Source of the DNA: Patiria pectinifera | Taxonomy: Eukaryota; Echinodermata; Asteroidea; Valvatida; Asterinidae | Reading direction: 5' to 3' | Assembly (NCBI GenBank): GCA_029964075.1 | Contig: CM057142.1 | Location: forward strand, 2,681,770-2,745,769 | DNA: 64,000 bases | Part shown: positions 1-64,000 of the stretch, piece by piece | How the letters are laid out: the number at the start of each line of letters is the position of its first letter | Position numbering within the stretch: the first letter of the stretch is position 1 | Notes under the pieces: model-generated | Told to the model about the DNA's origin: nothing | Seen by the model: the letters and a program-made list of their open reading frames with translations, nothing else | Database searches by the model: none | Program-made: the position numbers and the translations under genes

Positions 1-480
1 AAAACATAATCCACCGCGTTTAAAACCCAACCACCTTTTTAAAGGGAAGATACAACATTTGCAAACATCAAAAAACGAAATGATCATATTATCACGAAAT
101 ACCTTACTGGATTAGGGAATTTAAGTCTAAAGCATCATGTAAAGTTGTGGCTCCTGGTATGCTGACATTTTCAAGAAAAACTGTATTTTTCCAACGCTGG
201 TCGGCCGACCAGCGTTGGAAAAAACTGGGTTGTTTTTCAAAACGTGCTCCTAATGTTCATAATATGTAGTTCGTCTGCATTTTCTTTGTAATTGATTACA
301 CACCTGTGAAGACTACAAGCCTGCTAGACTGATTCTCTGAACTTACAATTCCCCAAAGTCTATAAATTGCTCCGTTTCATCTTGAGTGGGGTCAGGGAAC
401 CAAACTACAAGAATATGATTGGTTTTCTTGTTTTTTTCCAGCATCTACGAACCAAAAACGTGAAACAAGTCAGGGTAACA
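1..480 (+). repeat. dispersed repeat with perfect 38-bp palindrome
   Basis: This segment matches 17815-18245 in reverse orientation over most of its length, for example the TACAACATTTGCAAACATC stretch near its start and the GTAGTTTGGTTCCCTGA stretch on the opposite strand near 390-410. A perfect 38-bp palindrome at 186-223 centres on GGTCGGCCGACC; the sister copy has a degenerate version at about 18051-18080. No coding potential is visible. I infer a non-autonomous element family; true ends cannot be set because the window starts inside it. Confidence 0.7.
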
Positions 481-1261
481 ATATTTGCTATAATATACTA
501 ATCCCCAAATCCATTTATTTCTGAAAACTGCAGCAAAAGCAAATGTTGTTCATTCCCTTTAACCGTGTTTCAACCAAATCCTCCTACCCAGACCCATTCA
601 TTGTTATTCTGAAGCCTCTCCCCGTCCACACTAATGGTCAATCATTTGAACCGTCGGTAAAACGACGCTCTTTAAACCGCATTGTTCTGTTAGGTAAGAC
701 TGTTTGACACCTGTATTATGTCCAATTAAAGAGTGTGTCCGGCTGATATGTCAATCACCTTGGGAATATCTAATCTAAAAACCATTCCCAGAAATTTTGC
801 CAAATTTCCCCCATGTATTCTTTGAATAACCGCAAATGGCTTTACAGGGTTTCCGAATCACGACATAATAAGACCGGAAGTTATTGTAGGGAGAATTTTT
901 TGAGACATCAATTTTCCTCTTTAATTCAAATCTTCATATATAATCCGTATCCGGATATATAACAACAATTCGATACATTTCGATGCTGCATATTAAGGAT
1001 GATACATAATACATAATGTTATATATTCAAATTTACAATACATACTAGATATATTTACAATAGTGAACATTAACCAAATGGCAACATCTTGGTCCAGGGT
1101 GAAGCATCAGCTTTTGTTCCCCAGCCTATGGACAGACAGACAAGTGACAGACATACATGGAAAGACAGAGCACAGATACAGGTTTAAGACAGTAATCAAG
1201 GCCGTTATCATCCCTATTACATTTTTTAGTATGCAATTAACAAATGAGTTTTCATTTTTCT
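481..1261. other. AT-rich stretch without recognisable gene
   Basis: No exon, RNA gene or repeat with clear ends was seen. A short open frame at 1063-1263 has no recognisable domain and is likely chance. Confidence 0.5.
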
Positions 1262-2632
1262 AGCAAAAATAGAGAGAGTGGGTGATGATTTAAAAGAGTC
1301 ATCAAGACTATTCCAATATAGAGTGCCACGTTGGACAACACTATTTTTGGACAATGAAGTTCTACTATAATTAACATACAGATTTTTCCTAGCGGCACCG
1401 CGGGTATTATATGAATGGACGTTTGATATAAGTGTAAAACAGGGGTTAAAACAAGCACGTAATGCACGATTCATATATTCATACATACATTTTCCTAAGT
1501 TAAGATGATACAGGTCAGTGAATTTTAACAATTTTAAATTTGCAAATAAAGGCCCAGAGTGTTCACAATAGCCAGTTTTAAAAATTACTCGAACTGCTCG
1601 TTTCTGGAGAGTAAGCAGTTTGTTGCATTTAGGAGTTGGACTACCCCAAGTCAGAATTGAGTAATTTAAATACGGTAAAACAAATGAGTTGTACAATGTT
1701 AGCAATATGCTACTAGGTAAAAAGTATTATAGACGGTTCATTATACCAATATTTTTTTGATATTTTAGCTGTTATAACGTCAATATGATTCTTTCAAGTT
1801 AAGTTCTCATCAATATGTATTCCCAAAAATTTGGTACCCTTAACCTGATCAAGATTAGTATCATTCAAAATTATAGGAACAGAATGAGTGTACTTGTACT
1901 GGCTAGCACAAAATATTATATAATTAGATTTAAGAACATTTATACATAATTTATTGGCTAAAAGCCAAGTAGTGATTTTCCGGATCTCAAGATTAAGGTT
2001 CTGTACCGCTAGGTCTACAGTTTTGTCAGTATAAAATAAACTTGTGTCATCTGCAAATAAGCAAAATGTAATAATATCTGAAGTATTGCAGATGTCATTA
2101 ATGTACAAGATAAACAATAAGGGACCCAATACAGAGCCCTGTGGTACACCGCAAGTAATAGGCTGTTCTGTAGATTTTACAGAATTATACAAAACATACT
2201 GGTATCTGTCACATAAGTAACTTTTAAACAAGTCTAAGGCTATTCCTCGGATACCATAATGTTCTAATTTACGAATCAAGATATCATGGTTAACTGTATC
2301 AAATGCTTTCGATAAATCCATAAAGATACAATAGAAAAATGTTTGTCATCTATATCATTACACAATTTGTTAACTACATAAGATGTCGCTAAATCAGTAG
2401 AGCGATTACGTCTAAAGCCAAATTGTGATTCCGAGAGAATGTCATGTTTATATATAAAAGATATTAATCGTGTATAGATTAACTTTTCAAATAGTTTCGA
2501 AAATGTCGATAAAACAGAGATGGGTCTGTAATTTCCAATATCATGTTTGGAGTCTTTTTTATATATCGGTATAACCTGAGCTATTTTTAACCCATCAGGA
2601 AAAACTCCAGCTGTTAGGGATATATAAATCTA
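1262..2632 (-). mobile_element. degraded LINE, reverse transcriptase and 3' part
   Basis: A non-LTR retrotransposon remnant. Read on the minus strand from about 2630 it gives NYRPIS, then the fingers motif QFGFRRNRST, then KAFDTVNHDIL, the GVPQGSVLGPLLF motif and the catalytic FADDTSLF. It continues to a C-terminal part (about 1705-1226) with LPYLNYSILTWG and QKRAVRVIF. At least two lesions break it: a one-base deletion near 2321, just before the KAFD motif, and stops between about 1795 and 1706. The order and spacing fit CR1/Jockey-like LINE reverse transcriptases. The endonuclease half is absent, consistent with 5' truncation. Not an active element. Confidence 0.9.
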
Positions 2633-2639
2633 CCGACAT

Positions 2640-2830
2640 TGTTTCTTTTTTTGAGCAGCCATAGGTTTTATGTGCAGCACCAGATATGCGCTTCAACCAG
2701 TTAGATTATGTCTTGCATAATTTTATGTCGAGAACATAAAATATTTTACGTAGGTTAGTTGTAGTCATTGGCAAGAGCCAACGAACTATGATGTCTATTC
2801 ATATCATACACGGCTGTTCATCCCTCAAGC
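2640..2830 (+). repeat. dispersed repeat, copy 1 (partner 5130-5245)
   Basis: The stretch with GTTTTATGTGCAG, ATATGCGCTTC and TTATGTCTTGCATAATT recurs at 5130-5245 in direct orientation with about 75 percent similarity. A small unannotated repeat; no coding content is evident. Confidence 0.55.
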
Positions 2831-4276
2831 GAAAACTCGTGGCTCTGTAGATGTAAGCAAGCCGCTGAATTGATTGCATGATCGGATTGATGGGCTGTGA
2901 ATCACCATTTGCTTTTGTCTAGAATCTTTCTTTGTTGTTGGTTGAGAACCCGATCACCGTTTTAAAATTGTTAAAATTTTGTGATCGGGCCGATTTCGAT
3001 CACCGCTTGCTTCTGTACGATTCATTCTTTGTTCATGGTGCGATTGGGTGACCGATCATCAATCCGATCACCGTTTGGAAATTAATGTTCGACTTTTTGG
3101 GAGATAGGGCTGATACCCTATTAAGCATTTTCGTTTTGTGATGGTTCTCCTTTCTGTTTTGGGGTGTTTTTTTTAGGGGGGGGGAGGGTTGGGAGCCAAT
3201 ACTTTTCTGCAGCTTTTCTTTCAAACCGATCGGCGCAAAAAGCTGACAATTCTTGTTTACATTACCTTGATTGCCAGATGTGATGTGACGTCATGATGGC
3301 GTCATCTTATATCAAATTATAAAGCGTTTCAGTTTAAAAAAAATAATTATAATAAATACATAAAGAACCGACTGTTATAAGTCATAATACAAAACGAAGT
3401 CATTTTTACATTTTGTGATCCGATAAACAAGCGAGTTAAGGTTTCAAATAGACCAAATACTTTCATTTATAAATTTTGCACTGCATTGAGTACAGCCTGT
3501 TTTTCGTGAGGCGTTAGATATTGCCTTTGACAAACTTTTCTTTATTTTTCCGGAACAAAAACATCTCAACCTTCATTTCCAGGGTGACCAAAAGTGCAGT
3601 GATCAATTAAGATAATAAGAAAATTATTATTATTGAAAAAATATATATATCCAAATGTTCAATGCGGGAAGTTTATCACACACAAAATCAGTATAAAAAA
3701 AGTTATTCTTGTTTTAAATGTCTAAACAAAATGATTCCTTTGCACACGATTCTTTTCACACCATTTTACAAAGATTCGTGAAACAAGACAATCAACTAAC
3801 AAGGCATTGAAAGTCCCTTTAGCCAAAAAGGCATGTTCTGCAATATACGCAAAGCCATCAGATAGTGACATTTAGTTCAAATTGCGCTGATTTATATGGA
3901 GTTATATACGGAGTTATATACTTGGCTTCCATTTCATTTATTTTGAGCCGGATCGGGAATTTCCCGTGTTTCTTTTCCCAAAAGTTGTTTTGTGGGGTTT
4001 TCGCCAATCTCTCGATCAGTACTTCATGCCTTAAACTTGAACGTTTAAAATGTGTATATAGCTTTATATCTTTAAAATTTTTGAGATACTTGTATTTGTG
4101 AACATTAATGTTCGTCGTATGTTTCACCAATGTATTTTCCTTATGAGTTGAACTTTACTTAACATTATTGAGTAATTTGGCATGTTTGCAGGGCCCCAAT
4201 GGAAACCAGTTTTTAACTGTTTGGGCATACTGTAGGTAAAAAAATGGAATAAGTTGATGTCACCACTCGAAAGAGC
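2831..4276. other. non-coding stretch with one hairpin
   Basis: No gene was recognised. At about 2950-2990 there is a hairpin with arms CCCGATCAC and GTGATCGGG extended by an AAAATT/AATTTT pairing. A TGACGTCA palindrome lies at 3286-3293. The rest is AT-rich sequence without visible structure. Confidence 0.5.
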
Positions 4277-4532
4277 ACCCAATAACTGAGCCACGCGCGG
4301 TTCTAGAAGCAATATTTTTTTGGGGGGGGGGCTAGCAGGGTGGATCCAGAATTTTTATCAGGGAGGCGTGCTGAAATGTAGATCGGCTATTTTCTCCGGA
4401 AACTTAGGCCTCCGAAAATCAATAGATGGGGGGGGGAGGCTCGTGCCATATTTGCATATTTGGGGAGCTAGACAAAAAATTGGGGGGGGGGGGGAAGCCC
4501 CCCAAGCCACCCGTAGAACCGCCACTAAACTG
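4277..4532. repeat. G/C-run repeat with CGCGGTTCTA ends (MITE-like)
   Basis: The left end reads CGCGGTTCTAG and the right end GTAGAACCGCC, an inverted pair enclosing long G runs. The same architecture recurs at about 38812-39235, and related copies with GGCGTAGC/GCTACGCC ends lie at 27058-27516 and 55337-55862. This is a dispersed non-autonomous family. Confidence 0.55.
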
Positions 4533-5671
4533 AGCTATTTGACTGGTGATAAAGATGCAGTGGCGAGTGACAAACTAATATGCGACGTTTCCAAATGATG
4601 ACGTCAACAGACCAGAAGTTATTTTTCTAGGTGGTCGTTCTTCACGTGTTTACTGCTCATATCTTTATGCAGGTAGTTATTATTTTGTACCGTGTAGCCA
4701 CGACCCAGGTTCTTCAGCTCTGAGAAGAATTTTAGTATGCCCATGCAAAAACAAACAGTAATAAAACGTGTATATTTAGAAGCATATATTGCATTTCCAG
4801 AAAATGAAAATTTTTAATTTTCTGCTTATGGCAAATGCAGCATACGCAATATCATCTAAAAATATTTTTTATTGCTTTTGTATTTTGTAACGGCATAATT
4901 AAGTTCAGCTCCGAGCTAACGAAAAATTGGTTTGTTGAACCACTGGCACGATTATTATTTCGTACAGTGTAGCAATTCTTTCGTTAGCCTAGAGCAGAAC
5001 TTTATTATGCCTATGCAAAAAACAAAAAAACAATAAAACGTTTATCTTTTAAACGAAGGGCATATTGTTGCATAAACTCCAAAGACTTCACAGGCTCCAT
5101 CAAACTCCATATTGACGTCTGCTGCTACTGTTTCTATTTTTGAATGGCTATACGTTTTATGTGCAGAGTCAGAAATACGCTTCCAAAAATCAGATTGTGT
5201 CTTGCATAATTACAATATTTTGTGTAGTTGTATTCGATGGCAAAATCGATAACGAACGAAGAAGACCTAAATATCAAAAAAACGGAATTCTTCTAAACGG
5301 TCTAATGCATGAAGACGAAACCTTGTAGAGACAACTGTCCACAAATGTTGACATTTTGTGACGTCGTCATGATCATTTTGTAACGACTTCATGACCTCAT
5401 CGTATATCAAATTTCAGTATATTTTTTATTTACACACACACGCTACTTTCGGTTTGAAGATGGAAAAGAACTTCTGAAAATATACAAAAAAATAACAATG
5501 AATGTGTTAAACATGCAACAACAAAATAACTTCCGATTTGATGACGTCACAGTATTTGGACTCCCAAGGTCAACATTGTACCGATATCATTATCTCTGAT
5601 ACGAACATAGTCATGGGACACGGATCAAACTTTAAAATCTTATCTTCTCAATTATGTTTTTTTTCTCGAAG
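4533..5671. other. intron or upstream DNA before first visible astacin exon
   Basis: It holds a second copy of the 2640-2830 repeat (5130-5245) and TGACGTCA sites at 4599 and 5542, each with a GGAAG core 7 nt away. I looked for an astacin pro-domain exon or the usual tryptophan/IPY start of the mature enzyme and did not find one. Confidence 0.45.
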
Positions 5672-8600
5672 GTAATGGAATGAAAGCAAAGTTCGAGGAA
5701 GCCGTCAATCTGTACAGGGAAATGACGTGCATCAATTTCGTTGAGGCCCAAGATGGTTACACTGGAGACATCCCACCGCTTAAAGTCAAGGGAAACGGCA
5801 AGGGGTATAAGTCTGGCCAAATTAAGCACATTTTGAACGACAGGAAGTAGACTTATAGCATTGACATGAAATCAGCTTACATCAACCAAATGTGGTGACT
5901 GTGCGACACTCAAAAAGTCTACGGTTTCTGGTATGGAGCTTGCCTCAAAGGTTGTGCGGCGACGCGGCTTTTTTTTTTTTTGGCTTTTTGCAAAGTTGCG
6001 GAAAAGCCTTTGTTTTTGTTCTGAATTTTTTGGCTTTTCCGCATAGTAGCGGAAAGCCTTTCTTTTTGTTAAGATTTTTCTTTCTTCCTCATCTTCTTCT
6101 TCTTCTTTTTGTCGCCCAAACCCTATAGACTTTGTACACGTTTTTTTCTCAACGCCACTTTGTCGTACATCATTCAAAGTCAGCATAGGCATAGACCTTA
6201 TAGCATAGTTGTGTCCCGAAGAGTTACGTCATCGTGACGTCATCGTGGGTCACTTGACATCAGGTTAAAGATTAATAGATTAAATCTTTGGAATTCAATA
6301 TAAGATCAGCCGTGAGACACCCGAACTTGAATTTTTCGGGAATCTATAGAGTAATCCAGGATCTTCATTTTATTTCATGTGAGCAAAATCACGTGACCCT
6401 TCCCTCCGGTCTAAACCGGAAGTAACTCGAATTGCCTTATAATTCAAAATTGGAAAAAGATGTGAACTTGCTTGCAACGATGTTAGTCTGTGGCTAGATT
6501 GTACTTTACGAAAAAACCACCGGTGACGTCATAACGTGTTAGAGCGCCCTCTACGGGCAGGTTGAAAAAAGGGTAAAATGAATTTTCAGTCGATGTCTGT
6601 GACGAAGTTTGCGATAATCGCTTCAAAATTGGTGTATATGATGACCTCAATGCAGACAACACCTGTGTGCGAAAAAAATGGTGACGTCATCAGACCGGAA
6701 GTTATAATGAAAAGACCTTTTTTCCTTTGAAAATTCCTGAAAAATCAACCATAACAGTTTTTATATTAATATTTACTTTAATTGTCGATTTAAGGGTAGG
6801 TCTAAAACATTTCAAAGTATCGAAGCAATAAGCGAACTTGGACATGCCCTGCGCACGCTTAAAACTTCAGGTTGACAATACTCTACTTTAAAACATGCAC
6901 AGGACGTCCACAATGTATATGTACATGCACGTACGTTGTACATACGCACATTCATCGTATGTCAGTCAGCCCGCAGCGCACGTGTTGCTGAGGTCAAATC
7001 CCGACCTTTATCTGCAGGGCTTTGTCACGAATCGGCCGCGAGAGTTCGACAGCTCTGTTTTTACGAACTACACGTTTACAAAAGAAGTAGCGGGTCTCCA
7101 AGATGGTATGCATGGTTGTTGAAAGCGAACGGTTTTTTGTCTGAATAATATGTGGATTCTACGGAAAGCATAAAGTCCTACAAAAATATTATTTACATGA
7201 CTGCACATTGTCAAAAAAAGCATAAAGTCCTACAAAAATAATAAGCGGAAAAGCCCTATGTTCTGTTTTCAAACAGACATAGATCTCTAGTTTTTTTTAC
7301 TTTTTTTCTTCTTCAAATGTCGGCTGATGACTACAAATGGTGTCCGACTAAATTTAGTGCAAAATATATGGGAGTACATAAAAGCCACATACAGCTTTTA
7401 CTCGATCGTAACCCCATCTAAAAACACGTTAAAATTGTGCAGAAGCAGGATTCCAGTCAAACCAGTGAGTTTGGCAGTTTTGAGACATCATCTTACATTG
7501 AAAAAAAAAAAATTCATTTGCCGACGCGCATGGCTACGGCGACGCGCACGCATACCAGAAACCGAAGACTTTTTTTGGCCTTACTTAGTACCACTCACGT
7601 TTTGCAGGTTAAACCAAATATAAAAACATGTTCAGCGTCCTGCATTTTGGGGAAAACAAAAGGAAGGAGGAGGCCTTTTTTCTTCCAAAATGACCGCCCG
7701 ACCCGGCTATTTTTTTTTAAATGGCCACCACTTGGACTCACGAAATGACATACCAGTTTTATCTGGGCTGGATGCAACAGACAAAGAGGCCAAATTGATG
7801 TCACTGTTTAAAATTTATCATTCGGTGTTTTTTTTTGCAATTAAAAAAAGCATACTGCAAATAAATACTGCCAAAAAAGTACCGTCTCTGAAGCGAGTGG
7901 TAGAAACTTCTACACATAGCCGCTCGTTATCCCCTCTGGGTTTGTTTTTATAAATATTACATCGGCACTTTATGCTGAGTTCTGCTTCCAATTTAAGGTG
8001 CTACTCGACAGTAGGCGGTCCAGGCGGAAATCTCAACTTACAGGAAGACCGCTGTGATCACGTGAGTTGCAAATTGTTTGAAGAAAAAGGGAAAAAAGAC
8101 TTTGAAACAACTGCCATGACAACACCAACACTGTCTGAATAATTTACGAGAACAAGTAAGTTTTGTGGTTTCATTTTTTGGATTATTCTAAGATAGAAAC
8201 TGAGTTGCTTGGCAAATGATTGGTATGATAGGGGATCTCTCTTCATTTGCTCCAGCATCATTGCATTAAAAGGAATTGTCCGAAAAGGTGATCACGTGCG
8301 TGATTCAGTTAGCATATTAATTTCGCAGAACGCACATTGAAGGTCGAAGGTTTTAAACCGTTCGTGCAATTCGCTCTGTTCACACTTCCGCCATGGGCAT
8401 GCACAGCCTCGATCTGGCAACTTTACACAATAAATAAAGCCGGCTCAGTGATTCCCGTGTCGGGGTTCAGATCACTGAACCGGCTATTTTTATTATGTAA
8501 AGTTGCCAGATCGAGGCTCTGCATGCCCAGTGACGGAGCGTGAAAAGAGCAAATAGGCGTGGTTCCAATGATGGGAGTTTTAATCTTAATCTTCACTTAT

Positions 8601-11600
8601 TCTTTTCTTGCTTATGTATGTTCAGCTCGGGGTTTGCCTTCACGAAATAGGCCATGCCCTCGGCGTCTACCATGAACAAAGCCGCTCGGATCGCATCAAC
8701 CATGTCACCATCTTCGAGGAGAACATCATGGCAGGATACGGCTCTAACTTCAAGATGGTGGACCGGGAGCTGATTGCCCCGTATGATCTGCAGTCTATCA
8801 TGCATTACGCGAGCAATGTAAGTACATGTACATGCAAAACAATGATTTGGAGACTTTTTCAATCTACCGTGACCAGGTTCGAGCGAGAAGTAGAGTTAAC
8901 CGCAAAGGTCCGGTAACAAGCCCAATCATAACAGTCATTATAAAACACCTCTTGCTTGTTCCTTATCCTGGTTGGCTGAAACGCGGTCACGTGTGACTCT
9001 CTATAATAATATATAATAAGGCTAGTGTATGACACTAGCTAGGCTAGTGTATGACACTTTAATACGTCAGCGTGAACTAGACGCGCGTCGAGACATTGCG
9101 CGCGTAATTTCCAGAGTATAAGTGTCTGATCGGGCATTATATGCCAAGCTCGGGCAAGGACCATTAGTCGACTAGTGGTTGATTTGTGACGTACCTTACG
9201 CCAGCGCACTGATAGCAACGTGCGAACGTCTCTAGTCAAACGCTTGTCAAATGTCATCGAAAAACTTCTGGATCCTGGCTGTCTGCTAGCGTTATGAATG
9301 CGCACGGCTATTGGTTACCAGCGAAGCAACCAACCCCAGTAGGCTGGTTCCAAATAGTCGACTAGCGTAGTCAACCACCGTCGACTAGACAGAGTTCGGG
9401 CAAACGTTAGTTAACCATTGATCAACTATAGTCCTTGCGCGAACTTGGCCATAGTCAACAATTTTTGACTGGTTACAGCGCCCTCTGACAAAATTCAAAC
9501 TCAAACTCATAATAAGTGGCGGCCGCCACATAATAAGTGTCTCACATCCATAGAGGAGAACTGTGATGCATGTTGTGTTGAACAACTTCATTTTGGTGAT
9601 CATTGGTAAGTAGGGGCTTCTCCACAGCTGTTCCAACTTCCAAAAAGTCGTCCAAAGCCAGTGCCTTGCGTCTTTTGAGGTCGGTTGCGCTGGATGCTAC
9701 CATGGATCCCAGATATTTAAAATCAGTCACATGTTTTATTGGACTGCCGTGGACATGAAGTGAGGGGGAAGGCTCACAATGTGACGTAATGTACTCCGTC
9801 TTGGGTACATCAAGTAATATTTGTGAGTCTTGAAAAGATTGACAGATATTGCAAACGCTAGTGTACCAACTTTCAAAAGTGCACGTAGCCAGGCCTATTT
9901 TTCCAATTTCAACGAAAAGTAATGAACACATCACAACGATTTTTAGCACATACTCGAATCATTATGAGGGAAGTAAACCCTGAAAGTTGCATGAAGGTAC
10001 GGTCTTCCAAACGGGAGAAATATATTTTCAAAGATTCTGCCCGCCAATGGTGAACATGTGTGTACGAACATGTAGTTTCATTCAAAATGAAGTATTACGT
10101 AACCTTTAGATTTCGCCCTTGCACGGCAGTTAGCCACGACCAAGATCATGTTTCTATGTTTTTTTGCCCATCGCCCCATCGTACGCACGTTCTTGCTATT
10201 AGTGCCCAGGCGTAGCTTACGTCACACATAGACAACTTTTCAGCAATAATCCTCGATCGACCGTACTCCAAAATGATCGACGGACCTTTTCATCCGTCAG
10301 TCATTAGGAACGGAATTGCCGTGCTGTTTTAAGCGACAATACACCCCTACTAGTTTACGAAATATTTTAGGATATCTTTTTATATTCATGTACAATGTAC
10401 TTCAGTATGCATATCTGCATATTTACATAGGCTTACAGCAAAGATGGCCGCTCGCAAACCATCGTTCCTCACGAACTTTCGGAGGTGGAGAAGATGGGAT
10501 TACAGTGGAGACTTTCCCGACTTGACATCTACAAGTTTAACCTGATGTACGACTGCTACGGTGAGGTCAAAGTACACTGTTCCTTAGTGAAATATAATTG
10601 AAACTCTAATAATAGTTATCTTTGAAACAACAATCCACGGGAACAAATTCTAAGGATGAGACATACCCTCACACGAATTTTGGTCCGTAGGCGGACAATA
10701 ACACCATCCCTAAACAAATATGTATGCGGTATAAATTTATTAACCATTTAAAAAAAAACAAGTTCAGAAAAACGCTCGTTTTTCTAATCTTGACATTCCC
10801 ATTAGTTGTACAGTATAGAATTTCATTTTCGAAATTTCTCGTTCATGTTAAGTTGTTACACCCCAACTATCTGGCAATTCCCAAACTGTAGTTCATGAGA
10901 CGATCACAACGTAGTTTATGTGACGTGACTAGTTGCAACAAACAGTGAGTTGGCATCGTCTGAACTACAGAAAGTTCCTTATATCCCGTAGTTTCGGGGG
11001 TGGCGTATCCAGGTTTTAGGTCCTGAGGAGGCTCAAAATTGGTTGTTTCTTAGAATGTGCCACCATTTCATTTTATTTTTCGTTCGGAACAATGTTTAAA
11101 AGCGGGGGATGCCAAATAATCTTCATCCAGTTTTGTCCCAATTAGAAATGATCAGGTTTTAAGTTCGCAGGTTATATATATTCCCATTAGTTGTACAGTA
11201 TAGAATTTCATTTTCGAAATTTCTCGTTCATGTTAAGTTGTTACACCCCAACTATCTGGCAATTCCCAAACTGTAGTTCATGAGACGATCACAACGTAGT
11301 TTATGTGACGTGACTAGTTGCAACGAGCAGTGAGTTGGCATCGTCTCAACCTATAGAAAGTTCATTATATCCCATAGTTTCGGAACTAGGGTATCAAGGT
11401 TTAAGGTCCCGAGGAGGCTCAAAATAGGTTGTTTCTTAGAATATGCCACCATTTCATTTTGTTTAAACAATGTTTAACAAGCGGGGGAGGCCATCACCAT
11501 TAATATCAGTGATGCAAGGTGGTAGCACCTATCGTGGCATGCACATCGTTCAGATATCGCCGAAGGTTTTCCGCGAAAGATTTCCTAATCATAGATCCAT

Positions 11601-14600
11601 CGGATATTGGACCCCCGTGTTTACCTCTTTAGTTCTTAAGTTCGACTATATACAAGGATTCCAATTTATTGCTCAATAATAATAGCCATGTTTAAAAAGG
11701 AAAAGACGGAACCCATGGAAGTTATAGAGCTTTGTTTGCCCAACTAATTTGTTCCCATAAGAAACATAAGAAAAACAGCACCCTCTATTGACATAGCCAG
11801 AAACATTTCGCACGCAATAGGCTATGTACTTCTTTCATGCTATGCAAGCTTTTTGTCATCATTTCTCATCAGGATGCCAAACATTCTTCATTCAGTTTTG
11901 CCCAATAAGAAATGATCAGGTTTTAAGTTCGCAGGTTATATATTAGCTACATAAATCCATCGGTATGTTGAACCCTAGAACAGAATAGTTTTGTGAACTC
12001 ATTATCTCATGGTAACATCTTTCAGTTCTGCTCCCACAAACTTAGTTGAAAAATCAATTGGCCATCTTATTGGGATGTTTACAGAGTCTACCCCTTTTCA
12101 ATATCAGTGATTTTAAAGAGGGAATATGGCTGATAAGTGGAAAGGTGTGAATAATTTTAAAAGTTGATTATATTTTTGATTCCACTTTAATCAAAAATCC
12201 CTCTTAAAAATGTTTTTTTCGGTATTGTTTTTATTTTCCAGGCTCAATATGGTTTATGGAATCACCAAACGAAGTACGGGTAGTTCGAATACAAATAGTG
12301 GAATCCAAATAAATTAATGTTCTCTTCTTAAAACAAAATATGCAAACGTGGGTCCTTCAACTTGATGAGACTTTTGATGTTTTACAATAACAGTTGGTGG
12401 ACAGTGTCCCAAACAAATACTGTAAACCTGACTCTGCCAGGGCAGTGTAACTTCGTCAATCAATGACACTATTGAAATATTAAACATATTACATGAAAGT
12501 GAAGGAACCAAACAAAATAACCCAATTAATGAAATAAAAAAAAAAAACGATTCAGAAAATAATACCTCTAGCTTTGAACACATCAATTTGGATTGGACAA
12601 AAATACAAAGTTGGGCTCTTATTCCACCACTTCTGAAGACATGTTTTATGCAAAACCATGCTTTTAATACATAATTTTTAACTTGCTTTAGCACCTTCGA
12701 TCGAGTTGAATTTACTCTACAACTTACTGTTGTACTCATAATGTACTGTACTCGATCAGAGTCATGCACTTTTAAACAATCGGATTTTAGACCCCCGTGT
12801 ATCCCCTTTGGTTCTAAACGACACCTATATCAGACGTTTCAACTTATCAGCTATATTCTCTTTTTTAATTCCTCTTCACTGATATTAAAAAGGGGAAACT
12901 CTGTAAATAAATTTTAAAATCCCTTGATGGCCGATTTTTTTTAACTAATTTTTTTTTCAAAACAAAAATTGTGGGAGCAGATGTTACCCTGAAATAAGAG
13001 TTCGCAAAACTATTGTGCTCTAGGGTTTAAAATACCGATCGAGCCAATAAATAACATGCGAACTTAAACCTGATTATTTATATTTGGACATCCGGATGAG
13101 AAATAATGACAAAAAGCATATAGGCCCTTTCATGAAAGAAGTACATAGCCTGCACTCACTGCGTGCAAAATGTTTCTGGCTCTGTCAATAGAGGGAGTTG
13201 TTTTTCTTATGTTTCTTATTGGGACAAAATAGTTCGGCAACCAATGCGCCATAAGTTCCATGGGTTTCATTGTTTTTCCTGTTTAACTTGGCTATTATTA
13301 TTAAACAAGGATCAGGAATCCTTCTATAGGTGAAGTTAAGAACTATAAAGGGGTTACACGGGGGACTAAAATCCGATGGATCTATTTTTATATCCTATTT
13401 CAAAGTCGGGTTGGAAGGAAACTAACAACAATAATGTTGCACTGTTCCTGAGCAAAGACGGAAAAAATGGTTGTTTAATTACGTCTTACGTGCATCCATT
13501 TTGTGGCATACGTAATTCCATGGGGGGGGGCGTCATGTAGATCAATTATAATTTTTTTAGAAACTCAAAATCTCAGTGGGGGGCGACTGGGGGGGGGCAA
13601 GTTTTTTTTTTTTTTAATCCATGTCTATGACGCGCAACGGGTGAATGACCGAAGACCCGATAGACCTATATAGAAAGCGCCTGCTGATCGGTCAAAATCT
13701 AGGAAGTCAAGAGGCGGGTCTTGCCTAATCAATCAGCAAATCTGTTCGAGCATAATAGACCACGGCATTCACCGTGGTCTATTACATAGACTACCACTCA
13801 CCCACACCCCTTCAGACTTACCTTACATACCTACTTTGGACATTCCTTTGTATTCGTGTAGTTAAGAAAAGACGAAAAAAAAAAATCATTTTACTCGCAA
13901 AGTGAACCCTTATTTCAATTTCAACCTAAACTTTTTATAATGATTTCCTTGAGTGTTCCCCTTCATTTCCCTCTTAACCTGTTCCGTTTTCTAGAGCAGG
14001 GGAAACCTAGTGTGGACGTGTGCAAGTTCACAAAGCGTTCACGCTTTGTGGACTTGCACACCCGTGGACCTCTTTTGTTCACAGGTTTACGAAGAGAATG
14101 GAAGGTTAGAGCACATTCTTGTTCCGTAGTTGTGGGGATATACACTCGTCTCTATACGACGTTTTTGTGGGGACCAAAAACGCTGTGGGGACAGCAAGCA
14201 GCCCCCACAAAGCAAGTAGTGCCCACAACTCGGTCCCAATTATCCTAACAATAAGAAACTTCCCCATAACGCGGTGTAGGCCAGGACATAGGTTTGTTTA
14301 GGGTGTAAATCGAGGATTTTCTGTGGCTCCTCGTCGTCGATCTTTTGCTCATACATTTTGGCAACAGCTGTCATTGGTTTTGTACACGTTTTCTTAAATC
14401 GAGGACGTCCTCGATTTAAGTCTTGTCCTCAATTACTCGATGCTTCACACGCGTGTCCTCGATTTACACCATAAACATGCGCACACTGATACTCCATGGG
14501 GTTGGAGCGTAACAAAAATTATTAATTTATCATTGTCGCCATCTTGTCTTACCTCAGACGGTTGCCCAGAGGACCTGAAGGATAAGTGTCAACATGGCGG

Positions 14601-16495
14601 CTTGCCGTCCAAGGAATGCACCTGCAATTGTCCGGAGGAATACAAGGGAGCTTACTGTGAGATCTTCAACGGCGAGACGGGTAGGGGCACAGACGATTAC
14701 ACCACAGCGTGCTTGTTTGAGAAGAGAAGATTATTCGCTCCGTTTCTTTTTAGATAGAGGTCCCAAAATCGTATTACACTGCTCAAAGTATACCATCAAG
14801 TTTGTTCGTAAATATTATTGTGCTTCTCACGAAGTATGGGTTGTTTTTAATTAAATACGGTCACGTGCATATTCAAACGGCTGTTGATACTCTGAATTTA
14901 CTCCTGAAACAGTCTGCCTGAATCTCAGAAACTAGACAATTCACGCACACATCGCACCATTTTTGTCAAGAGAATTTTTTTTTTATCTAACTAGGGTGAA
15001 GTCCGACTACGCCTCTGTACCGATGACGTCATGCTTTGTTTACACGTGGACTTTCTTATTGGAGGCTGGTGGGGACAACGGTTTCGTAGCCCCAAAGAAA
15101 AGCGCACAAGTAAACAAAGTGTGACGTCATGAGTAATGCCCACTGTTATTATTTTCGGCTACTCGTGTAAGAGTTACATGTTAACAAGGGAGGTTGTTAG
15201 AATAAACTAGGCATGATTCATTGAAAGTCAGACAAATTTCAATATTTGACACAAAAAGTTGTTTTTTTTATTCCTTTGTGAAAGGAATTGCCGTTAACCT
15301 TAATTACGTGTTATTAAATTGTTCTCTCAATAATGGTTCAGCTTGCAGTGTGGAGTTGAATGCCACATCAGGAGTAATCCAGAGCCCAGGCTACCCGGAA
15401 AGATACCCCAGCAACACCGAGTGTGTCTACGCCATCGAGGTAGGCTCATAACTCAGCATCCAAAATGCAGCAAGTCGCTATAAAACATTACTCATTTTTT
15501 CAAACATTATTTCACACATCAATCGAAATGGATGGGCAGGAGTAAGTTATGAGGTCATTAAAAAGGAGCTGGAATTTACCCTCTTTTGTGCTACTGTGAA
15601 TTGGTATAAATAATCGCTAAAATAAAATAACAAAAATATTGGGAACTTTTGACACACTTTTCCAAATAAAAAAGAGGATACTCAAAGACTTTACATCAGA
15701 AGACAGTAGCCAGTCGTTTGCAGAAAATGTCCCTGAAAAGAAACAAACACTTGAGGTTCAATATTACTATTTACATGTATTTATATTCCTCACCTTCCAT
15801 TTTTGTTTTATGGGGAAGCGCTCAGGACCAGCTCGTTGGCCGGTGTGAGAGTATAGTTAAGTAAGTTATAGAAGTATCCATGTTTCATAGATTTATAGTT
15901 CATTCAGATTCCTATTTTCCCCATTCATCTTGTACAGTGTCCTGTCGGTATGACCGTCCACCTGAACTTCAAGGACTTCGACATTGAAGGATGGGGATGC
16001 TTCTACGACATTTTTGAAACGAAAATTGGCGACATCTTCGATGAGATATACCCTGACGAGTGAGTTGCATTTCTGTACAATTCAGAGTGCATATTAGTCA
16101 TCAATGAATAGTATCCACATGTAAAGGGGTAAAAGTCATTGCTGCAGATGTCAATCGTTTCATTACGAGAACTTCCTACGCCTGCCCACTATACCTAATA
16201 ACCGGAGATTCAATTTGAATGCCATTATCGTACTCGCCTACTCCAGGGATAATTAGATTCAGTGTAGTCGCAGGGGTGGAAGGGATGTTACCGCAATCAA
16301 GCGTGACCATGCAGTAAATCCAAGATTTAGATTTATTTTGTTCTTTTTAATCACTTTGCTTTGACCGCCAGATACTGTGATGATGAACTGAAAGGTGTCA
16401 CCAAAGACTCCAAAACAAACCTGGCCTTGATGAAGTTCAAGAGCGACTCCATGTTCAACTACGGAGGATTCGATATCGAGTATCGTTGTGAATAA
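5672..16495 (+). CDS. secreted astacin-EGF-CUB metalloprotease, 3' eight exons
   Basis: A zinc endopeptidase of the astacin (M12A) family. Eight exons splice with consistent phase: 5672-5804, 7998-8061, 8626-8817, 10431-10560, 14558-14680, 15342-15439, 15938-16059 and 16372-16495, giving 327 residues to a TAA. Residues 71-82 are HEIGHALGVYHE, the zinc motif with three histidines and catalytic Glu72. The Met-turn is SIMHY, with Tyr126 as the astacin fifth ligand. Exon 5 encodes an EGF-like domain and exons 6-8 one CUB domain with SPGYPERYPSN. The order matches astacin-EGF-CUB proteins such as sea urchin BP10/SpAN and nematode NAS enzymes, but with a single CUB. Signal peptide, pro-domain and first mature residues are upstream of the visible exons. 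Introns carry many repeats, including a LINE and a large foldback. AATAAA occurs at 16491 and 16819. The product is probably extracellular; its substrate is unknown. Confidence 0.92.
5885..7600. repeat. intron 1 of the visible astacin gene: low-complexity repeat block
   Basis: The ends carry an inverted match: ACGGTTTCTGGTATG near 5925 and CATACCAGAAACCG near 7551. The interior has pyrimidine/T-rich tracts, repeated GCGGAAAAGCC units (5990-6070, 7246) and two direct copies of GCATAAAGTCCTACAAAAAT (7167 and 7218). It may be one composite element; boundaries are uncertain. TGACGTCA sites occur at 6235, 6524 and 6682. Confidence 0.4.
8373..8550. repeat. 178-bp hairpin (foldback) upstream of catalytic exon
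   Basis: Arms 8373-8452 and 8471-8550 are inverted copies, nearly identical over the inner 59 bp (for example GCCTCGATCTGGCAACTTTA and its complement), with an 18-nt loop. It ends only 75 bp before the astacin zinc-motif exon at 8626. Likely a MITE; no clear target-site duplication was seen. Confidence 0.8.
9140..9460. repeat. dispersed repeat also found inside the tRNA-Gly duplication
   Basis: It shares GGTTGATTTGTGACGTACCTTACGCC-like sequence, a GCGAACG...TAGTCAAACG block and a GGTTCCAAATA block with 53815-54062, in the same orientation. Just upstream (9019-9060), GGCTAGTGTATGACACT is present twice in tandem. Confidence 0.6.
9540..9960 (-). mobile_element. LINE fragment, reverse transcriptase thumb region
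   Basis: The minus strand reads KTEYITSH, then HVTDFKYLGSMV, DLKRRKALA, and in a second frame LEQLWRSPYLPMITKMKLF followed by VLLYGCE. This is the conserved connection/thumb sequence downstream of the catalytic box in RTE/CR1-type LINE ORF2. A frameshift near 9600-9640 separates the halves. The fragment is isolated inside an astacin intron. Confidence 0.75.
10798..11470 (+). repeat. tandem duplication, unit about 383 bp
   Basis: 10798-11060 and 11181-11440 are direct copies with above 90 percent identity over most of their length, starting CCCATTAGTTGTACAGTATA in both. The part between them (TGATCAGGTTTTAAGTTCGC, about 11150) recurs at 11915, so the duplicated unit overlaps the left arm of the foldback beside it. 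Confidence 0.8.
11594..13385. repeat. large foldback, arms about 550 bp, 700-bp spacer
   Basis: The left arm (about 11594-12145) and right arm (about 12845-13385) are diverged inverted copies. Paired landmarks: ATAGATCCATCGGATATTGG/AATCCGATGGATC, ACATAAGAAAAACAGCACCC/its complement near 13205, and CCCTTTTCAATATCAGTGA/its complement near 12870. The spacer contains an unrelated open frame with no recognisable domain. A related single arm lies at 49500-49930. Confidence 0.75.
13386..14557. other. astacin intron with G-runs and three clean hairpins
   Basis: Homopolymeric G tracts occupy 13518-13600. Hairpins: 13753-13784 (13-bp perfect stem, 6-nt loop); 14018-14061 (20-bp stem with one mismatch, TTCA loop); and 14393-14420, a perfect 28-bp palindrome centred on GGACGTCC. 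Around the last, GTGTAAATCGAGGA at about 14301 and TCCTCGATTTACACC at about 14457 form an outer inverted pair, so 14300-14472 may be one small element. Confidence 0.6.
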
Positions 16496-17814
16496 ATTCA
16501 CCACATCAGACAAAACTTGACTGGCAGTACCGGCGTTGATTCTGGGATAAACAGATAATCTAGATATTAAAAGGAAGACTTAAGATTTTAGTTTAGAGTA
16601 GTTGCTTTCGTTAATGCGTGAAGGGTTAATTAAGCATGCTTAATCAGCATCGCTAATGTTACAAGCAAGCAAAATGAGTTCATCTCTACCTTCAAGTATA
16701 TAGTTCTGATTCTGAACAGCGAAAAAAATTAATTGAGTTCAGGGAACTAGGCCGAGAGAAAAATGGGGGCGGGCAAATGCGCCCCCCCCCCCCGGCGCTC
16801 ACACTTGGCATAGATCAAAATAAAACTTGATAAAACTGTTCTCTGCTTACTAATACTTTTGGTGATGTTCCCGCCCGGTGAATGCCCCTGAAGCCAAACT
16901 GTGAAGTCCAATTACGAAAAGAAATTCCTTCCGTTTTAAAGGACCAATGAAATTATTTGTTTTAATGCAATCCTCGAAAATGTACCTTTGTGTCCCATTT
17001 AATCTTATTTTCAATTTTCATTTTGCCATTTTCAAGGGTGTTTTGGTGCCTTTTTGGTGTATATGCTAATGCGAATTTCCATATTCATGAGCAAGTTGGT
17101 GACAGTTGTTGCAACAAGTATTATGTGTCATTTTCTGTGTTGTTCCAAACAGTAAAAACACACAATGAATTGCTTTTTTTGGACGAGACAGGTTTTAGGG
17201 TCATGGTGTTTAAATGGTGATATTCTTTGAACGGATTGAGCAATTTCAGTCATTTTTTCATCTAAAAGTAGCTTTTGAAATTGGCTTTCCAGTCGTTATT
17301 ATTTTTGGTGCTACATATTTTTTTAAATATGGAATATATTTTATGAGGTTTGGGTTCCGCTTTTTTTACTCACCCTGTATTTCGCCGTCGTAAACTTTTT
17401 TTCTTTAGTGATTCGTTGTTGTGTTAGTTCATGGCAGTAAGTAAATGAGCAAACTTTTCTCACAAATGTTTTCAAAGAGCAATTTTTAGGGTTCACTATT
17501 TCAACAGAAAAAAACCTAATGAACAGTTTCTCGCTGAAATGTCATCACGACAACAGCGCCCTCTGTTGTCTGGAAAAGTATGGACAATTGTAAATTTTCT
17601 TTGTTGGCACCTGGTGACCAGTTTTAAAGTCACAATCATTAGAGTTTATGGGGACCAATGGTTAATAACCAAAAAAATCCTTCTCTGTCTGAAAATTTTT
17701 TCCCGGTTAAAGGGAATGTGCATCATTGGCTTTTGCTGTAATTTTCAGAAAATTAACTATTTGCAGGGTTAGTATAATAGATCAATTATTGTTACACTGA
17801 CATGTTCGAAGTTT
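16496..17814. other. 3' flank of astacin gene
   Basis: 16496-16940 is the 3' UTR/flank copied at 31706-32190. The remainder is AT-rich with no recognisable gene. Confidence 0.5.
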
Positions 17815-18245
17815 AGTGTTCGTAAATGCTGGAAAAAGCAAGAAAAACAAAAATGTTCAAGTAGTTTGGTTCCCTGATTCCACTAAAGATGAACTGGATC
17901 AATTTATAGATGCCGGAAAATTGTAAGGTAAGAGAACCAGTCTAGCTGGCCTGCACCCGTTCATGAACATGTAACCAAAAGGAAACAAAATTTGGACTAA
18001 AAAGAATGGTAAATTTGGTGCAGTAGTTAAAAAATAGTTAGGTTTTTCCAACGGTGGTCGGCCGACCATCACTGGAAATTTATTTTAAAAAAACACCACT
18101 TTTCTTGACAATGACTTCACACCAGGTGTCACAATTTTACAGGATGCTTTAGACTGTCAATTACTAATATCCTAGTAAGGTATTTCGTAAATATTTGGTA
18201 GTTTTGTTTTTCGATGTTTGCAAATGTTGTATATTCCCTTTAAAC
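17815..18245 (-). repeat. second copy of the window-start repeat
   Basis: Reverse-orientation relative of 1-480, sharing AGTTTGGTTCCCTGA, CAATTTATAGA, GGTATTTCGT and TTTGCAAATGTTGTAT blocks. Its core palindrome (18051-18080) is imperfect, with mismatches near both arm ends, unlike the perfect 186-223 copy. Confidence 0.7.
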
Positions 18246-18754
18246 GTAGCAGAGGAATGAAGCAGCGAGTTGTTGTTTGGTGCTCTCACGAGATGATCAA
18301 GGCTCTGCATTGAATAGTGCTCAGTTTCATTCTAAAGACATGGCAGCGACTGGCCTTCATGGATTATGAAAAACTCTAACATGTGAAGCCAGTAACCAGT
18401 ATTTTGTCATTCAGCGGTCTTCAATAGTATAAACACTGAAGTGTACTTGGTTGTTACTTGGTGGTGTCGGGGACATTTTGTTTAAACTTCAAGGAAAGTG
18501 TTTTGTGAAAGAAAACACCATGTCTTTAAGACAACAGGAAAGCAATTATATTTCTCTTTTGATTTTGATTTTAATGACTTTGCGGAAGACCACCGTACAT
18601 TCGTATAGCTCGACTGGTGCATTGGGTTTTTGTGTAGGCCTAGTATTTATTTGGATATTTTTAACGCTTTTTTTCATTAACTTGTTTAATGTAAAAGGCC
18701 AATTGAATTTCCCGTCAGAGATAATAAAGTCAAATTGAATTCAATTGAATTGTC

Positions 18755-18835
18755 ATTGGCCTGGTGGATAGCGAGAGGAGCTATAGGATACAAAGATCCC
18801 GTGTTCGAATACACGTCGTCGCTGCTCATTTTCAT
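18755..18835 (+). mobile_element. tRNA-derived SINE head
   Basis: An A-box-like TGGCCTGGTGGATAGCGAG is followed 40 nt later by a B-box-like GTGTTCGAATACAC, the polymerase III promoter layout of tRNA-derived SINEs. Too degenerate and too poorly folded to be a working tRNA. Confidence 0.55.
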
Positions 18836-18924
18836 CGACTATTTTTCTTCTCTGAACTTATCGTTGAGAAAATGTAATTTTAAGGGAATAAAGAGAACAA
18901 GAACGTAAGCGTCCTGCAATGATT

Positions 18925-19220
18925 GGGGTCCGCTCATAAGTTCGACGCCTCATAGGTCCAACGCCTCATAAGGGCGTCGGACATATGTGGCGTTGGGCCA
19001 TGAGGCATAAATTCCGCCTCTTATGTTCGACGCCGCATAAGTCCGACGCCTCATAGCTCCGACGCCTGATAAGTCCGAAACAGCGTTTGTCCATTGTCGG
19101 ACTTATGAAGCGTCCGACTTAAGAGGCGTCGGACCTATGAGGCGGAATTTACGCCTCTTACGTCCGACGCCTCATATAGGACGTCGGACCTATGAGGCAT
19201 CGGACCTATGATACGGCTCC
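18925..19220. mobile_element. palindromic-satellite MITE with 8-bp TSD, copy 1
   Basis: The element is made of repeated GTCCGACGCCTCATA-type units on the left and their complements on the right, so the whole can fold on itself. It is flanked by an exact 8-bp direct repeat CAATGATT (18917-18924 and 19221-19228). The ends are related inverted repeats beginning GGGGTCCG and GGAGCCGT. An 8-bp duplication is typical of hAT-type transposases (also P elements), so I infer a non-autonomous relative. No transposase is encoded. Confidence 0.85.
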
Positions 19221-22200
19221 CAATGATTCAAAGGATCACTGAATTATGCACGACATTTACGGAAACAAAATTCGCGAGCGGGCATGCAGGCAGTACAGTT
19301 CGTTCACTGATTTGTGGATAATAGTCCAACTTGTAAACAAATCCACGCCCACACACTTAACGCTTCCGCATTGCTTGGCTACGGTTTGCAGTGCACCAAT
19401 TTATACACCTGTGCCTACGGAAGCGGCTAAAGCCACTTCCCATAGAAACTTGTGTATCTGTTAGCCACAGCCCAATCATTTCTAGGATCGACATCGTGCG
19501 TGTGTGTCTTGTCCACAAATCAGTGGTCTAGTCTTGCCTCGAGACGCGATCGGCCCATGGCAGTGACATTGAAAAGAGAACTGAGAAGGGATCAGCAGCC
19601 GATGTAGTCCGGTCAATTTACGTTTTTATTACAAATTGCAATAGAAACCATTCAAGCTTCAATCATTTTCAAATAAATGTACAAACAACATGTGAAAAAT
19701 GTAATTTTTTCTATGCAGTGGAAAGGTGTTTTTTCAAGCACTTTTTGTAGATCAAAATTTGAGTTTTTTACCTGAACTATGGAGGGCGCCTTTTCTTAAT
19801 TCGTCTGGTGACTTTCCTCGATGTACGTACATTGTTACAGCTAATACTCAGGATTTATGACCATATGCGACGGCGGCAGACGACGCACCGACGGTAACTT
19901 GGAAAAGTATCATTTCACGTGATACTGAGTTTATTTTTGCTGTCTAAACGTATTAAGAGTTAATTGTATATTGAAAGCCGTATTGTGTGTGATTTGATTA
20001 ATATTTAGGCCTTTGAATGGAATATTATCCGTTCTTAATCAGAAATTCACACCGTTGCAAGGCCGGGCAGCTAGTAATGTGCATGTAAAGGCGCACGTAT
20101 GGCTATATAGATGAATACACGAACTGCTTGCTTGTTAAGAGAAAATTTAAGGTATGCCATTGATACAACGTAGGGCTAACGGCCGGGAAGCGCGGGAAGA
20201 TTCACTTATTAGTGTCAGGGCAGGCCAAAGTGTCCAAACTGAATTTCACTGCAAGAACTGCAATCCGATTTGTGTAAAGAACGCTTCAATAAATGATGAG
20301 AGGGGATCAAGTGACTGCCGCGTGTTCAAGTCTGACAGCGCTGATGCCAGTTCAATCCAGCACCTGGCCAGGGAGCTGCTTGTAGTAACCCAATGTAGTT
20401 GCATGATGGGATGCAACACATGGTGACAAAACAAGGCTTGGAGTGTTCCTCAGAATGTGCAGGCTTCGAATCATAGGTAGCTGTTCCAATGTGACATTTA
20501 CTGATGAGGATGGACTTGAAGGATCAACTGAAGTTTGAACAAAATCGCGCAGAGCAACACGTCGCCAACACCTTAATTGAATTTTACATATGTACACCCT
20601 AATTTTAAATTATATGTAGAAAACTGAAATGATAGTCATCAACACTTTGATTTTTTTTTCTATGGAGCAAACTTTTTAGGGTTTGTTCCCCCCCCCCCAA
20701 GAAAGAGACCAAACTTGGGAAGCAACGCAAGTTAAAAAGCAACGCTTTAAATTTCATTCCTCTACAAGATTTGTTCCTGAGGGGTAAACTTTGAAGATTT
20801 GCTCTCTTTTTTTCTTCTCTTTTTTTTTCGCTGTAAAAACAACAAGTTGCAACAGTTGACATTTTATTTCTCTAAAAGGTTTTTTTTTTCTTTGGGCCAA
20901 GTTTAAATTTTCATTTCGTTTAAAGTTCTTCCCTGAGGAGCAAACTTTGCAGAGTTGTTCATTTTATCTTTTCGTTTTGCTGTACAAAACTGGGGAACAA
21001 GATAATAAATTGTAACATCTTTATTTTTATTCAAAGCCTACATTTACCATTTCTTAAGATCATTTTATTATTACTATATCAATACTGAAAAAATTTGAAC
21101 TCAATGATTTTTTTTACATTGTCTTTCTTCTGTTAAATTACATTTCTCGAAATGTTTTCTATTCGGCGAACGTTTCACTGCTCGATTAACATGATTTAAG
21201 CCAATGTTATTTATCTTTCTTCGGCTTTTAAGGTCAAGGGTGGCCCCGGGTGACGCCAACGGGGTCAATGGCCACCACAAAACCAACTTTTAAGTGACGC
21301 AGGCAGGCGCTGCGTAGGCCTACACCACCATCTTTTAATTAAAATATAATGTCAAAGTGGTAAGAACTTGCCTCAGATCGCACCACAGAGCATCCGTTTC
21401 ATTGTTTTGTTTTGTTGTGTTTTGTCTTTTGAATTTAGTCTTCCTTTTTCAGTATTGTTTGTATATATTTTTTTTATTTTTTTGTTGTGTTTAAGGCATT
21501 CCGTTTATAAGCTTCGGCTTTTTGTGTAATGCCTCCGCTTAGTAGTTTTCATGTAACAATTGTTTTGTTTTCTAAAGTGCTTATTCATGTGGAAATAAAT
21601 GTTTCTGAAATGAAATGAAATGAAATCTAGAATCCAACAATTTTTTGGGCTCCTTGAGCGGGCCCCGAACCACACGCCGCAATTTTTGGGACCCACTTTT
21701 TGGGGCTAACAATTTTGTTGCCTCCCAAAAACAATTTGTTCTGGATCCGCCCTTGAGTGTTTAAACTTAAAAAAATTTCTATCAACTGTAGGTTTTGCCG
21801 ATCACCTTAACTTCTCTACGAATTCTAGATTTCAGATTACCCACCCCCCAACAAACAATTTTTTTTTATAAAATAAATAGATAAATAGCTAGAAGAAATA
21901 AGTAAGATTGATCCATGATCTCTATTTATTATAGGCCTATAGAGATCAATGACTGCATCCCATGTCAAAGTTATCAATGATTTACTGAGCCGATATACTG
22001 GCGAACTTTTGTCAATTGGTGGCTAACAATTACGGAAGTAAAAGAAAATCCAAATTCTTATTTAAAGATATAATAATTCCCTATGGTTTGCGCGGTAACA
22101 TTCCGCCGGCAAGGTAAAATCCCAGAGATTTCAGAAATATCGACATGAAAAAGCCGTCTGTTGTGAATCAGTCGTGTTTCCCGACGTTTCCTGCGTGTTG

Positions 22201-22751
22201 TGAAAGGACGTTCTGACGGGCAACAGACGCTGACAGCGTAAAACATGGCACCGTCCAAACGACAGTTTACGCGTTGAGGAGTTGCGAAAAATCAGTCAAG
22301 AAAAGGCGAGTAAAAACACCTTTCCACTCCCTAGATTAAATTAGATTTTCAGTATGTTAATCAGTGATTTTTTCTTCGTGTGAGAGTGTTAAAATAAATT
22401 CTATTGCAATTTGTTCTGGGTCAAGGCCTGTTTTGTCATAATTGACCGGACTGCTGTTATCGCGCTGATGAACTGCACACGTACACGTAAGCTAATCGAC
22501 ACAGGTTGAAGTTCACAGCGTTGTATTGTATACTACATGTACGTACTTGCTAGCGCTTTACAGCCAATATGACTTTGCCTTCGTGTTCATACATGTTTAC
22601 CGGCGGCTGGCCGGGTTGGTACGAGTTCATGTAATATTAGTTGTGATATGAGTTGTTGCCCAATCACATTGTGAACACAGTGAAATTCGTCGTCGCGTCG
22701 TTACGTTCCGTTCGTCGACATTAACACTGACATTTCTGAAATCAATTCGAA
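19221..22751. other. intergenic region before PARP1, with diverged foldback arms
   Basis: 19600-19735 and 22306-22455 are inverted relatives (shared GTCCGGTCAATT, AAATTGCAATAGAA and GTGGAAAGGTGTTTTT), possibly the ends of a foldback about 2.9 kb long. 19306-19320 and 19508-19525 form a shorter inverted pair around CACTGATTTGTGGA. Nothing resembling a complete gene was seen. The last few hundred bases must contain the PARP1 promoter; no TATA box is evident. Confidence 0.45.
21405..21630 (+). mobile_element. LINE 3' tail with short tandem terminus
   Basis: A 3'-UTR-like segment ending GGAAATAAATGTTTCTGAAA and then tandem TGAAA units at about 21606-21628. This tail layout resembles CR1/L2-type LINE 3' ends. 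No coding part remains. Confidence 0.4.
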
Positions 22752-25700
22752 ATGGCAGAGTCCGAACTTCCATTCGCTGCTAAATATGCCAGGCATGACA
22801 GTTATACATGCAGAGCTCACGACTGCTGTGAATTTATATACCAAGATGATCTCTGTCTGTCTGCAACGGCGCAGGTGAGGGAACACGATTTTTTTTTAAA
22901 ATTAATTAATTTTCTGGTGTGGTTTAAGGTGTCCATGCCTGAACGTGTGCACATCGCTCTTATCTAATTAGCCATGGAGGAACTGGAAAAATTGTTGCAA
23001 CCTGACGCCACTTGTTTTGTTCATATATCATCTTAATGAAGTTCATTCATTGCAAAAAGAACGATAAGACATGAATCTGGGAAAACATTTCCAATTGTGT
23101 TAGGAAATACTTTCAAATGGCTCTCCATAGGCGTCAGGTTGCAACAGGAATTTATTCATCCATGTGATGTATATCTGTATATCTGTATCATAGTCGGCAA
23201 ACTGGCAAAGCATCCAAGGGGAACCATCACACCAACTTAGAGAGAAGACAATGAGAAGAAATAATTCACATAAGTGACCCAGGCGGGAATCGAACCCGGG
23301 TCACTGATAACTTTTATAAGCCAGACTTGTTTGTGCCAAGCAATTTTTGTGCTTAGCAGCGCCGTAAAATTGCGCCCAGCTGCAGCAGGCATATGTACGT
23401 TTCGAATAAACCATTTCTCAAAATGGCGAAATTGCGGCACATATTTCGCACGAGCGGCGCGCGGCACAGTCACATACGTGAATTTGACGCCAAAAGACCG
23501 GAGCATTGAAACCAAAACATTGCCGTCATGGCCCAAGAAATCGGAAGGAATTACCATTCCGGTCAGAGTATGCCAAAAGCAACAGAGCCGTGTCGAATCC
23601 CACGGATGTCATTCATCATGGTCGACCGGTCATCGTGGTGCACAGGGACATGCACTTTAACATTATATTCTCCCAAGTCCCAACTAACTTATTAATTTGT
23701 CGGTGACCTTCAGACCAATTCAGTTTAATTGGTTCTGAATACCTCAATGAACATTCTGTGCAAATCTTGTAAAAGTCAGAAAACATCCAGGCCCATGCTA
23801 AACGCCAAGTAGGCCGTGCGCGAAAGCCTGTAACGCGCAATCTCGTCTTAAAGATATAGTCCATCATTAATTTGTGCATTTTGTTCGTTTGAAGCAACAA
23901 AAGTGTTCAAAATCTAAAGAAGGGTACTGAACAACTAACCTGATGAAGTTTCAGCTCAGCTTCAGCTGTATATTCCGAGAAAAACAGCATTCTGGGATCT
24001 TAATTTCAGCGTCCGAGACACGTTCTCACTGAGCCGATTGCAGCTTGGCGATGTCGCGCACTGATCCGACGAATTATAGCAACCGCGCGCTCGTGTGCGT
24101 CGTGTCAACGCTTGCGCGCGCTTCGCCGAATAAAAAAAACCGAACTACTAACGGAAATTTAGAAATGGAGGGAAAAATAGTGTCACTTATTTACTTGAAA
24201 CTGACTGACTTGTGATTTACTTGTGATTGATTTGTGCTGTAAAGGGACGATAGAGGTACGTATAGAAATCCTTATAACGCCACGTCGAAATCTTATCATG
24301 CTCATGTTTGAAAGGATCGATTCTACCAAAAAGAAACTTTAAGCAAATAATGAATTTTTAAACTCATGCCGATTTCCTATCTACTTGTTGTGTCAAATTT
24401 GACAACAATTGAACTTAAAACATAGAAATTATGGTAAAAATATTATTTTTGACCAAAAAAGGTGGAAAAAATGTCGCCATGAGGCTAATTATGCAATTTG
24501 GGCCAATGTGAAAAACGGTTAACAACCAGATTCAGATTCAATACTATCGAATTAGTAAAGTTTACCTTATTGCAAATTGACATCAGAAAGGTAAGACGAA
24601 CCTCAACTTCCAGACCTGATACGGAATTTAGCCCATGGCCTAAAGGGGTCAGGAGTCCAAAAGTTTTTTGTCAGGAAATTGGACATCGGGATTATAACGG
24701 ATACATTTTTGTTTTCTTTTTAATACATTTGTAGTATCCATTGGGAGGCGTGGGGAACAACTGGTATCACTTTGACTGTTTCTGGAAGGTGGTGGGAGGC
24801 GAGGTGAAATCTACTGATGATATAGGTAAGACCTATAGGGTAGACTTGGCCCAAGTCTGGGTTGCGCTCAGTCTGTGCCTATAGTAAATCCACGTAAATT
24901 GGCACCTGACAATAAAGCGCTTCAATTTTTCGATAAAATAACACCACAGGCATGTGTGTACGTGCATAGTTGTTTATTTTCTAAAATTCAAACCAGTGAA
25001 AAGCTATTGGCGTAATCGCTTCATCATGATCGAATATTCAAATTGGTATATCCTGGACTTAAGTCCAATTTGTAGCACTAGACAACAGAAACAAACTACC
25101 ATGTAAAAAGTTCTTCCATAAAGAGGACATTTCAAATTACCGCTCGATGCATCAATTTTTTTTTTAATTTTGGCCACAGAGTTTCACACTAGACACTTCT
25201 GGGGATTGATGCAGGGTTGAAAACATGCACATTTCACACTTAAGAATGTTCAACCCTGCACCAATCCTGAGATTGATTTCACCCTGGTTTGAACACAACC
25301 CTGCTCCAGACCAGGGTTGAGAGCTTCACCCTGAATTCAAGCTCTCGCCTTGATTCAAAACAGTAGTAAACCGAGCAAAATAAGCTCGGTTTGGACGAAA
25401 CAAGTGTGAAACGATGCGGGGTTGAAAAAAATCAACCCGGGGCGGCACGGCGTGGCACTGGGTTTTCCAAGGGATGAGTTCAACCCGGGGTTGAGAGGCT
25501 CTCGTGTGAAAAGGCCTTAATGGCTCTAACCAAATTGTTTATTGCTATTTGCCTGTAGCCAACTTTGACGACCTGCGCTGGGATGATCAGGAGAAGATCA
25601 GAGGTTGTATCAGTACCGGCGGGACCACAAAGGACAAAGTAACCTTTCTACGAGCCTTTGACGTGGAGTACGCCAGGTCCAACAGAAGCAGCTGTCGTGG

Positions 25701-28700
25701 ATGTCGAAACAAAATTGACAAGGTAATTACTGAATACTGATGTGTCCATTGAATCTTTAGTCTGGTACGTTGTCATGCTAGTACAGGTTTGCCTCGGCAG
25801 AATTAAACAAATGCTTGCAGATTTGTAGGTTGTGGATGCCCACAAAAGTGACAAGTTAGAAAGAAACCTTACTTTGAATTAGTGTCTGTTCGTATTTTGT
25901 TATTTATTTTATTAATTTATTTGTTTTGTTGTTGGTACAGAACGATTACATTGACTACTGGTATGCCGATATGTCTCTTGTTGTTTCACAGTCTGAAATT
26001 GTCATGGTTTTTATCAACCCCCAGCTATCCTTGCACGTGCAAACTCAATCTTTTCATTAACCAGTTTGTGCCGGATGACGTGTATGCCTGTAAAGGCTGT
26101 TTGGTATTCGGAACGGATGACGGATAAACACGCAGGGGAAGAGGACGGAAATAGAGGATGAGGGTTTCAACCCGGTTAGCATTTGGTCGAGTGAAAAGTA
26201 TTCCCACGCCTTGTACCGTTCTTGTCCAAATAATCCCGGTGCAAACTGGTTACAAGAATTCACTGCCAACAAATTCTGATGGAGACACGCTCGCATGGGT
26301 GGTTATACACGTTTTGATTGCTGTCAAATGGGTGATGTGCCATGCTAGCTGTGTCAAATGCATGTAGTTAAAACATATACAAGAGGCTTGTTATTTTTGG
26401 TTTGTACGTGTATCCTACCAACATTGCAATTGTTTTATCAGTAATGCCTTGTAGTATACTTCTGTTTTGTTGGGTGCCTTCCTGAATTAACCTACTCCTA
26501 CGTGTCTTTTACTAAAGTACTGGACCAAGTCTGCCAAAATCCATCACTTGCCCTGCTTCACATAATGCTTCTGGACTAAATCCGCTGAAATCTACCACAA
26601 GACCACCATTACTAGAGGTGTATTTTGATGGACTTGGTACTCATGGCTTTCTTACCAAAATCCCCAAAATGGGGGGGAGTGGATTTTGATGGACTTGGGA
26701 AGGTAATAAGGATAAAGGAGTCGAGACTTGACTATCGTCAATTTGCAATCATATTTCAGGATAAGGTACGCGTCGGTTTTACTTGGTATGGTATAACGCC
26801 CGGAGGTGAAGCCTGTAGTAATGTTATGTGGTACCATCCAGACTGCTTTTTCATGCCGGGAGTCCTTGCTGAGGTTGGGTGGAAGGACGCGTATTCTGTC
26901 GAAATGATCTTCGGATTCGAGCAGCTGCAGCCGAAAGATCGGAAAACTTTGACAGAGAAGTTCCAAGCGTACGTCATTATATGCAGCAGTTTTGAGATTT
27001 AGATTGAAAAAGGACTGTGGGCTCCGTGGATAACTTTATACTCGGTGGTTTTATGCAAGGGCGTAGCCAGCAGGGGTGGGGGAGGGGGGAGTTAAGGGGA
27101 GTGTTTACCCCCCCCCCCCCCAATATTTTGCTTAGAATGCCCTTTTTCCATTCAAATGCCCTTTTTTGACCACTGCTTACCTCCCTCCATATTGTTTTTA
27201 AAGAGTGCCCTTTTTTAAGAAGTGCCCTTTTAAAAAAGAAGTGGTGCCCTTTCTGTGCTACATGTCCTTCCGGGCGCCTTTTTTTAATTTAACGCCTGTA
27301 ACGCCCTGAAAAGCACCATATAATGTCCGTTAGTGTGTATAATCGTCCGTTTTGAACACCGCCCCACTGGACAGATGGTACAAGCCCCCTCCGGTTTGAT
27401 TTTACGGAGGCCAAGTGTCCGGAGGGGAAAAAAACTTGTCTACATTTCACCACAGATGATGTGCAAGTGCCCTTTTAAAAATCCCCCCCTCCATAAACGA
27501 CCGTGCTACGCCACTGTTATGTTACAAAAAACAACAACAACTGTGCCATAGCTGTCAAATTTTACCGCGTTTAGATATGTCTGAAATGTCACTGTTCCTA
27601 AGATGAAGATTTTTTATGATTCATACAGAAAACAAAAGGCTAAAGTATCAGTTAATGAACCTGATGCTAAAAAAAGCCCAAAGGAGTCGACGAGGAAAAA
27701 GAAAAGCTCAAGGTGAGTTTGGTTAGAGATAACCACTAACCACATGCAGATGGGTTCAGACAAAATACATAGGCCATCAGCTTGAGGGTTTGGTCGGTAT
27801 CATATTTTTGGCAATGTATTTACCTCTGCGGTTGGAAAATAAGGTGAAAGCATTGAAGCGGTGGCAGCTTTTTGGGTGCTATCACTTAAAAAAATGGCGG
27901 CCAAAACATGCTAATACCATATACAAATAATCCGGTAAGAAATATATTGACGGCCACTTTGAAAACATTTATTTTATGATGATGACACCCAAAGAACTGC
28001 CACCGGTGACACTGCAAATTAAAATATCACACATTTCCCAAATCTAGATGTGCATACCTTGCCAAAAATCGCTACGAGCATTGCTCCTTTCGATCATTAG
28101 ATACCGGTCGCCTGGTCTTTGGACCGAAGCTGATAGCATAGTACTTCTGATTGCAATGTACCAATGTTGACGTCGAAAACATTGTTGCCACTTGTTGCTC
28201 AATGCTAGCAAAAAAAGCTCCCCTAAACACTTTTCAAAACTATTAGGAGAATAGAAGCAACAATATCTTGTGTTTGTTTCAAAGAGTATAACATTCGAAA
28301 AACATCATTTCAGCTTTAGTTTTATTCGTTTCATTGAATTTTGAGAAATGCTACATGCTTCGCACTGGATAAGGTGTTCACATGCTATTTTTTAGCGGTA
28401 TTCGTAACGGATAACGGATAAAAACACGCTACGATTGAGGCCGGAAATATCTGTCAGCGGCCCGCTTGCAGCGAGCAAAACCGATAATATGAGTGTGCAT
28501 GCCCGAGGGTAATGGCTTCAACCCGCCTGGCTTGAGGTTGAGTGAGAAATAATCCCGCGCTTCGTTCCGTTCTTGTCAAAATAATCCTGGCGCGAACTGA
28601 TTAAAGGAAACTATTCTGAGTTTTCTCTACATTGAATACAAGTTGCTCTCTCCAATTCAAGTTTTACCGCGTTTAAAAATGTCTAAAATATCACTGTTTT

Positions 28701-29621
28701 CAAGATTCAATTCAATTTCAATTTATTTATTCTCATCATGTAAAAACAAGATGAAGATTTATTTTTATGATTCATCAGGAAACAAAAGGCCAAAGAATCA
28801 GTTGATGAACCTGCTGCTAAAAAAAGCCCAAAGGAGTCGACGAGGAAAAAGAAAAGCTCAAGGTGAGTTTGGTCACAAATTACCACTTACCACATGCAGA
28901 TGAGTTCAGACGAAATTAACAGTATAGGCTATCAGCTTGGGGGTTTGGTCGGTATCAAATTAGGGGAATAATGCTCGTTGTGATTTTTGGCACGTGAACG
29001 GATGACGGATAAACACGCAACGATCTAGGCCGGAAATATATGTCAGCGACCTGCTTGCAGCGAACGAAGCCGGAAATTTTGACAGTGCATGCCCGGCCGA
29101 TGGTGATGGCTTCAACCATCTTGGCTTGAGGTGGAGCAAAAAGTAATCCTGCGCTTCATTCCGTTCTTGTCAAAATAATCCCGGCGTGAACTGATTTAAG
29201 GAAACTATTCTTTAAGAATAGAACCATTGGTATAAACTCGACGTTCCGGTCAGTATGCTCTGACCGTCTTCAGGAGTCGGTCTGAGCATACTGACCGGAA
29301 CGTCGAGTTTATACCTCTGGCTCTTTTCAGAACCATTCTCTTAGTTGAGAAATTATGCACACATGGTGTTTCCGCAAACCTTTCATTTTTTAGTATCTCC
29401 ACCATGCAAAACCTCAAATCTTACTTAGTTTTCTCTACATTGACTAAAGTTGCTTTCTCCATTTCAAGTTTTACCATGTATACAAATGTTTAAAATGTCA
29501 CTGTTCCTGAGATGAAGTTTTTTTATGATTCATATGCAGCAAGCGAAAGGCCAAACAATCAGTTGATGAACCTGATGCTAAAAAAACCAAAGTGGTCGAC
29601 GAGGAAAAAGAATAGCTCTAG
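22752..29621 (+). CDS. PARP1: PARP1-type poly(ADP-ribose) polymerase, 5' exons only
   Basis: The nuclear enzyme that senses DNA breaks and builds poly(ADP-ribose). Visible exons: 22752-22874, 24735-24825, 25559-25722, 26760-26968 and 27629-27712, with two further copies of the last at 28779-28862 and 29540-29621. The start is the ATG of MAESELPF, matching the MAES start of vertebrate PARP1. Zinc finger 1 spans exons 1-2, with WYHFDCFW supplying the His and Cys. Zinc finger 2 is canonical: CRGC, then WYHPDCFF. The loop FDDLRWDDQEKI matches the family. After exon 4 comes the lysine-rich linker where PARP1 carries its nuclear localisation signal. Zinc finger 3, BRCT, WGR and catalytic exons were not found downstream, so they lie beyond the window or the locus is a partial copy. 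Finger 1 reads TCRAHDCC in place of the usual CxxC. Confidence 0.88.
22875..24734. other. PARP1 intron 1
   Basis: Contains a tRNA-derived SINE remnant (about 23236-23330, minus strand). No exon-like segment besides the flanking ones was seen. Confidence 0.5.
23236..23330 (-). mobile_element. tRNA-like SINE fragment
   Basis: The minus strand reads GACCCGGGTTCGATTCCCGC, a perfect B box/T-arm, followed by GGGTCACTTATGTG. No anticodon or acceptor stem can be formed upstream, so it is a SINE remnant and not a tRNA gene. Confidence 0.55.
25178..25516. repeat. MITE-like element in PARP1 intron 2
   Basis: The left end GGCCACAGAGTTTCACAC and right end CTCGTGTGAAAAGGCC form an imperfect terminal inverted repeat. 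The interior repeats CAACCCTG/CAACCCGGG modules on both strands. It ends about 40 bp before exon 3. Class uncertain. Confidence 0.55.
26105..26265 (+). repeat. dispersed repeat (three copies inside PARP1)
   Basis: The block ACGGATGACGGATAAACACG ... CCGTTCTTGTCCAAATAATC recurs at 28405-28620 and 28994-29215. All copies share orientation and sit in introns of the same gene. The two downstream copies separate the duplicated linker exons. Confidence 0.7.
27058..27516. repeat. MITE-like element with GGCGTAGCC/GCTACGCC ends
   Basis: The ends GGCGTAGCC and GCTACGCC are inverted, and the interior carries G/C runs and multiple GTGCCCTTTT modules. A close relative lies at 55337-55862, sharing the GCACCATATAATGTCCGTTA-type and TTTTGAACACCGCCCC-type blocks. 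It lies between PARP1 exons 4 and 5. Confidence 0.65.
27772..28138. repeat. MITE with GGCCATCAGC ends, copy in PARP1
   Basis: Terminal inverted repeats GGCCATCAGCTTGAGGGTTT... and ...GGACCGAAGCTGATAGC, flanked by TA on both sides. Other copies: 29686-30038 (complete), 28926-28992 (truncated) and 47368-47636. A TA target suggests the Tc1/mariner-like group; no transposase is present. Confidence 0.7.
28779..28862 (+). CDS. PARP1: duplicated PARP1 linker exon, copy B
   Basis: 84 bp, the same length as copy A at 27629-27712 and differing from it at only a few bases. It has its own AG acceptor and GTGAGT donor. Being a multiple of three with the same phase, it can be spliced in after copy A or in place of it without breaking frame. 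It reads KQKAKESVDEPAAKKSPKE followed by a run of basic residues. The upstream 65 bp of intron are duplicated as well, but copy B has gained an AT-rich insertion at about 28709-28748. Confidence 0.75.
29235..29400. mobile_element. solo terminal unit of the Penelope-like element
   Basis: Two inverted copies of GTATAAACTCGACGTTCCGG face each other with almost nothing between. The right side continues with TCTCTTAGTTGAGAAATTAT, TGGTGTTTCCGCAAACC and AGTATCTCCACCATGCAAA, the flank seen at 51396-51500. So this is the terminal part of the 50.0-51.5 kb element without its coding region. Confidence 0.8.
29540..29621 (+). pseudogene. PARP1: duplicated PARP1 linker exon, copy C (frame-broken)
   Basis: 82 bp against 84 bp in copies A and B, so it shifts frame. 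In the phase used by copies A and B it reads KRKAKQSVDEPDAKKTKVVD and then reaches TAG within the exon. The KRK...KK spacing looks more like the known PARP1 bipartite nuclear signal than copies A or B do. Splice sites are intact (TGCAG acceptor, GTGAGT donor). Use of this exon would truncate the protein before zinc finger 3, so it is either decayed or an alternative terminator. Confidence 0.65.
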
Positions 29622-29685
29622 GTGAGTTTGTTTACAAATTACCACTTGCCACATGCAGATGAGTTCAGACGAATATAACAGTATA

Positions 29686-30038
29686 GGCCATCAGCTTGGG
29701 GGTTTGGTCGGTATCAAATGAGAGAAAAATGTTCGTTGTGATTTTTGGCAATGTACCGTATGCACCTCTGTAGTTGGAAAATATGTGAAAGCATTGCAGC
29801 GGTAGCAGCTTTTTTGGGTGCTAGCTCCTAAAAAAAAAATGGCGGCCAAAACATGCTAATACCACATAGAAATAATCCTGTAAGAAACATATTGACGGCC
29901 ATTTTGAGAAAAAAAAAAGTAATTAAAAGCACATTTTTCAACTCTAGATGTGCATACCTTGCCAAAAATGGCAACGAGTATTGCTCCTTTCGTTCATTTG
30001 ATACCCATGGCCCGGTCTTTGGACCGAAGCTAATAGCA
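29686..30038. repeat. MITE with GGCCATCAGC ends, second PARP1 copy
   Basis: Same family as 27772-28138, at the same distance downstream of a linker-exon copy and with the same right flank (GTACTTCTGATTGCAATGTA). This shows the element was present before the exon unit was duplicated. Confidence 0.7.
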
Positions 30039-30059
30039 TAGTACTTCTGATTGCAATGT

Positions 30060-31504
30060 ACCAGAACAAACATCAGTGTGCAAAACTTCTCTTAAAGCTT
30101 TCCGAAATTATTAAAGTTTTTTATCAACAAAACAATATTGACTGTCAAAGTTTAATTGATTATCTGGCCGCTTCTTGCTGGCACTGGTGTTTAGCTTGGC
30201 CAACTATTCACTGAGCAGTGTTTGGCATTTGAAGAATCTGAACTTCGAAGCAATGGCTCATCAAAGTGCCCGCTGTTTGTTCAGTGTATTACCATAAAAT
30301 AATAATGTTCAGGCAGTGTTGGACTTTCAGTTTTACAGGCCAAGAAACCAATATACTGTGTTTACGATAACACCCTTAACGTATGAAAGAAAACTATATT
30401 TCAAAAAAAAATGTCTATCAGTCTTTTATGATTACTTTATTTACTTTATGTAACTTAAACGGTAGCCTGTTGAATTACTTGGTTAAGATTAGAGTTATTT
30501 GACCAAGATTTGATTGGTCATATAGGCCTAAGCCCTAGGCTTCAATTCGACCCTCAATTACAAGCAAGGTACAAGCAAGAATTAACCTGTTTTTTTATTT
30601 ATTTAAACCTCCTGAGGTCTGAACATTTACAGACATTCAAAAAATCAATCCTCTTTCCCTGCCATGCCTTTTACACAGGCTGGTCACCAGCAGTCAGATC
30701 ATCAGTTCAAGCAATCACTGTTACTAGTCAAATTCAATCAAAAGACAATAGCAGGCAAGTTGTGGGCACAACTGGCTTATCAATTACCCCCAGTCAAATC
30801 ATAACTGCATCAAGTTACATAAACAGTCACAGCCAGTCAATTTTGCTTTATAACTGTCAGTCACTCGATTGATTTTGACTGAAAGAACAACTTAGCACAG
30901 AATGTATGTTTACATAGGAGGATTAACGAATAACGCACACAAACAACTTTCACAGGGACAAAACTTTCTTTTCAATATATACCTTATTTAAAGCTTTCGT
31001 AAACATGGCAATAAAAAGTTTGTGGTTAGAAATTTGGCCTGAAAAAATACTGATAGGTCGGGCTTTTACTGTAAGCACAAAAATAATTGTTGGGGTGTCT
31101 AATATCGACCTTTGCCGTTTACACTCGGAAGGGCACACTTTATTAACCCTTACCATGAAGATACAAAGGCGATAGAAAGTGAACATCTTCTTTCACCTGT
31201 AACTCTTGAACAAAGTAATCGATCTTGTTCATACAATGTAATCAGATAGACCATTAATTGATAAATATTTTTGTCGTGTACGTGAACTCACTTGACCTTT
31301 ACTTCCGGGTCTACCGGAAGGTCAGCGTTAGGTGAAATTAAATTACAGACAGAAGCCTCAAAATCAAAACGAACCACCTTTCTTCCAAACGGTTCACGTG
31401 ATGACGATAAAACCTAGATGGAACTTGAACCCTGGTCCGAAGATGTGAAAAATATTGTTGACGTCATCATGACGTCATCGGGTCACACGTTCAACACAAA
31501 TCGC
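30060..31504. other. no recognisable exon; dispersed repeat at 31200-31450
   Basis: 31200-31450 is an inverted relative of 63150-63420 (TGACCTTTACTTCCGGGTCT and neighbours). The remainder gives nothing that I recognise as PARP1 zinc finger 3 or another gene. Confidence 0.45.
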
Positions 31505-32190
31505 AATTAAATGTGACCATGCAGTAAATCCAAGATTAAGATTGATTTTGATCTTCTTAATCGCGTTGCTTTGACCGCCAGGTACTGTGATGATGAACTG
31601 AAGGTGTCACCAAAGACTCCAACACAAACCTGGCCTTGATGAAGTTCAAGAGCGACTCCATGTACAACTACAAAGGATTTGATATCAAGTATCGTTGTGA
31701 ATAAATCCACCACATCAGGCAAAACTTGGCTGGCAGTCAAGAGCGTTGATTCTAGTGTACAATTCGATTGAGAAAAACAGATACTCTAGATAGGAAAGAA
31801 TTAAGCTTTTAGTTTAGTGTCTAGTTGCTTTTAGTTTATTGTCTAGGTGCGAAGGGTTAATTAAGCACACTTTAATCGGCATCGCTAATATTAGAAGCGA
31901 GCAAAAAATGAGTCACAGTGACTCTATACTTTCAACTATACTTCTGATTCTGAACAGCGAAGGGAAAAATAGAGTTAATCTGTATGTAGACAACGTGTGG
32001 GGGACTGGAGGCAAGAGAAAAGCTTGGGGCAAATCCCCCGAGCGCCGCCACTTGGCACAGGTCCAAATAAAACTTAAAACTCTCTTTTTACATTGTAGTA
32101 TTACTTTTTGCGATGTTTTCACCCGGCGAATGGCCGCGATTCCAAACTTATACGTCCTATTAGAAAAAGAAGTTCCTTCCATTTCAAGTA
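31505..32190 (+). pseudogene. duplicated terminal astacin exon with intron and 3' flank
   Basis: A copy of 16290-16940 in the same orientation, 15 kb away. It includes the end of the last intron (TTGCTTTGACCGCCAG acceptor), the CUB-encoding exon from about 31582 to 31702 and the 3' flank. Because intron sequence is retained it arose by DNA duplication and not by retroposition. One A is missing from the GAACTGAAAGG stretch of the exon, so the CUB frame is broken, although the downstream YRC(E) and TAA are still visible. Confidence 0.88.
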
Positions 32191-32639
32191 CAGATTCTTC
32201 GGTCGAAAACTATGCAAGCCTTGTAAAGAAGTGATAAACTGCGTGAGTTTTAACAGAACAATGTATTAGAACATTAAGGGAAAACTAAATGTTTTTTGTT
32301 AGTGGAAGCGAATCTGGACCCATTTACTTCAATCTTGCTTAACCATTAAAAAAATGTATTCATCCGCTTCAATTTGAGCTGATGAAATAAATAATAGGCC
32401 CGGCCAATAAAATTGTGGAAGTATTGATTAATGAAATTGATAATAGCATTGCGGGATTTAGCATCTTAGCTTTGCCTGCTAACTATAGGTTCCCCGGCCA
32501 TTTTCACCAAGTTTTCATTAAATTTAACGCTTGGTTAAAGATAAAGATTTGTAATAAAACTTCAAAAACAAGTAAGAGGGCTTGGGCGGGCGATCGCACA
32601 ATACTAAAAATACAGTTACATGTATTGTTTAAAAAGATG

Positions 32640-33360
32640 CGTCTTCAAGACTTTCTTGAATGTTGTTAGAGAGTCGGCACTACGTATGAAATCCGACAAA
32701 TTGTTCCATAAGCTGGTGCTGCATGCTGAAATGCTCGTTGACCGTAGAAACCAGTGGATGCATGAGCAAGAGTAGCCAAGAGATTCCTTGATGTAGATCG
32801 TAGCTGACGCAGAGGCCTATACTCTTGCAGCAGATCTGCAATGCTTAACCTGCTGCCATTCCATACAGGCCCTTGTAGGTCAAGAGACGGTAGTTGTCTG
32901 AATGGGGTCCGCTAATAAGTCCGACGCCTCATAGGTCCGACGCCTCATAAATCCAACAAAATCGTATCCCCTAACCAAATAAAGGCCCATAAGTCCGACG
33001 CCTCATAGGTCCGACGCCTCATAAGTCCGACGCCTCATAGCTCCGACGCCTCATAGCTCCGACGCCTCGTAAGTCCGACAAATTAAACGTCTCGTTTTTC
33101 CGTTGTCGAACTTATGAGGCGTCGGACTTATGAGGCGTCGGACCTATGAGGCGGAATAAAATGTTATGCCTCATAAGTCCGACGCCTCATTACTCCGAAA
33201 TTTCGGACTTATGAGGCGTCGGACCTATGAGGCGTCGGACTTATGATACGGCCCCGTATGAATGGCAGCCAATGAAATGCTTGCGTAGTTGGTGAAATGT
33301 GTTGATAGCGAGGTGTGCGTGCAACAGGCCGGGCTGCACTGTTTTGTACACGCTGAAGCT
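32640..33360 (-). mobile_element. LINE C-terminal fragment, split by an insertion
   Basis: The minus strand reads FHWLPFR on one side of the 32904-33255 element and, on the other side, DLLQEYRPLRQLRSTSRN, then GFYGQRAFQHAAPAYG. HWLP and Y-x-P-x-R-x-LRS motifs are hallmarks of the C-terminal region of CR1/L2-like LINE ORF2. Frameshifts are present. Confidence 0.75.
32904..33255. mobile_element. palindromic-satellite MITE with 8-bp TSD, copy 2
   Basis: Built like 18925-19220 from GTCCGACGCCTCATA-type units, left-half forward and right-half reversed. It is bordered by GTCTGAAT (32896-32903) and GTATGAAT (33256-33263), a 7-of-8 match. It has landed inside the HWLP-encoding stretch of an older LINE; removing it with one target copy restores a continuous LINE reading at that site. 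Confidence 0.88.
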
Positions 33361-34281
33361 TGTTTCGGCGACTGACTTTTCATGATCAAGCTGCTTTTGA
33401 GCTACGACCGTCGGGAATGTTTCAGTCGTCGATTTTTTTGCGACCTGAGTGTAACTGCGACGATATTAAGACGATCGGAATTAGTCGGCGCTCGACAAAA
33501 TCAACAGTCGCAAGAGTAGAAAAATTTCAACTTCTACGACGACGTCACGATCGTGCACGTATCAAGCCATCTGTTTTCAATTGTGTAGCCAATCAGCACA
33601 CAACACCGGCGCTCCGCGTTTCGCGCAACATCACACAGTACGCACCACGCGCGCGTCAATCACCATATAAGGAGATTGTTTACTAAATACTCGCGAGAGG
33701 ATTTTCCATACCATAGCTAGAGGGGTGTTTAAAAAAAAATGAAGTAAAACTGTTCAACAAAATCGTTGGAAATGTATAATTTTTTACTTTTTTGACTCTT
33801 TTTTGACTTTTTGACTCAAAAAGTATTTGTTAATGGGAATACAAGTACATATAAGACCGTATCAGGGGAATGCGCGCTGATAAATGGCTCGAGCCGAACC
33901 GACCAAGCACGTAATTATTCCCTTATTGTCAAAGAAGCCACATGACTGTCTTTGTTGTGGAATCGTGGTGGATCGTCGCGTCTTGGGTGGCATGAGCATG
34001 GTTGAGATTATTTTGCGTCGGGATGCTGCCTGTTCCAGAGAATCACACGATTTCTCAGTTTTTCTTGATGCCGACGGTTCCGTCGTGGCGCAAGCAAATC
34101 GCGGGTCGACCTGAAGCCGGCTTTAGAGGCAAGATGCTGCATGACCAAGGCCTACCCAATTAAGGCAGCCGTACCGTAGCTGAATTTGTTGTTGGAAGTA
34201 AGTTTTTGTAACAACCGATCTGATTGGACAGACATTGACAGTCAATCCATATTGGACAGATTGGACAGTCAATCCATATTT
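33361..34281. other. no recognised gene
   Basis: 33360-33660 is relatively GC-rich with many CG dinucleotides and a TATAAGG at about 33666, but no encoded domain is recognised. 34215-34280 has a short tandem repeat around ATTGGACAG...CAATCCATATT. Confidence 0.4.
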
Positions 34282-34611
34282 CGTCGTGTGCCCGGCAGAA
34301 GGGCATAAGTGTGCATATGCCCTTATGCAATGTAGCGTAATGACCAACATGTTCCCAGCAAAAGGTCATATGCAGAAAACTGCCTCCATTTTAATGAAAT
34401 TTTAACATTTTCGTCAGAAATTAATACAAGTTGTTCCTAAACTCATGATTCATACGTGTGACAAATTTCAAATTCGTACGATTTATATTACGTGTGGGAG
34501 AACATTGGATACATAATGCGCGCGAGGGAACAATGGAATTTTCAATGCAATTTTCTTGAAAATGATTTTTGCGTCAGAACGCTCATATGCCCTTCTGCCG
34601 GGCACCCGACG
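34282..34611. mobile_element. MITE with 4-bp TSD
   Basis: Terminal inverted repeats CGTCGTGTGCCCGGCAGAAG and its complement at the right end (CTTCTGCCGGGCACCCGACG), flanked by ATTT on both sides (34278-34281, 34612-34615). 330 bp, non-coding. Confidence 0.8.
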
Positions 34612-34941
34612 ATTTGGAAGTGTAATAAATAATGTATCCCTGGCGCGAGGTCAGAATACTAGATATGTGGACTCGGTTTGCCAAGGCAAAGTCTTCAGAC
34701 GTAAGTGAGCTGAGTAAGACTAATCTGCTTGCAATGATGAAGTGAAAGAGAAGTCCAATCTGCTTAATATAAAGCACATTTATAAAATGTATGTTACTTA
34801 GAATTCGATTCACATATAACCATGTCTGTTGAATACTGATAATAAATCTTTCTTATGTTTTAAAGCACGTTAAATATTTCTTGATGAAAACGTCTTATTT
34901 TTAGATAGTTTAGACAGTTTAGTTTATTGTTTTACACTAGT

Positions 34942-35583
34942 CGTCACCGTTTTCACGAAGAGCCACATATGTCGATTTTGAAGAAAAGCGTTTTCGAGAT
35001 AATCGCAAAAGAAGTTTGTCGTATTTTAAAACTGCAAAAAATACCACTTTGCAACAACTTTGTGAAGCAAGGAAACCATCACACTATTCTATGTGAGCTG
35101 AATTTTTACATGAACCCAGTAATAAGACTTAATTCAGCAGTTAATTAGTGAAAATTAATTAGTAAAGATATGTGGCTCTTCGTGAAAACGCAAATTCAGG
35201 TTTCCGACATATTGGCCCTTTCTTTTCAATGTGTATTTCCATAGGCGCGCGTGAGAGGGCGCGCGCAGCTAAAAATGTAACAAAGATATGTGGCTCTTCG
35301 TGAAAACGCAAATCTCATTTGACCTACTTTTACGTATTTCCGTGCAATGGGTTTTGTACGCGTTCAAAGGGCCAAAATGTATGTGGCTCTTCGTGAAAAC
35401 GCAAAATTCATTTATCGAGATTTTGGCCCCTTGCAACATTAATGTAACTTGGAAATTAATGATGTTTTGCTTACAGAAACATGTCAAAATGGTTAAGTAC
35501 ATTGTTTTAAATCAAAATATTGAAAAAAATCAACAAAAAATGGTAATTTTTGACATATGTGGCTCTTCGTGAAAACGGTGACG
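34942..35583. mobile_element. MITE with perfect long TIRs and iterated internal copies
   Basis: The outer ends CGTCACCGTTTTCACGAAGA... and their complement match perfectly for about 32 bp and are flanked by TAGT (34938-34941, 35584-35587). ATGTGGCTCTTCGTGAAAAC is repeated at about 35169, 35289, 35381 and 35560, all in the orientation of the right end. Such internal repeats may be subterminal transposase-binding sites (inference). 642 bp, no transposase. Confidence 0.85.
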
Positions 35584-35880
35584 TAGTGGCCAATGGCCAA
35601 ATTACAGTAGAAACTAATACAAGTTGTAAAAAACAAAAAAAAACATTAAAATTGCAAAATTATATTACATAAAAAAATACATCTTATCGGCAATGAAAAG
35701 TGCATTAAAAGATTCATTGGGACATAAATTAACCACCAATATTTACACACAAACGTACTGCAACTACCTATTTAATAAATTAACAAATTAAGAAATAGAA
35801 CTGCTTCTGCAACGAGAAGTCCTGGTACACAGCTGGTCGACATTATGGGCAATGTGCAGATTGCGAGAATGACTCTCATA
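35584..35880. other. AT-rich spacer
   Basis: Nothing recognisable apart from A runs. Confidence 0.4.
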
Positions 35881-35881
35881 T

Positions 35882-36530
35882 CTAGTAGGGGGAGAAGGCC
35901 CATAGTTCGCGATTTTTGGGTAGACCTGGAGAGCCCTTCCGCAAACCGCTGTACAATTTGCGGTTAGCTTTGACGGAAATCTCTGAAATATGTTTGTTCC
36001 ATTGAAGGATGTTCTGTATCCAAACACCAACTGATTTTTCTGCCTGGTCAACAAACTGAAGGGGGCATTGATTGAACTTAAGAACAGCGGGGACAGGGGC
36101 TTGTTGCTTGTAACAGATCTGGAGGGTCTGACACTTGCTTGGATTTAAGCAAAGCATATTATCATCACACCATTGACTAAATTTATTAAGGATCTCCTGA
36201 AGCTGGCTAGTACACAAATAAGAACGGTTTTCAGCTTGTGTCAGATCATCAGCATATTTCCAATGATTCAAATTGTCAGGAACATCTTCAACAGCATAAT
36301 TAATGATGGCATGGAAACCAATTGGTACCAGCTTAGTACCTTGTGGAAGACCACTTGTCAGATTTTTGTATGTAGACAAAGTTTGATTGTATCGAACACA
36401 TTGCATCTGGTTGCTTAAAAAGCCGCACAGCCAAGGGACGATGGACCTGCGGACTCCCAAGCGGATGAACTTTTCAATCATCAGTCTATGATCCACCATG
36501 TCAACGCAGAACTTTCTTAGGTTCTGTCAT
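35882..36530 (-). mobile_element. LINE reverse transcriptase fragment
   Basis: The minus strand reads FCVDMVDHRLMIEKFIRLGV, then SGLPQGTKLVPIGFHAIIN, then the catalytic KYADDL, then CLNPSKCQ and ISVKANRKLYSGLRK. This covers RT palm and thumb. The GLPQGTKLVP segment places it in a different LINE lineage from the 1.3-2.6 kb copy. 5' truncated; the frame is open for 205 codons, so it is younger than the other LINE remnants. Confidence 0.85.
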
Positions 36531-38041
36531 TTTGCTTGAGGGATACAGTTTATGCACCGTCGTTTGGACAATGAAGCTCGTGCACTCTGCCCAAAAATTC
36601 AACTGTAGCATCATTAAGTTCTTAACAAATCGCACGTGTCTTATCATCTCACCTCTAGTATTTTAACTAGTGTTAAGACACCGTATTGTTTTTTCCGTCA
36701 AAACCTTGAAGACAACCAAAAAAGTCTCCTTGGTCATCACGAGAAAGCTTATCACCATTTATATGAGAAATTGAGAAAAACTCGAGTGAAAAAAATGTCC
36801 CCTTTTTCCCCACCCAAAACTAAAGACGAGTTGTCTTATCTCTACAAAGTAGTTTTCTTTTAGCGGAGAGGCATTTTGCTACCAAAGCTGTTTTGGTTAA
36901 AGAATGCATTTTAGTTTATTTCTCAATTTGGTCTTAAACGTGAACAGATGGAATATTTAGTAGTCATCAATGTCGCTTCATAGAGTATAAGCATATAGCC
37001 CTAAAGTAAAACAAATGAATTGAAAAGTTGAATATGATGTTTGGGCTTTAACTAAATACATTCATTATAATTGTCGTGTGACCGGGGTTTTAAATAAAGT
37101 GTAGATACGACACAGGCTGGTCTCTCTGGCTTGGATCCTTTTCTGTTTATTCTGTAAAATGACGAAGACATCAATAAGACATGTTGAGTTGTCTTCGTCA
37201 GAGTGTAATGTGTAATGATTAAAGCTAAATAACAATAATTACAAAATTCTTAAATCAAGTTCACTGGACAAAATCACGATTAATTTTAAACAAATATCAG
37301 CCATCCTGGCTAATCTCACATAATTATTTACAGAAAATGAGGAATCAATCATTGAAAATGAAGAACAAAATAAGATATTGGAATAATGGTCAAAATGGAC
37401 TTCGCGCCCAAAAGTCTGGACGGTTTCCGCCATCTTAAAAATCTCACTTACCTGTACCATTAATGTGTCAAAAAGCAGTGATTCATATATATTAATATTC
37501 ACAAGCTACAGCTACAAAATATTGGAATCTTGGGAGAGCATTACACTATTCAAATAAATCTTAGACAGTATAACACTATTTAAACAAATGAAATATATTA
37601 ATGTTTCGTCTCACTTCCTGAGAAACAACATCGTGAGTCAAAGTCATAAAATACAGTGATATACAAGAATATCACTCTAGACAGAATATATTTAAACAAG
37701 TTAGGAATATTGGCAATAAATAAATTAAAGATTTACCTGTAAAATGACGAAGACATCAATAAGACATGTTGAGTTGTCTTCGTCAGAGTGTAATGTGAAC
37801 CGTGGCGCGAAACTGAAGGTTTGGGTGCGCCGTACTTAATTAGAATAATAAAGGTAACGCAGGAGTGATTCTATTACAATGTAAATTAACAGTTACTCAT
37901 GCATAAAAAGGACTAGAAATAAATAAATAGCGGGGGCTATATTTTATACTTGTCACATGCCGTATAGTTTCCAACCAATTAGAAGCTTCAATGGAAGTAC
38001 CAGACACTCAAAATATAACTGTTACATTGTTAGATATAACC
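36531..38041. repeat. non-coding stretch with a perfect 61-bp direct repeat
   Basis: 37152-37212 and 37737-37797 are identical. Each contains a 10-bp hairpin stem GACGAAGACA/TGTCTTCGTC. No coding sequence lies between them, and there is no LTR end dinucleotide pair or primer-binding site. Confidence 0.7.
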
Positions 38042-38542
38042 TTGTTAAAGAGGTTGTGGAATGCTCGAAGACATTTCCATCATTTTTGGGGTATATGTAG
38101 CCTAAGGTGTGATGAAATAAAAACGACTATTGTTTCTGTCATGAAATGAGTACAAAGGGTACTTTTGAGAGCTATTTTTCAGGTCCTGTTTCGACCCGAA
38201 CGTGCAATTTGTGAAAAGTCGTCGTTGCGGGTAGCAAACAAAACACAGTAAATCGTGACGTTATAAACAGGACTCGTTTATGCTACTCTGCATCGGGAGT
38301 CCTGTTTATTACGTCACGATTTACTGTGTTTTGTTTGCTGCCCGCAACGACGACTTTTACACAAATTGCACATTCGGGTCGAAACAGGCATGACAGGACT
38401 TGAAAAACAGCTCTCAAAAGTACCTTTTGTATTCATTTTATGACAGAAACAATAATCGTTTTTATTTTATCACACCTTAGGATACATATACCCGAAAAAT
38501 GACGGAGAAATGTCTTCGAGCATTCCACAACCTCTTTCACAA
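38042..38542. repeat. 500-bp near-perfect palindrome
   Basis: Left arm 38042-38274, 23-nt loop, right arm 38298-38542. The arms are well above 90 percent identical, with a few small indels (for example an extra CATGCC-type insertion in the right arm). The centre carries AAACAGGACT/AGTCCTGTTT. No TSD was identified and there is no ORF of interest. Confidence 0.85.
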
Positions 38543-38776
38543 TGCAGAACGCGGTATAAAAGCAGATTCATACAGGCATTGAACATTTCAGGAATAAGCC
38601 GGGATAACTGTGTCGATAGCGAACTAATTTGTATGGGGAAAACCAGCAAGACCAGAGAGGAACAAGAGGCAAAGCTACTGAACCAAGAGAGACAGAGAGA
38701 AAAGGGTGACCAATCGTGGGTTAAATGTCATAGGCAAAAAAGGTTCCTTTACTCCCGTCAGTGATGGAATTAACAA

Positions 38777-39340
38777 GTTGACTGATGTGATGTGGGATAT
38801 GACGTTTTAAACACCCAAGCACGCGCGGTTCTACGGGGGTTAGGGGGTGCTGTAGCCCCCCCCCCCACACACCCAAAGTCTAGCCCCCACGAAATAAATT
38901 CCGTAAAAAACAAATTGCATTAGCAAAAAAGAAGGATTGTGATGTACATGCGAACGGTCTCCCCCTAAAGAAGAAATAGCCGTGACAAGGGTGCATTTGT
39001 TAATATAGTGTGAATGATTTTAGGATTTTATTGGCGCTCCCCATTGAAAATATGGCATGACCCCCCATCCCCCATTCCCCCACCACCACCACCACCACCA
39101 CCACCACCACCTATTGATTTTCGGAGGCCTAAGTGTCAGGAAAAAATAGCCGGTCTACATTTCAGCACGCCTCCCTGAAAAAGTCTGGATCCACCGTGCT
39201 AGCCCCCAAAAATATTGGTTCTACAACCGCGCCTGCACCCAAGGGCTATAAGAGCGCATATCGCCCGAGGCGAAGCCGAGCCGGCGTGCTATGCGCCCGA
39301 GGGTGTTCAAAACGTCATATCCCACATCACAGCGGTCAAC
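38777..39340. repeat. nested foldback with (CCA)n
   Basis: Outer inverted ends of about 40 bp (GATGTGGGATATGACGTTTT and its complement near 39310). Inside lies a second G/C-run element with CGCGGTTCTAC ends (about 38822-39230), of the family seen at 4277-4532, with a CCA microsatellite at 39080-39111. Confidence 0.65.
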
Positions 39341-40189
39341 AATAATTGTTTTGCTATACCTCTGTCTTGGCTTCGTTGGATTGTGATGTAAAAATCACGA
39401 AAACAAACAGCAGTAAACACAACAATCATGACAATCGAACGTCAACTCACATGTTGCGTGCTCGAAACAGCTGGTCGTCTGCTAGTTCGCTGCTCCCATT
39501 CATGTGTTGAAACATGGTGAAAATAGCGTGGGTACCAAAGATACAAGCGTTTCACACCGTACGTACCGTACCGCACACACGAAGTCTTAGTACACTCCCC
39601 GTGGGACATCACGTACGCGATATCCCACTGGGAGTATGCCATGACTTTGTTATAAACTTAACATGTGATCGTTCTACGCCAATGAAAATACAGTATTCCA
39701 GACAGAGGTATAACAACCTCATGTGTCTCACCGCCGGTTTGTTTTTCAGAAATGACCTCTATCATAACTCAAAATAGTTCCCTCAATAGAATATTATTTG
39801 AACTAATTTTCTTTTCCCTTTCCTGTTGATTGATGAAGATCTTATTTTGCCTTCATGTGATTGTCGTTCTGATATACATTTTTTAAAGACGTAAAATTAG
39901 ATGTTTTATTAAGGACAACAAAGAAATTATTTGCCTGTACATATATTTTACTTTCGATTTTTCAGTTGGTAGACATTTAGTTTTTTAAGAAAGTCTTCTC
40001 ACATTAGATCCCCTAATATAACAAATTCCAAAGCGGCCATTTATATAAAGCAACCATCTTGTTGTCTCACAGACAAGTCTTATACTGCCTGCAGGTTGCC
40101 TTGCAATCAATATCCTTCGCAGTCCTTAAATCACACTTTTTATGCAGCACTGGTGTACAATATATAATAGGAATGGACAAGAATTACCC

Positions 40190-40460
40190 TGTGCAATGAT
40201 TGCCCTTGTGGAGTGCCGTGGCCTTGAGGTCTGGAGCATTGAACTCGTGTAGGTTCGATTCCCACCAGGGTTTTTTGTGTGCGTGTGTCCTTGAGCAAGG
40301 CACTTTGTCACTCATTGCTTCTCCCCACCCAGGAGTAAAGGGGTACCTGTGAGGGCAGAGATGGTTATTATGATTGATCATACCCTGGGCCGAAATGGCA
40401 GCATCGAGCTGCATGCTCCCGAGGGAGCTGAAGTTGTCTTTGGATTTTTCATTAGCCAAA
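40190..40460 (+). mobile_element. tRNA-derived SINE
   Basis: An A-box-like GTGGCCTTGAGGTCTGGAGC and a B-box TAGGTTCGATTCCCAC are spaced as in tRNA, followed by TCCTTGAGCAAGGCACTTTG and CCCACCCAGGAGTAAAGGGG. I recall this body as common in echinoderm and other deuterostome SINEs. It ends just downstream of the SLC46-like stop codon. Confidence 0.75.
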
Positions 40461-40541
40461 TGATCAGGGTAACAATAATGTAAATATAATAAATGTAATT
40501 GTTGTTACATGTATATGATACATCCTCCAAACGTATACAAC

Positions 40542-43500
40542 TCAAATCGTATCAGATTCGTCGATACCTTCGTTAGTATGGCCACCCATATCGCTTCCTT
40601 TGCATTCTTCATGATCCTCCTCAGACGCTTTGTCGTTTTTGTTTCTTGGCCAAAACAGTTGCAGCACCCTGCAATTAACATGGATTATGAATGCTTCAGT
40701 TCTGCTATGTTTCAGTTTCTTAGGTCCCAATGAGCCTTTGCAACTTGTGCTAATCCTACTCGCCCATTAGAAATCTACACGTCAACTCATAAAAACTTCA
40801 TTTTACTTTTTTGACGAGGAAAGAGGAGCTAGGCTGTCAGTATTTTTATGCTACAAATAAAACGATCTCGCATTTCTTGATATAATATGGTGTCTCCAGT
40901 TATAAGATCTGACTTGAAATCGACAAATTGATTAAATGTCTTATAGTAATTTGATCTATGAAAAGCATAACAGTAAATGAAAACTGCTTACACAACGATT
41001 CCAACAGGGAAGACGCACAAACCAGCGAAGACGTAAAAGACGGCCGGTGGTACAAACTTGACGGTAGCTGAATAGATACCGGTGCCCATAATGCTGGCTA
41101 TAAACCCTGCCAAATTGTCTAGGCATCCTACCAAGGAAAAAGCAGCACCTGTGGAAACAATAATTATTAAAGACCATTTTATGTTTATTTGGGAGTAAGA
41201 CCAGTCATTTTGAAGCTTCAAATGGTTGACTACTCAAGTGAGTAGCTAAAGGCGCTTGAGGCCCCCCCCCAAAAAAAAAAAAAGCCGCTTGAGCCCCCTC
41301 CCCCCCAAAAAAAAAAGGAGGAAGAGATGGGAAGAGCCAGAAACAATTCACAAATTAAAAAAAAAACAAATAAATACAGAAAACGAAAAAAAAACCTCTC
41401 ACCTATTTCCGTTGACGCCACTATTTGGGATAAGAGTGTTCGTGCTATTGGCATGGACATCAGTTCGAAAGCGCCCAGAATGCTGGCTGAAACAAATCCA
41501 GGGTTATCAGACTTATGATAATGTATCTTGAATTAAGGAATAATGGCGGAGCCGTTTTGACAGCTATGTCGGCTTTGAGAGTCGTTTTAAGTATTCTATA
41601 TTTGACTCGCATTTAAGGTCAAATCAGAATCAGATTAGCTTTATTTTTTTTTACATGTGTTTTATGAAACACACCTCTTGCTACGTTTACATGTGCCTCG
41701 CGCAAGTAGGACTAAAACTCTCCTTACATGGAGATCGCGCACAGCGCGATTAAGCGCAGAACGCAGCGGCGCCGGTGTGGTGTGAATTTAGGACACTATG
41801 AAATACGGACCCATTATTAGTATTGCGCATGTTTAAGTGAAGATAATTAGGAAAGTAACTGGTCACGTGTATGTGATCAACCAATGAACGGTTAAAAGGG
41901 ACTAGAATTCATAGGAGTCCAAATTTCATGTGAAACCGGACCAAAAAAGTGTTAAAACCAGTCGATGTTTACTCAAACGTTTAAAACCACGCACGTGCAG
42001 GGCTCTCGACCAATAGGAGTGGGTAAACTGTCTTGTTGAAGGTAGACACCTTCAGGTGATGAGCCAAATGCAAACGACAGCAGGAGAGAGAAGAACATTC
42101 CGAAGAGGGTCGGTGCAGGCAGCCCTGCTTCACTCTACTGCGGATTGGGAAGGTCTCTAAAGTTTCTTCATCACAACGGACTGAGCCTCGTATGCTGTGA
42201 AATGATGTCACGATGCTGAGAAGTTTTGGAAGGCAACCGCACTTTTCAAGCAGCTTGAAGAGACAATCTCCGCTAACAAGGTCGAAAGACTTTGTGGGGT
42301 CGACGAAGGCGAGATACTGGGGACTCCTCTGTTCACGACATTTCTCCAGCAGTTGTCGAAGGGTAAAGATCATGTCCACCGTGGATCTTGCTGCCCTGAA
42401 GCCACACTGTGACTCGGGGTAGACGCGCTCCGCCAGAAGCTGGAGCCTGATAAGGGCAACGCGTGCGAAGACCTTCCCCACAGTGCTAGCTCAGCAGAGA
42501 GATGCCGCGGTGGTTATTACAGTCGCTGCGTTCGCCCTTGTTCTTGTAAAGTGTGACGATTGTGGCGTCACGCCTGTCATGGGGGACACCTCCTTCATTC
42601 CAGCAAAGGCAGAGGAGGTCGTGAAGATATGGCAAAAGGGAGGGTTTCCCAAGTTTGATGACGTCAGTTTCTGGGGCCTTGCAGCAAGCGAGGCTGTCAA
42701 TGGCTTTGCTGAGCTCCTCTTGCGTAGGGTTTTTGTAAAGCTCCTCCATCACAGGCAAGCTGGCGATGTCATTCAGAGCCTCCTCTGGCACTGTGTTTTC
42801 TGTGGCATAAAACTCCATGTAGTGCTCAGCCCACATTTCCTGCTTGCTGCTGTCGGTGATGACTTCACCGGACTTGGATTTGAGAGGCGCCGGGGTTTTT
42901 TTTCATGGAGGGACCTGTGGCTTGTTTGATCCCCTCATACATGCCCCTGATGTCACCTGTATCGGAGGCGGCTTGTATGCTGGAGGCGAGTTCGAGCTAG
43001 TTGTTGTTTACGCAGTGTCGTACTGTTTGCTAGGCCTTGCCCCTGGCTTTCTAAGAGCCTTAAGGTTCGTCGTTGATGGATTCTCTTCTACTGAGGAAGG
43101 CGGTGCGCTTGGTCTCGATACTGGCTCCATCTCTACTGCGCTGGTCTCAAACCAGTCTGTTTTTTCCTCACTTTCTTGCCATATGCTGCGAGGGCTTGGT
43201 AATAAATGGTGTCAGGCAGGCAGTTCCACTTGCGGAGAGTGCTTGATCAAGTGAGGTGAGGAAGAACTGGGTGACAGTTGAATTTATGGAGCAGCTGGCG
43301 TTGATGTAGGGACGTGGCTTCTGCTTGGCATGGTCTGCCTGGGTTGTAGCTTGACCTTACTGAGGACGAGGGAGTGGTCCGTGTCGCAGTCTGCGCTATG
43401 GAAAGAGCGGGTAGGGTGGACGAAGTTGAGTGCCTCTCGTGTCGCGATGATGAGGTCGAGCTGGTGCCAGCGTTTGGATCTTGGATGCCTCCAGGAAACC

Positions 43501-46346
43501 CTGTGCAATGGCTTTGTCTGGAAAAGGGCAATCCGGGCGTTTTTCACCGCAACACCATGATATCGGGTCTCTTCTGCGCTTTTTCCATGCCAGAAGAAAG
43601 TGTAGTTGTTCTCCTTTAAGGAACCATAGTCAGTGAGCCGTGTCTCTTGGAGAGCAGCAATGTTGACATTGAGTCGGTTGATGGCGGTTTTGCGAGAGTC
43701 GTCGATGTGGTCAAGGCTGTATGAGAGCCCTAGTAGTGCGCATGGTTCTAACATTCCGGCTTGATATGCGAAGAGTTGGCATCTTCGTTTTCATCTTTCC
43801 TTGTGTGTTTGGTGCGGTGTTAACGTCCGCTTGTGCTTTTACACTAAGCCCCAAGTACCCAATGAGGCAGACGGACGCTGGCGGTTCGACACGTCACTGG
43901 CCGGGGCTGCCCGGGTTGAGGCGAGCGGTAGCCGACCACTGGAATGAGATGGTTCCTCCCACCGTCGAAGCTGGCCCATGGCGCCCCGTTCTCTACGCGA
44001 ATTGGATGAGACTAAAAACCCGTAAATGCCAGCTGCCGTGTTGTTTCCTAACTCTAGGATGAGGCTGGAGTGGCCTTTCAAGGGCGCAAGGCTCGGCATG
44101 AAGTATGGAGATCACGGTTGCCAAGGTGTCAGAATCCCCTCTCGGCCTTGCTGGATCTGCCGAAAGGGTGTTTGCAAGGCAGGTTTACTCATTTTTCCGT
44201 TGAATCAGACGTTCACCTCCTCCCCCTGGCCGTTGTCTGAAGTAGCTCATCCGCCCAGTGGTGCAATGTAGACACCACCCTCTCACGTGGTTTCGCCCGC
44301 CAGCTGAAGCGGTATACCGGGGTGTGGCACTTGGAGCCAAGAGTGCAGCTGACAGACAGCAAAGGTACTATCTCGTTCCAGAGCCCCCTACAATCATGTA
44401 CTTTTCAAGTTACGAAAGTTTAAACACAACCACCTTTTAAGGTTCTGTCCACGGATAATTAATAAGATGTGTGTGGGGGGGTGGGTGTGTGTGTGTGTGT
44501 GTGTGTTCCTGTATTGTATTACGCTCGAGGACAGACAACAAAAGGAGCACAAAGGGGCCATTCATCCTCGAACGACGGTGCCTATTGTCCTCGAACGCCG
44601 GTTTGTGCACTAAGTCTATGGGAAAGGTTTAGATCAGCAAAGGAAAACACAAAGCCAATCCTCGGAAGCATAGCAAAAAACGACGGTGTTTTCTTTTAGC
44701 AAAACGAAAGCAATTCACACACCCCTATGTGAATGATGTGCGCTTTGCTGAAAGAACACTTCCCTTTTTTGTGATCCGTGGACAGAATCTCGTAGGCTGG
44801 ATTGAAAGCAGTACACCACCACTAAAGTGTAAATACCAGTAAAATTAGGGTATAAGGATGACTTGTTATGACTTCATCTCTGTCATGTACCTACCTAGAT
44901 AGATCATCCAGGTTGTTTGCGACACTCCCATGACAACATTGAAGGCTAAAAGGCTCAGACAACTGACTTGCATAATCCAGTGGTCACCCATGCAAAACTC
45001 GAAGAGTTTGGTTCCACCCACCATTCCTATGACAAATATCATTTGAAAAATTCGGATATTATTTCAAAACTCCATTCATTCAATCAATATCCAGCCTTAG
45101 TCAATCCAAGCCTCTTAAAAATTTTGTCATTTATCACAAAAACAATCCAAAACGATGGTTTTCAATTTTGCCAAAACATTTCCTAACCTGTTATTTAGTA
45201 TTGGAAGTTGAGATACACATTGTTTGAAGTCCGCAGAACCAGCAATTTGGAAAAATTTATAGAATGGATAAAACAGAATGGAAATGGTTTATTAATATTT
45301 GGTGCTAAATTACATTGACAATTCGGCCTTATTGGTTAAAATAACAAGAAGAACTCACCAACAGAAATAGTAATGTACCCAAACGCTGAGGCAATACTCG
45401 CACTGATGGCGTCCCAACAGAAAGGTGAAGCCGCCCCATACAAGATAAAGATAGCTGAAGTTCCAACGATGTTCAAATTTATGAAAAACATAAAGGCGTT
45501 TAGAAGAAGCATCTGCCATCGACGGCCATTCTCGTTGAACTTGAAAAGCTTCACCACGCTCCTACCAGCTTCCTTCAACCCTTTACGATCTTCTGCAATG
45601 TTTTCTGGATCCACAGTTTCAAACAGAAAACCTGGAATGGCAATATACAACAAGCATAGGATATTGGCCCCTATAGCCAAGAAAAATGGTGCCGTGATAC
45701 TGACATAATCCACCATGAAACCAATACCGACTTGGACAAACCCACCGAATAATGAGAACACCATCTCAATGACCGCTAAACGAAGTGTTCTATTCTTCTC
45801 TGACGTAATGTCAACGATGTATGAGGCGCAACCAGCATAAAACAACCCATAGCCACCACTCATTCCTTGCAAGATGGATCCTACGAAGAGAACTGGAAGA
45901 GGGAGTTTGAAGTGCATAGTTGCCAGATAGACAACCTCCTGAATAATGTAACCCACGATCGGCATAACCAAGCATATCTTCCTACCTAACTCATCGCTTA
46001 AGGTGCCCAGAACGACCGAGCTTATCATGAGCGGTATGCTTGCAGACATGAACAAGTAGAACATCCAAAGGGAAGTCTGAGACTGGATGTCATCTTGAAT
46101 TGCTTGAGTGTCGTCATCCGTTTCATTGCCTGTGCATCCAGAGGTTTCATCACCCCCGGTAATGTTGTGCAATGACTCGGCTAGACGGCGTTGCAGGTAG
46201 AACGGTTGGATTATACTTATGCTAACGTAACCAAATATAAACAGTGATACAGTAGGTTCTACCGTGACCCAACGGCGCTGGGCCCGCTGGCGACTGGAGA
46301 GCCCTGCTACCGCACGCTGCGGCAGATCTACCTCGTCGTTTGCCAT
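40542..46346 (-). CDS. SLC46-type major facilitator transporter (complete, 5 exons)
   Basis: Exons in coding order: 46346-45359, 45026-44895, 41486-41403, 41148-40992 and 40668-40542. Lengths sum to 1488 nt with matching phases, giving 495 residues. The family includes the proton-coupled folate transporter SLC46A1, and A2/A3 linked to transport of muropeptides and other solutes. Motif A is GTLSDELGRK (114-123) between TM2 and TM3, then SGGYGLFYAGCASYIVD. The first extracellular loop has N-glycosylation sites at N61 and N74 and Cys71; Cys310 in a later loop (PFCWDA) could form the disulfide described in SLC46A1. The last membrane segment is followed by a hydrophilic acidic tail ending ESDTI. 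Intron 2 holds a LINE. The start is the first ATG, giving MANDEVDL before a charged N-terminus and TM1 at about 32-50. The substrate cannot be assigned. It is probably a plasma membrane or lysosomal protein. Confidence 0.93.
41981..43760 (-). mobile_element. RTE-like LINE with internally deleted endonuclease
   Basis: Inside SLC46-like intron 2. From the 5' side (minus strand): an endonuclease start with NIAALQETRL and YTFFWHGKSAEE, an abrupt jump to FQTKPLHRVSWRHPRSKRWH, then SADCDTDHSLV. Next come the RT lead WAEHYMEFYA and KNKGERSDCNNHRGISLLS, then GFRAARSTVD, FVDPTKSFDLVS and RVKQGCLHRPS. The catalytic YxDD region and the rest of RT are missing. Roughly 100 residues between the endonuclease N-part and SWRHP are deleted. 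This type is often mis-named craniofacial development protein 2-like in gene sets. Inactive. Confidence 0.88.
44485..44506 (+). repeat. (GT)n microsatellite
   Basis: About 10-11 GT units in SLC46-like intron 2. A (CA)n run also lies at 46857-46871, upstream of the gene. Confidence 0.9.
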
Positions 46347-47367
46347 TTCAGCGTTTAAGCTAGTTGACCCAGTAGTCAGTCTACAAAATTGTCAAATGTC
46401 CAAAATGAAAATGGTTTTTCAATCACGGAGGAGTTGCGCTCAATTCAATAGATTAAATGGTGAGCAAAGGTTTAATGCAGGAAAAGATTCAACTACAGGA
46501 AAAGAATGTAATTCATTCTAGGCCTTTATCTCTGTAAAGCATGCTAGTCCTTTTTCCCTTCTTTGTTTTGGCTGATACTATTCTTAAGTTGCACTTTGCC
46601 TTCCACAGAAGTAGATTGTTGACCTGTACTGTGAGGAAGGTCAATGTTCATCATTGTGTATTTATGACGCTGTAGTGATCTCCTAGCGGTGCTACACCCC
46701 CAATATAAAAGTGGACCAATCTTTGTACATAATTAAACCTCCCTTAGAATACTGAGAGGAGTAGCCTTTTCTTATTTAAATTTGTGTAGGTATTTAGTAT
46801 TATATAGGCATCCTTTATTATGGTCATTCTCGAATCGGCAGGGTCCTGGATATGTGCACACACACACACACATAGCCATATACTGACTCTCTACAGACCA
46901 CTGGAGTGAACAGGGCCCTTTTATTATCTCTAACAGTCCTCTATATTTTGTTGTACGTAGCATTAGAATGTCAGCCTGTGGACAGTACAAAGTAGACTTA
47001 GGTAGTTCTTTAGGACATGATATTATTATTATTAGATATAGCTACATTCAAATATGCTGTTATAGTCATATCATACATTGAACGTCGGGCGTGTCCACCG
47101 TGATGTTGGCAGTAGTAAACCGCCAACCAAAAGGTGTACACCCCGTGTACTAAGAAGATACCTGCCTGCACCTGCGCCGAATATTCACTTGTAGGAGGGG
47201 TAAGCATTTAAATAATATCTTTAGCCTCCTCAACGCAAGTTGCCAATGTACGTGTGAGATACATGCCCATACCGTAGTGACATGTCTACAAGGCACATGT
47301 ACAACCAGTGATCTGGTCCCCAATTTGGTTACTCAGATCACACGTACATCAGGCATTCCATGATGTA
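46347..47367. other. upstream region of SLC46-like gene
   Basis: Should contain the promoter and 5' UTR of the minus-strand transporter. No TATA box or other clear element was recognised. Includes the (CA)n run. Confidence 0.4.
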
Positions 47368-47636
47368 GGCCATCAGCCTGGGTGTTTGGTCAGTATCAAA
47401 TTAGGGCATGAATGATTATAGTGCGCATGCGCAAGGTATACCGCCCCTAGAGTGGTAACAAGCATTTGATGGACATTTTGGAAAAAAAGGATGATAACAC
47501 CCAAAAAGCTGCCACCACTGCAATGCTATCACATATTTTCCAATTCTGGAGGTGTATACCCTGCCAAAAATCGCTATGACGATTATTCCCCTCATTTGAT
47601 ACCGGCGGCCAAAATTTTGGACCGAGGCTGATGGCC
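47368..47636. repeat. MITE with GGCCATCAGCC ends
   Basis: Perfect 11-bp ends GGCCATCAGCC...GGCTGATGGCC flanked by TA. Internal sequence is shared with the PARP1 intron copies (TTTGGTCAGTATCAAAT; CTGCCAAAAATCGCTA). The cleanest copy in the window. Confidence 0.8.
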
Positions 47637-47787
47637 TAATGACTACTGCAGCAACAGGACAACATTATCAAAAACAACATCATGAATAAAAATATTTTGC
47701 TTTGTTATTCAACCGGTGTCCTCATGGAAGTCGATCAGCGTTGATTCTAGTACATAGATTCAAACAATGCATTGTTGTCTTCCTCGG

Positions 47788-48520
47788 CGGCCTTGCCTTC
47801 TGTGGTGCACCCTGCACCTGCGGATTCCCTGTCTTCTCCGGCAGCCTTGTCTTCTGTGTTGCACCCTGCACCGGCGGATTCCCTGTCTTCTTCGGCGGCC
47901 TTGTCTTCTGTGGTGCACCCTGCACCTCCGGATTCCCTGTCTTCGGTGGCCGTGTCTTCTGTGTTGCACCCTGCACCGGCGGATTCCTGGCTTCTTCGAC
48001 GGCTTTGTCTTCTGTGTTGCACCCTGCACCAGCGGATTCCCTGTCTTCGGTGGCCGTGTCTTATGTGGTGCACCCTGCACCGGCGGATTCCCTGTCTTCC
48101 TCGGCGGCCTTGTCTTCTGTGTTGCACCCTGCACCAGCGGATTCCCTGTCTTCGGTGGCCGTGTCTTCTGTGTTGCACCCTGCACCGGCGGATTCCCTGT
48201 CTTCGGTGGCCGTGTCTTCTGTGTTGCACCCTGCACCGGCGGATTCCCTGTCTTCGGTGGCCTTGTCTTCTGTGGTGCACCCTGCACCGGCGGATTCCCT
48301 GTCTTCTTCGGCGGCCTTGTCTTCCGTGGTGCACCCTGCACCTGCGGATTCCCTGTCTTCGGCGGCCTTGTCCTCTGTGGTGCACCCTGCACCGGCGGAT
48401 TCCTGGCTTCTTCGACGGCTTTGTCTTCTGTGCTGCACCCTGCACCTGTGGATTCTCTGTCGTTGTTGGCCTTGTCTTCTGTGCATGTGGTGCACCCTGC
48501 ACCTCCGGATTCCCTGAAGC
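47788..48520. repeat. coding-length minisatellite, 51-54 bp units, about 14 copies
   Basis: Units such as CACCCTGCACCGGCGGATTC plus CCTGTCTTCGGTGGCC repeat about 14 times, with lengths of 51 or 54 bp. Because these are multiples of three and lack stops in any frame, long frames are open on both strands. On the minus strand one frame gives an acidic 17-18 residue repeat (EDRESAGAGCNTEDTAT) ending NNALFESMY; on the plus strand one gives HPAPADSLSS. Two units (near 47983 and 48404) share the same one-base deletion and shift every frame. No homologous family is recognised; it may be the remnant of a repetitive protein gene or pure satellite. Confidence 0.75.
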
Positions 48521-48581
48521 ATGCTAATTGGACAATAAATTCCGACGACCAGTGTCTTGTCAGTGTCTTGCAGTCGATTGT

Positions 48582-49113
48582 ACGGAAGTGTATTTAGGAC
48601 ATGACCAAATAAAAATTCCGGCCCTCTATTTCGCCTGGGCGGAATATTAACTCGCCCGGGCGAATTATTATTTCGCCCGGGCGGATTATTATTTCGCCCG
48701 GGCGGATTACTAATTCGCTCAGGCGAATTACTATTTCGCCCCGGCGGATAACTATTTCGCCAGGGCGGATTACTAATTCGCTCAGGCGAATTACTATTTC
48801 GCCCGGGCGGATTACTATTTCGCCCGGGCGGATTACTTATTCGCCCGGGCGAATTACTATTTCGCCAGAACGAATTACTAATTCGCCCGGGCGAACTAGT
48901 AGTCTGCCCGGCCGGGCGAGTTAGTAGTCCGCCCGGGCGAATTAGTAATCCGCCCGGGCGGAATAGTAATCCGCCCGGGCGGAATAGTAATCCGCCCGGG
49001 CGAATAGTAATCCGCCCGGGCGAAATAGTAATCGGCCCGGGCGAAATAGTAATCCGCTCGGGCGAAATAGAGTGCGTCAATTTTTTTTTGCCATGTCCTA
49101 AATACGCTTCCGT
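48582..49113. mobile_element. palindromic-satellite foldback built on CGCCCGGGCG
   Basis: About 20 units of 21 bp, each centred on the palindrome CGCCCGGGCG with a GATTACTATTT spacer. They run forward in the left half and reversed in the right half, with the switch near 48890-48915. The outermost ends are ACGGAAGTGTATTTAGGACA and its complement (one mismatch), flanked by TCGATTGT (48574-48581) and ACGATTGT (49114-49121), 7 of 8 identical. The plan is the same as 18925-19220 and 32904-33255 but with unrelated sequence. Confidence 0.85.
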
Positions 49114-49499
49114 ACGATTGTCCAATGTCCGGGCAGTACAGCGTTCTTCGGCTGATCAGAATGTACCTGCGGAGCCATCCACAACGGTGGAACAGCGGCG
49201 CATCGATGGCGACGTCCGCAACGATGTAGCTATCGATGTCGAAATCATCAAAATTCACGTTTCCTATTTGAAATGGTACTTGCGGGCACAGTTTGTTTTT
49301 ATACCGCCCAAAAAAAAAAAACAATCCCAAAATTTCGTTCAGATTCCCGAACAATGTCATTTCTGAATATTGCAAATCTCGATTCATTTCATGAGGCTAC
49401 GCTCATCCACGCGCACGCACGCCCTTTAATAAGTAATTTTGTAATAAGACGCGTACACTTCAACTTATCTGATACATGTATATTAAAATTTTCGTCACT

Positions 49500-49985
49500 G
49501 CTATGGAAAGGGGGGGGGGAGTCTGTTTAAAACAAATTTAATTTATGGCCATTTTTCTTTTCGACAAACTCTCCCCCCCCCCCAAAAAAAAAAAATGTGG
49601 GAGCAGAAACAGAAAGATGTTACCCTGAGACTGTCATCTGGAGGTACGGTCGAACTCTTTTTATACCAATCAATTTTTATTTAGCTATCATGATAACATT
49701 CGATTTTAAAACTTGATCATTTCAAGTTGGACAAAGTGTAATGAAAAGGGTTTGGCATCCTGATGGAATACCAAAAATCTAGAATATGCATGTAATATGA
49801 ACTTGATAGAAGTATTATCTGGCAAGCACTCATTGCGTGCGAAAAGGTTTCTGAATGTGTCGATATAGGGCGCTGTTTCTTGTGTTTTTTCTCATGCAGA
49901 ATTGTCGACATTTTTAACCCAGGTTTTCTCATTTGCAAAAAAATTGTGAATTGGGAAGCACTTTTTTAGATAAAGTACACGTTTA
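49500..49985. repeat. relative of the 11.6-13.4 kb foldback arm
   Basis: Shares GTGGGAGCAGA...GATGTTACCCTGA, CATTGCGTGCGAAA and GGGCGCTGTTTCTTGTGTTT-like blocks with 12980-13230. Diverged, with G and C runs at its left end. Confidence 0.5.
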
Positions 49986-51500
49986 TCTTACATAAATAAT
50001 GAAGGGTTTGCGGAAACACCATGTGCGAATAATTTCTCAACTAAGAGAATGGTTCTGAAGAGAACCAGAGGTATAAACTCGACGTTCCGGTCAGTATGCT
50101 CTGACCGTCTTCAGGAGAGTGCCTACACTCTAAGAAAGTGAATACTTAAGTAGCAAAAGGCGGAGTCAATGAAGTGCGAAGTTGCATCCTGTGAGGATGC
50201 TAAGTGGGCAGGATCCTGGAACAAGCTTGGTGCTCACTGGGGTGGAACAGTAGGGTTGCTGTGTCTGTAGAGAGAGGACCTAGGGTATAGGAGACCCATC
50301 AGTCTAGAGTGGTAGCTGAGGACCTAGGGTATAGGAGACCCATCAGTCTGGAGAAGTGGGAGCCAGATGTCGTTGAGGTGAAACCCGATGTCTTGCGGAA
50401 CTGTGTTGTGCTTGCGGATCTCGATGGCTTCCCGTATGCGTCTTGGATGCCAGAACTGGATCGGTGCGATGAGTTCGGCCGCTTCCCAATCAACTTTGTG
50501 GTCGTTGATGTGGGAATGTTTGACAATGGCCGATTTGTCATAATCCCCTTGCCGTCCATGTGCTCTGTGTTCCTTGAGCCTAGTGGGAAGGTTCCGACCG
50601 GTTTCGCCGATGTAGACTTTGCCGTATTCACATGGAATGCGGTAGACTCCCGCCTTGGAAGAGGAGTCCTGCTTGTCCTTGTGAGTGTGGAGGCTGCCTT
50701 GGAGCTTGTTGCCAGATGAGTGGTACACCTTGATGCCGGCTTGTCGGAGGATGCGTTGCAGATGATGAGAAGCTGGACCTATGTAAGGAAGAGTGACTGA
50801 GGGAGATACAGTGGAAGGACCTTGGGTATAGGAGACCCGTTGGTCAGGTTTGCTGATCGTGATGCGGTTGGGTTTGTAGCCGTTCCGTTGTAGTGACGCC
50901 TGGATGTGCTTGAGTTCACGCTTGAGGTTGTCTTGGTCGCAGACCTCAAAGGCTCTCTGTACTAGGGTGCGGTTGACCGATGACTTGATGCTGGGGTGAT
51001 GAAACGACCGCTGGTGGAGATAGCGGTCAGTGTGGGTTGGTTTCCTGTAAACGCTATGTCCCAGGGTGCCATCCGGATTCCTGGAGATCTTGACGTCCAG
51101 GAAAGGAATGGTGCCGTGCTGTTCTTGTTCCATGGTGAAGCTGATGCTGGTGTGTTGCTTGTTGAGGTACTGGAGGAAGTCTTGGAGTGTGTCCGGGCCA
51201 TGGGGCCACACTACGAAGGTGTCATCAACGTAGCGTAGCCACAGGCTCGGCCGAAGATCCGCTGTGAGGAGGGAGGAAGACTCGAACTCCTCCATGAAGA
51301 TGTCGGCTAGGACCGGGGATAAAGGAGATCCCATTTCTTAGAGTTTAGGCACTCTCCTGAAGACGGTCAGAGCATACTGACCGGAACGTCGAGTTTATAC
51401 CTCTGGTTCTCTTCAGAACCATTCTCTTAGTTGAGAAATTATTCGCACATGGTGTTTCCGCAAACCCTTCATTATTTAGTATCTCCACCATGCAAAGCCT
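49986..51500 (-). mobile_element. Penelope-like element, RT plus GIY-YIG endonuclease, with inverted terminal units
   Basis: The minus-strand frame 51334-50324 (336 codons) begins inside RT with GSPLSPVLADIFMEEF, has catalytic YVDD, then FLDVKISR, and ends with a GIY-YIG endonuclease part reading AGVYRIPCEYGKVYIGETG and LPTRLKEHR. RT-YVDD followed by a C-terminal GIY-YIG domain defines Penelope-like elements; the N-terminal half is missing. It is bracketed by about 120-bp inverted copies of a terminal unit (49998-50117 and 51354-51478) carrying CTCCTGAAGACGGTCAGAGC. The reading frame is intact across the retained part, so insertion is fairly recent. Confidence 0.92.
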
Positions 51501-51615
51501 CAAATCTTACTTATTATCTTACATGTTTGGAAATTTTTATAAGATTCAGCGGACCAGATCGCGTATCTCGAAAACTAAAGCGTTTTGGTCTCTCGTCCCA
51601 CAGACTACATGGTGA

Positions 51616-51686
51616 GCATTGGTGGTTCAGTGGTAGAATTCTCGCCTGCCACGCGGGAGACCCGGGTTCGATTCCCGCCCGATGCA
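51616..51686 (+). tRNA. tRNA-Gly-GCC: tRNA-Gly (anticodon GCC)
   Basis: 71 nt. Acceptor stem GCATTGG/CCGATGC (one T-G pair), A box TGGTTCAGTGG, anticodon arm CTCGCCTGCCACGCGGGAG with anticodon GCC, B box GGTTCGATTCC. The T stem CCGGG/CCCGC has a C-C mismatch at its outer pair, unlike the partner gene. No intron. Reads toward its inverted partner. Confidence 0.93.
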
Positions 51687-52275
51687 ATTTCCCCTTCCTT
51701 TTTTAATATATTTCTAAGTGCCATTCTTATTTATTTTTTTGTTGTTGAATGATTTCGAATTGAAAAAAAAATAGGCAAACATTAAAAACACAGGTTAATA
51801 GTTTACAAAACAGTGCTTTGAAAGTCTCAAATACTCTAATTTAGAGTATAAGTCACAATTACGGCTAATAAACTGTACTGGCATTTTCGAGACATAGTGT
51901 GGACACAGCAGGGCGCTCTTCGGTGTGGGTATGCTCTAAATTCGGGTGAGAACTCTACCGGCTACTCTAAATGTAACTTGCTCGTGGTATTTACCCAACT
52001 GCAATTAGTGCCCCCTCTTTTTATCCGCCATGACTGGCATTGCGTTTCAGTGAAATATACAATTGAATTTCAAAGGAACTACTTTATAAATATTGTCTTT
52101 TCATTGATGCTTCAAGTTGACATTTTGGGCGACAACACGAGTCAGAAAGAAGGCTCAGTTAATGGTTGTGTCTCTCTTTGCGTATTTTCCCAGAGTATAT
52201 GCATTTTAAATGACAGCAGCGCAATAATGATCCAAAATATAACGGAGAAACACTTAACAGAAAGGCCTCGCCAGT
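51616..52275 (+). repeat. inverted duplication arm 1 including tRNA-Gly
   Basis: Matches the reverse complement of 53515-54417 from the tRNA through TAAGTCACAATTACGGC, ACCCAACTGCAATTAG, GACAACACGAGTCAGAAAGA and ACGGAGAAACAC. About 1.2 kb lies between the arms. Arm 2 is longer because of an insertion at about 53815-54062. Confidence 0.85.
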
Positions 52276-53514
52276 GAGCAAAGCATACAAGTCGAAGACT
52301 GTGGTGTTTGGAATAGGTCACCGAAAGTGGTTTTAAATGTGGCTCACTCATGCAAGCTAATGTGTGTTTTCCCACAGAAATAGAAAGAAGGGCCGACTGC
52401 AAACAGTCAATTAAAAAGTGTACCTCGTCAACCTTGTCTTCCAGAGGTAAAACGTGAAATTTGCATATGTGTTTAATATAACATTTTAATGAAACAAAGG
52501 AGAAATTTGTGTTATGTATAAATGATGGCAGGAAAAACACCCAAAACAGACACACAAAATTACGACTTGTAACCTATCTGATCAGTATACAGAATTCAGT
52601 TTTGAAATGACACAGAATTTTCGAAACAGTTATTTGATAACGATAATTTCCTTTATTTGTCAGTGATAGGTGTAGCTCTGAAAAGCCTACAGAATTCAAC
52701 CCGTAAATAAAGTTTATTCAAAAGGGGGTATAGGAACAAAATATTTTTAATAAGACTTCGTATAAAAGTAATGTTTTAATCTCTAAAGAAATTGTATTGA
52801 CCATTTGGTTGAAAGTTTGCCTGATGGTTTTAAATTTAAAAACAACAACTTCAATTTCAAAACTTTTTTATTTACGTTTGAAATCAAGGTCTTGGTTTTA
52901 AGAAGAGTGAAACCATTGTAAAAAGTCGATTAAGATTACACATACGTAAAACCTCGGTGAGTATAAGTTTAAAATCCAGGCTTTACTGATGATGAACTCA
53001 CAGTCTTTGAACATAAAAAGCCTGTGATCTCAGAAAACCAAACTTAGGAACATGATGTATGAGTAAATTTGGTGTGAAATCGCCAACTTGTTGAGCAAAA
53101 ATTGATGAAAAACGTTACGGAACTATGCAAAGGTATTCAAGGCGTTGACATAAACACGACACCAAACTATGAGAAAAAAAGACAGACATAATTATGTGAA
53201 CAAACAAAAGGAAAATGTGTAAATAGTCCATTAGGGGGATATTTTACTGATCAGTTTCGATAAATCAGCTGACCATGATGTTTGATTCACACTTTGTGGT
53301 TCTTGCTGCCAACATATGATCATGAGAGCATTTAACATACCATCCTTGTGTAGTATTAAAGGCCATTTGTATGAACGAATTCAGATATAGAATTGGCATC
53401 AAAATTAACACAACTATCATGAGTTTCCAAAGGAATAATAAAGGACAGTAGTGTCACTGCAAATTAAAATCTAACGTCTGGGCCACGATAGCTACTATGT
53501 TATTAGTATCTTGA
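52276..53514. other. spacer between the inverted tRNA arms
   Basis: 52330-52560 contains a dispersed repeat also seen near 58290-58345 (TGTGTTTTCCCACAGAAATA) and 63590-63690 (GACTGCAAACAGTCAATTAA-like). No gene recognised. Confidence 0.5.
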
Positions 53515-53814
53515 AAATACTCGAATGGTGAGGCCTTTCTGGTAACGTGTTTCTCCGTTATAAATGGGATCATTATTGGGCTGCTGTTATATATAATGCA
53601 TATACTCCGGCAAAAAAATACACAAAAATAAGACACCAAGTTTCACTGCCTTCTTTCTGACTCGTGTTCTCGCCAAAATGTCAACTGAGCATCAATGAAA
53701 GGACATTATTTATAAACGAAGCTTGTTTGAAATTCAGTTGTATATTTCACTGAAGCGCAATGCCGATTGTGGCGGACAAAAAGAGGGGGCGCTAATTGCA
53801 GTTGGGTAAATGTC

Positions 53815-54062
53815 ACCAGCAAGTTCGAGCGAGGAACATTAGTCGACTGGTGGTTGATAAATGACATAACTTACGCCTGCGTACTAATACTAGCAAAGCG
53901 CGAACGCTTTTAGTCAAACGATGGTCAAAATAATAAAGTCCTGGCCCCTCGTTGTATTTATGATGCCAGCGGATATTGATAACAAGCGATGCAACCGTGT
54001 TCCATGCTCCGGTTCCAAATAACTGACAAGAATAGTCCAACTATCCTGCGTTTGAGCAAAGT
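53815..54062. mobile_element. insertion inside arm 2 of the tRNA duplication
   Basis: Sequence absent from arm 1 at the equivalent point (between the TAAATTCGGG-side and the ACCCAACTGC-side blocks) and related to 9140-9460. Its presence in only one arm shows it inserted after the duplication, or was lost from arm 1. Confidence 0.65.
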
Positions 54063-54346
54063 TACCTCGCCCGAATTTAGAGTATGCCCACAGCAAATAG
54101 CGCCCTCCTGTGTCCACTACGTCTCAAAAATGCCAATACAGTTTGTTGGCCATAATTGTGACTTACGACTCTAACTCTAAATTAGAGTATTTGCCACTTT
54201 CAAAGCACTATTTTGTAAACTACAATTTTTGTGTTCTCGATATTTGCCTAGTTTTCTTCAGTTCGCAATTATTCAACAAAACACAAAAATACCAAAAAAA
54301 TGGCACTTTAAACAAATAATAATAAAAAGGAAGAGGAGAAACCTCT

Positions 54347-54417
54347 TGCATCGGCCGGGAATCGAACCCGGGTCTCCCGCGTGGCAGGCGAGAATTCTAC
54401 CACTGAACCACCGATGC
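54347..54417 (-). tRNA. tRNA-Gly-GCC: tRNA-Gly (anticodon GCC), inverted partner
   Basis: 71 nt on the minus strand, anticodon GCC. Acceptor stem GCATCGG/CCGATGC fully paired; T stem CCGGG/CCCGG fully paired. Differs from the 51616 gene at two positions, one of which repairs the T-stem mismatch found there. A and B boxes are intact. Confidence 0.95.
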
Positions 54418-54639
54418 TCACCAAACGTTATTGTCTAAATGCTAAAAGAAGTGGGGGTGGCTGGGGCATTGTTTTTTTCTCCAACATACATCGTCAAAGA
54501 ATCATGATTATTCAGTAGTTGCGACATGAAGGTTATGTTTATTCATGAGCAAAGAACAATGACGTCACACCATTGTACTTGGCCAACTACACTAATAGTT
54601 ACATGGTACATTAAAGCATTTTAAAGAACATCTCTCGTC

Positions 54640-54960
54640 AAGTTGCCACAGTAGCCTAGTGGATAGTGAGATCAGCGGCGTAGCTACGGGGGGGCGTGGG
54701 GCATAAAAAGTCCCCCCCCCTGGAAATTATTTTGACATCTGGAGAAAAGCACAGTCGTATGAGTTACCATGATCGGAAGAACCTAATGTCCCTTTTTCCG
54801 CGATTTTGTGCGTATTTTCCACCTAAACCCTTTCTTTTCGCGAGTGGCTGTTTATTTGAACGGCCGTGGAAAGCGAATAGCGGTAATATTGCATTATAAA
54901 ACATTAACCATGATAGCCTATAGGTTTTGAAAAGCGCCCCAATGGGAAGATGGTGTCCAG
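54640..54960 (+). mobile_element. SINE head interrupted by G/C-run repeat
   Basis: CAGTAGCCTAGTGGATAGTG is a tRNA-like A box, broken off at 54668 by GCGGCGTAGCTACGGGGGGG, the left end of the GGCGTAGC family. Right boundary uncertain (C run at 54965). Confidence 0.5.
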
Positions 54961-55336
54961 AACACCCCCCCCCCCCCGCCCACTAAATACATACATTTGG
55001 GGAAGTTTTCGAACGATTTCGCTCGTGCCCATTGAGTCGAGGCTGCCATTGACATGACAAGTGATTGACACTCGCTCGCGCCTACTTCGTGAGGCAGTCT
55101 TGAGCCCAATTACGGATTTGACCAACTCTAAACCAACACACGGTCTGACTAATGAGGGCGGTATAAAAACAAAGTGTGCCCGCAAACACCATTTCAAATA
55201 TTAATAAATAAGATTCCCATTTCAGGCGGAATAATTTCACAGGGTGTTTCAGTCCTATCCTTTGAGTGAGGGTTCTGGCATCATCGCCAGCATATATACT
55301 AATTTGTACTGATAAAGATTGTGATAAAGTGCCCAA

Positions 55337-55862
55337 ATCATAGGCGTAGCCGGGGGGGCGGGTAAGGGGGGTATTTATCCCCCTCCCTCCAATATTTCGT
55401 AAAAACTGCCCTTTCCAATCAAATGCCCTTTTTTTCACTAGCACTCCCCCTCCCAATATTTCGAAAGAGTTCCCTTATTTTGTTAACAAGTGCCTTTTTT
55501 CTTAACTAGTGCCCTTTTTTTCTGAACAAGTGCCCTTTTTTTCTGAACAAGTGCCCTTTTAAAAAAAATCTTGCCCTTTTTGGTGCCATCGGCTGTTACT
55601 GGTGCCTTTTTCAATCGCGCTTATCGCCCTTTAAAGCACCATATATTGTCCGTTAGTGTGCATAAGCGTCGGTTTTGAACAGCGCCCCCATCGACAGCTC
55701 GTACCAGCCCCCCCCCCCCCCCCTCCCCCCGCAATATTATTTGATTTTACGGCGGCTAAGTGTCAGGAGAAAAAAACCTGTCTACATTTAAGCACGGATG
55801 TGCAAGTGCCCTTTTCAAGAATTTCTACCCCCCCCCAATCAAAATGACCTTGCTACGCCACT
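55337..55862. repeat. MITE-like element with GGCGTAGCC/GCTACGCC ends, second copy
   Basis: Ends GGCGTAGCCGGGGGG and TTGCTACGCC are inverted. The interior has at least four GTGCCCTTTTTTC modules in tandem (about 55480-55570) and shared blocks with 27058-27516. Confidence 0.65.
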
Positions 55863-57122
55863 GCATATCCTGTTTTGACTTTTGAATTTCCTTCGTAATA
55901 TGTGGTGAAAGAAATACCCAGCGTATTAGCAAAATCAAACGAGAAATTTGTCAAGTTGGCATTAAAATTAGTCATACAGTCACACTGTCAGGTGTCGGGC
56001 TCTTACGCGGGGGGGGGGGGGTGCGTAGGCTGTAGACACGGGACCAACCGCTTATATGATTCCATATACTGTCAGTCGAGGATTGATAGTACATCCTTTC
56101 ACATTTACCCTACCAGCCAGGCCACATTATTACCATACACGCCCTCCAATTTCTCCATAGATTAATTTGGGTAAAATAGCTGCGTTGCCATAAAGTTACA
56201 ATGGTCATAAATAAACAGTCATGGAAGCTCAATGTCCTTTAACTAAGATGCCAAACATTCGTTTCTTTTCTCTTTTTCTTTTCGAAAATGCAACAAAGTT
56301 AAGATCCATACGGAACCTAACGTAAAATGTAATGAATTAAATTTAATCATAATCTACATGATTTGAAACTTGCCTAAAAGTGGTTTGTATTCGTCTTACC
56401 ACTTGAGATATTCTTACTTGCTTCAAAACCTTGTGGAATCAAAGTTTAACACCGCTCCTTGAGCTAGAAATCTGCAAATTCTGGAATTGACCTAGAAATC
56501 GGCAAATTCTGGAATAATTGAAAAGCGAATTTACAAGCAGACGACTTCAAACACTTCTTCTCATTCACCGTGTATTTAGGTCATACCAGGGAAACTAATG
56601 TACACACTTATCAAAGCATGACAATTCAAATTTAAGATGTATAGTGATGCTTCCATAATTGAGATGGCCAAATTTGAGAAACTTTAAATTTTATAAATAT
56701 TTGATATTGAATAATCCAGAAACTCGGTAATTGGTGCCAAATTTCCAAGGTCAAACGATTTTCATCATTTAAAAAATTTCATCAGAAAAAATAATTTGTA
56801 ACACCAACAAAATATTGTTTGACCTTACTTCAAGGAACCGTTTTTTCCTAATTGGGAACAACGAGTTCGTGTCACCTGACCTCAATCATCAAAACAGTGT
56901 CCAAAGAATGTTGTCCTCATAAGAACCAAATTTGAGTTGTTTTCAGTTAGTTCAAGTTCACGTTTGTAGATTCACATCTCCCAAATAGGTTCCCTTATTG
57001 ACAGAAAATAACCGGCGTTTTGAATTTTGTTCTTGTCTTCGGTGCTTGTGCTGTTGTTCAGCTGGCATAATTATGTTCTTCCCGTCTTCGGTTTTCTTGA
57101 TGATGAAGGAGCGACATCCGGG
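55863..57122. other. AT-rich flank downstream of lectin gene
   Basis: No gene recognised up to 56870. 56456-56520 carries a short tandem repeat (CTAGAAATCKGCAAATTCTG twice). From 56871 to about 57170 the sequence is about 97 percent identical to 63700-64000. Confidence 0.5.
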
Positions 57123-57173
57123 CTACTTGGCGCAGGCTGAGCTCCAGGCGGCCACACACTCGGTGATAAACTC
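57123..57173 (-). other. possible terminal exon or gene end downstream of lectin
   Basis: On the minus strand an AACATCAG acceptor-like site precedes a short frame EFITECVAAWSSACAK and TAG. It is kept open in the second copy (stop at 63956-63954) with one S-to-N change. It may be the 3' end of a spliced lectin isoform (a GTTGGTAAAG donor-like site exists near 57290, but the phase does not match) or of another gene. Role unresolved. Confidence 0.3.
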
Positions 57174-57242
57174 CTGATGTTGGGGGTCGAGGAAGTAAGT
57201 TAAATTAAGAATGTGGTCGTGGTGACGGTATATAGAGAAGTG

Positions 57243-57809
57243 TTAGTGACGGAGTTGGATTAGGCCGTAGGTGCAAGCAGCTTTACCAACACACAAAGCC
57301 CAATAAGGATCAGCACAGGTGCCGTCATCCATTCTGTCATTAAATTTTGCGAATATTGCAGCACAATCTTGATTGTGGAGATCATCAGGTTGCCCGTTAT
57401 CCCATTCCAAGAAGGTCTCGTTCCCTTTCTGACCGTCACACTCCCAGGTGCCTTCAACTTCTTTGTCATTGCAAGCAATCCAGACGTAGTAGTTAACGTC
57501 CACCTTTCGTGCCAATTCCGCCATGAAGTTCATTTCCTCCAGTGAGCGAGGAGCGGCCATCTTGCCTCCCATATCTTGGCATACTGACTTAGAGTCAATC
57601 CAGTTATTCTTTGAAGGAGTAAGTCGATAACACTCCTTTCCCCACAATTGCCACTCTGGCGGGCAGGAGCATTTGACAGTGAGTCGAGAGTGGCAGGAAC
57701 CAGACCTAAATTGAGCATTGATGGCTGAAGTGATTGCCACAATCCCAAAAACTTTGAACAAATACATGATGTTTAAGGCGAGGACCAGCCGTGTTTCCTG
57801 TATGTTCAC
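57243..57809 (-). CDS. secreted C-type lectin with QPD motif
   Basis: A 188-codon frame with no intron needed. The second ATG (codon 15, MYLFKVFGIVAITSAINA) gives the more typical signal peptide, so translation may start at 57767. The carbohydrate-recognition domain runs from CPPEW (Cys49) to ALCVG (Cys173). Expected disulfides are C49-C60, C77-C173 and C149-C165. The calcium site motif is QPD (140-142), typical of galactose-type specificity, where EPN would mean mannose type; the usual WND is FND (156-158). One N-glycosylation site is N130 (NET). Length and layout resemble small echinoderm lectins such as echinoidin, with likely roles in immune recognition or aggregation (family knowledge). 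The downstream flank is duplicated at the window end. Confidence 0.9.
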   Translation of the reverse strand: MNIQETRLVLALNIMYLFKVFGIVAITSAINAQFRSGSCHSRLTVKCSCPPEWQLWGKECYRLTPSKNNWIDSKSVCQDMGGKMAAPRSLEEMNFMAELARKVDVNYYVWIACNDKEVEGTWECDGQKGNETFLEWDNGQPDDLHNQDCAAIFAKFNDRMDDGTCADPYWALCVGKAACTYGLIQLRH

Positions 57810-57899
57810 AGCCGTTCAGTGTCAGCTTCAACGTCGAATGATGAGAGATTAAAACTGGTGGCTCCGGTATAAAAATACGTCGGAGCTTTCTCTGACGCA

Positions 57900-59929
57900 A
57901 ATTATGATTATCAAGTCAGCCGACCATCTTGTTGCTATGGTTACATTATTTCTCTTCTTGTAAAATTCAAGATCCATGCGTCAAATAAACAACGCAGGCT
58001 TTGCTGAGCGCGAATGAGAAACAAAGGCATTGTTAGTTTGATTAAAGTCGCTATTTCGATTGTAAAAAAAATAGGAATAATGCGGGTGATAAAATGAATA
58101 GCGAGAACAGAAATCGAAAAGATACTGATGATGTAAAGAACATTCTCAAAGATTAATACTGGAAATAATTGCAAACTTATGCTTTAATTCACGCCAATAT
58201 TGAACACTAGTCTCATTCAAAGATTGTGGTGTTTGTAATTTGTCACTGAAAATGGGTTTAAGTTTAGTTCAGTCGAAATTAATCCCAACTTGACGCCTGA
58301 AAGCTCATGTGTGTTTTTCCCACAGAAATAGAAAGAACTAGAGATTTGCGTTTGTTGTTACAAACGCAGAGTGGTCGGGTAGACAACTATTTTATGAAAC
58401 ACTGTCCAGTTAAGTTATGAATATTTTTTATGTATACATAGAACAAAGTATCAGGAAATTAAATCCTTTCCAGGACAATCAATTAAATTTCAGTAAACAT
58501 TCCATGTACACATACAAGTTATTTCTGGCTTGATAACGTCATTAGTCAAAAACGGGAAGTGAATACTGATTTAGTTCGGATTGGATGTTCATTGTGAAGT
58601 TAAATAACGTATGAAAATTTGGAAACTATAAGTGTATGTATTCATAACACCGAACTTCCGGTTTGATGACGTCACAGTGTTTGGAAGCAAAAGGTGAACA
58701 TTGTAATGGTATCGTTATTTGGGCTAAGATATACGACATGGATCAAATGATAGAATTCAATTTAAAATATGATCGTTGGCAAATTCTCATAAAAGTAACT
58801 TCCAGTCTGATGACGTCATGGGTTTGAAACCTTGCCAAGTTATCTGTGGTTAATCAAAGAATATCAAGGGTCGATTTGGTAAAATTTGAACCGATAGTTT
58901 TCAAAGTAAAGAAAAGAAACAATATTTTATGTGTCACTAGGGGGCGCTCTTTCGGATGATGACGTCATCACACTGTTTTTTTTTGTGTCTGGCATTCCTC
59001 ACTAAACACTTTCATAATATATAAGTCTGTAGTAAAATGCTTCCGCTTTTGAGTTATATTCAGTTTTTATTGCACTTTTGGTAACACTGGAAGTAAAGGT
59101 CAAGCGGTTTTGTGTCTGGGAACATAAAATGTTTCTCACGGCATAGTCTACAACCTTACGAAAAAAATGAACACAATACTTCTATTTAGTTCAAAAGATA
59201 AAACGCAAACTATCATTTTGTCAAAATTTGCCCTTAAATCGCTTGTAATTTGATAACTGATGACGTAACAAGATTTATAACATCTTCGTAACATGGTAAT
59301 GTCAAAAAAATCTCTCCAGGCAGCCATTTACACTGCCGTCAGTACCGCCAGACCAAATTGGCAAACTGTTCGGTGCTGACACAGAGTAATCGAGGATGCT
59401 TTTTGAAGGGAAAAATCACTTTCCGGTAGTTTGTCAAATCCTGCTGACACACAGAAGGAAGCTAATCTTCCCGCTGATCCCCTGTGGGTGATTTTTGGCC
59501 CGAAACTGAAGCGCTTGGGGGTTTTTTCTTTGAAGTTTGTTTGTTCTTATCTAAGTTGGCATTGCACCTACATTCATCTCCTCAGATTAATTCAGTGAAC
59601 CTGGTTTTAAAAATTGGGTCAAAATGCAAATAGCCACGGCGATGTCCCATACCAACCATTATTTCTTCAGTACCTAATTTAAGTAATTTCACGTGCAGTG
59701 CCTTTGATGTCTTGGGTCCAATCTGGACAAAATCTATATCATGAGAAACTGCCTATTTTTTCAAGAAAGATCTGGATTTGCGTAAAGTTTTGCTTAAGTG
59801 TTGGGAGAAACTTATTTCAGAAGTTATGCTATAAAACTATTGTGACACGAGGGTTGATGGCAAGTAATATTTTTAAATAGGTCACTCTCTGAAATTGAAC
59901 TTCTGGCCCCACATGTTCCGGCGTTTTAT
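57900..59929. other. non-coding region with repeated CRE/GGAAG modules
   Basis: TGACGTCA occurs at about 58668, 58811 and 58961; the first two have TTCC exactly 7 nt upstream. 58200-58345 is a dispersed repeat shared with 52280-52400. 59080-59290 resembles the repeat at 63200-63420. No gene recognised. Confidence 0.5.
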
Positions 59930-61959
59930 TAGCCTTGACCAAGGCTATCAGCTTGTTCCCATACGAGCTTGTTCCCGCTACCGCACACCGCGCGCGTACA
60001 CAATCACTAGTCGTACTATACCGTTAGCCTCAACGACCATTGCGTGTGCTTTGTGTGCATGTACGTACAATGTAAATGTACGCCCCACACACACTTCCGC
60101 AAACAGCCGTACAGTAAGTCGAGGCGGAAGATAGCCTTGACGCAAACGTGGCGAATTCTTATGTGTTTCTTTATAGTTTCGACCGAAATCGGCCGAAAAT
60201 TTCTGATTCGCATATATTACACGATATCCAATCAAAACCCGTAAACTTTGACCCTCGACATACATATTCATGATCCCGCAAATTACTGTTTACACCACGT
60301 ACATGTACATGTGCGGTGTATGTATGTTCACTCAAACGGTATGTCCAGGTATATATTTCAATCCCATTTTAAACCATTTCTCCAGTTTTATAACAAACAA
60401 ATGAAATATGCCGCTATATGAGTGAACAATTGTTCAAAATGATACTATTTCCAATGTATTGCGAATTGGACAGTTCAAGACAGTCCGCCGACGTTTTGTC
60501 GGTGCAACAGCGTACATTATCACGCCGCTACCTGCCCGTGCTATTCTGACGCGAATGTAGGGAACAGGTCAACTCGGACCCAGGTCAAATCGTTCCCATT
60601 TAATCGAATGCAGGTTAACTCGTATCTATAAGCACCCGTATGAAAACTGCAAGAAACGAGCTATTGACTTTGGGATGGAAATATACGACTGTCAGGTACA
60701 TGGTGAAAAAAAACCTCTCCCAGAATTCGTACCATGTGCAACACACGTATCTCATACGTATGACACATGTATTTTAATGCGCACGTATGAATCGTACGTC
60801 GTACCTACGACATATCGACATGTAAGTCGTAGATGTAAATCGCACGAGATACAAGTCGTTCTCACAAGATAATTATGTTGTATGTACGGCATAATCGACA
60901 AACAAGTCGAACATACGAGTTACAATTCATATTTTGTACACACGAGATATTAAGTCGTACTTACATACGACTTTGTCGTATGCGACATATATCGTACCCT
61001 GTCGACTCGACTTATGCACGACATATTTGTCGTACCGGCACCTGTCGACATTATGTCATATGTTTGATATGTCATACCCTATCGACGTATATGTCGTACC
61101 CTGTCGATGATATTAGTCGTACCCTGTCGAAATATGTCGTACCCTGTCGATATATTAGTCGTACCATGGAGGAATAAGATCCTCCATGGTCGTACCATAC
61201 GACATATAACTTATAAGTTGTTCATACAAGTTAAAATCAGTCTTACAGAATAAGTTTGCTGAAGGAGAGATATTTTTCCCCATATCCCCTTGACAGCTTA
61301 GAAGAAATACAACCCCCCTCCCAAAAAAGTCAACGGTAGATATACTCAATAGTGTGAGCGCTTTTTTGCCGCTGAACGTGAAAGCGCAAGCGTGTCTCAC
61401 TGCATGGCGCGGCCGGGCCGGTGCCTACAGTGGACTGCCCCAACGTGGCCTTTGTGCATGGTGACATCATTTTTGCAGGCGTGCGGTTTTGTACCGTTTG
61501 CCGTTTTTTGAAGGTCTAATTGTTCATCCTTCTCATTTCATTTTCGACCCAAACCATGTGTAACTTTATAAATATTATTCTACTATTATTTAAGATTTTA
61601 AGGGGGTGTTTTACAATAATTATTGTTTCCACAGGCCGTCTGGTTTATAAACATTTGGTCGTATTATGCAATTTAATTAATATTCATTTTTTTGTCAGCC
61701 GTTCTCCAATGAGAGAAGACTATTTACCATAGCGCGTACTAATTATCATATTCAGCATCCACCGTTGCATCAAGGCTATCTTCCGCCTCGACTTACTGTA
61801 CGGCTGTTTGCGGAAGTGAGTGTGGGGCGTACGTACATGCACACAAAGCACACGCAAGGGTCGTTGGGGCTAACGGTATAGTACAACATTGTGTTGCTGC
61901 GTGTGCGGTAGCGGGAACAAGCTCATATGGGAACAAGATGATAGCCTTGGTCAAGGCTA
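59930..61959. mobile_element. foldback element with 9-bp TSD (Mutator-like)
   Basis: Ends TAGCCTTGACCAAGGCTATC and its complement begin inverted arms of about 210 bp (59930-60142 and 61763-61959), which share GCGGAAGATAGCCTTGA and TGTACGGCTGTTTGCGGAAG sequence. An exact 9-bp direct repeat GCGTTTTAT lies outside both ends (59921-59929, 61960-61968). Long TIRs and a 9-bp duplication fit MULE/foldback elements. The interior (60760-61200) is an irregular minisatellite of GTCGTACCCTGTCGA/ACGACATAT units. No transposase is visible. Confidence 0.85.
61165..61192. other. 11-bp hairpin at end of the internal minisatellite
   Basis: ACCATGGAGGA and TCCTCCATGGT separated by six nucleotides form a perfect stem inside the 59.9-62.0 kb element. 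Confidence 0.7.
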
Positions 61960-61968
61960 GCGTTTTAT

Positions 61969-63149
61969 GGAATTCCTCATAATAGCTTCTATTTTCAGGG
62001 GCCTCTGGACACCATTAAAATAATTTCAGTACTGATCCCTAAATTTTGCAACATGATGTACAAGTTCAATATGAGGCAGTTATTATTCATTGCCGCTATA
62101 AAAAGTGCAGCACCAGCGCAGGAGTGAGGCGATCGGGGGCTAAATTTGCAAAAACAATCATGAATGGGTATACTGCAGTAATTGGGAGATTTGTTGTGTT
62201 CTTTGAGACACCGGAATTTAATGTTCCAGGCTAATTTGTGCGGGGGTCGGTTATTACTCCAAGTTAATTGAAATTTACTGGTGGCATCATTTGGCATTGT
62301 CACGCATGTGGTAATGGGGCGTCATACAGTGTAGTGGTGACAATGTCCAATTACATGTATTACTTTTATGTGACATCTGTGAAGGCTCTCGGGCATGACT
62401 TCACGCTGTTGTGTGCCTTTACTTTGTAGAGAGCATTGTGATAACTTAATTGTCAGGCAGTGAGCAGTGAAATGTTTTAAACAAAGACGAAGGAGCTTCC
62501 TTAGTTTTCAGGGTTTTTTCTCCAATATAATAGTTCATGTTAAGAGCCCGTAGACATAAATTCTGTTTTGAGATCATGACGACTCCACAGGAAAAAAAAA
62601 TGAATTCTGGTCACGAACATCCCTAGAGGGGCGGGGGGGAGAGCAGGAAATGACCCCCCTCCCCCCCCCCCCCCCTTAATCGCTTTTGTCAGCAAAATCG
62701 TTGTCTTGTCGGCAACATCAGGCCCGTCGGCAAATTTGCCGGATTGAAGAGCACCACATTTTGTCCGATACTGTCCATGATAGTCCGATTTGAACGGCAG
62801 CCCCATAGGAAGACTGAAAACCCAATCCACATGTGGACCTGGCCAGGAATTGATCTCGGGCCATGGAGGTGAAAGGCCAGGAAGAACTTCTGCGCCAACC
62901 CGATTAAAACAGACAAATTGTGATCTGCAGTCTGTCAGGAAATAAAATTACAGTCAGGCTGCGACTGACATCTGCACTTTTCCCATCAATTTATGTATCT
63001 AATCTTCCAATCTCCAAGGAGATGGCACCATAACAGAAGAAAACGGGGATAAGTTACACGAACTTGCACGGCATGCACGGCTAGCAACAGACACGCGTCG
63101 CAAGGATGCCGCTTTTAATAATAAAAAAATCACACAAGGTTTTGTGATC
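61969..63149. other. non-coding region with G/C-run repeat
   Basis: 62620-62800 has G and C runs and a block (TTTGAACGGCAGCCCCATAG) related to the GGCGTAGC family. The minus strand at about 62840-62870 has a weak SINE-like B box. No gene recognised. Confidence 0.4.
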
Positions 63150-63420
63150 ATACCGTGAACCGTTTGGAAGAAATTCTGCTTTGTTTTGATTTCAGGCTAA
63201 AGTCTTCATTTTAAATTCACCTAACTTTGACCTTCCGGTAGACCCAGAAGTAAAGGTCAAACGAGTTCACGTACCGACAAAAAATGTTTATCAATTCATG
63301 GTCTATTCGATTACGGAATACAAACATCATTGGTTATTTTGTTCAAGAGTTATAGGTGAAAGTAATTGATCACTTTTTTCAGCTGAAATCGCTTGTAATT
63401 TGAGACCCGATGACGTTATC
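63150..63420 (-). repeat. dispersed repeat, inverted relative of 31200-31450
   Basis: Shares GACCTTCCGGTAGACCCAGA, GAACCGTTTGGAAGAAA and TTGTTCAAGAGTTA-type blocks with the complement of 31200-31450. Upstream boundaries are not clear. Confidence 0.6.
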
Positions 63421-63699
63421 ATGACGTCAGAGTAATATGCACCACTAGGGATGAGGGTCGATATATATTTAAAGTTACAAGTTCATATCTTGAACCGTTT
63501 AGGAGAAAAGCCGCGGAGAAGTATTGTCCGGGAAAAAAAAGATTTATCAGAACAATAACAGAGAGTGGTCGGGTTGTGCCCAACCACTCAAAAAGGCCGA
63601 GTGCAAACAGTCAAATTAAACTGTGCCCACAGTCTACCATGTAAAACGTGAGTGGAATTGGCATATGTATGATGTAAATGGTGGCAAGAAAACTACCTT

Positions 63700-64000
63700 G
63701 TCACCTGACCTCAATTATCAAAACAGTGTCCAAAGAATGTTTTGTCCTCATCAGAACCAAATTTGAGTTGTTTTCAGTTAGTTCAAGTTCACGTTTGTAG
63801 ATTCACATCTCCCAAATAGGTTCCCTTATTGACAGAAAATAAACGGTGTTTTGAATTTTGTTCTTGTCTTCGGTGCTTGTGCTGTTGTTCAACTGGCATA
63901 ATTATGTTCTTCCCGTCTTCGGTTTTCTTGATGATGAAGGAGCGACATCCGGGCTACTTGGCGCAGGCTGAGTTCCAGGCGGCCACACACTCGGTGATAA
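63700..64000 (-). other. duplicated lectin downstream flank, cut by window end
   Basis: About 97 percent identical to 56871-57170 with one or two small indels, starting at GTCACCTGACCTCAAT. Sequence to the left of 63700 is not shared. By position, a second C-type lectin gene on the minus strand is expected just beyond 64000. Confidence 0.8.

Follow-up and report, generated by a model that had tools for sequence, protein, structure and literature searches.

Two palindromic short-unit elements in a sea star genome are probable non-autonomous foldback DNA transposons

Two short-unit palindromic elements in a window of the Patiria pectinifera genome (the whole 64,000-nucleotide stretch of DNA analysed here) are very probably non-autonomous, MITE-sized foldback DNA transposons with arms made of unit arrays and moved in trans. 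Both have the same tips, 8-bp direct repeats at their flanks, the same arm layout and a strong fold-back potential, seen in two copies only, one of which has a duplication that agrees at 7 of 8 positions. Like MITEs, they are short and non-coding with constant ends and duplications, and no stop-to-stop ORF of at least 120 aa overlaps either of them. The original prediction had placed both elements exactly (Table 1).

Table 1. Positions of the foldback elements, their tips and their target-site duplications in the window.
Feature	Position	Strand	Details
Element 1, foldback, MITE-like	18925-19220	+	296 bp; unit coverage 85%; layout F-R-F, then R-F-R
Element 2, foldback, MITE-like	32904-33255	+	352 bp; family of element 1; unit coverage 77%; layout F-spacer-F, then R-F-R
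Element 1, left target-site duplication	18917-18924	+	CAATGATT; 8/8 against right copy
Element 1, right target-site duplication	19221-19228	+	CAATGATT; 8/8
Element 2, left target-site duplication	32896-32903	+	GTCTGAAT; 7/8 against GTATGAAT
Element 2, right target-site duplication	33256-33263	+	GTATGAAT; 7/8 against GTCTGAAT
Element 1, left tip	18925-18940	+	GGGGTCCGCTCATAAG; unit-like, 4 bp missing
Element 1, right tip (reverse complement)	19205-19220	-	GGAGCCGTATCATAGG; compared with unit
Element 2, left tip	32904-32919	+	GGGGTCCGCTAATAAG; compared with unit
Element 2, right tip (reverse complement)	33240-33255	-	GGGGCCGTATCATAAG; compared with unit
Second foldback element, sequence unrelated to elements 1 and 2	48581-49114	.	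tips TACGGAAGYGTATTTAGGACATG

The elements had been described as consisting almost only of a short unit in forward and then reverse orientation. The unit, 16 bp long and with a period of 16, does dominate (85% of element 1 and 77% of element 2) and the arms are mirror images, but unit-free spacers are present, including central ones of 17 and 25 nt. The units run F-R-F in the left half and R-F-R in the right half of element 1, with short spacers between, and F-spacer-F and R-F-R in element 2, where the left arm holds a 30-nt non-unit stretch. As in foldback elements, the arms are tandem unit arrays, and being inverted they fold over most of the element. Compared with its own reverse complement, element 1 scored 224 and element 2 scored 256, while the best of 200 letter shuffles reached 0 and -24, respectively, and DNA folding gave z = -12.8 for element 1 (0 of 200 shuffles as good) and z = -21.4 for element 2 (0 of 100). 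All 23 matches to the 15-bp unit core with at most three mismatches in the 64-kb window fall within the two elements, and the seven matches outside them carry four mismatches each. The tips resemble units that lack about 4 bp (for the four tips, 0, 1, 0 and 58 of 2000 shuffles were as good, with the register picked post hoc), and therefore the suggestion that the body has grown from the terminal repeat receives some support.

The tips common to both elements are GGGGTCCGCTMATAAG on the left and, as reverse complement, GGRGCCGTATCATARG on the right, and the ends can be written as the consensus GGGGTCCG/CGGMYCC. The ends were set from the duplication strings and not by separate evidence. Taken alone, each element has an end uncertain by 1-2 bp: in element 1 a 7-bp duplication ties with the 8-bp one, and in element 2 the 9- and 10-bp readings outrank it because the GG that follows the repeat in the right flank equals the start of the element. 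Duplications of 8 bp are the best common reading, lie within the 7-10 bp of foldback elements and support the earlier view of a transposon with 8-bp duplications. At a spacing of 296, the flanks match at 8 of 8 positions at 4 of 63,688 window positions, that of element 1 among them, and at a spacing of 352 a match of at least 7 of 8 occurs at 70 of 63,632.

The two copies are identical in 249 of 292 aligned columns (85%) and in 44 of the first 47 bp, and outside the duplications their flanks agree at 10 of 30 and 11 of 30 positions and give no cross-match. The middle spacer is common to both (0.35% of 2000 shuffles as good, for a spacer chosen by eye), and when all four spacers of element 2 were shuffled together 7 of 500 were as good, which is a modest test of homology. 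The shared non-unit spacers speak for a composite that descended as one block and not as two local array expansions. Of the family proposed earlier, the window holds two copies (296 and 352 bp), and their 300-base flanks match only themselves within it, with no paralogous empty site.

A body made mostly of a 16-bp tandem unit would also be expected of dispersed satellite arrays that had grown and inverted at their present sites and were flanked by repeats through chance. Such an origin is very improbable, as the same tips end both copies on both sides, 8-bp repeats flank both and spacers are common to the two, while the window has no further unit match at up to three mismatches, no long head-to-tail array and no unit array outside the elements in its 64 kb. 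Mobilisation by a hAT-like transposase, as originally proposed, gained no specific support. The elements would then be hAT-type MITEs and the array would represent hAT subterminal repeats, and indeed 8-bp duplications flank both of them and hAT ends are known to bear subterminal repeats bound by BED domains. hAT tips usually begin with CA or TA, however, and those of the elements begin with GGGG/GGAG. The Hermes target-site motif nTnnnnAn (PMC2803484) fits element 2, but the site of element 1, CAATGATT, is off it on both strands, leaving one of two elements in agreement. We consider a hAT origin unlikely and rank it below a transposase of the Merlin/IS1016 type.

Our tentative best fit to the ends is a Merlin/IS1016-type transposase that has GG ends and makes 8-bp duplications. 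The inverted repeats of elements 1 and 2 start with GG and their duplications fall in the 8-9 bp range, as in Merlin and IS1016 according to the available text of PMC8101967 and PMC12561309, the former of which states a GG tip start for all Merlin families. In the same sources, ISApl4 of the IS1016 group has ends GGGGCTGTACTAGA and 8-bp repeats, and Symbiodinium Merlin copies contain internal tandem repeats (163-bp units and a 12-bp repeat) that are not mentioned, in the text available, as forming arms. Pfam scans of 20 ORFs of the window gave no DDE_Tnp_IS1595, the Merlin transposase domain. Phantom/Mutator and P taken together are about as unlikely as hAT, and also rank below Merlin/IS1016. 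For Phantom/Mutator by itself, which is quite improbable, the elements would be foldbacks resembling Tm1, the nearest published plan with its asymmetric tips, short-unit arms and duplications of 8-10 bp. Against this, 9 bp is the commonest length in Tm1 whereas 8 bp is the best common reading of our two copies, the unit resembles Tm1 Motif C no better than shuffled sequence does (495 of 1000 shuffles did as well), and Pfam detected no transposase domain in the 20 ORFs scanned (the window has 501 stop-to-stop ORFs of at least 50 aa).

Elements 1 and 2 are otherwise ordinary foldback transposons. The contrast drawn earlier with usual MITEs holds for textbook MITEs but overlooks foldbacks such as Tm1 (PMC3169594) and Tetris (PMC4079207), and the architecture, almost identical in Tm1, is of a known, already published kind and not a new one. 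Tm1 is a Mutator/Foldback family found in root-knot nematodes. According to the available text, each of its arms has 1-9 units of 13-15 bp, the tips are asymmetric and 7 bp long, 45 of 53 elements show duplications of 8-10 bp, and the MITE-like forms average 431 bp (PMC3169594). It shares with elements 1 and 2 the short-unit arms of variable number, the asymmetric short tips, the MITE-like forms and the duplication range; it differs in its unrelated unit sequence, its most frequent duplication of 9 bp, a separate terminal motif in place of unit-like tips and one putative autonomous copy. Tetris of Drosophila virilis, as excerpts of PMC4079207 describe it, is also a non-autonomous foldback with tandem arm repeats, perhaps derived from a tip domain, and 8-10-bp duplications, but has a unit of about 220 bp, arms of up to 1,735 bp and a repeat that also occurs in longer satellite arrays. 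Galileo, a Drosophila element of the P superfamily, resembles our elements in its long, internally repetitive inverted repeats and arms-only copies, and differs in its 7-bp duplications, repeats of about 210 bp and known transposase (PMC3573991, in part). In Xenopus, the tandem repeats of Xmix MITE/Xstir come from a MITE inverted repeat (available text of PMC9659126), a likeness by description. Zisupton was considered for its 8-bp duplications and is likened by duplication length alone. In TU of the sea urchin and FB in Drosophila, the inverted repeats are long and their outer domain consists of short tandem units, and TU has an 8-bp duplication; the arms of both are longer than those of elements 1 and 2, and they too are likened by description. 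Foldbacks in both hosts are named in the available part of PMC4079207.

For the foldback transposons preferred here, each arm would be a transposon tip followed by the 16-bp unit array, with the arms facing each other across a short centre. The unit may serve to bind a transposase supplied in trans, and repetition of the tip could have produced a ladder of such putative sites that grew longer through slippage, unequal exchange or gap repair, the whole block then moving as one cut-and-paste element with an 8-bp staggered cut. The arm repeats of Galileo are described in the available text as secondary transposase-binding sites (PMC3573991), and the subterminal repeats of Hermes are bound by Hermes transposase. 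The Hermes paper considers it unlikely that additional transposases bound within the ends support transposition in cells, and it emphasises that the repeats are exactly phased, which argues against a simple ladder of more sites and more movement, at least for Hermes. If the unit is a transposase-binding site, natural variants in unit number would offer a dose series of binding-site number against mobility. Elements 1 and 2 also illustrate how minisatellite DNA can originate from the tip of a transposon.

The second foldback element in the window has a body built of a 21-bp unit, TATTTCGCCCGGGCGGATTAC, which is close to a palindrome in its own right and lies mostly in one orientation and then in the other. 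An exact CGATTG duplication (6/6) flanks it at 48575-48580 and 49115-49120, and its ends are TACGG..CCGTA. An 8-bp duplication (7/8, with this element read 1 bp shorter at each end) was rejected in favour of the exact 6-bp duplication with these ends. Judged by sequence, the ends and duplication fit IS3EU, which has TAYGG..CCRTA ends and 6-bp duplications, although its families in the available text of PMC12730594 are fungal and gene-carrying, with short-unit arms not mentioned there. An IS3EU-like superfamily with a like body would mean, if true, that short-unit palindromic bodies recur in this host whatever the transposase. That elements 1 and 2 consist from tip to tip almost entirely of one repeated 16-bp putative recognition unit, with shortened units as tips, and that such bodies are recurrent and independent of the transposase, is a doubtful reading; if true, a transposon stripped down to hardly more than binding sites would be a limiting form of foldback element. 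Two unrelated elements of one design in a single window raise the question of why the host makes them.

The unit gave 0 loci in bacterial, archaeal and viral contigs, and the right tip of elements 1 and 2 and the tip of 48581-49114 gave 0 loci in viral contigs, which has no bearing on the host. Unit and tip strings had no match in paper texts, which carries little weight, as main texts rarely print sequences of this kind. Rfam gave two tRNA matches in the window, none within elements 1 and 2. Pfam matches above the curated cut-off in the 20 ORFs were reverse transcriptase (three ORFs), GIY-YIG, C-type lectin, and MFS and sugar transporter in one ORF; below it were a fourth reverse transcriptase and zf-PARP, with weak FlbD, HNF_C and Nckap1. 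Consistent with an animal genome, the window has a GC content of 0.41 and a CpG observed/expected ratio of 0.89, with MFS, C-type lectin and LINE fragments among its genes.

The first of the two foldback copies, element 1, carries duplications that match exactly at its flanks, and the second, element 2, duplications that match at seven of eight positions; the original prediction had located both correctly, and its reading of them as mobile DNA was upheld. The ends were located by means of the duplication strings. In each copy by itself the end placement may shift by 1-2 bp, and an 8-bp duplication is the sole reading common to both. At the spacing of element 1, an 8/8 flank match occurs at 4 of 63,688 window positions (element 1 itself counted), and at that of element 2 a match of at least 7/8 at 70 of 63,632. 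Outside the ends, the flanks of one copy are identical to those of the other at 10/30 and 11/30 positions.

Foldback elements, inverted repeats and palindromes in the window
Coordinates	Feature	Size and symmetry	Flanking direct repeat
18925-19220	element 1, same orientation as element 2	296 bp	CAATGATT, 8/8
32904-33255	element 2, same orientation as element 1	352 bp	GTCTGAAT/GTATGAAT, 7/8
48581-49114	foldback element of 21-bp units, tips TACGGAAGYGTATTTAGGACATG, sequence unrelated to elements 1 and 2	self-complementarity 81% across 548 columns	CGATTG, 6 bp, exact
59930-61959	inverted-repeat element	2 kb, arms ~200-220 bp	GCGTTTTAT, 9 bp, exact
38042-38542	palindrome	501 bp, self-complementarity 87% over 514 columns	
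8369-8554	shorter palindrome	self-complementarity 81%	
29216-29328	shorter palindrome	self-complementarity 87%	AACTATTCT/AACCATTCT, 9 bp, weak, one mismatch
11591-13385	inverted repeats, shorter inverted pair nested	~560 bp, 73% over 600 columns	8 bp, weak, one mismatch

As predicted, an array fills most of each element: a 16-bp unit, GTCCGACGCCTCATA plus one variable base, covers 85% of element 1 and 77% of element 2, against maxima of 37% and 27% in 15 shuffles of each. All 23 window matches to the 15-bp core with at most 3 mismatches fall within the two elements (11 are exact), and the window scan gave 7 scattered matches outside them, every one with 4 mismatches. The layout is more complex than the proposed forward-then-reverse order. 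With F and R as unit blocks in forward and reverse orientation, element 1 has an F-R-F arm and an R-F-R mirror arm, each with a GGCGGAATTTA-type spacer; in element 2 the right arm is R-F-R and the left arm consists of two F blocks split by 30 nt of non-unit sequence. Single-strand folding gave z of -12.8 for element 1 and -21.4 for element 2.

This is the anatomy of foldback transposons. In Tm1 of root-knot nematodes each arm holds 1 to 9 units of 13-15 bp, the 7-bp tips are asymmetric, the mean length of the MITE-like copies is 431 bp, and 45 of the 53 elements are flanked by duplications of 8-10 bp (PMC3169594). The plan of elements 1 and 2 is nearly identical; their unit is without similarity to the Tm1 unit (495 of 1000 shuffles equally good). 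Tetris (PMC4079207) and Galileo (PMC3573991) are further examples. The proposal that an array-filled body distinguishes elements 1 and 2 from known systems does not stand.

The two copies align with 249 of 292 columns identical (85%), the initial 47 bp at 44/47, and the left tip differs from the right tip, each being conserved across both copies. For the middle spacers, selected by eye, 0.35% of 2000 shuffles were equally good, and with all four spacers of element 2 shuffled the score was equalled in 7 of 500, a modest value. Because non-unit spacers are common to both copies, the sequences support one family in which the composite would have been inherited or moved as a block. With a gap of 4 bp the left tips can be aligned to the unit (2000 shuffles gave 0 and 1 equally good alignments), and the right tips align more poorly (0 and 58 of 2000), values that are generous since the tip-unit register was picked after inspection. 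This agrees with an array that may have arisen through repetition of tip sequence. A similar origin is suggested for Tetris, whose arm repeat and outer domain share a 37-bp stretch, ~80% similar (PMC4079207).

Foldback arm repeats are thought to carry secondary transposase-binding sites, as reported for one Galileo (PMC3573991), and the Hermes transposase binds subterminal repeats. We infer that the 16-bp unit is a putative transposase-binding site. The Hermes work is a caution: its authors doubt that transposition in cells is supported by extra transposases bound further in, and they find phasing important.

The hAT reading was proposed because of the 8-bp duplications and is not specifically borne out, the Hermes target-site motif nTnnnnAn (PMC2803484) fitting the target site of one of the two elements. 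For Merlin, an initial GG is stated to be common to every family, with duplications of 8-9 bp (PMC8101967), and an IS1016-group insertion sequence has the terminus GGGGCTGTACTAGA and 8-bp repeats (PMC12561309). The tips therefore lean towards Merlin, an affiliation that may be taken as a lead.

The units of the element at 48581-49114 run mostly in one direction up to ~48900 and in the opposite direction beyond; the unit itself is nearly palindromic, so that block orientation is a preference. Its 6-bp duplication has an equal at 26 of 63,454 positions with that spacing, and the alternative, an 8-bp duplication (7/8) with each end 1 bp shorter, at 45 of 63,452. IS3EU has TAYGG..CCRTA ends and a 6-bp duplication (PMC12730594), a rule that the TACGG..CCGTA tips and exact CGATTG satisfy. 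Such ends occur at this spacing in two places, with matching flanks only here. In the 6-bp reading the element fits IS3EU by ends and duplication, so that a short-unit palindromic body is common to two elements with different superfamily hallmarks. A minisatellite of 51/105 bp (47776-48483) adjoins this element.

The duplication of the 2-kb element at 59930-61959 has an equal match at 3 of 61,952 positions; a 22-bp tandem array lies inside, and no transposase domain was found in the 4 ORFs scanned from it. End scans found no duplication at the palindromes 38042-38542 and 8369-8554, and at 11591-13385 nothing better than the repeat in the table.

The window, with a GC of 0.41 and a CpG o/e of 0.89, reads as animal-like eukaryotic DNA: Pfam places an MFS transporter and a C-type lectin among its reading frames, together with three reverse-transcriptase fragments exceeding the cut-off. 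A single frame at 50324-51337, with GIY-YIG and a weak reverse-transcriptase match below the cut-off, is presumably Penelope-like; an inverted pair of 145 bp with 99% identity (49993-50137 and 51334-51478) flanks it. The repeats at 51610-51950 and 54066-54423, an inverted pair with 82% identity and one Rfam tRNA match in each, are possibly tRNA genes or tRNA-derived SINEs.
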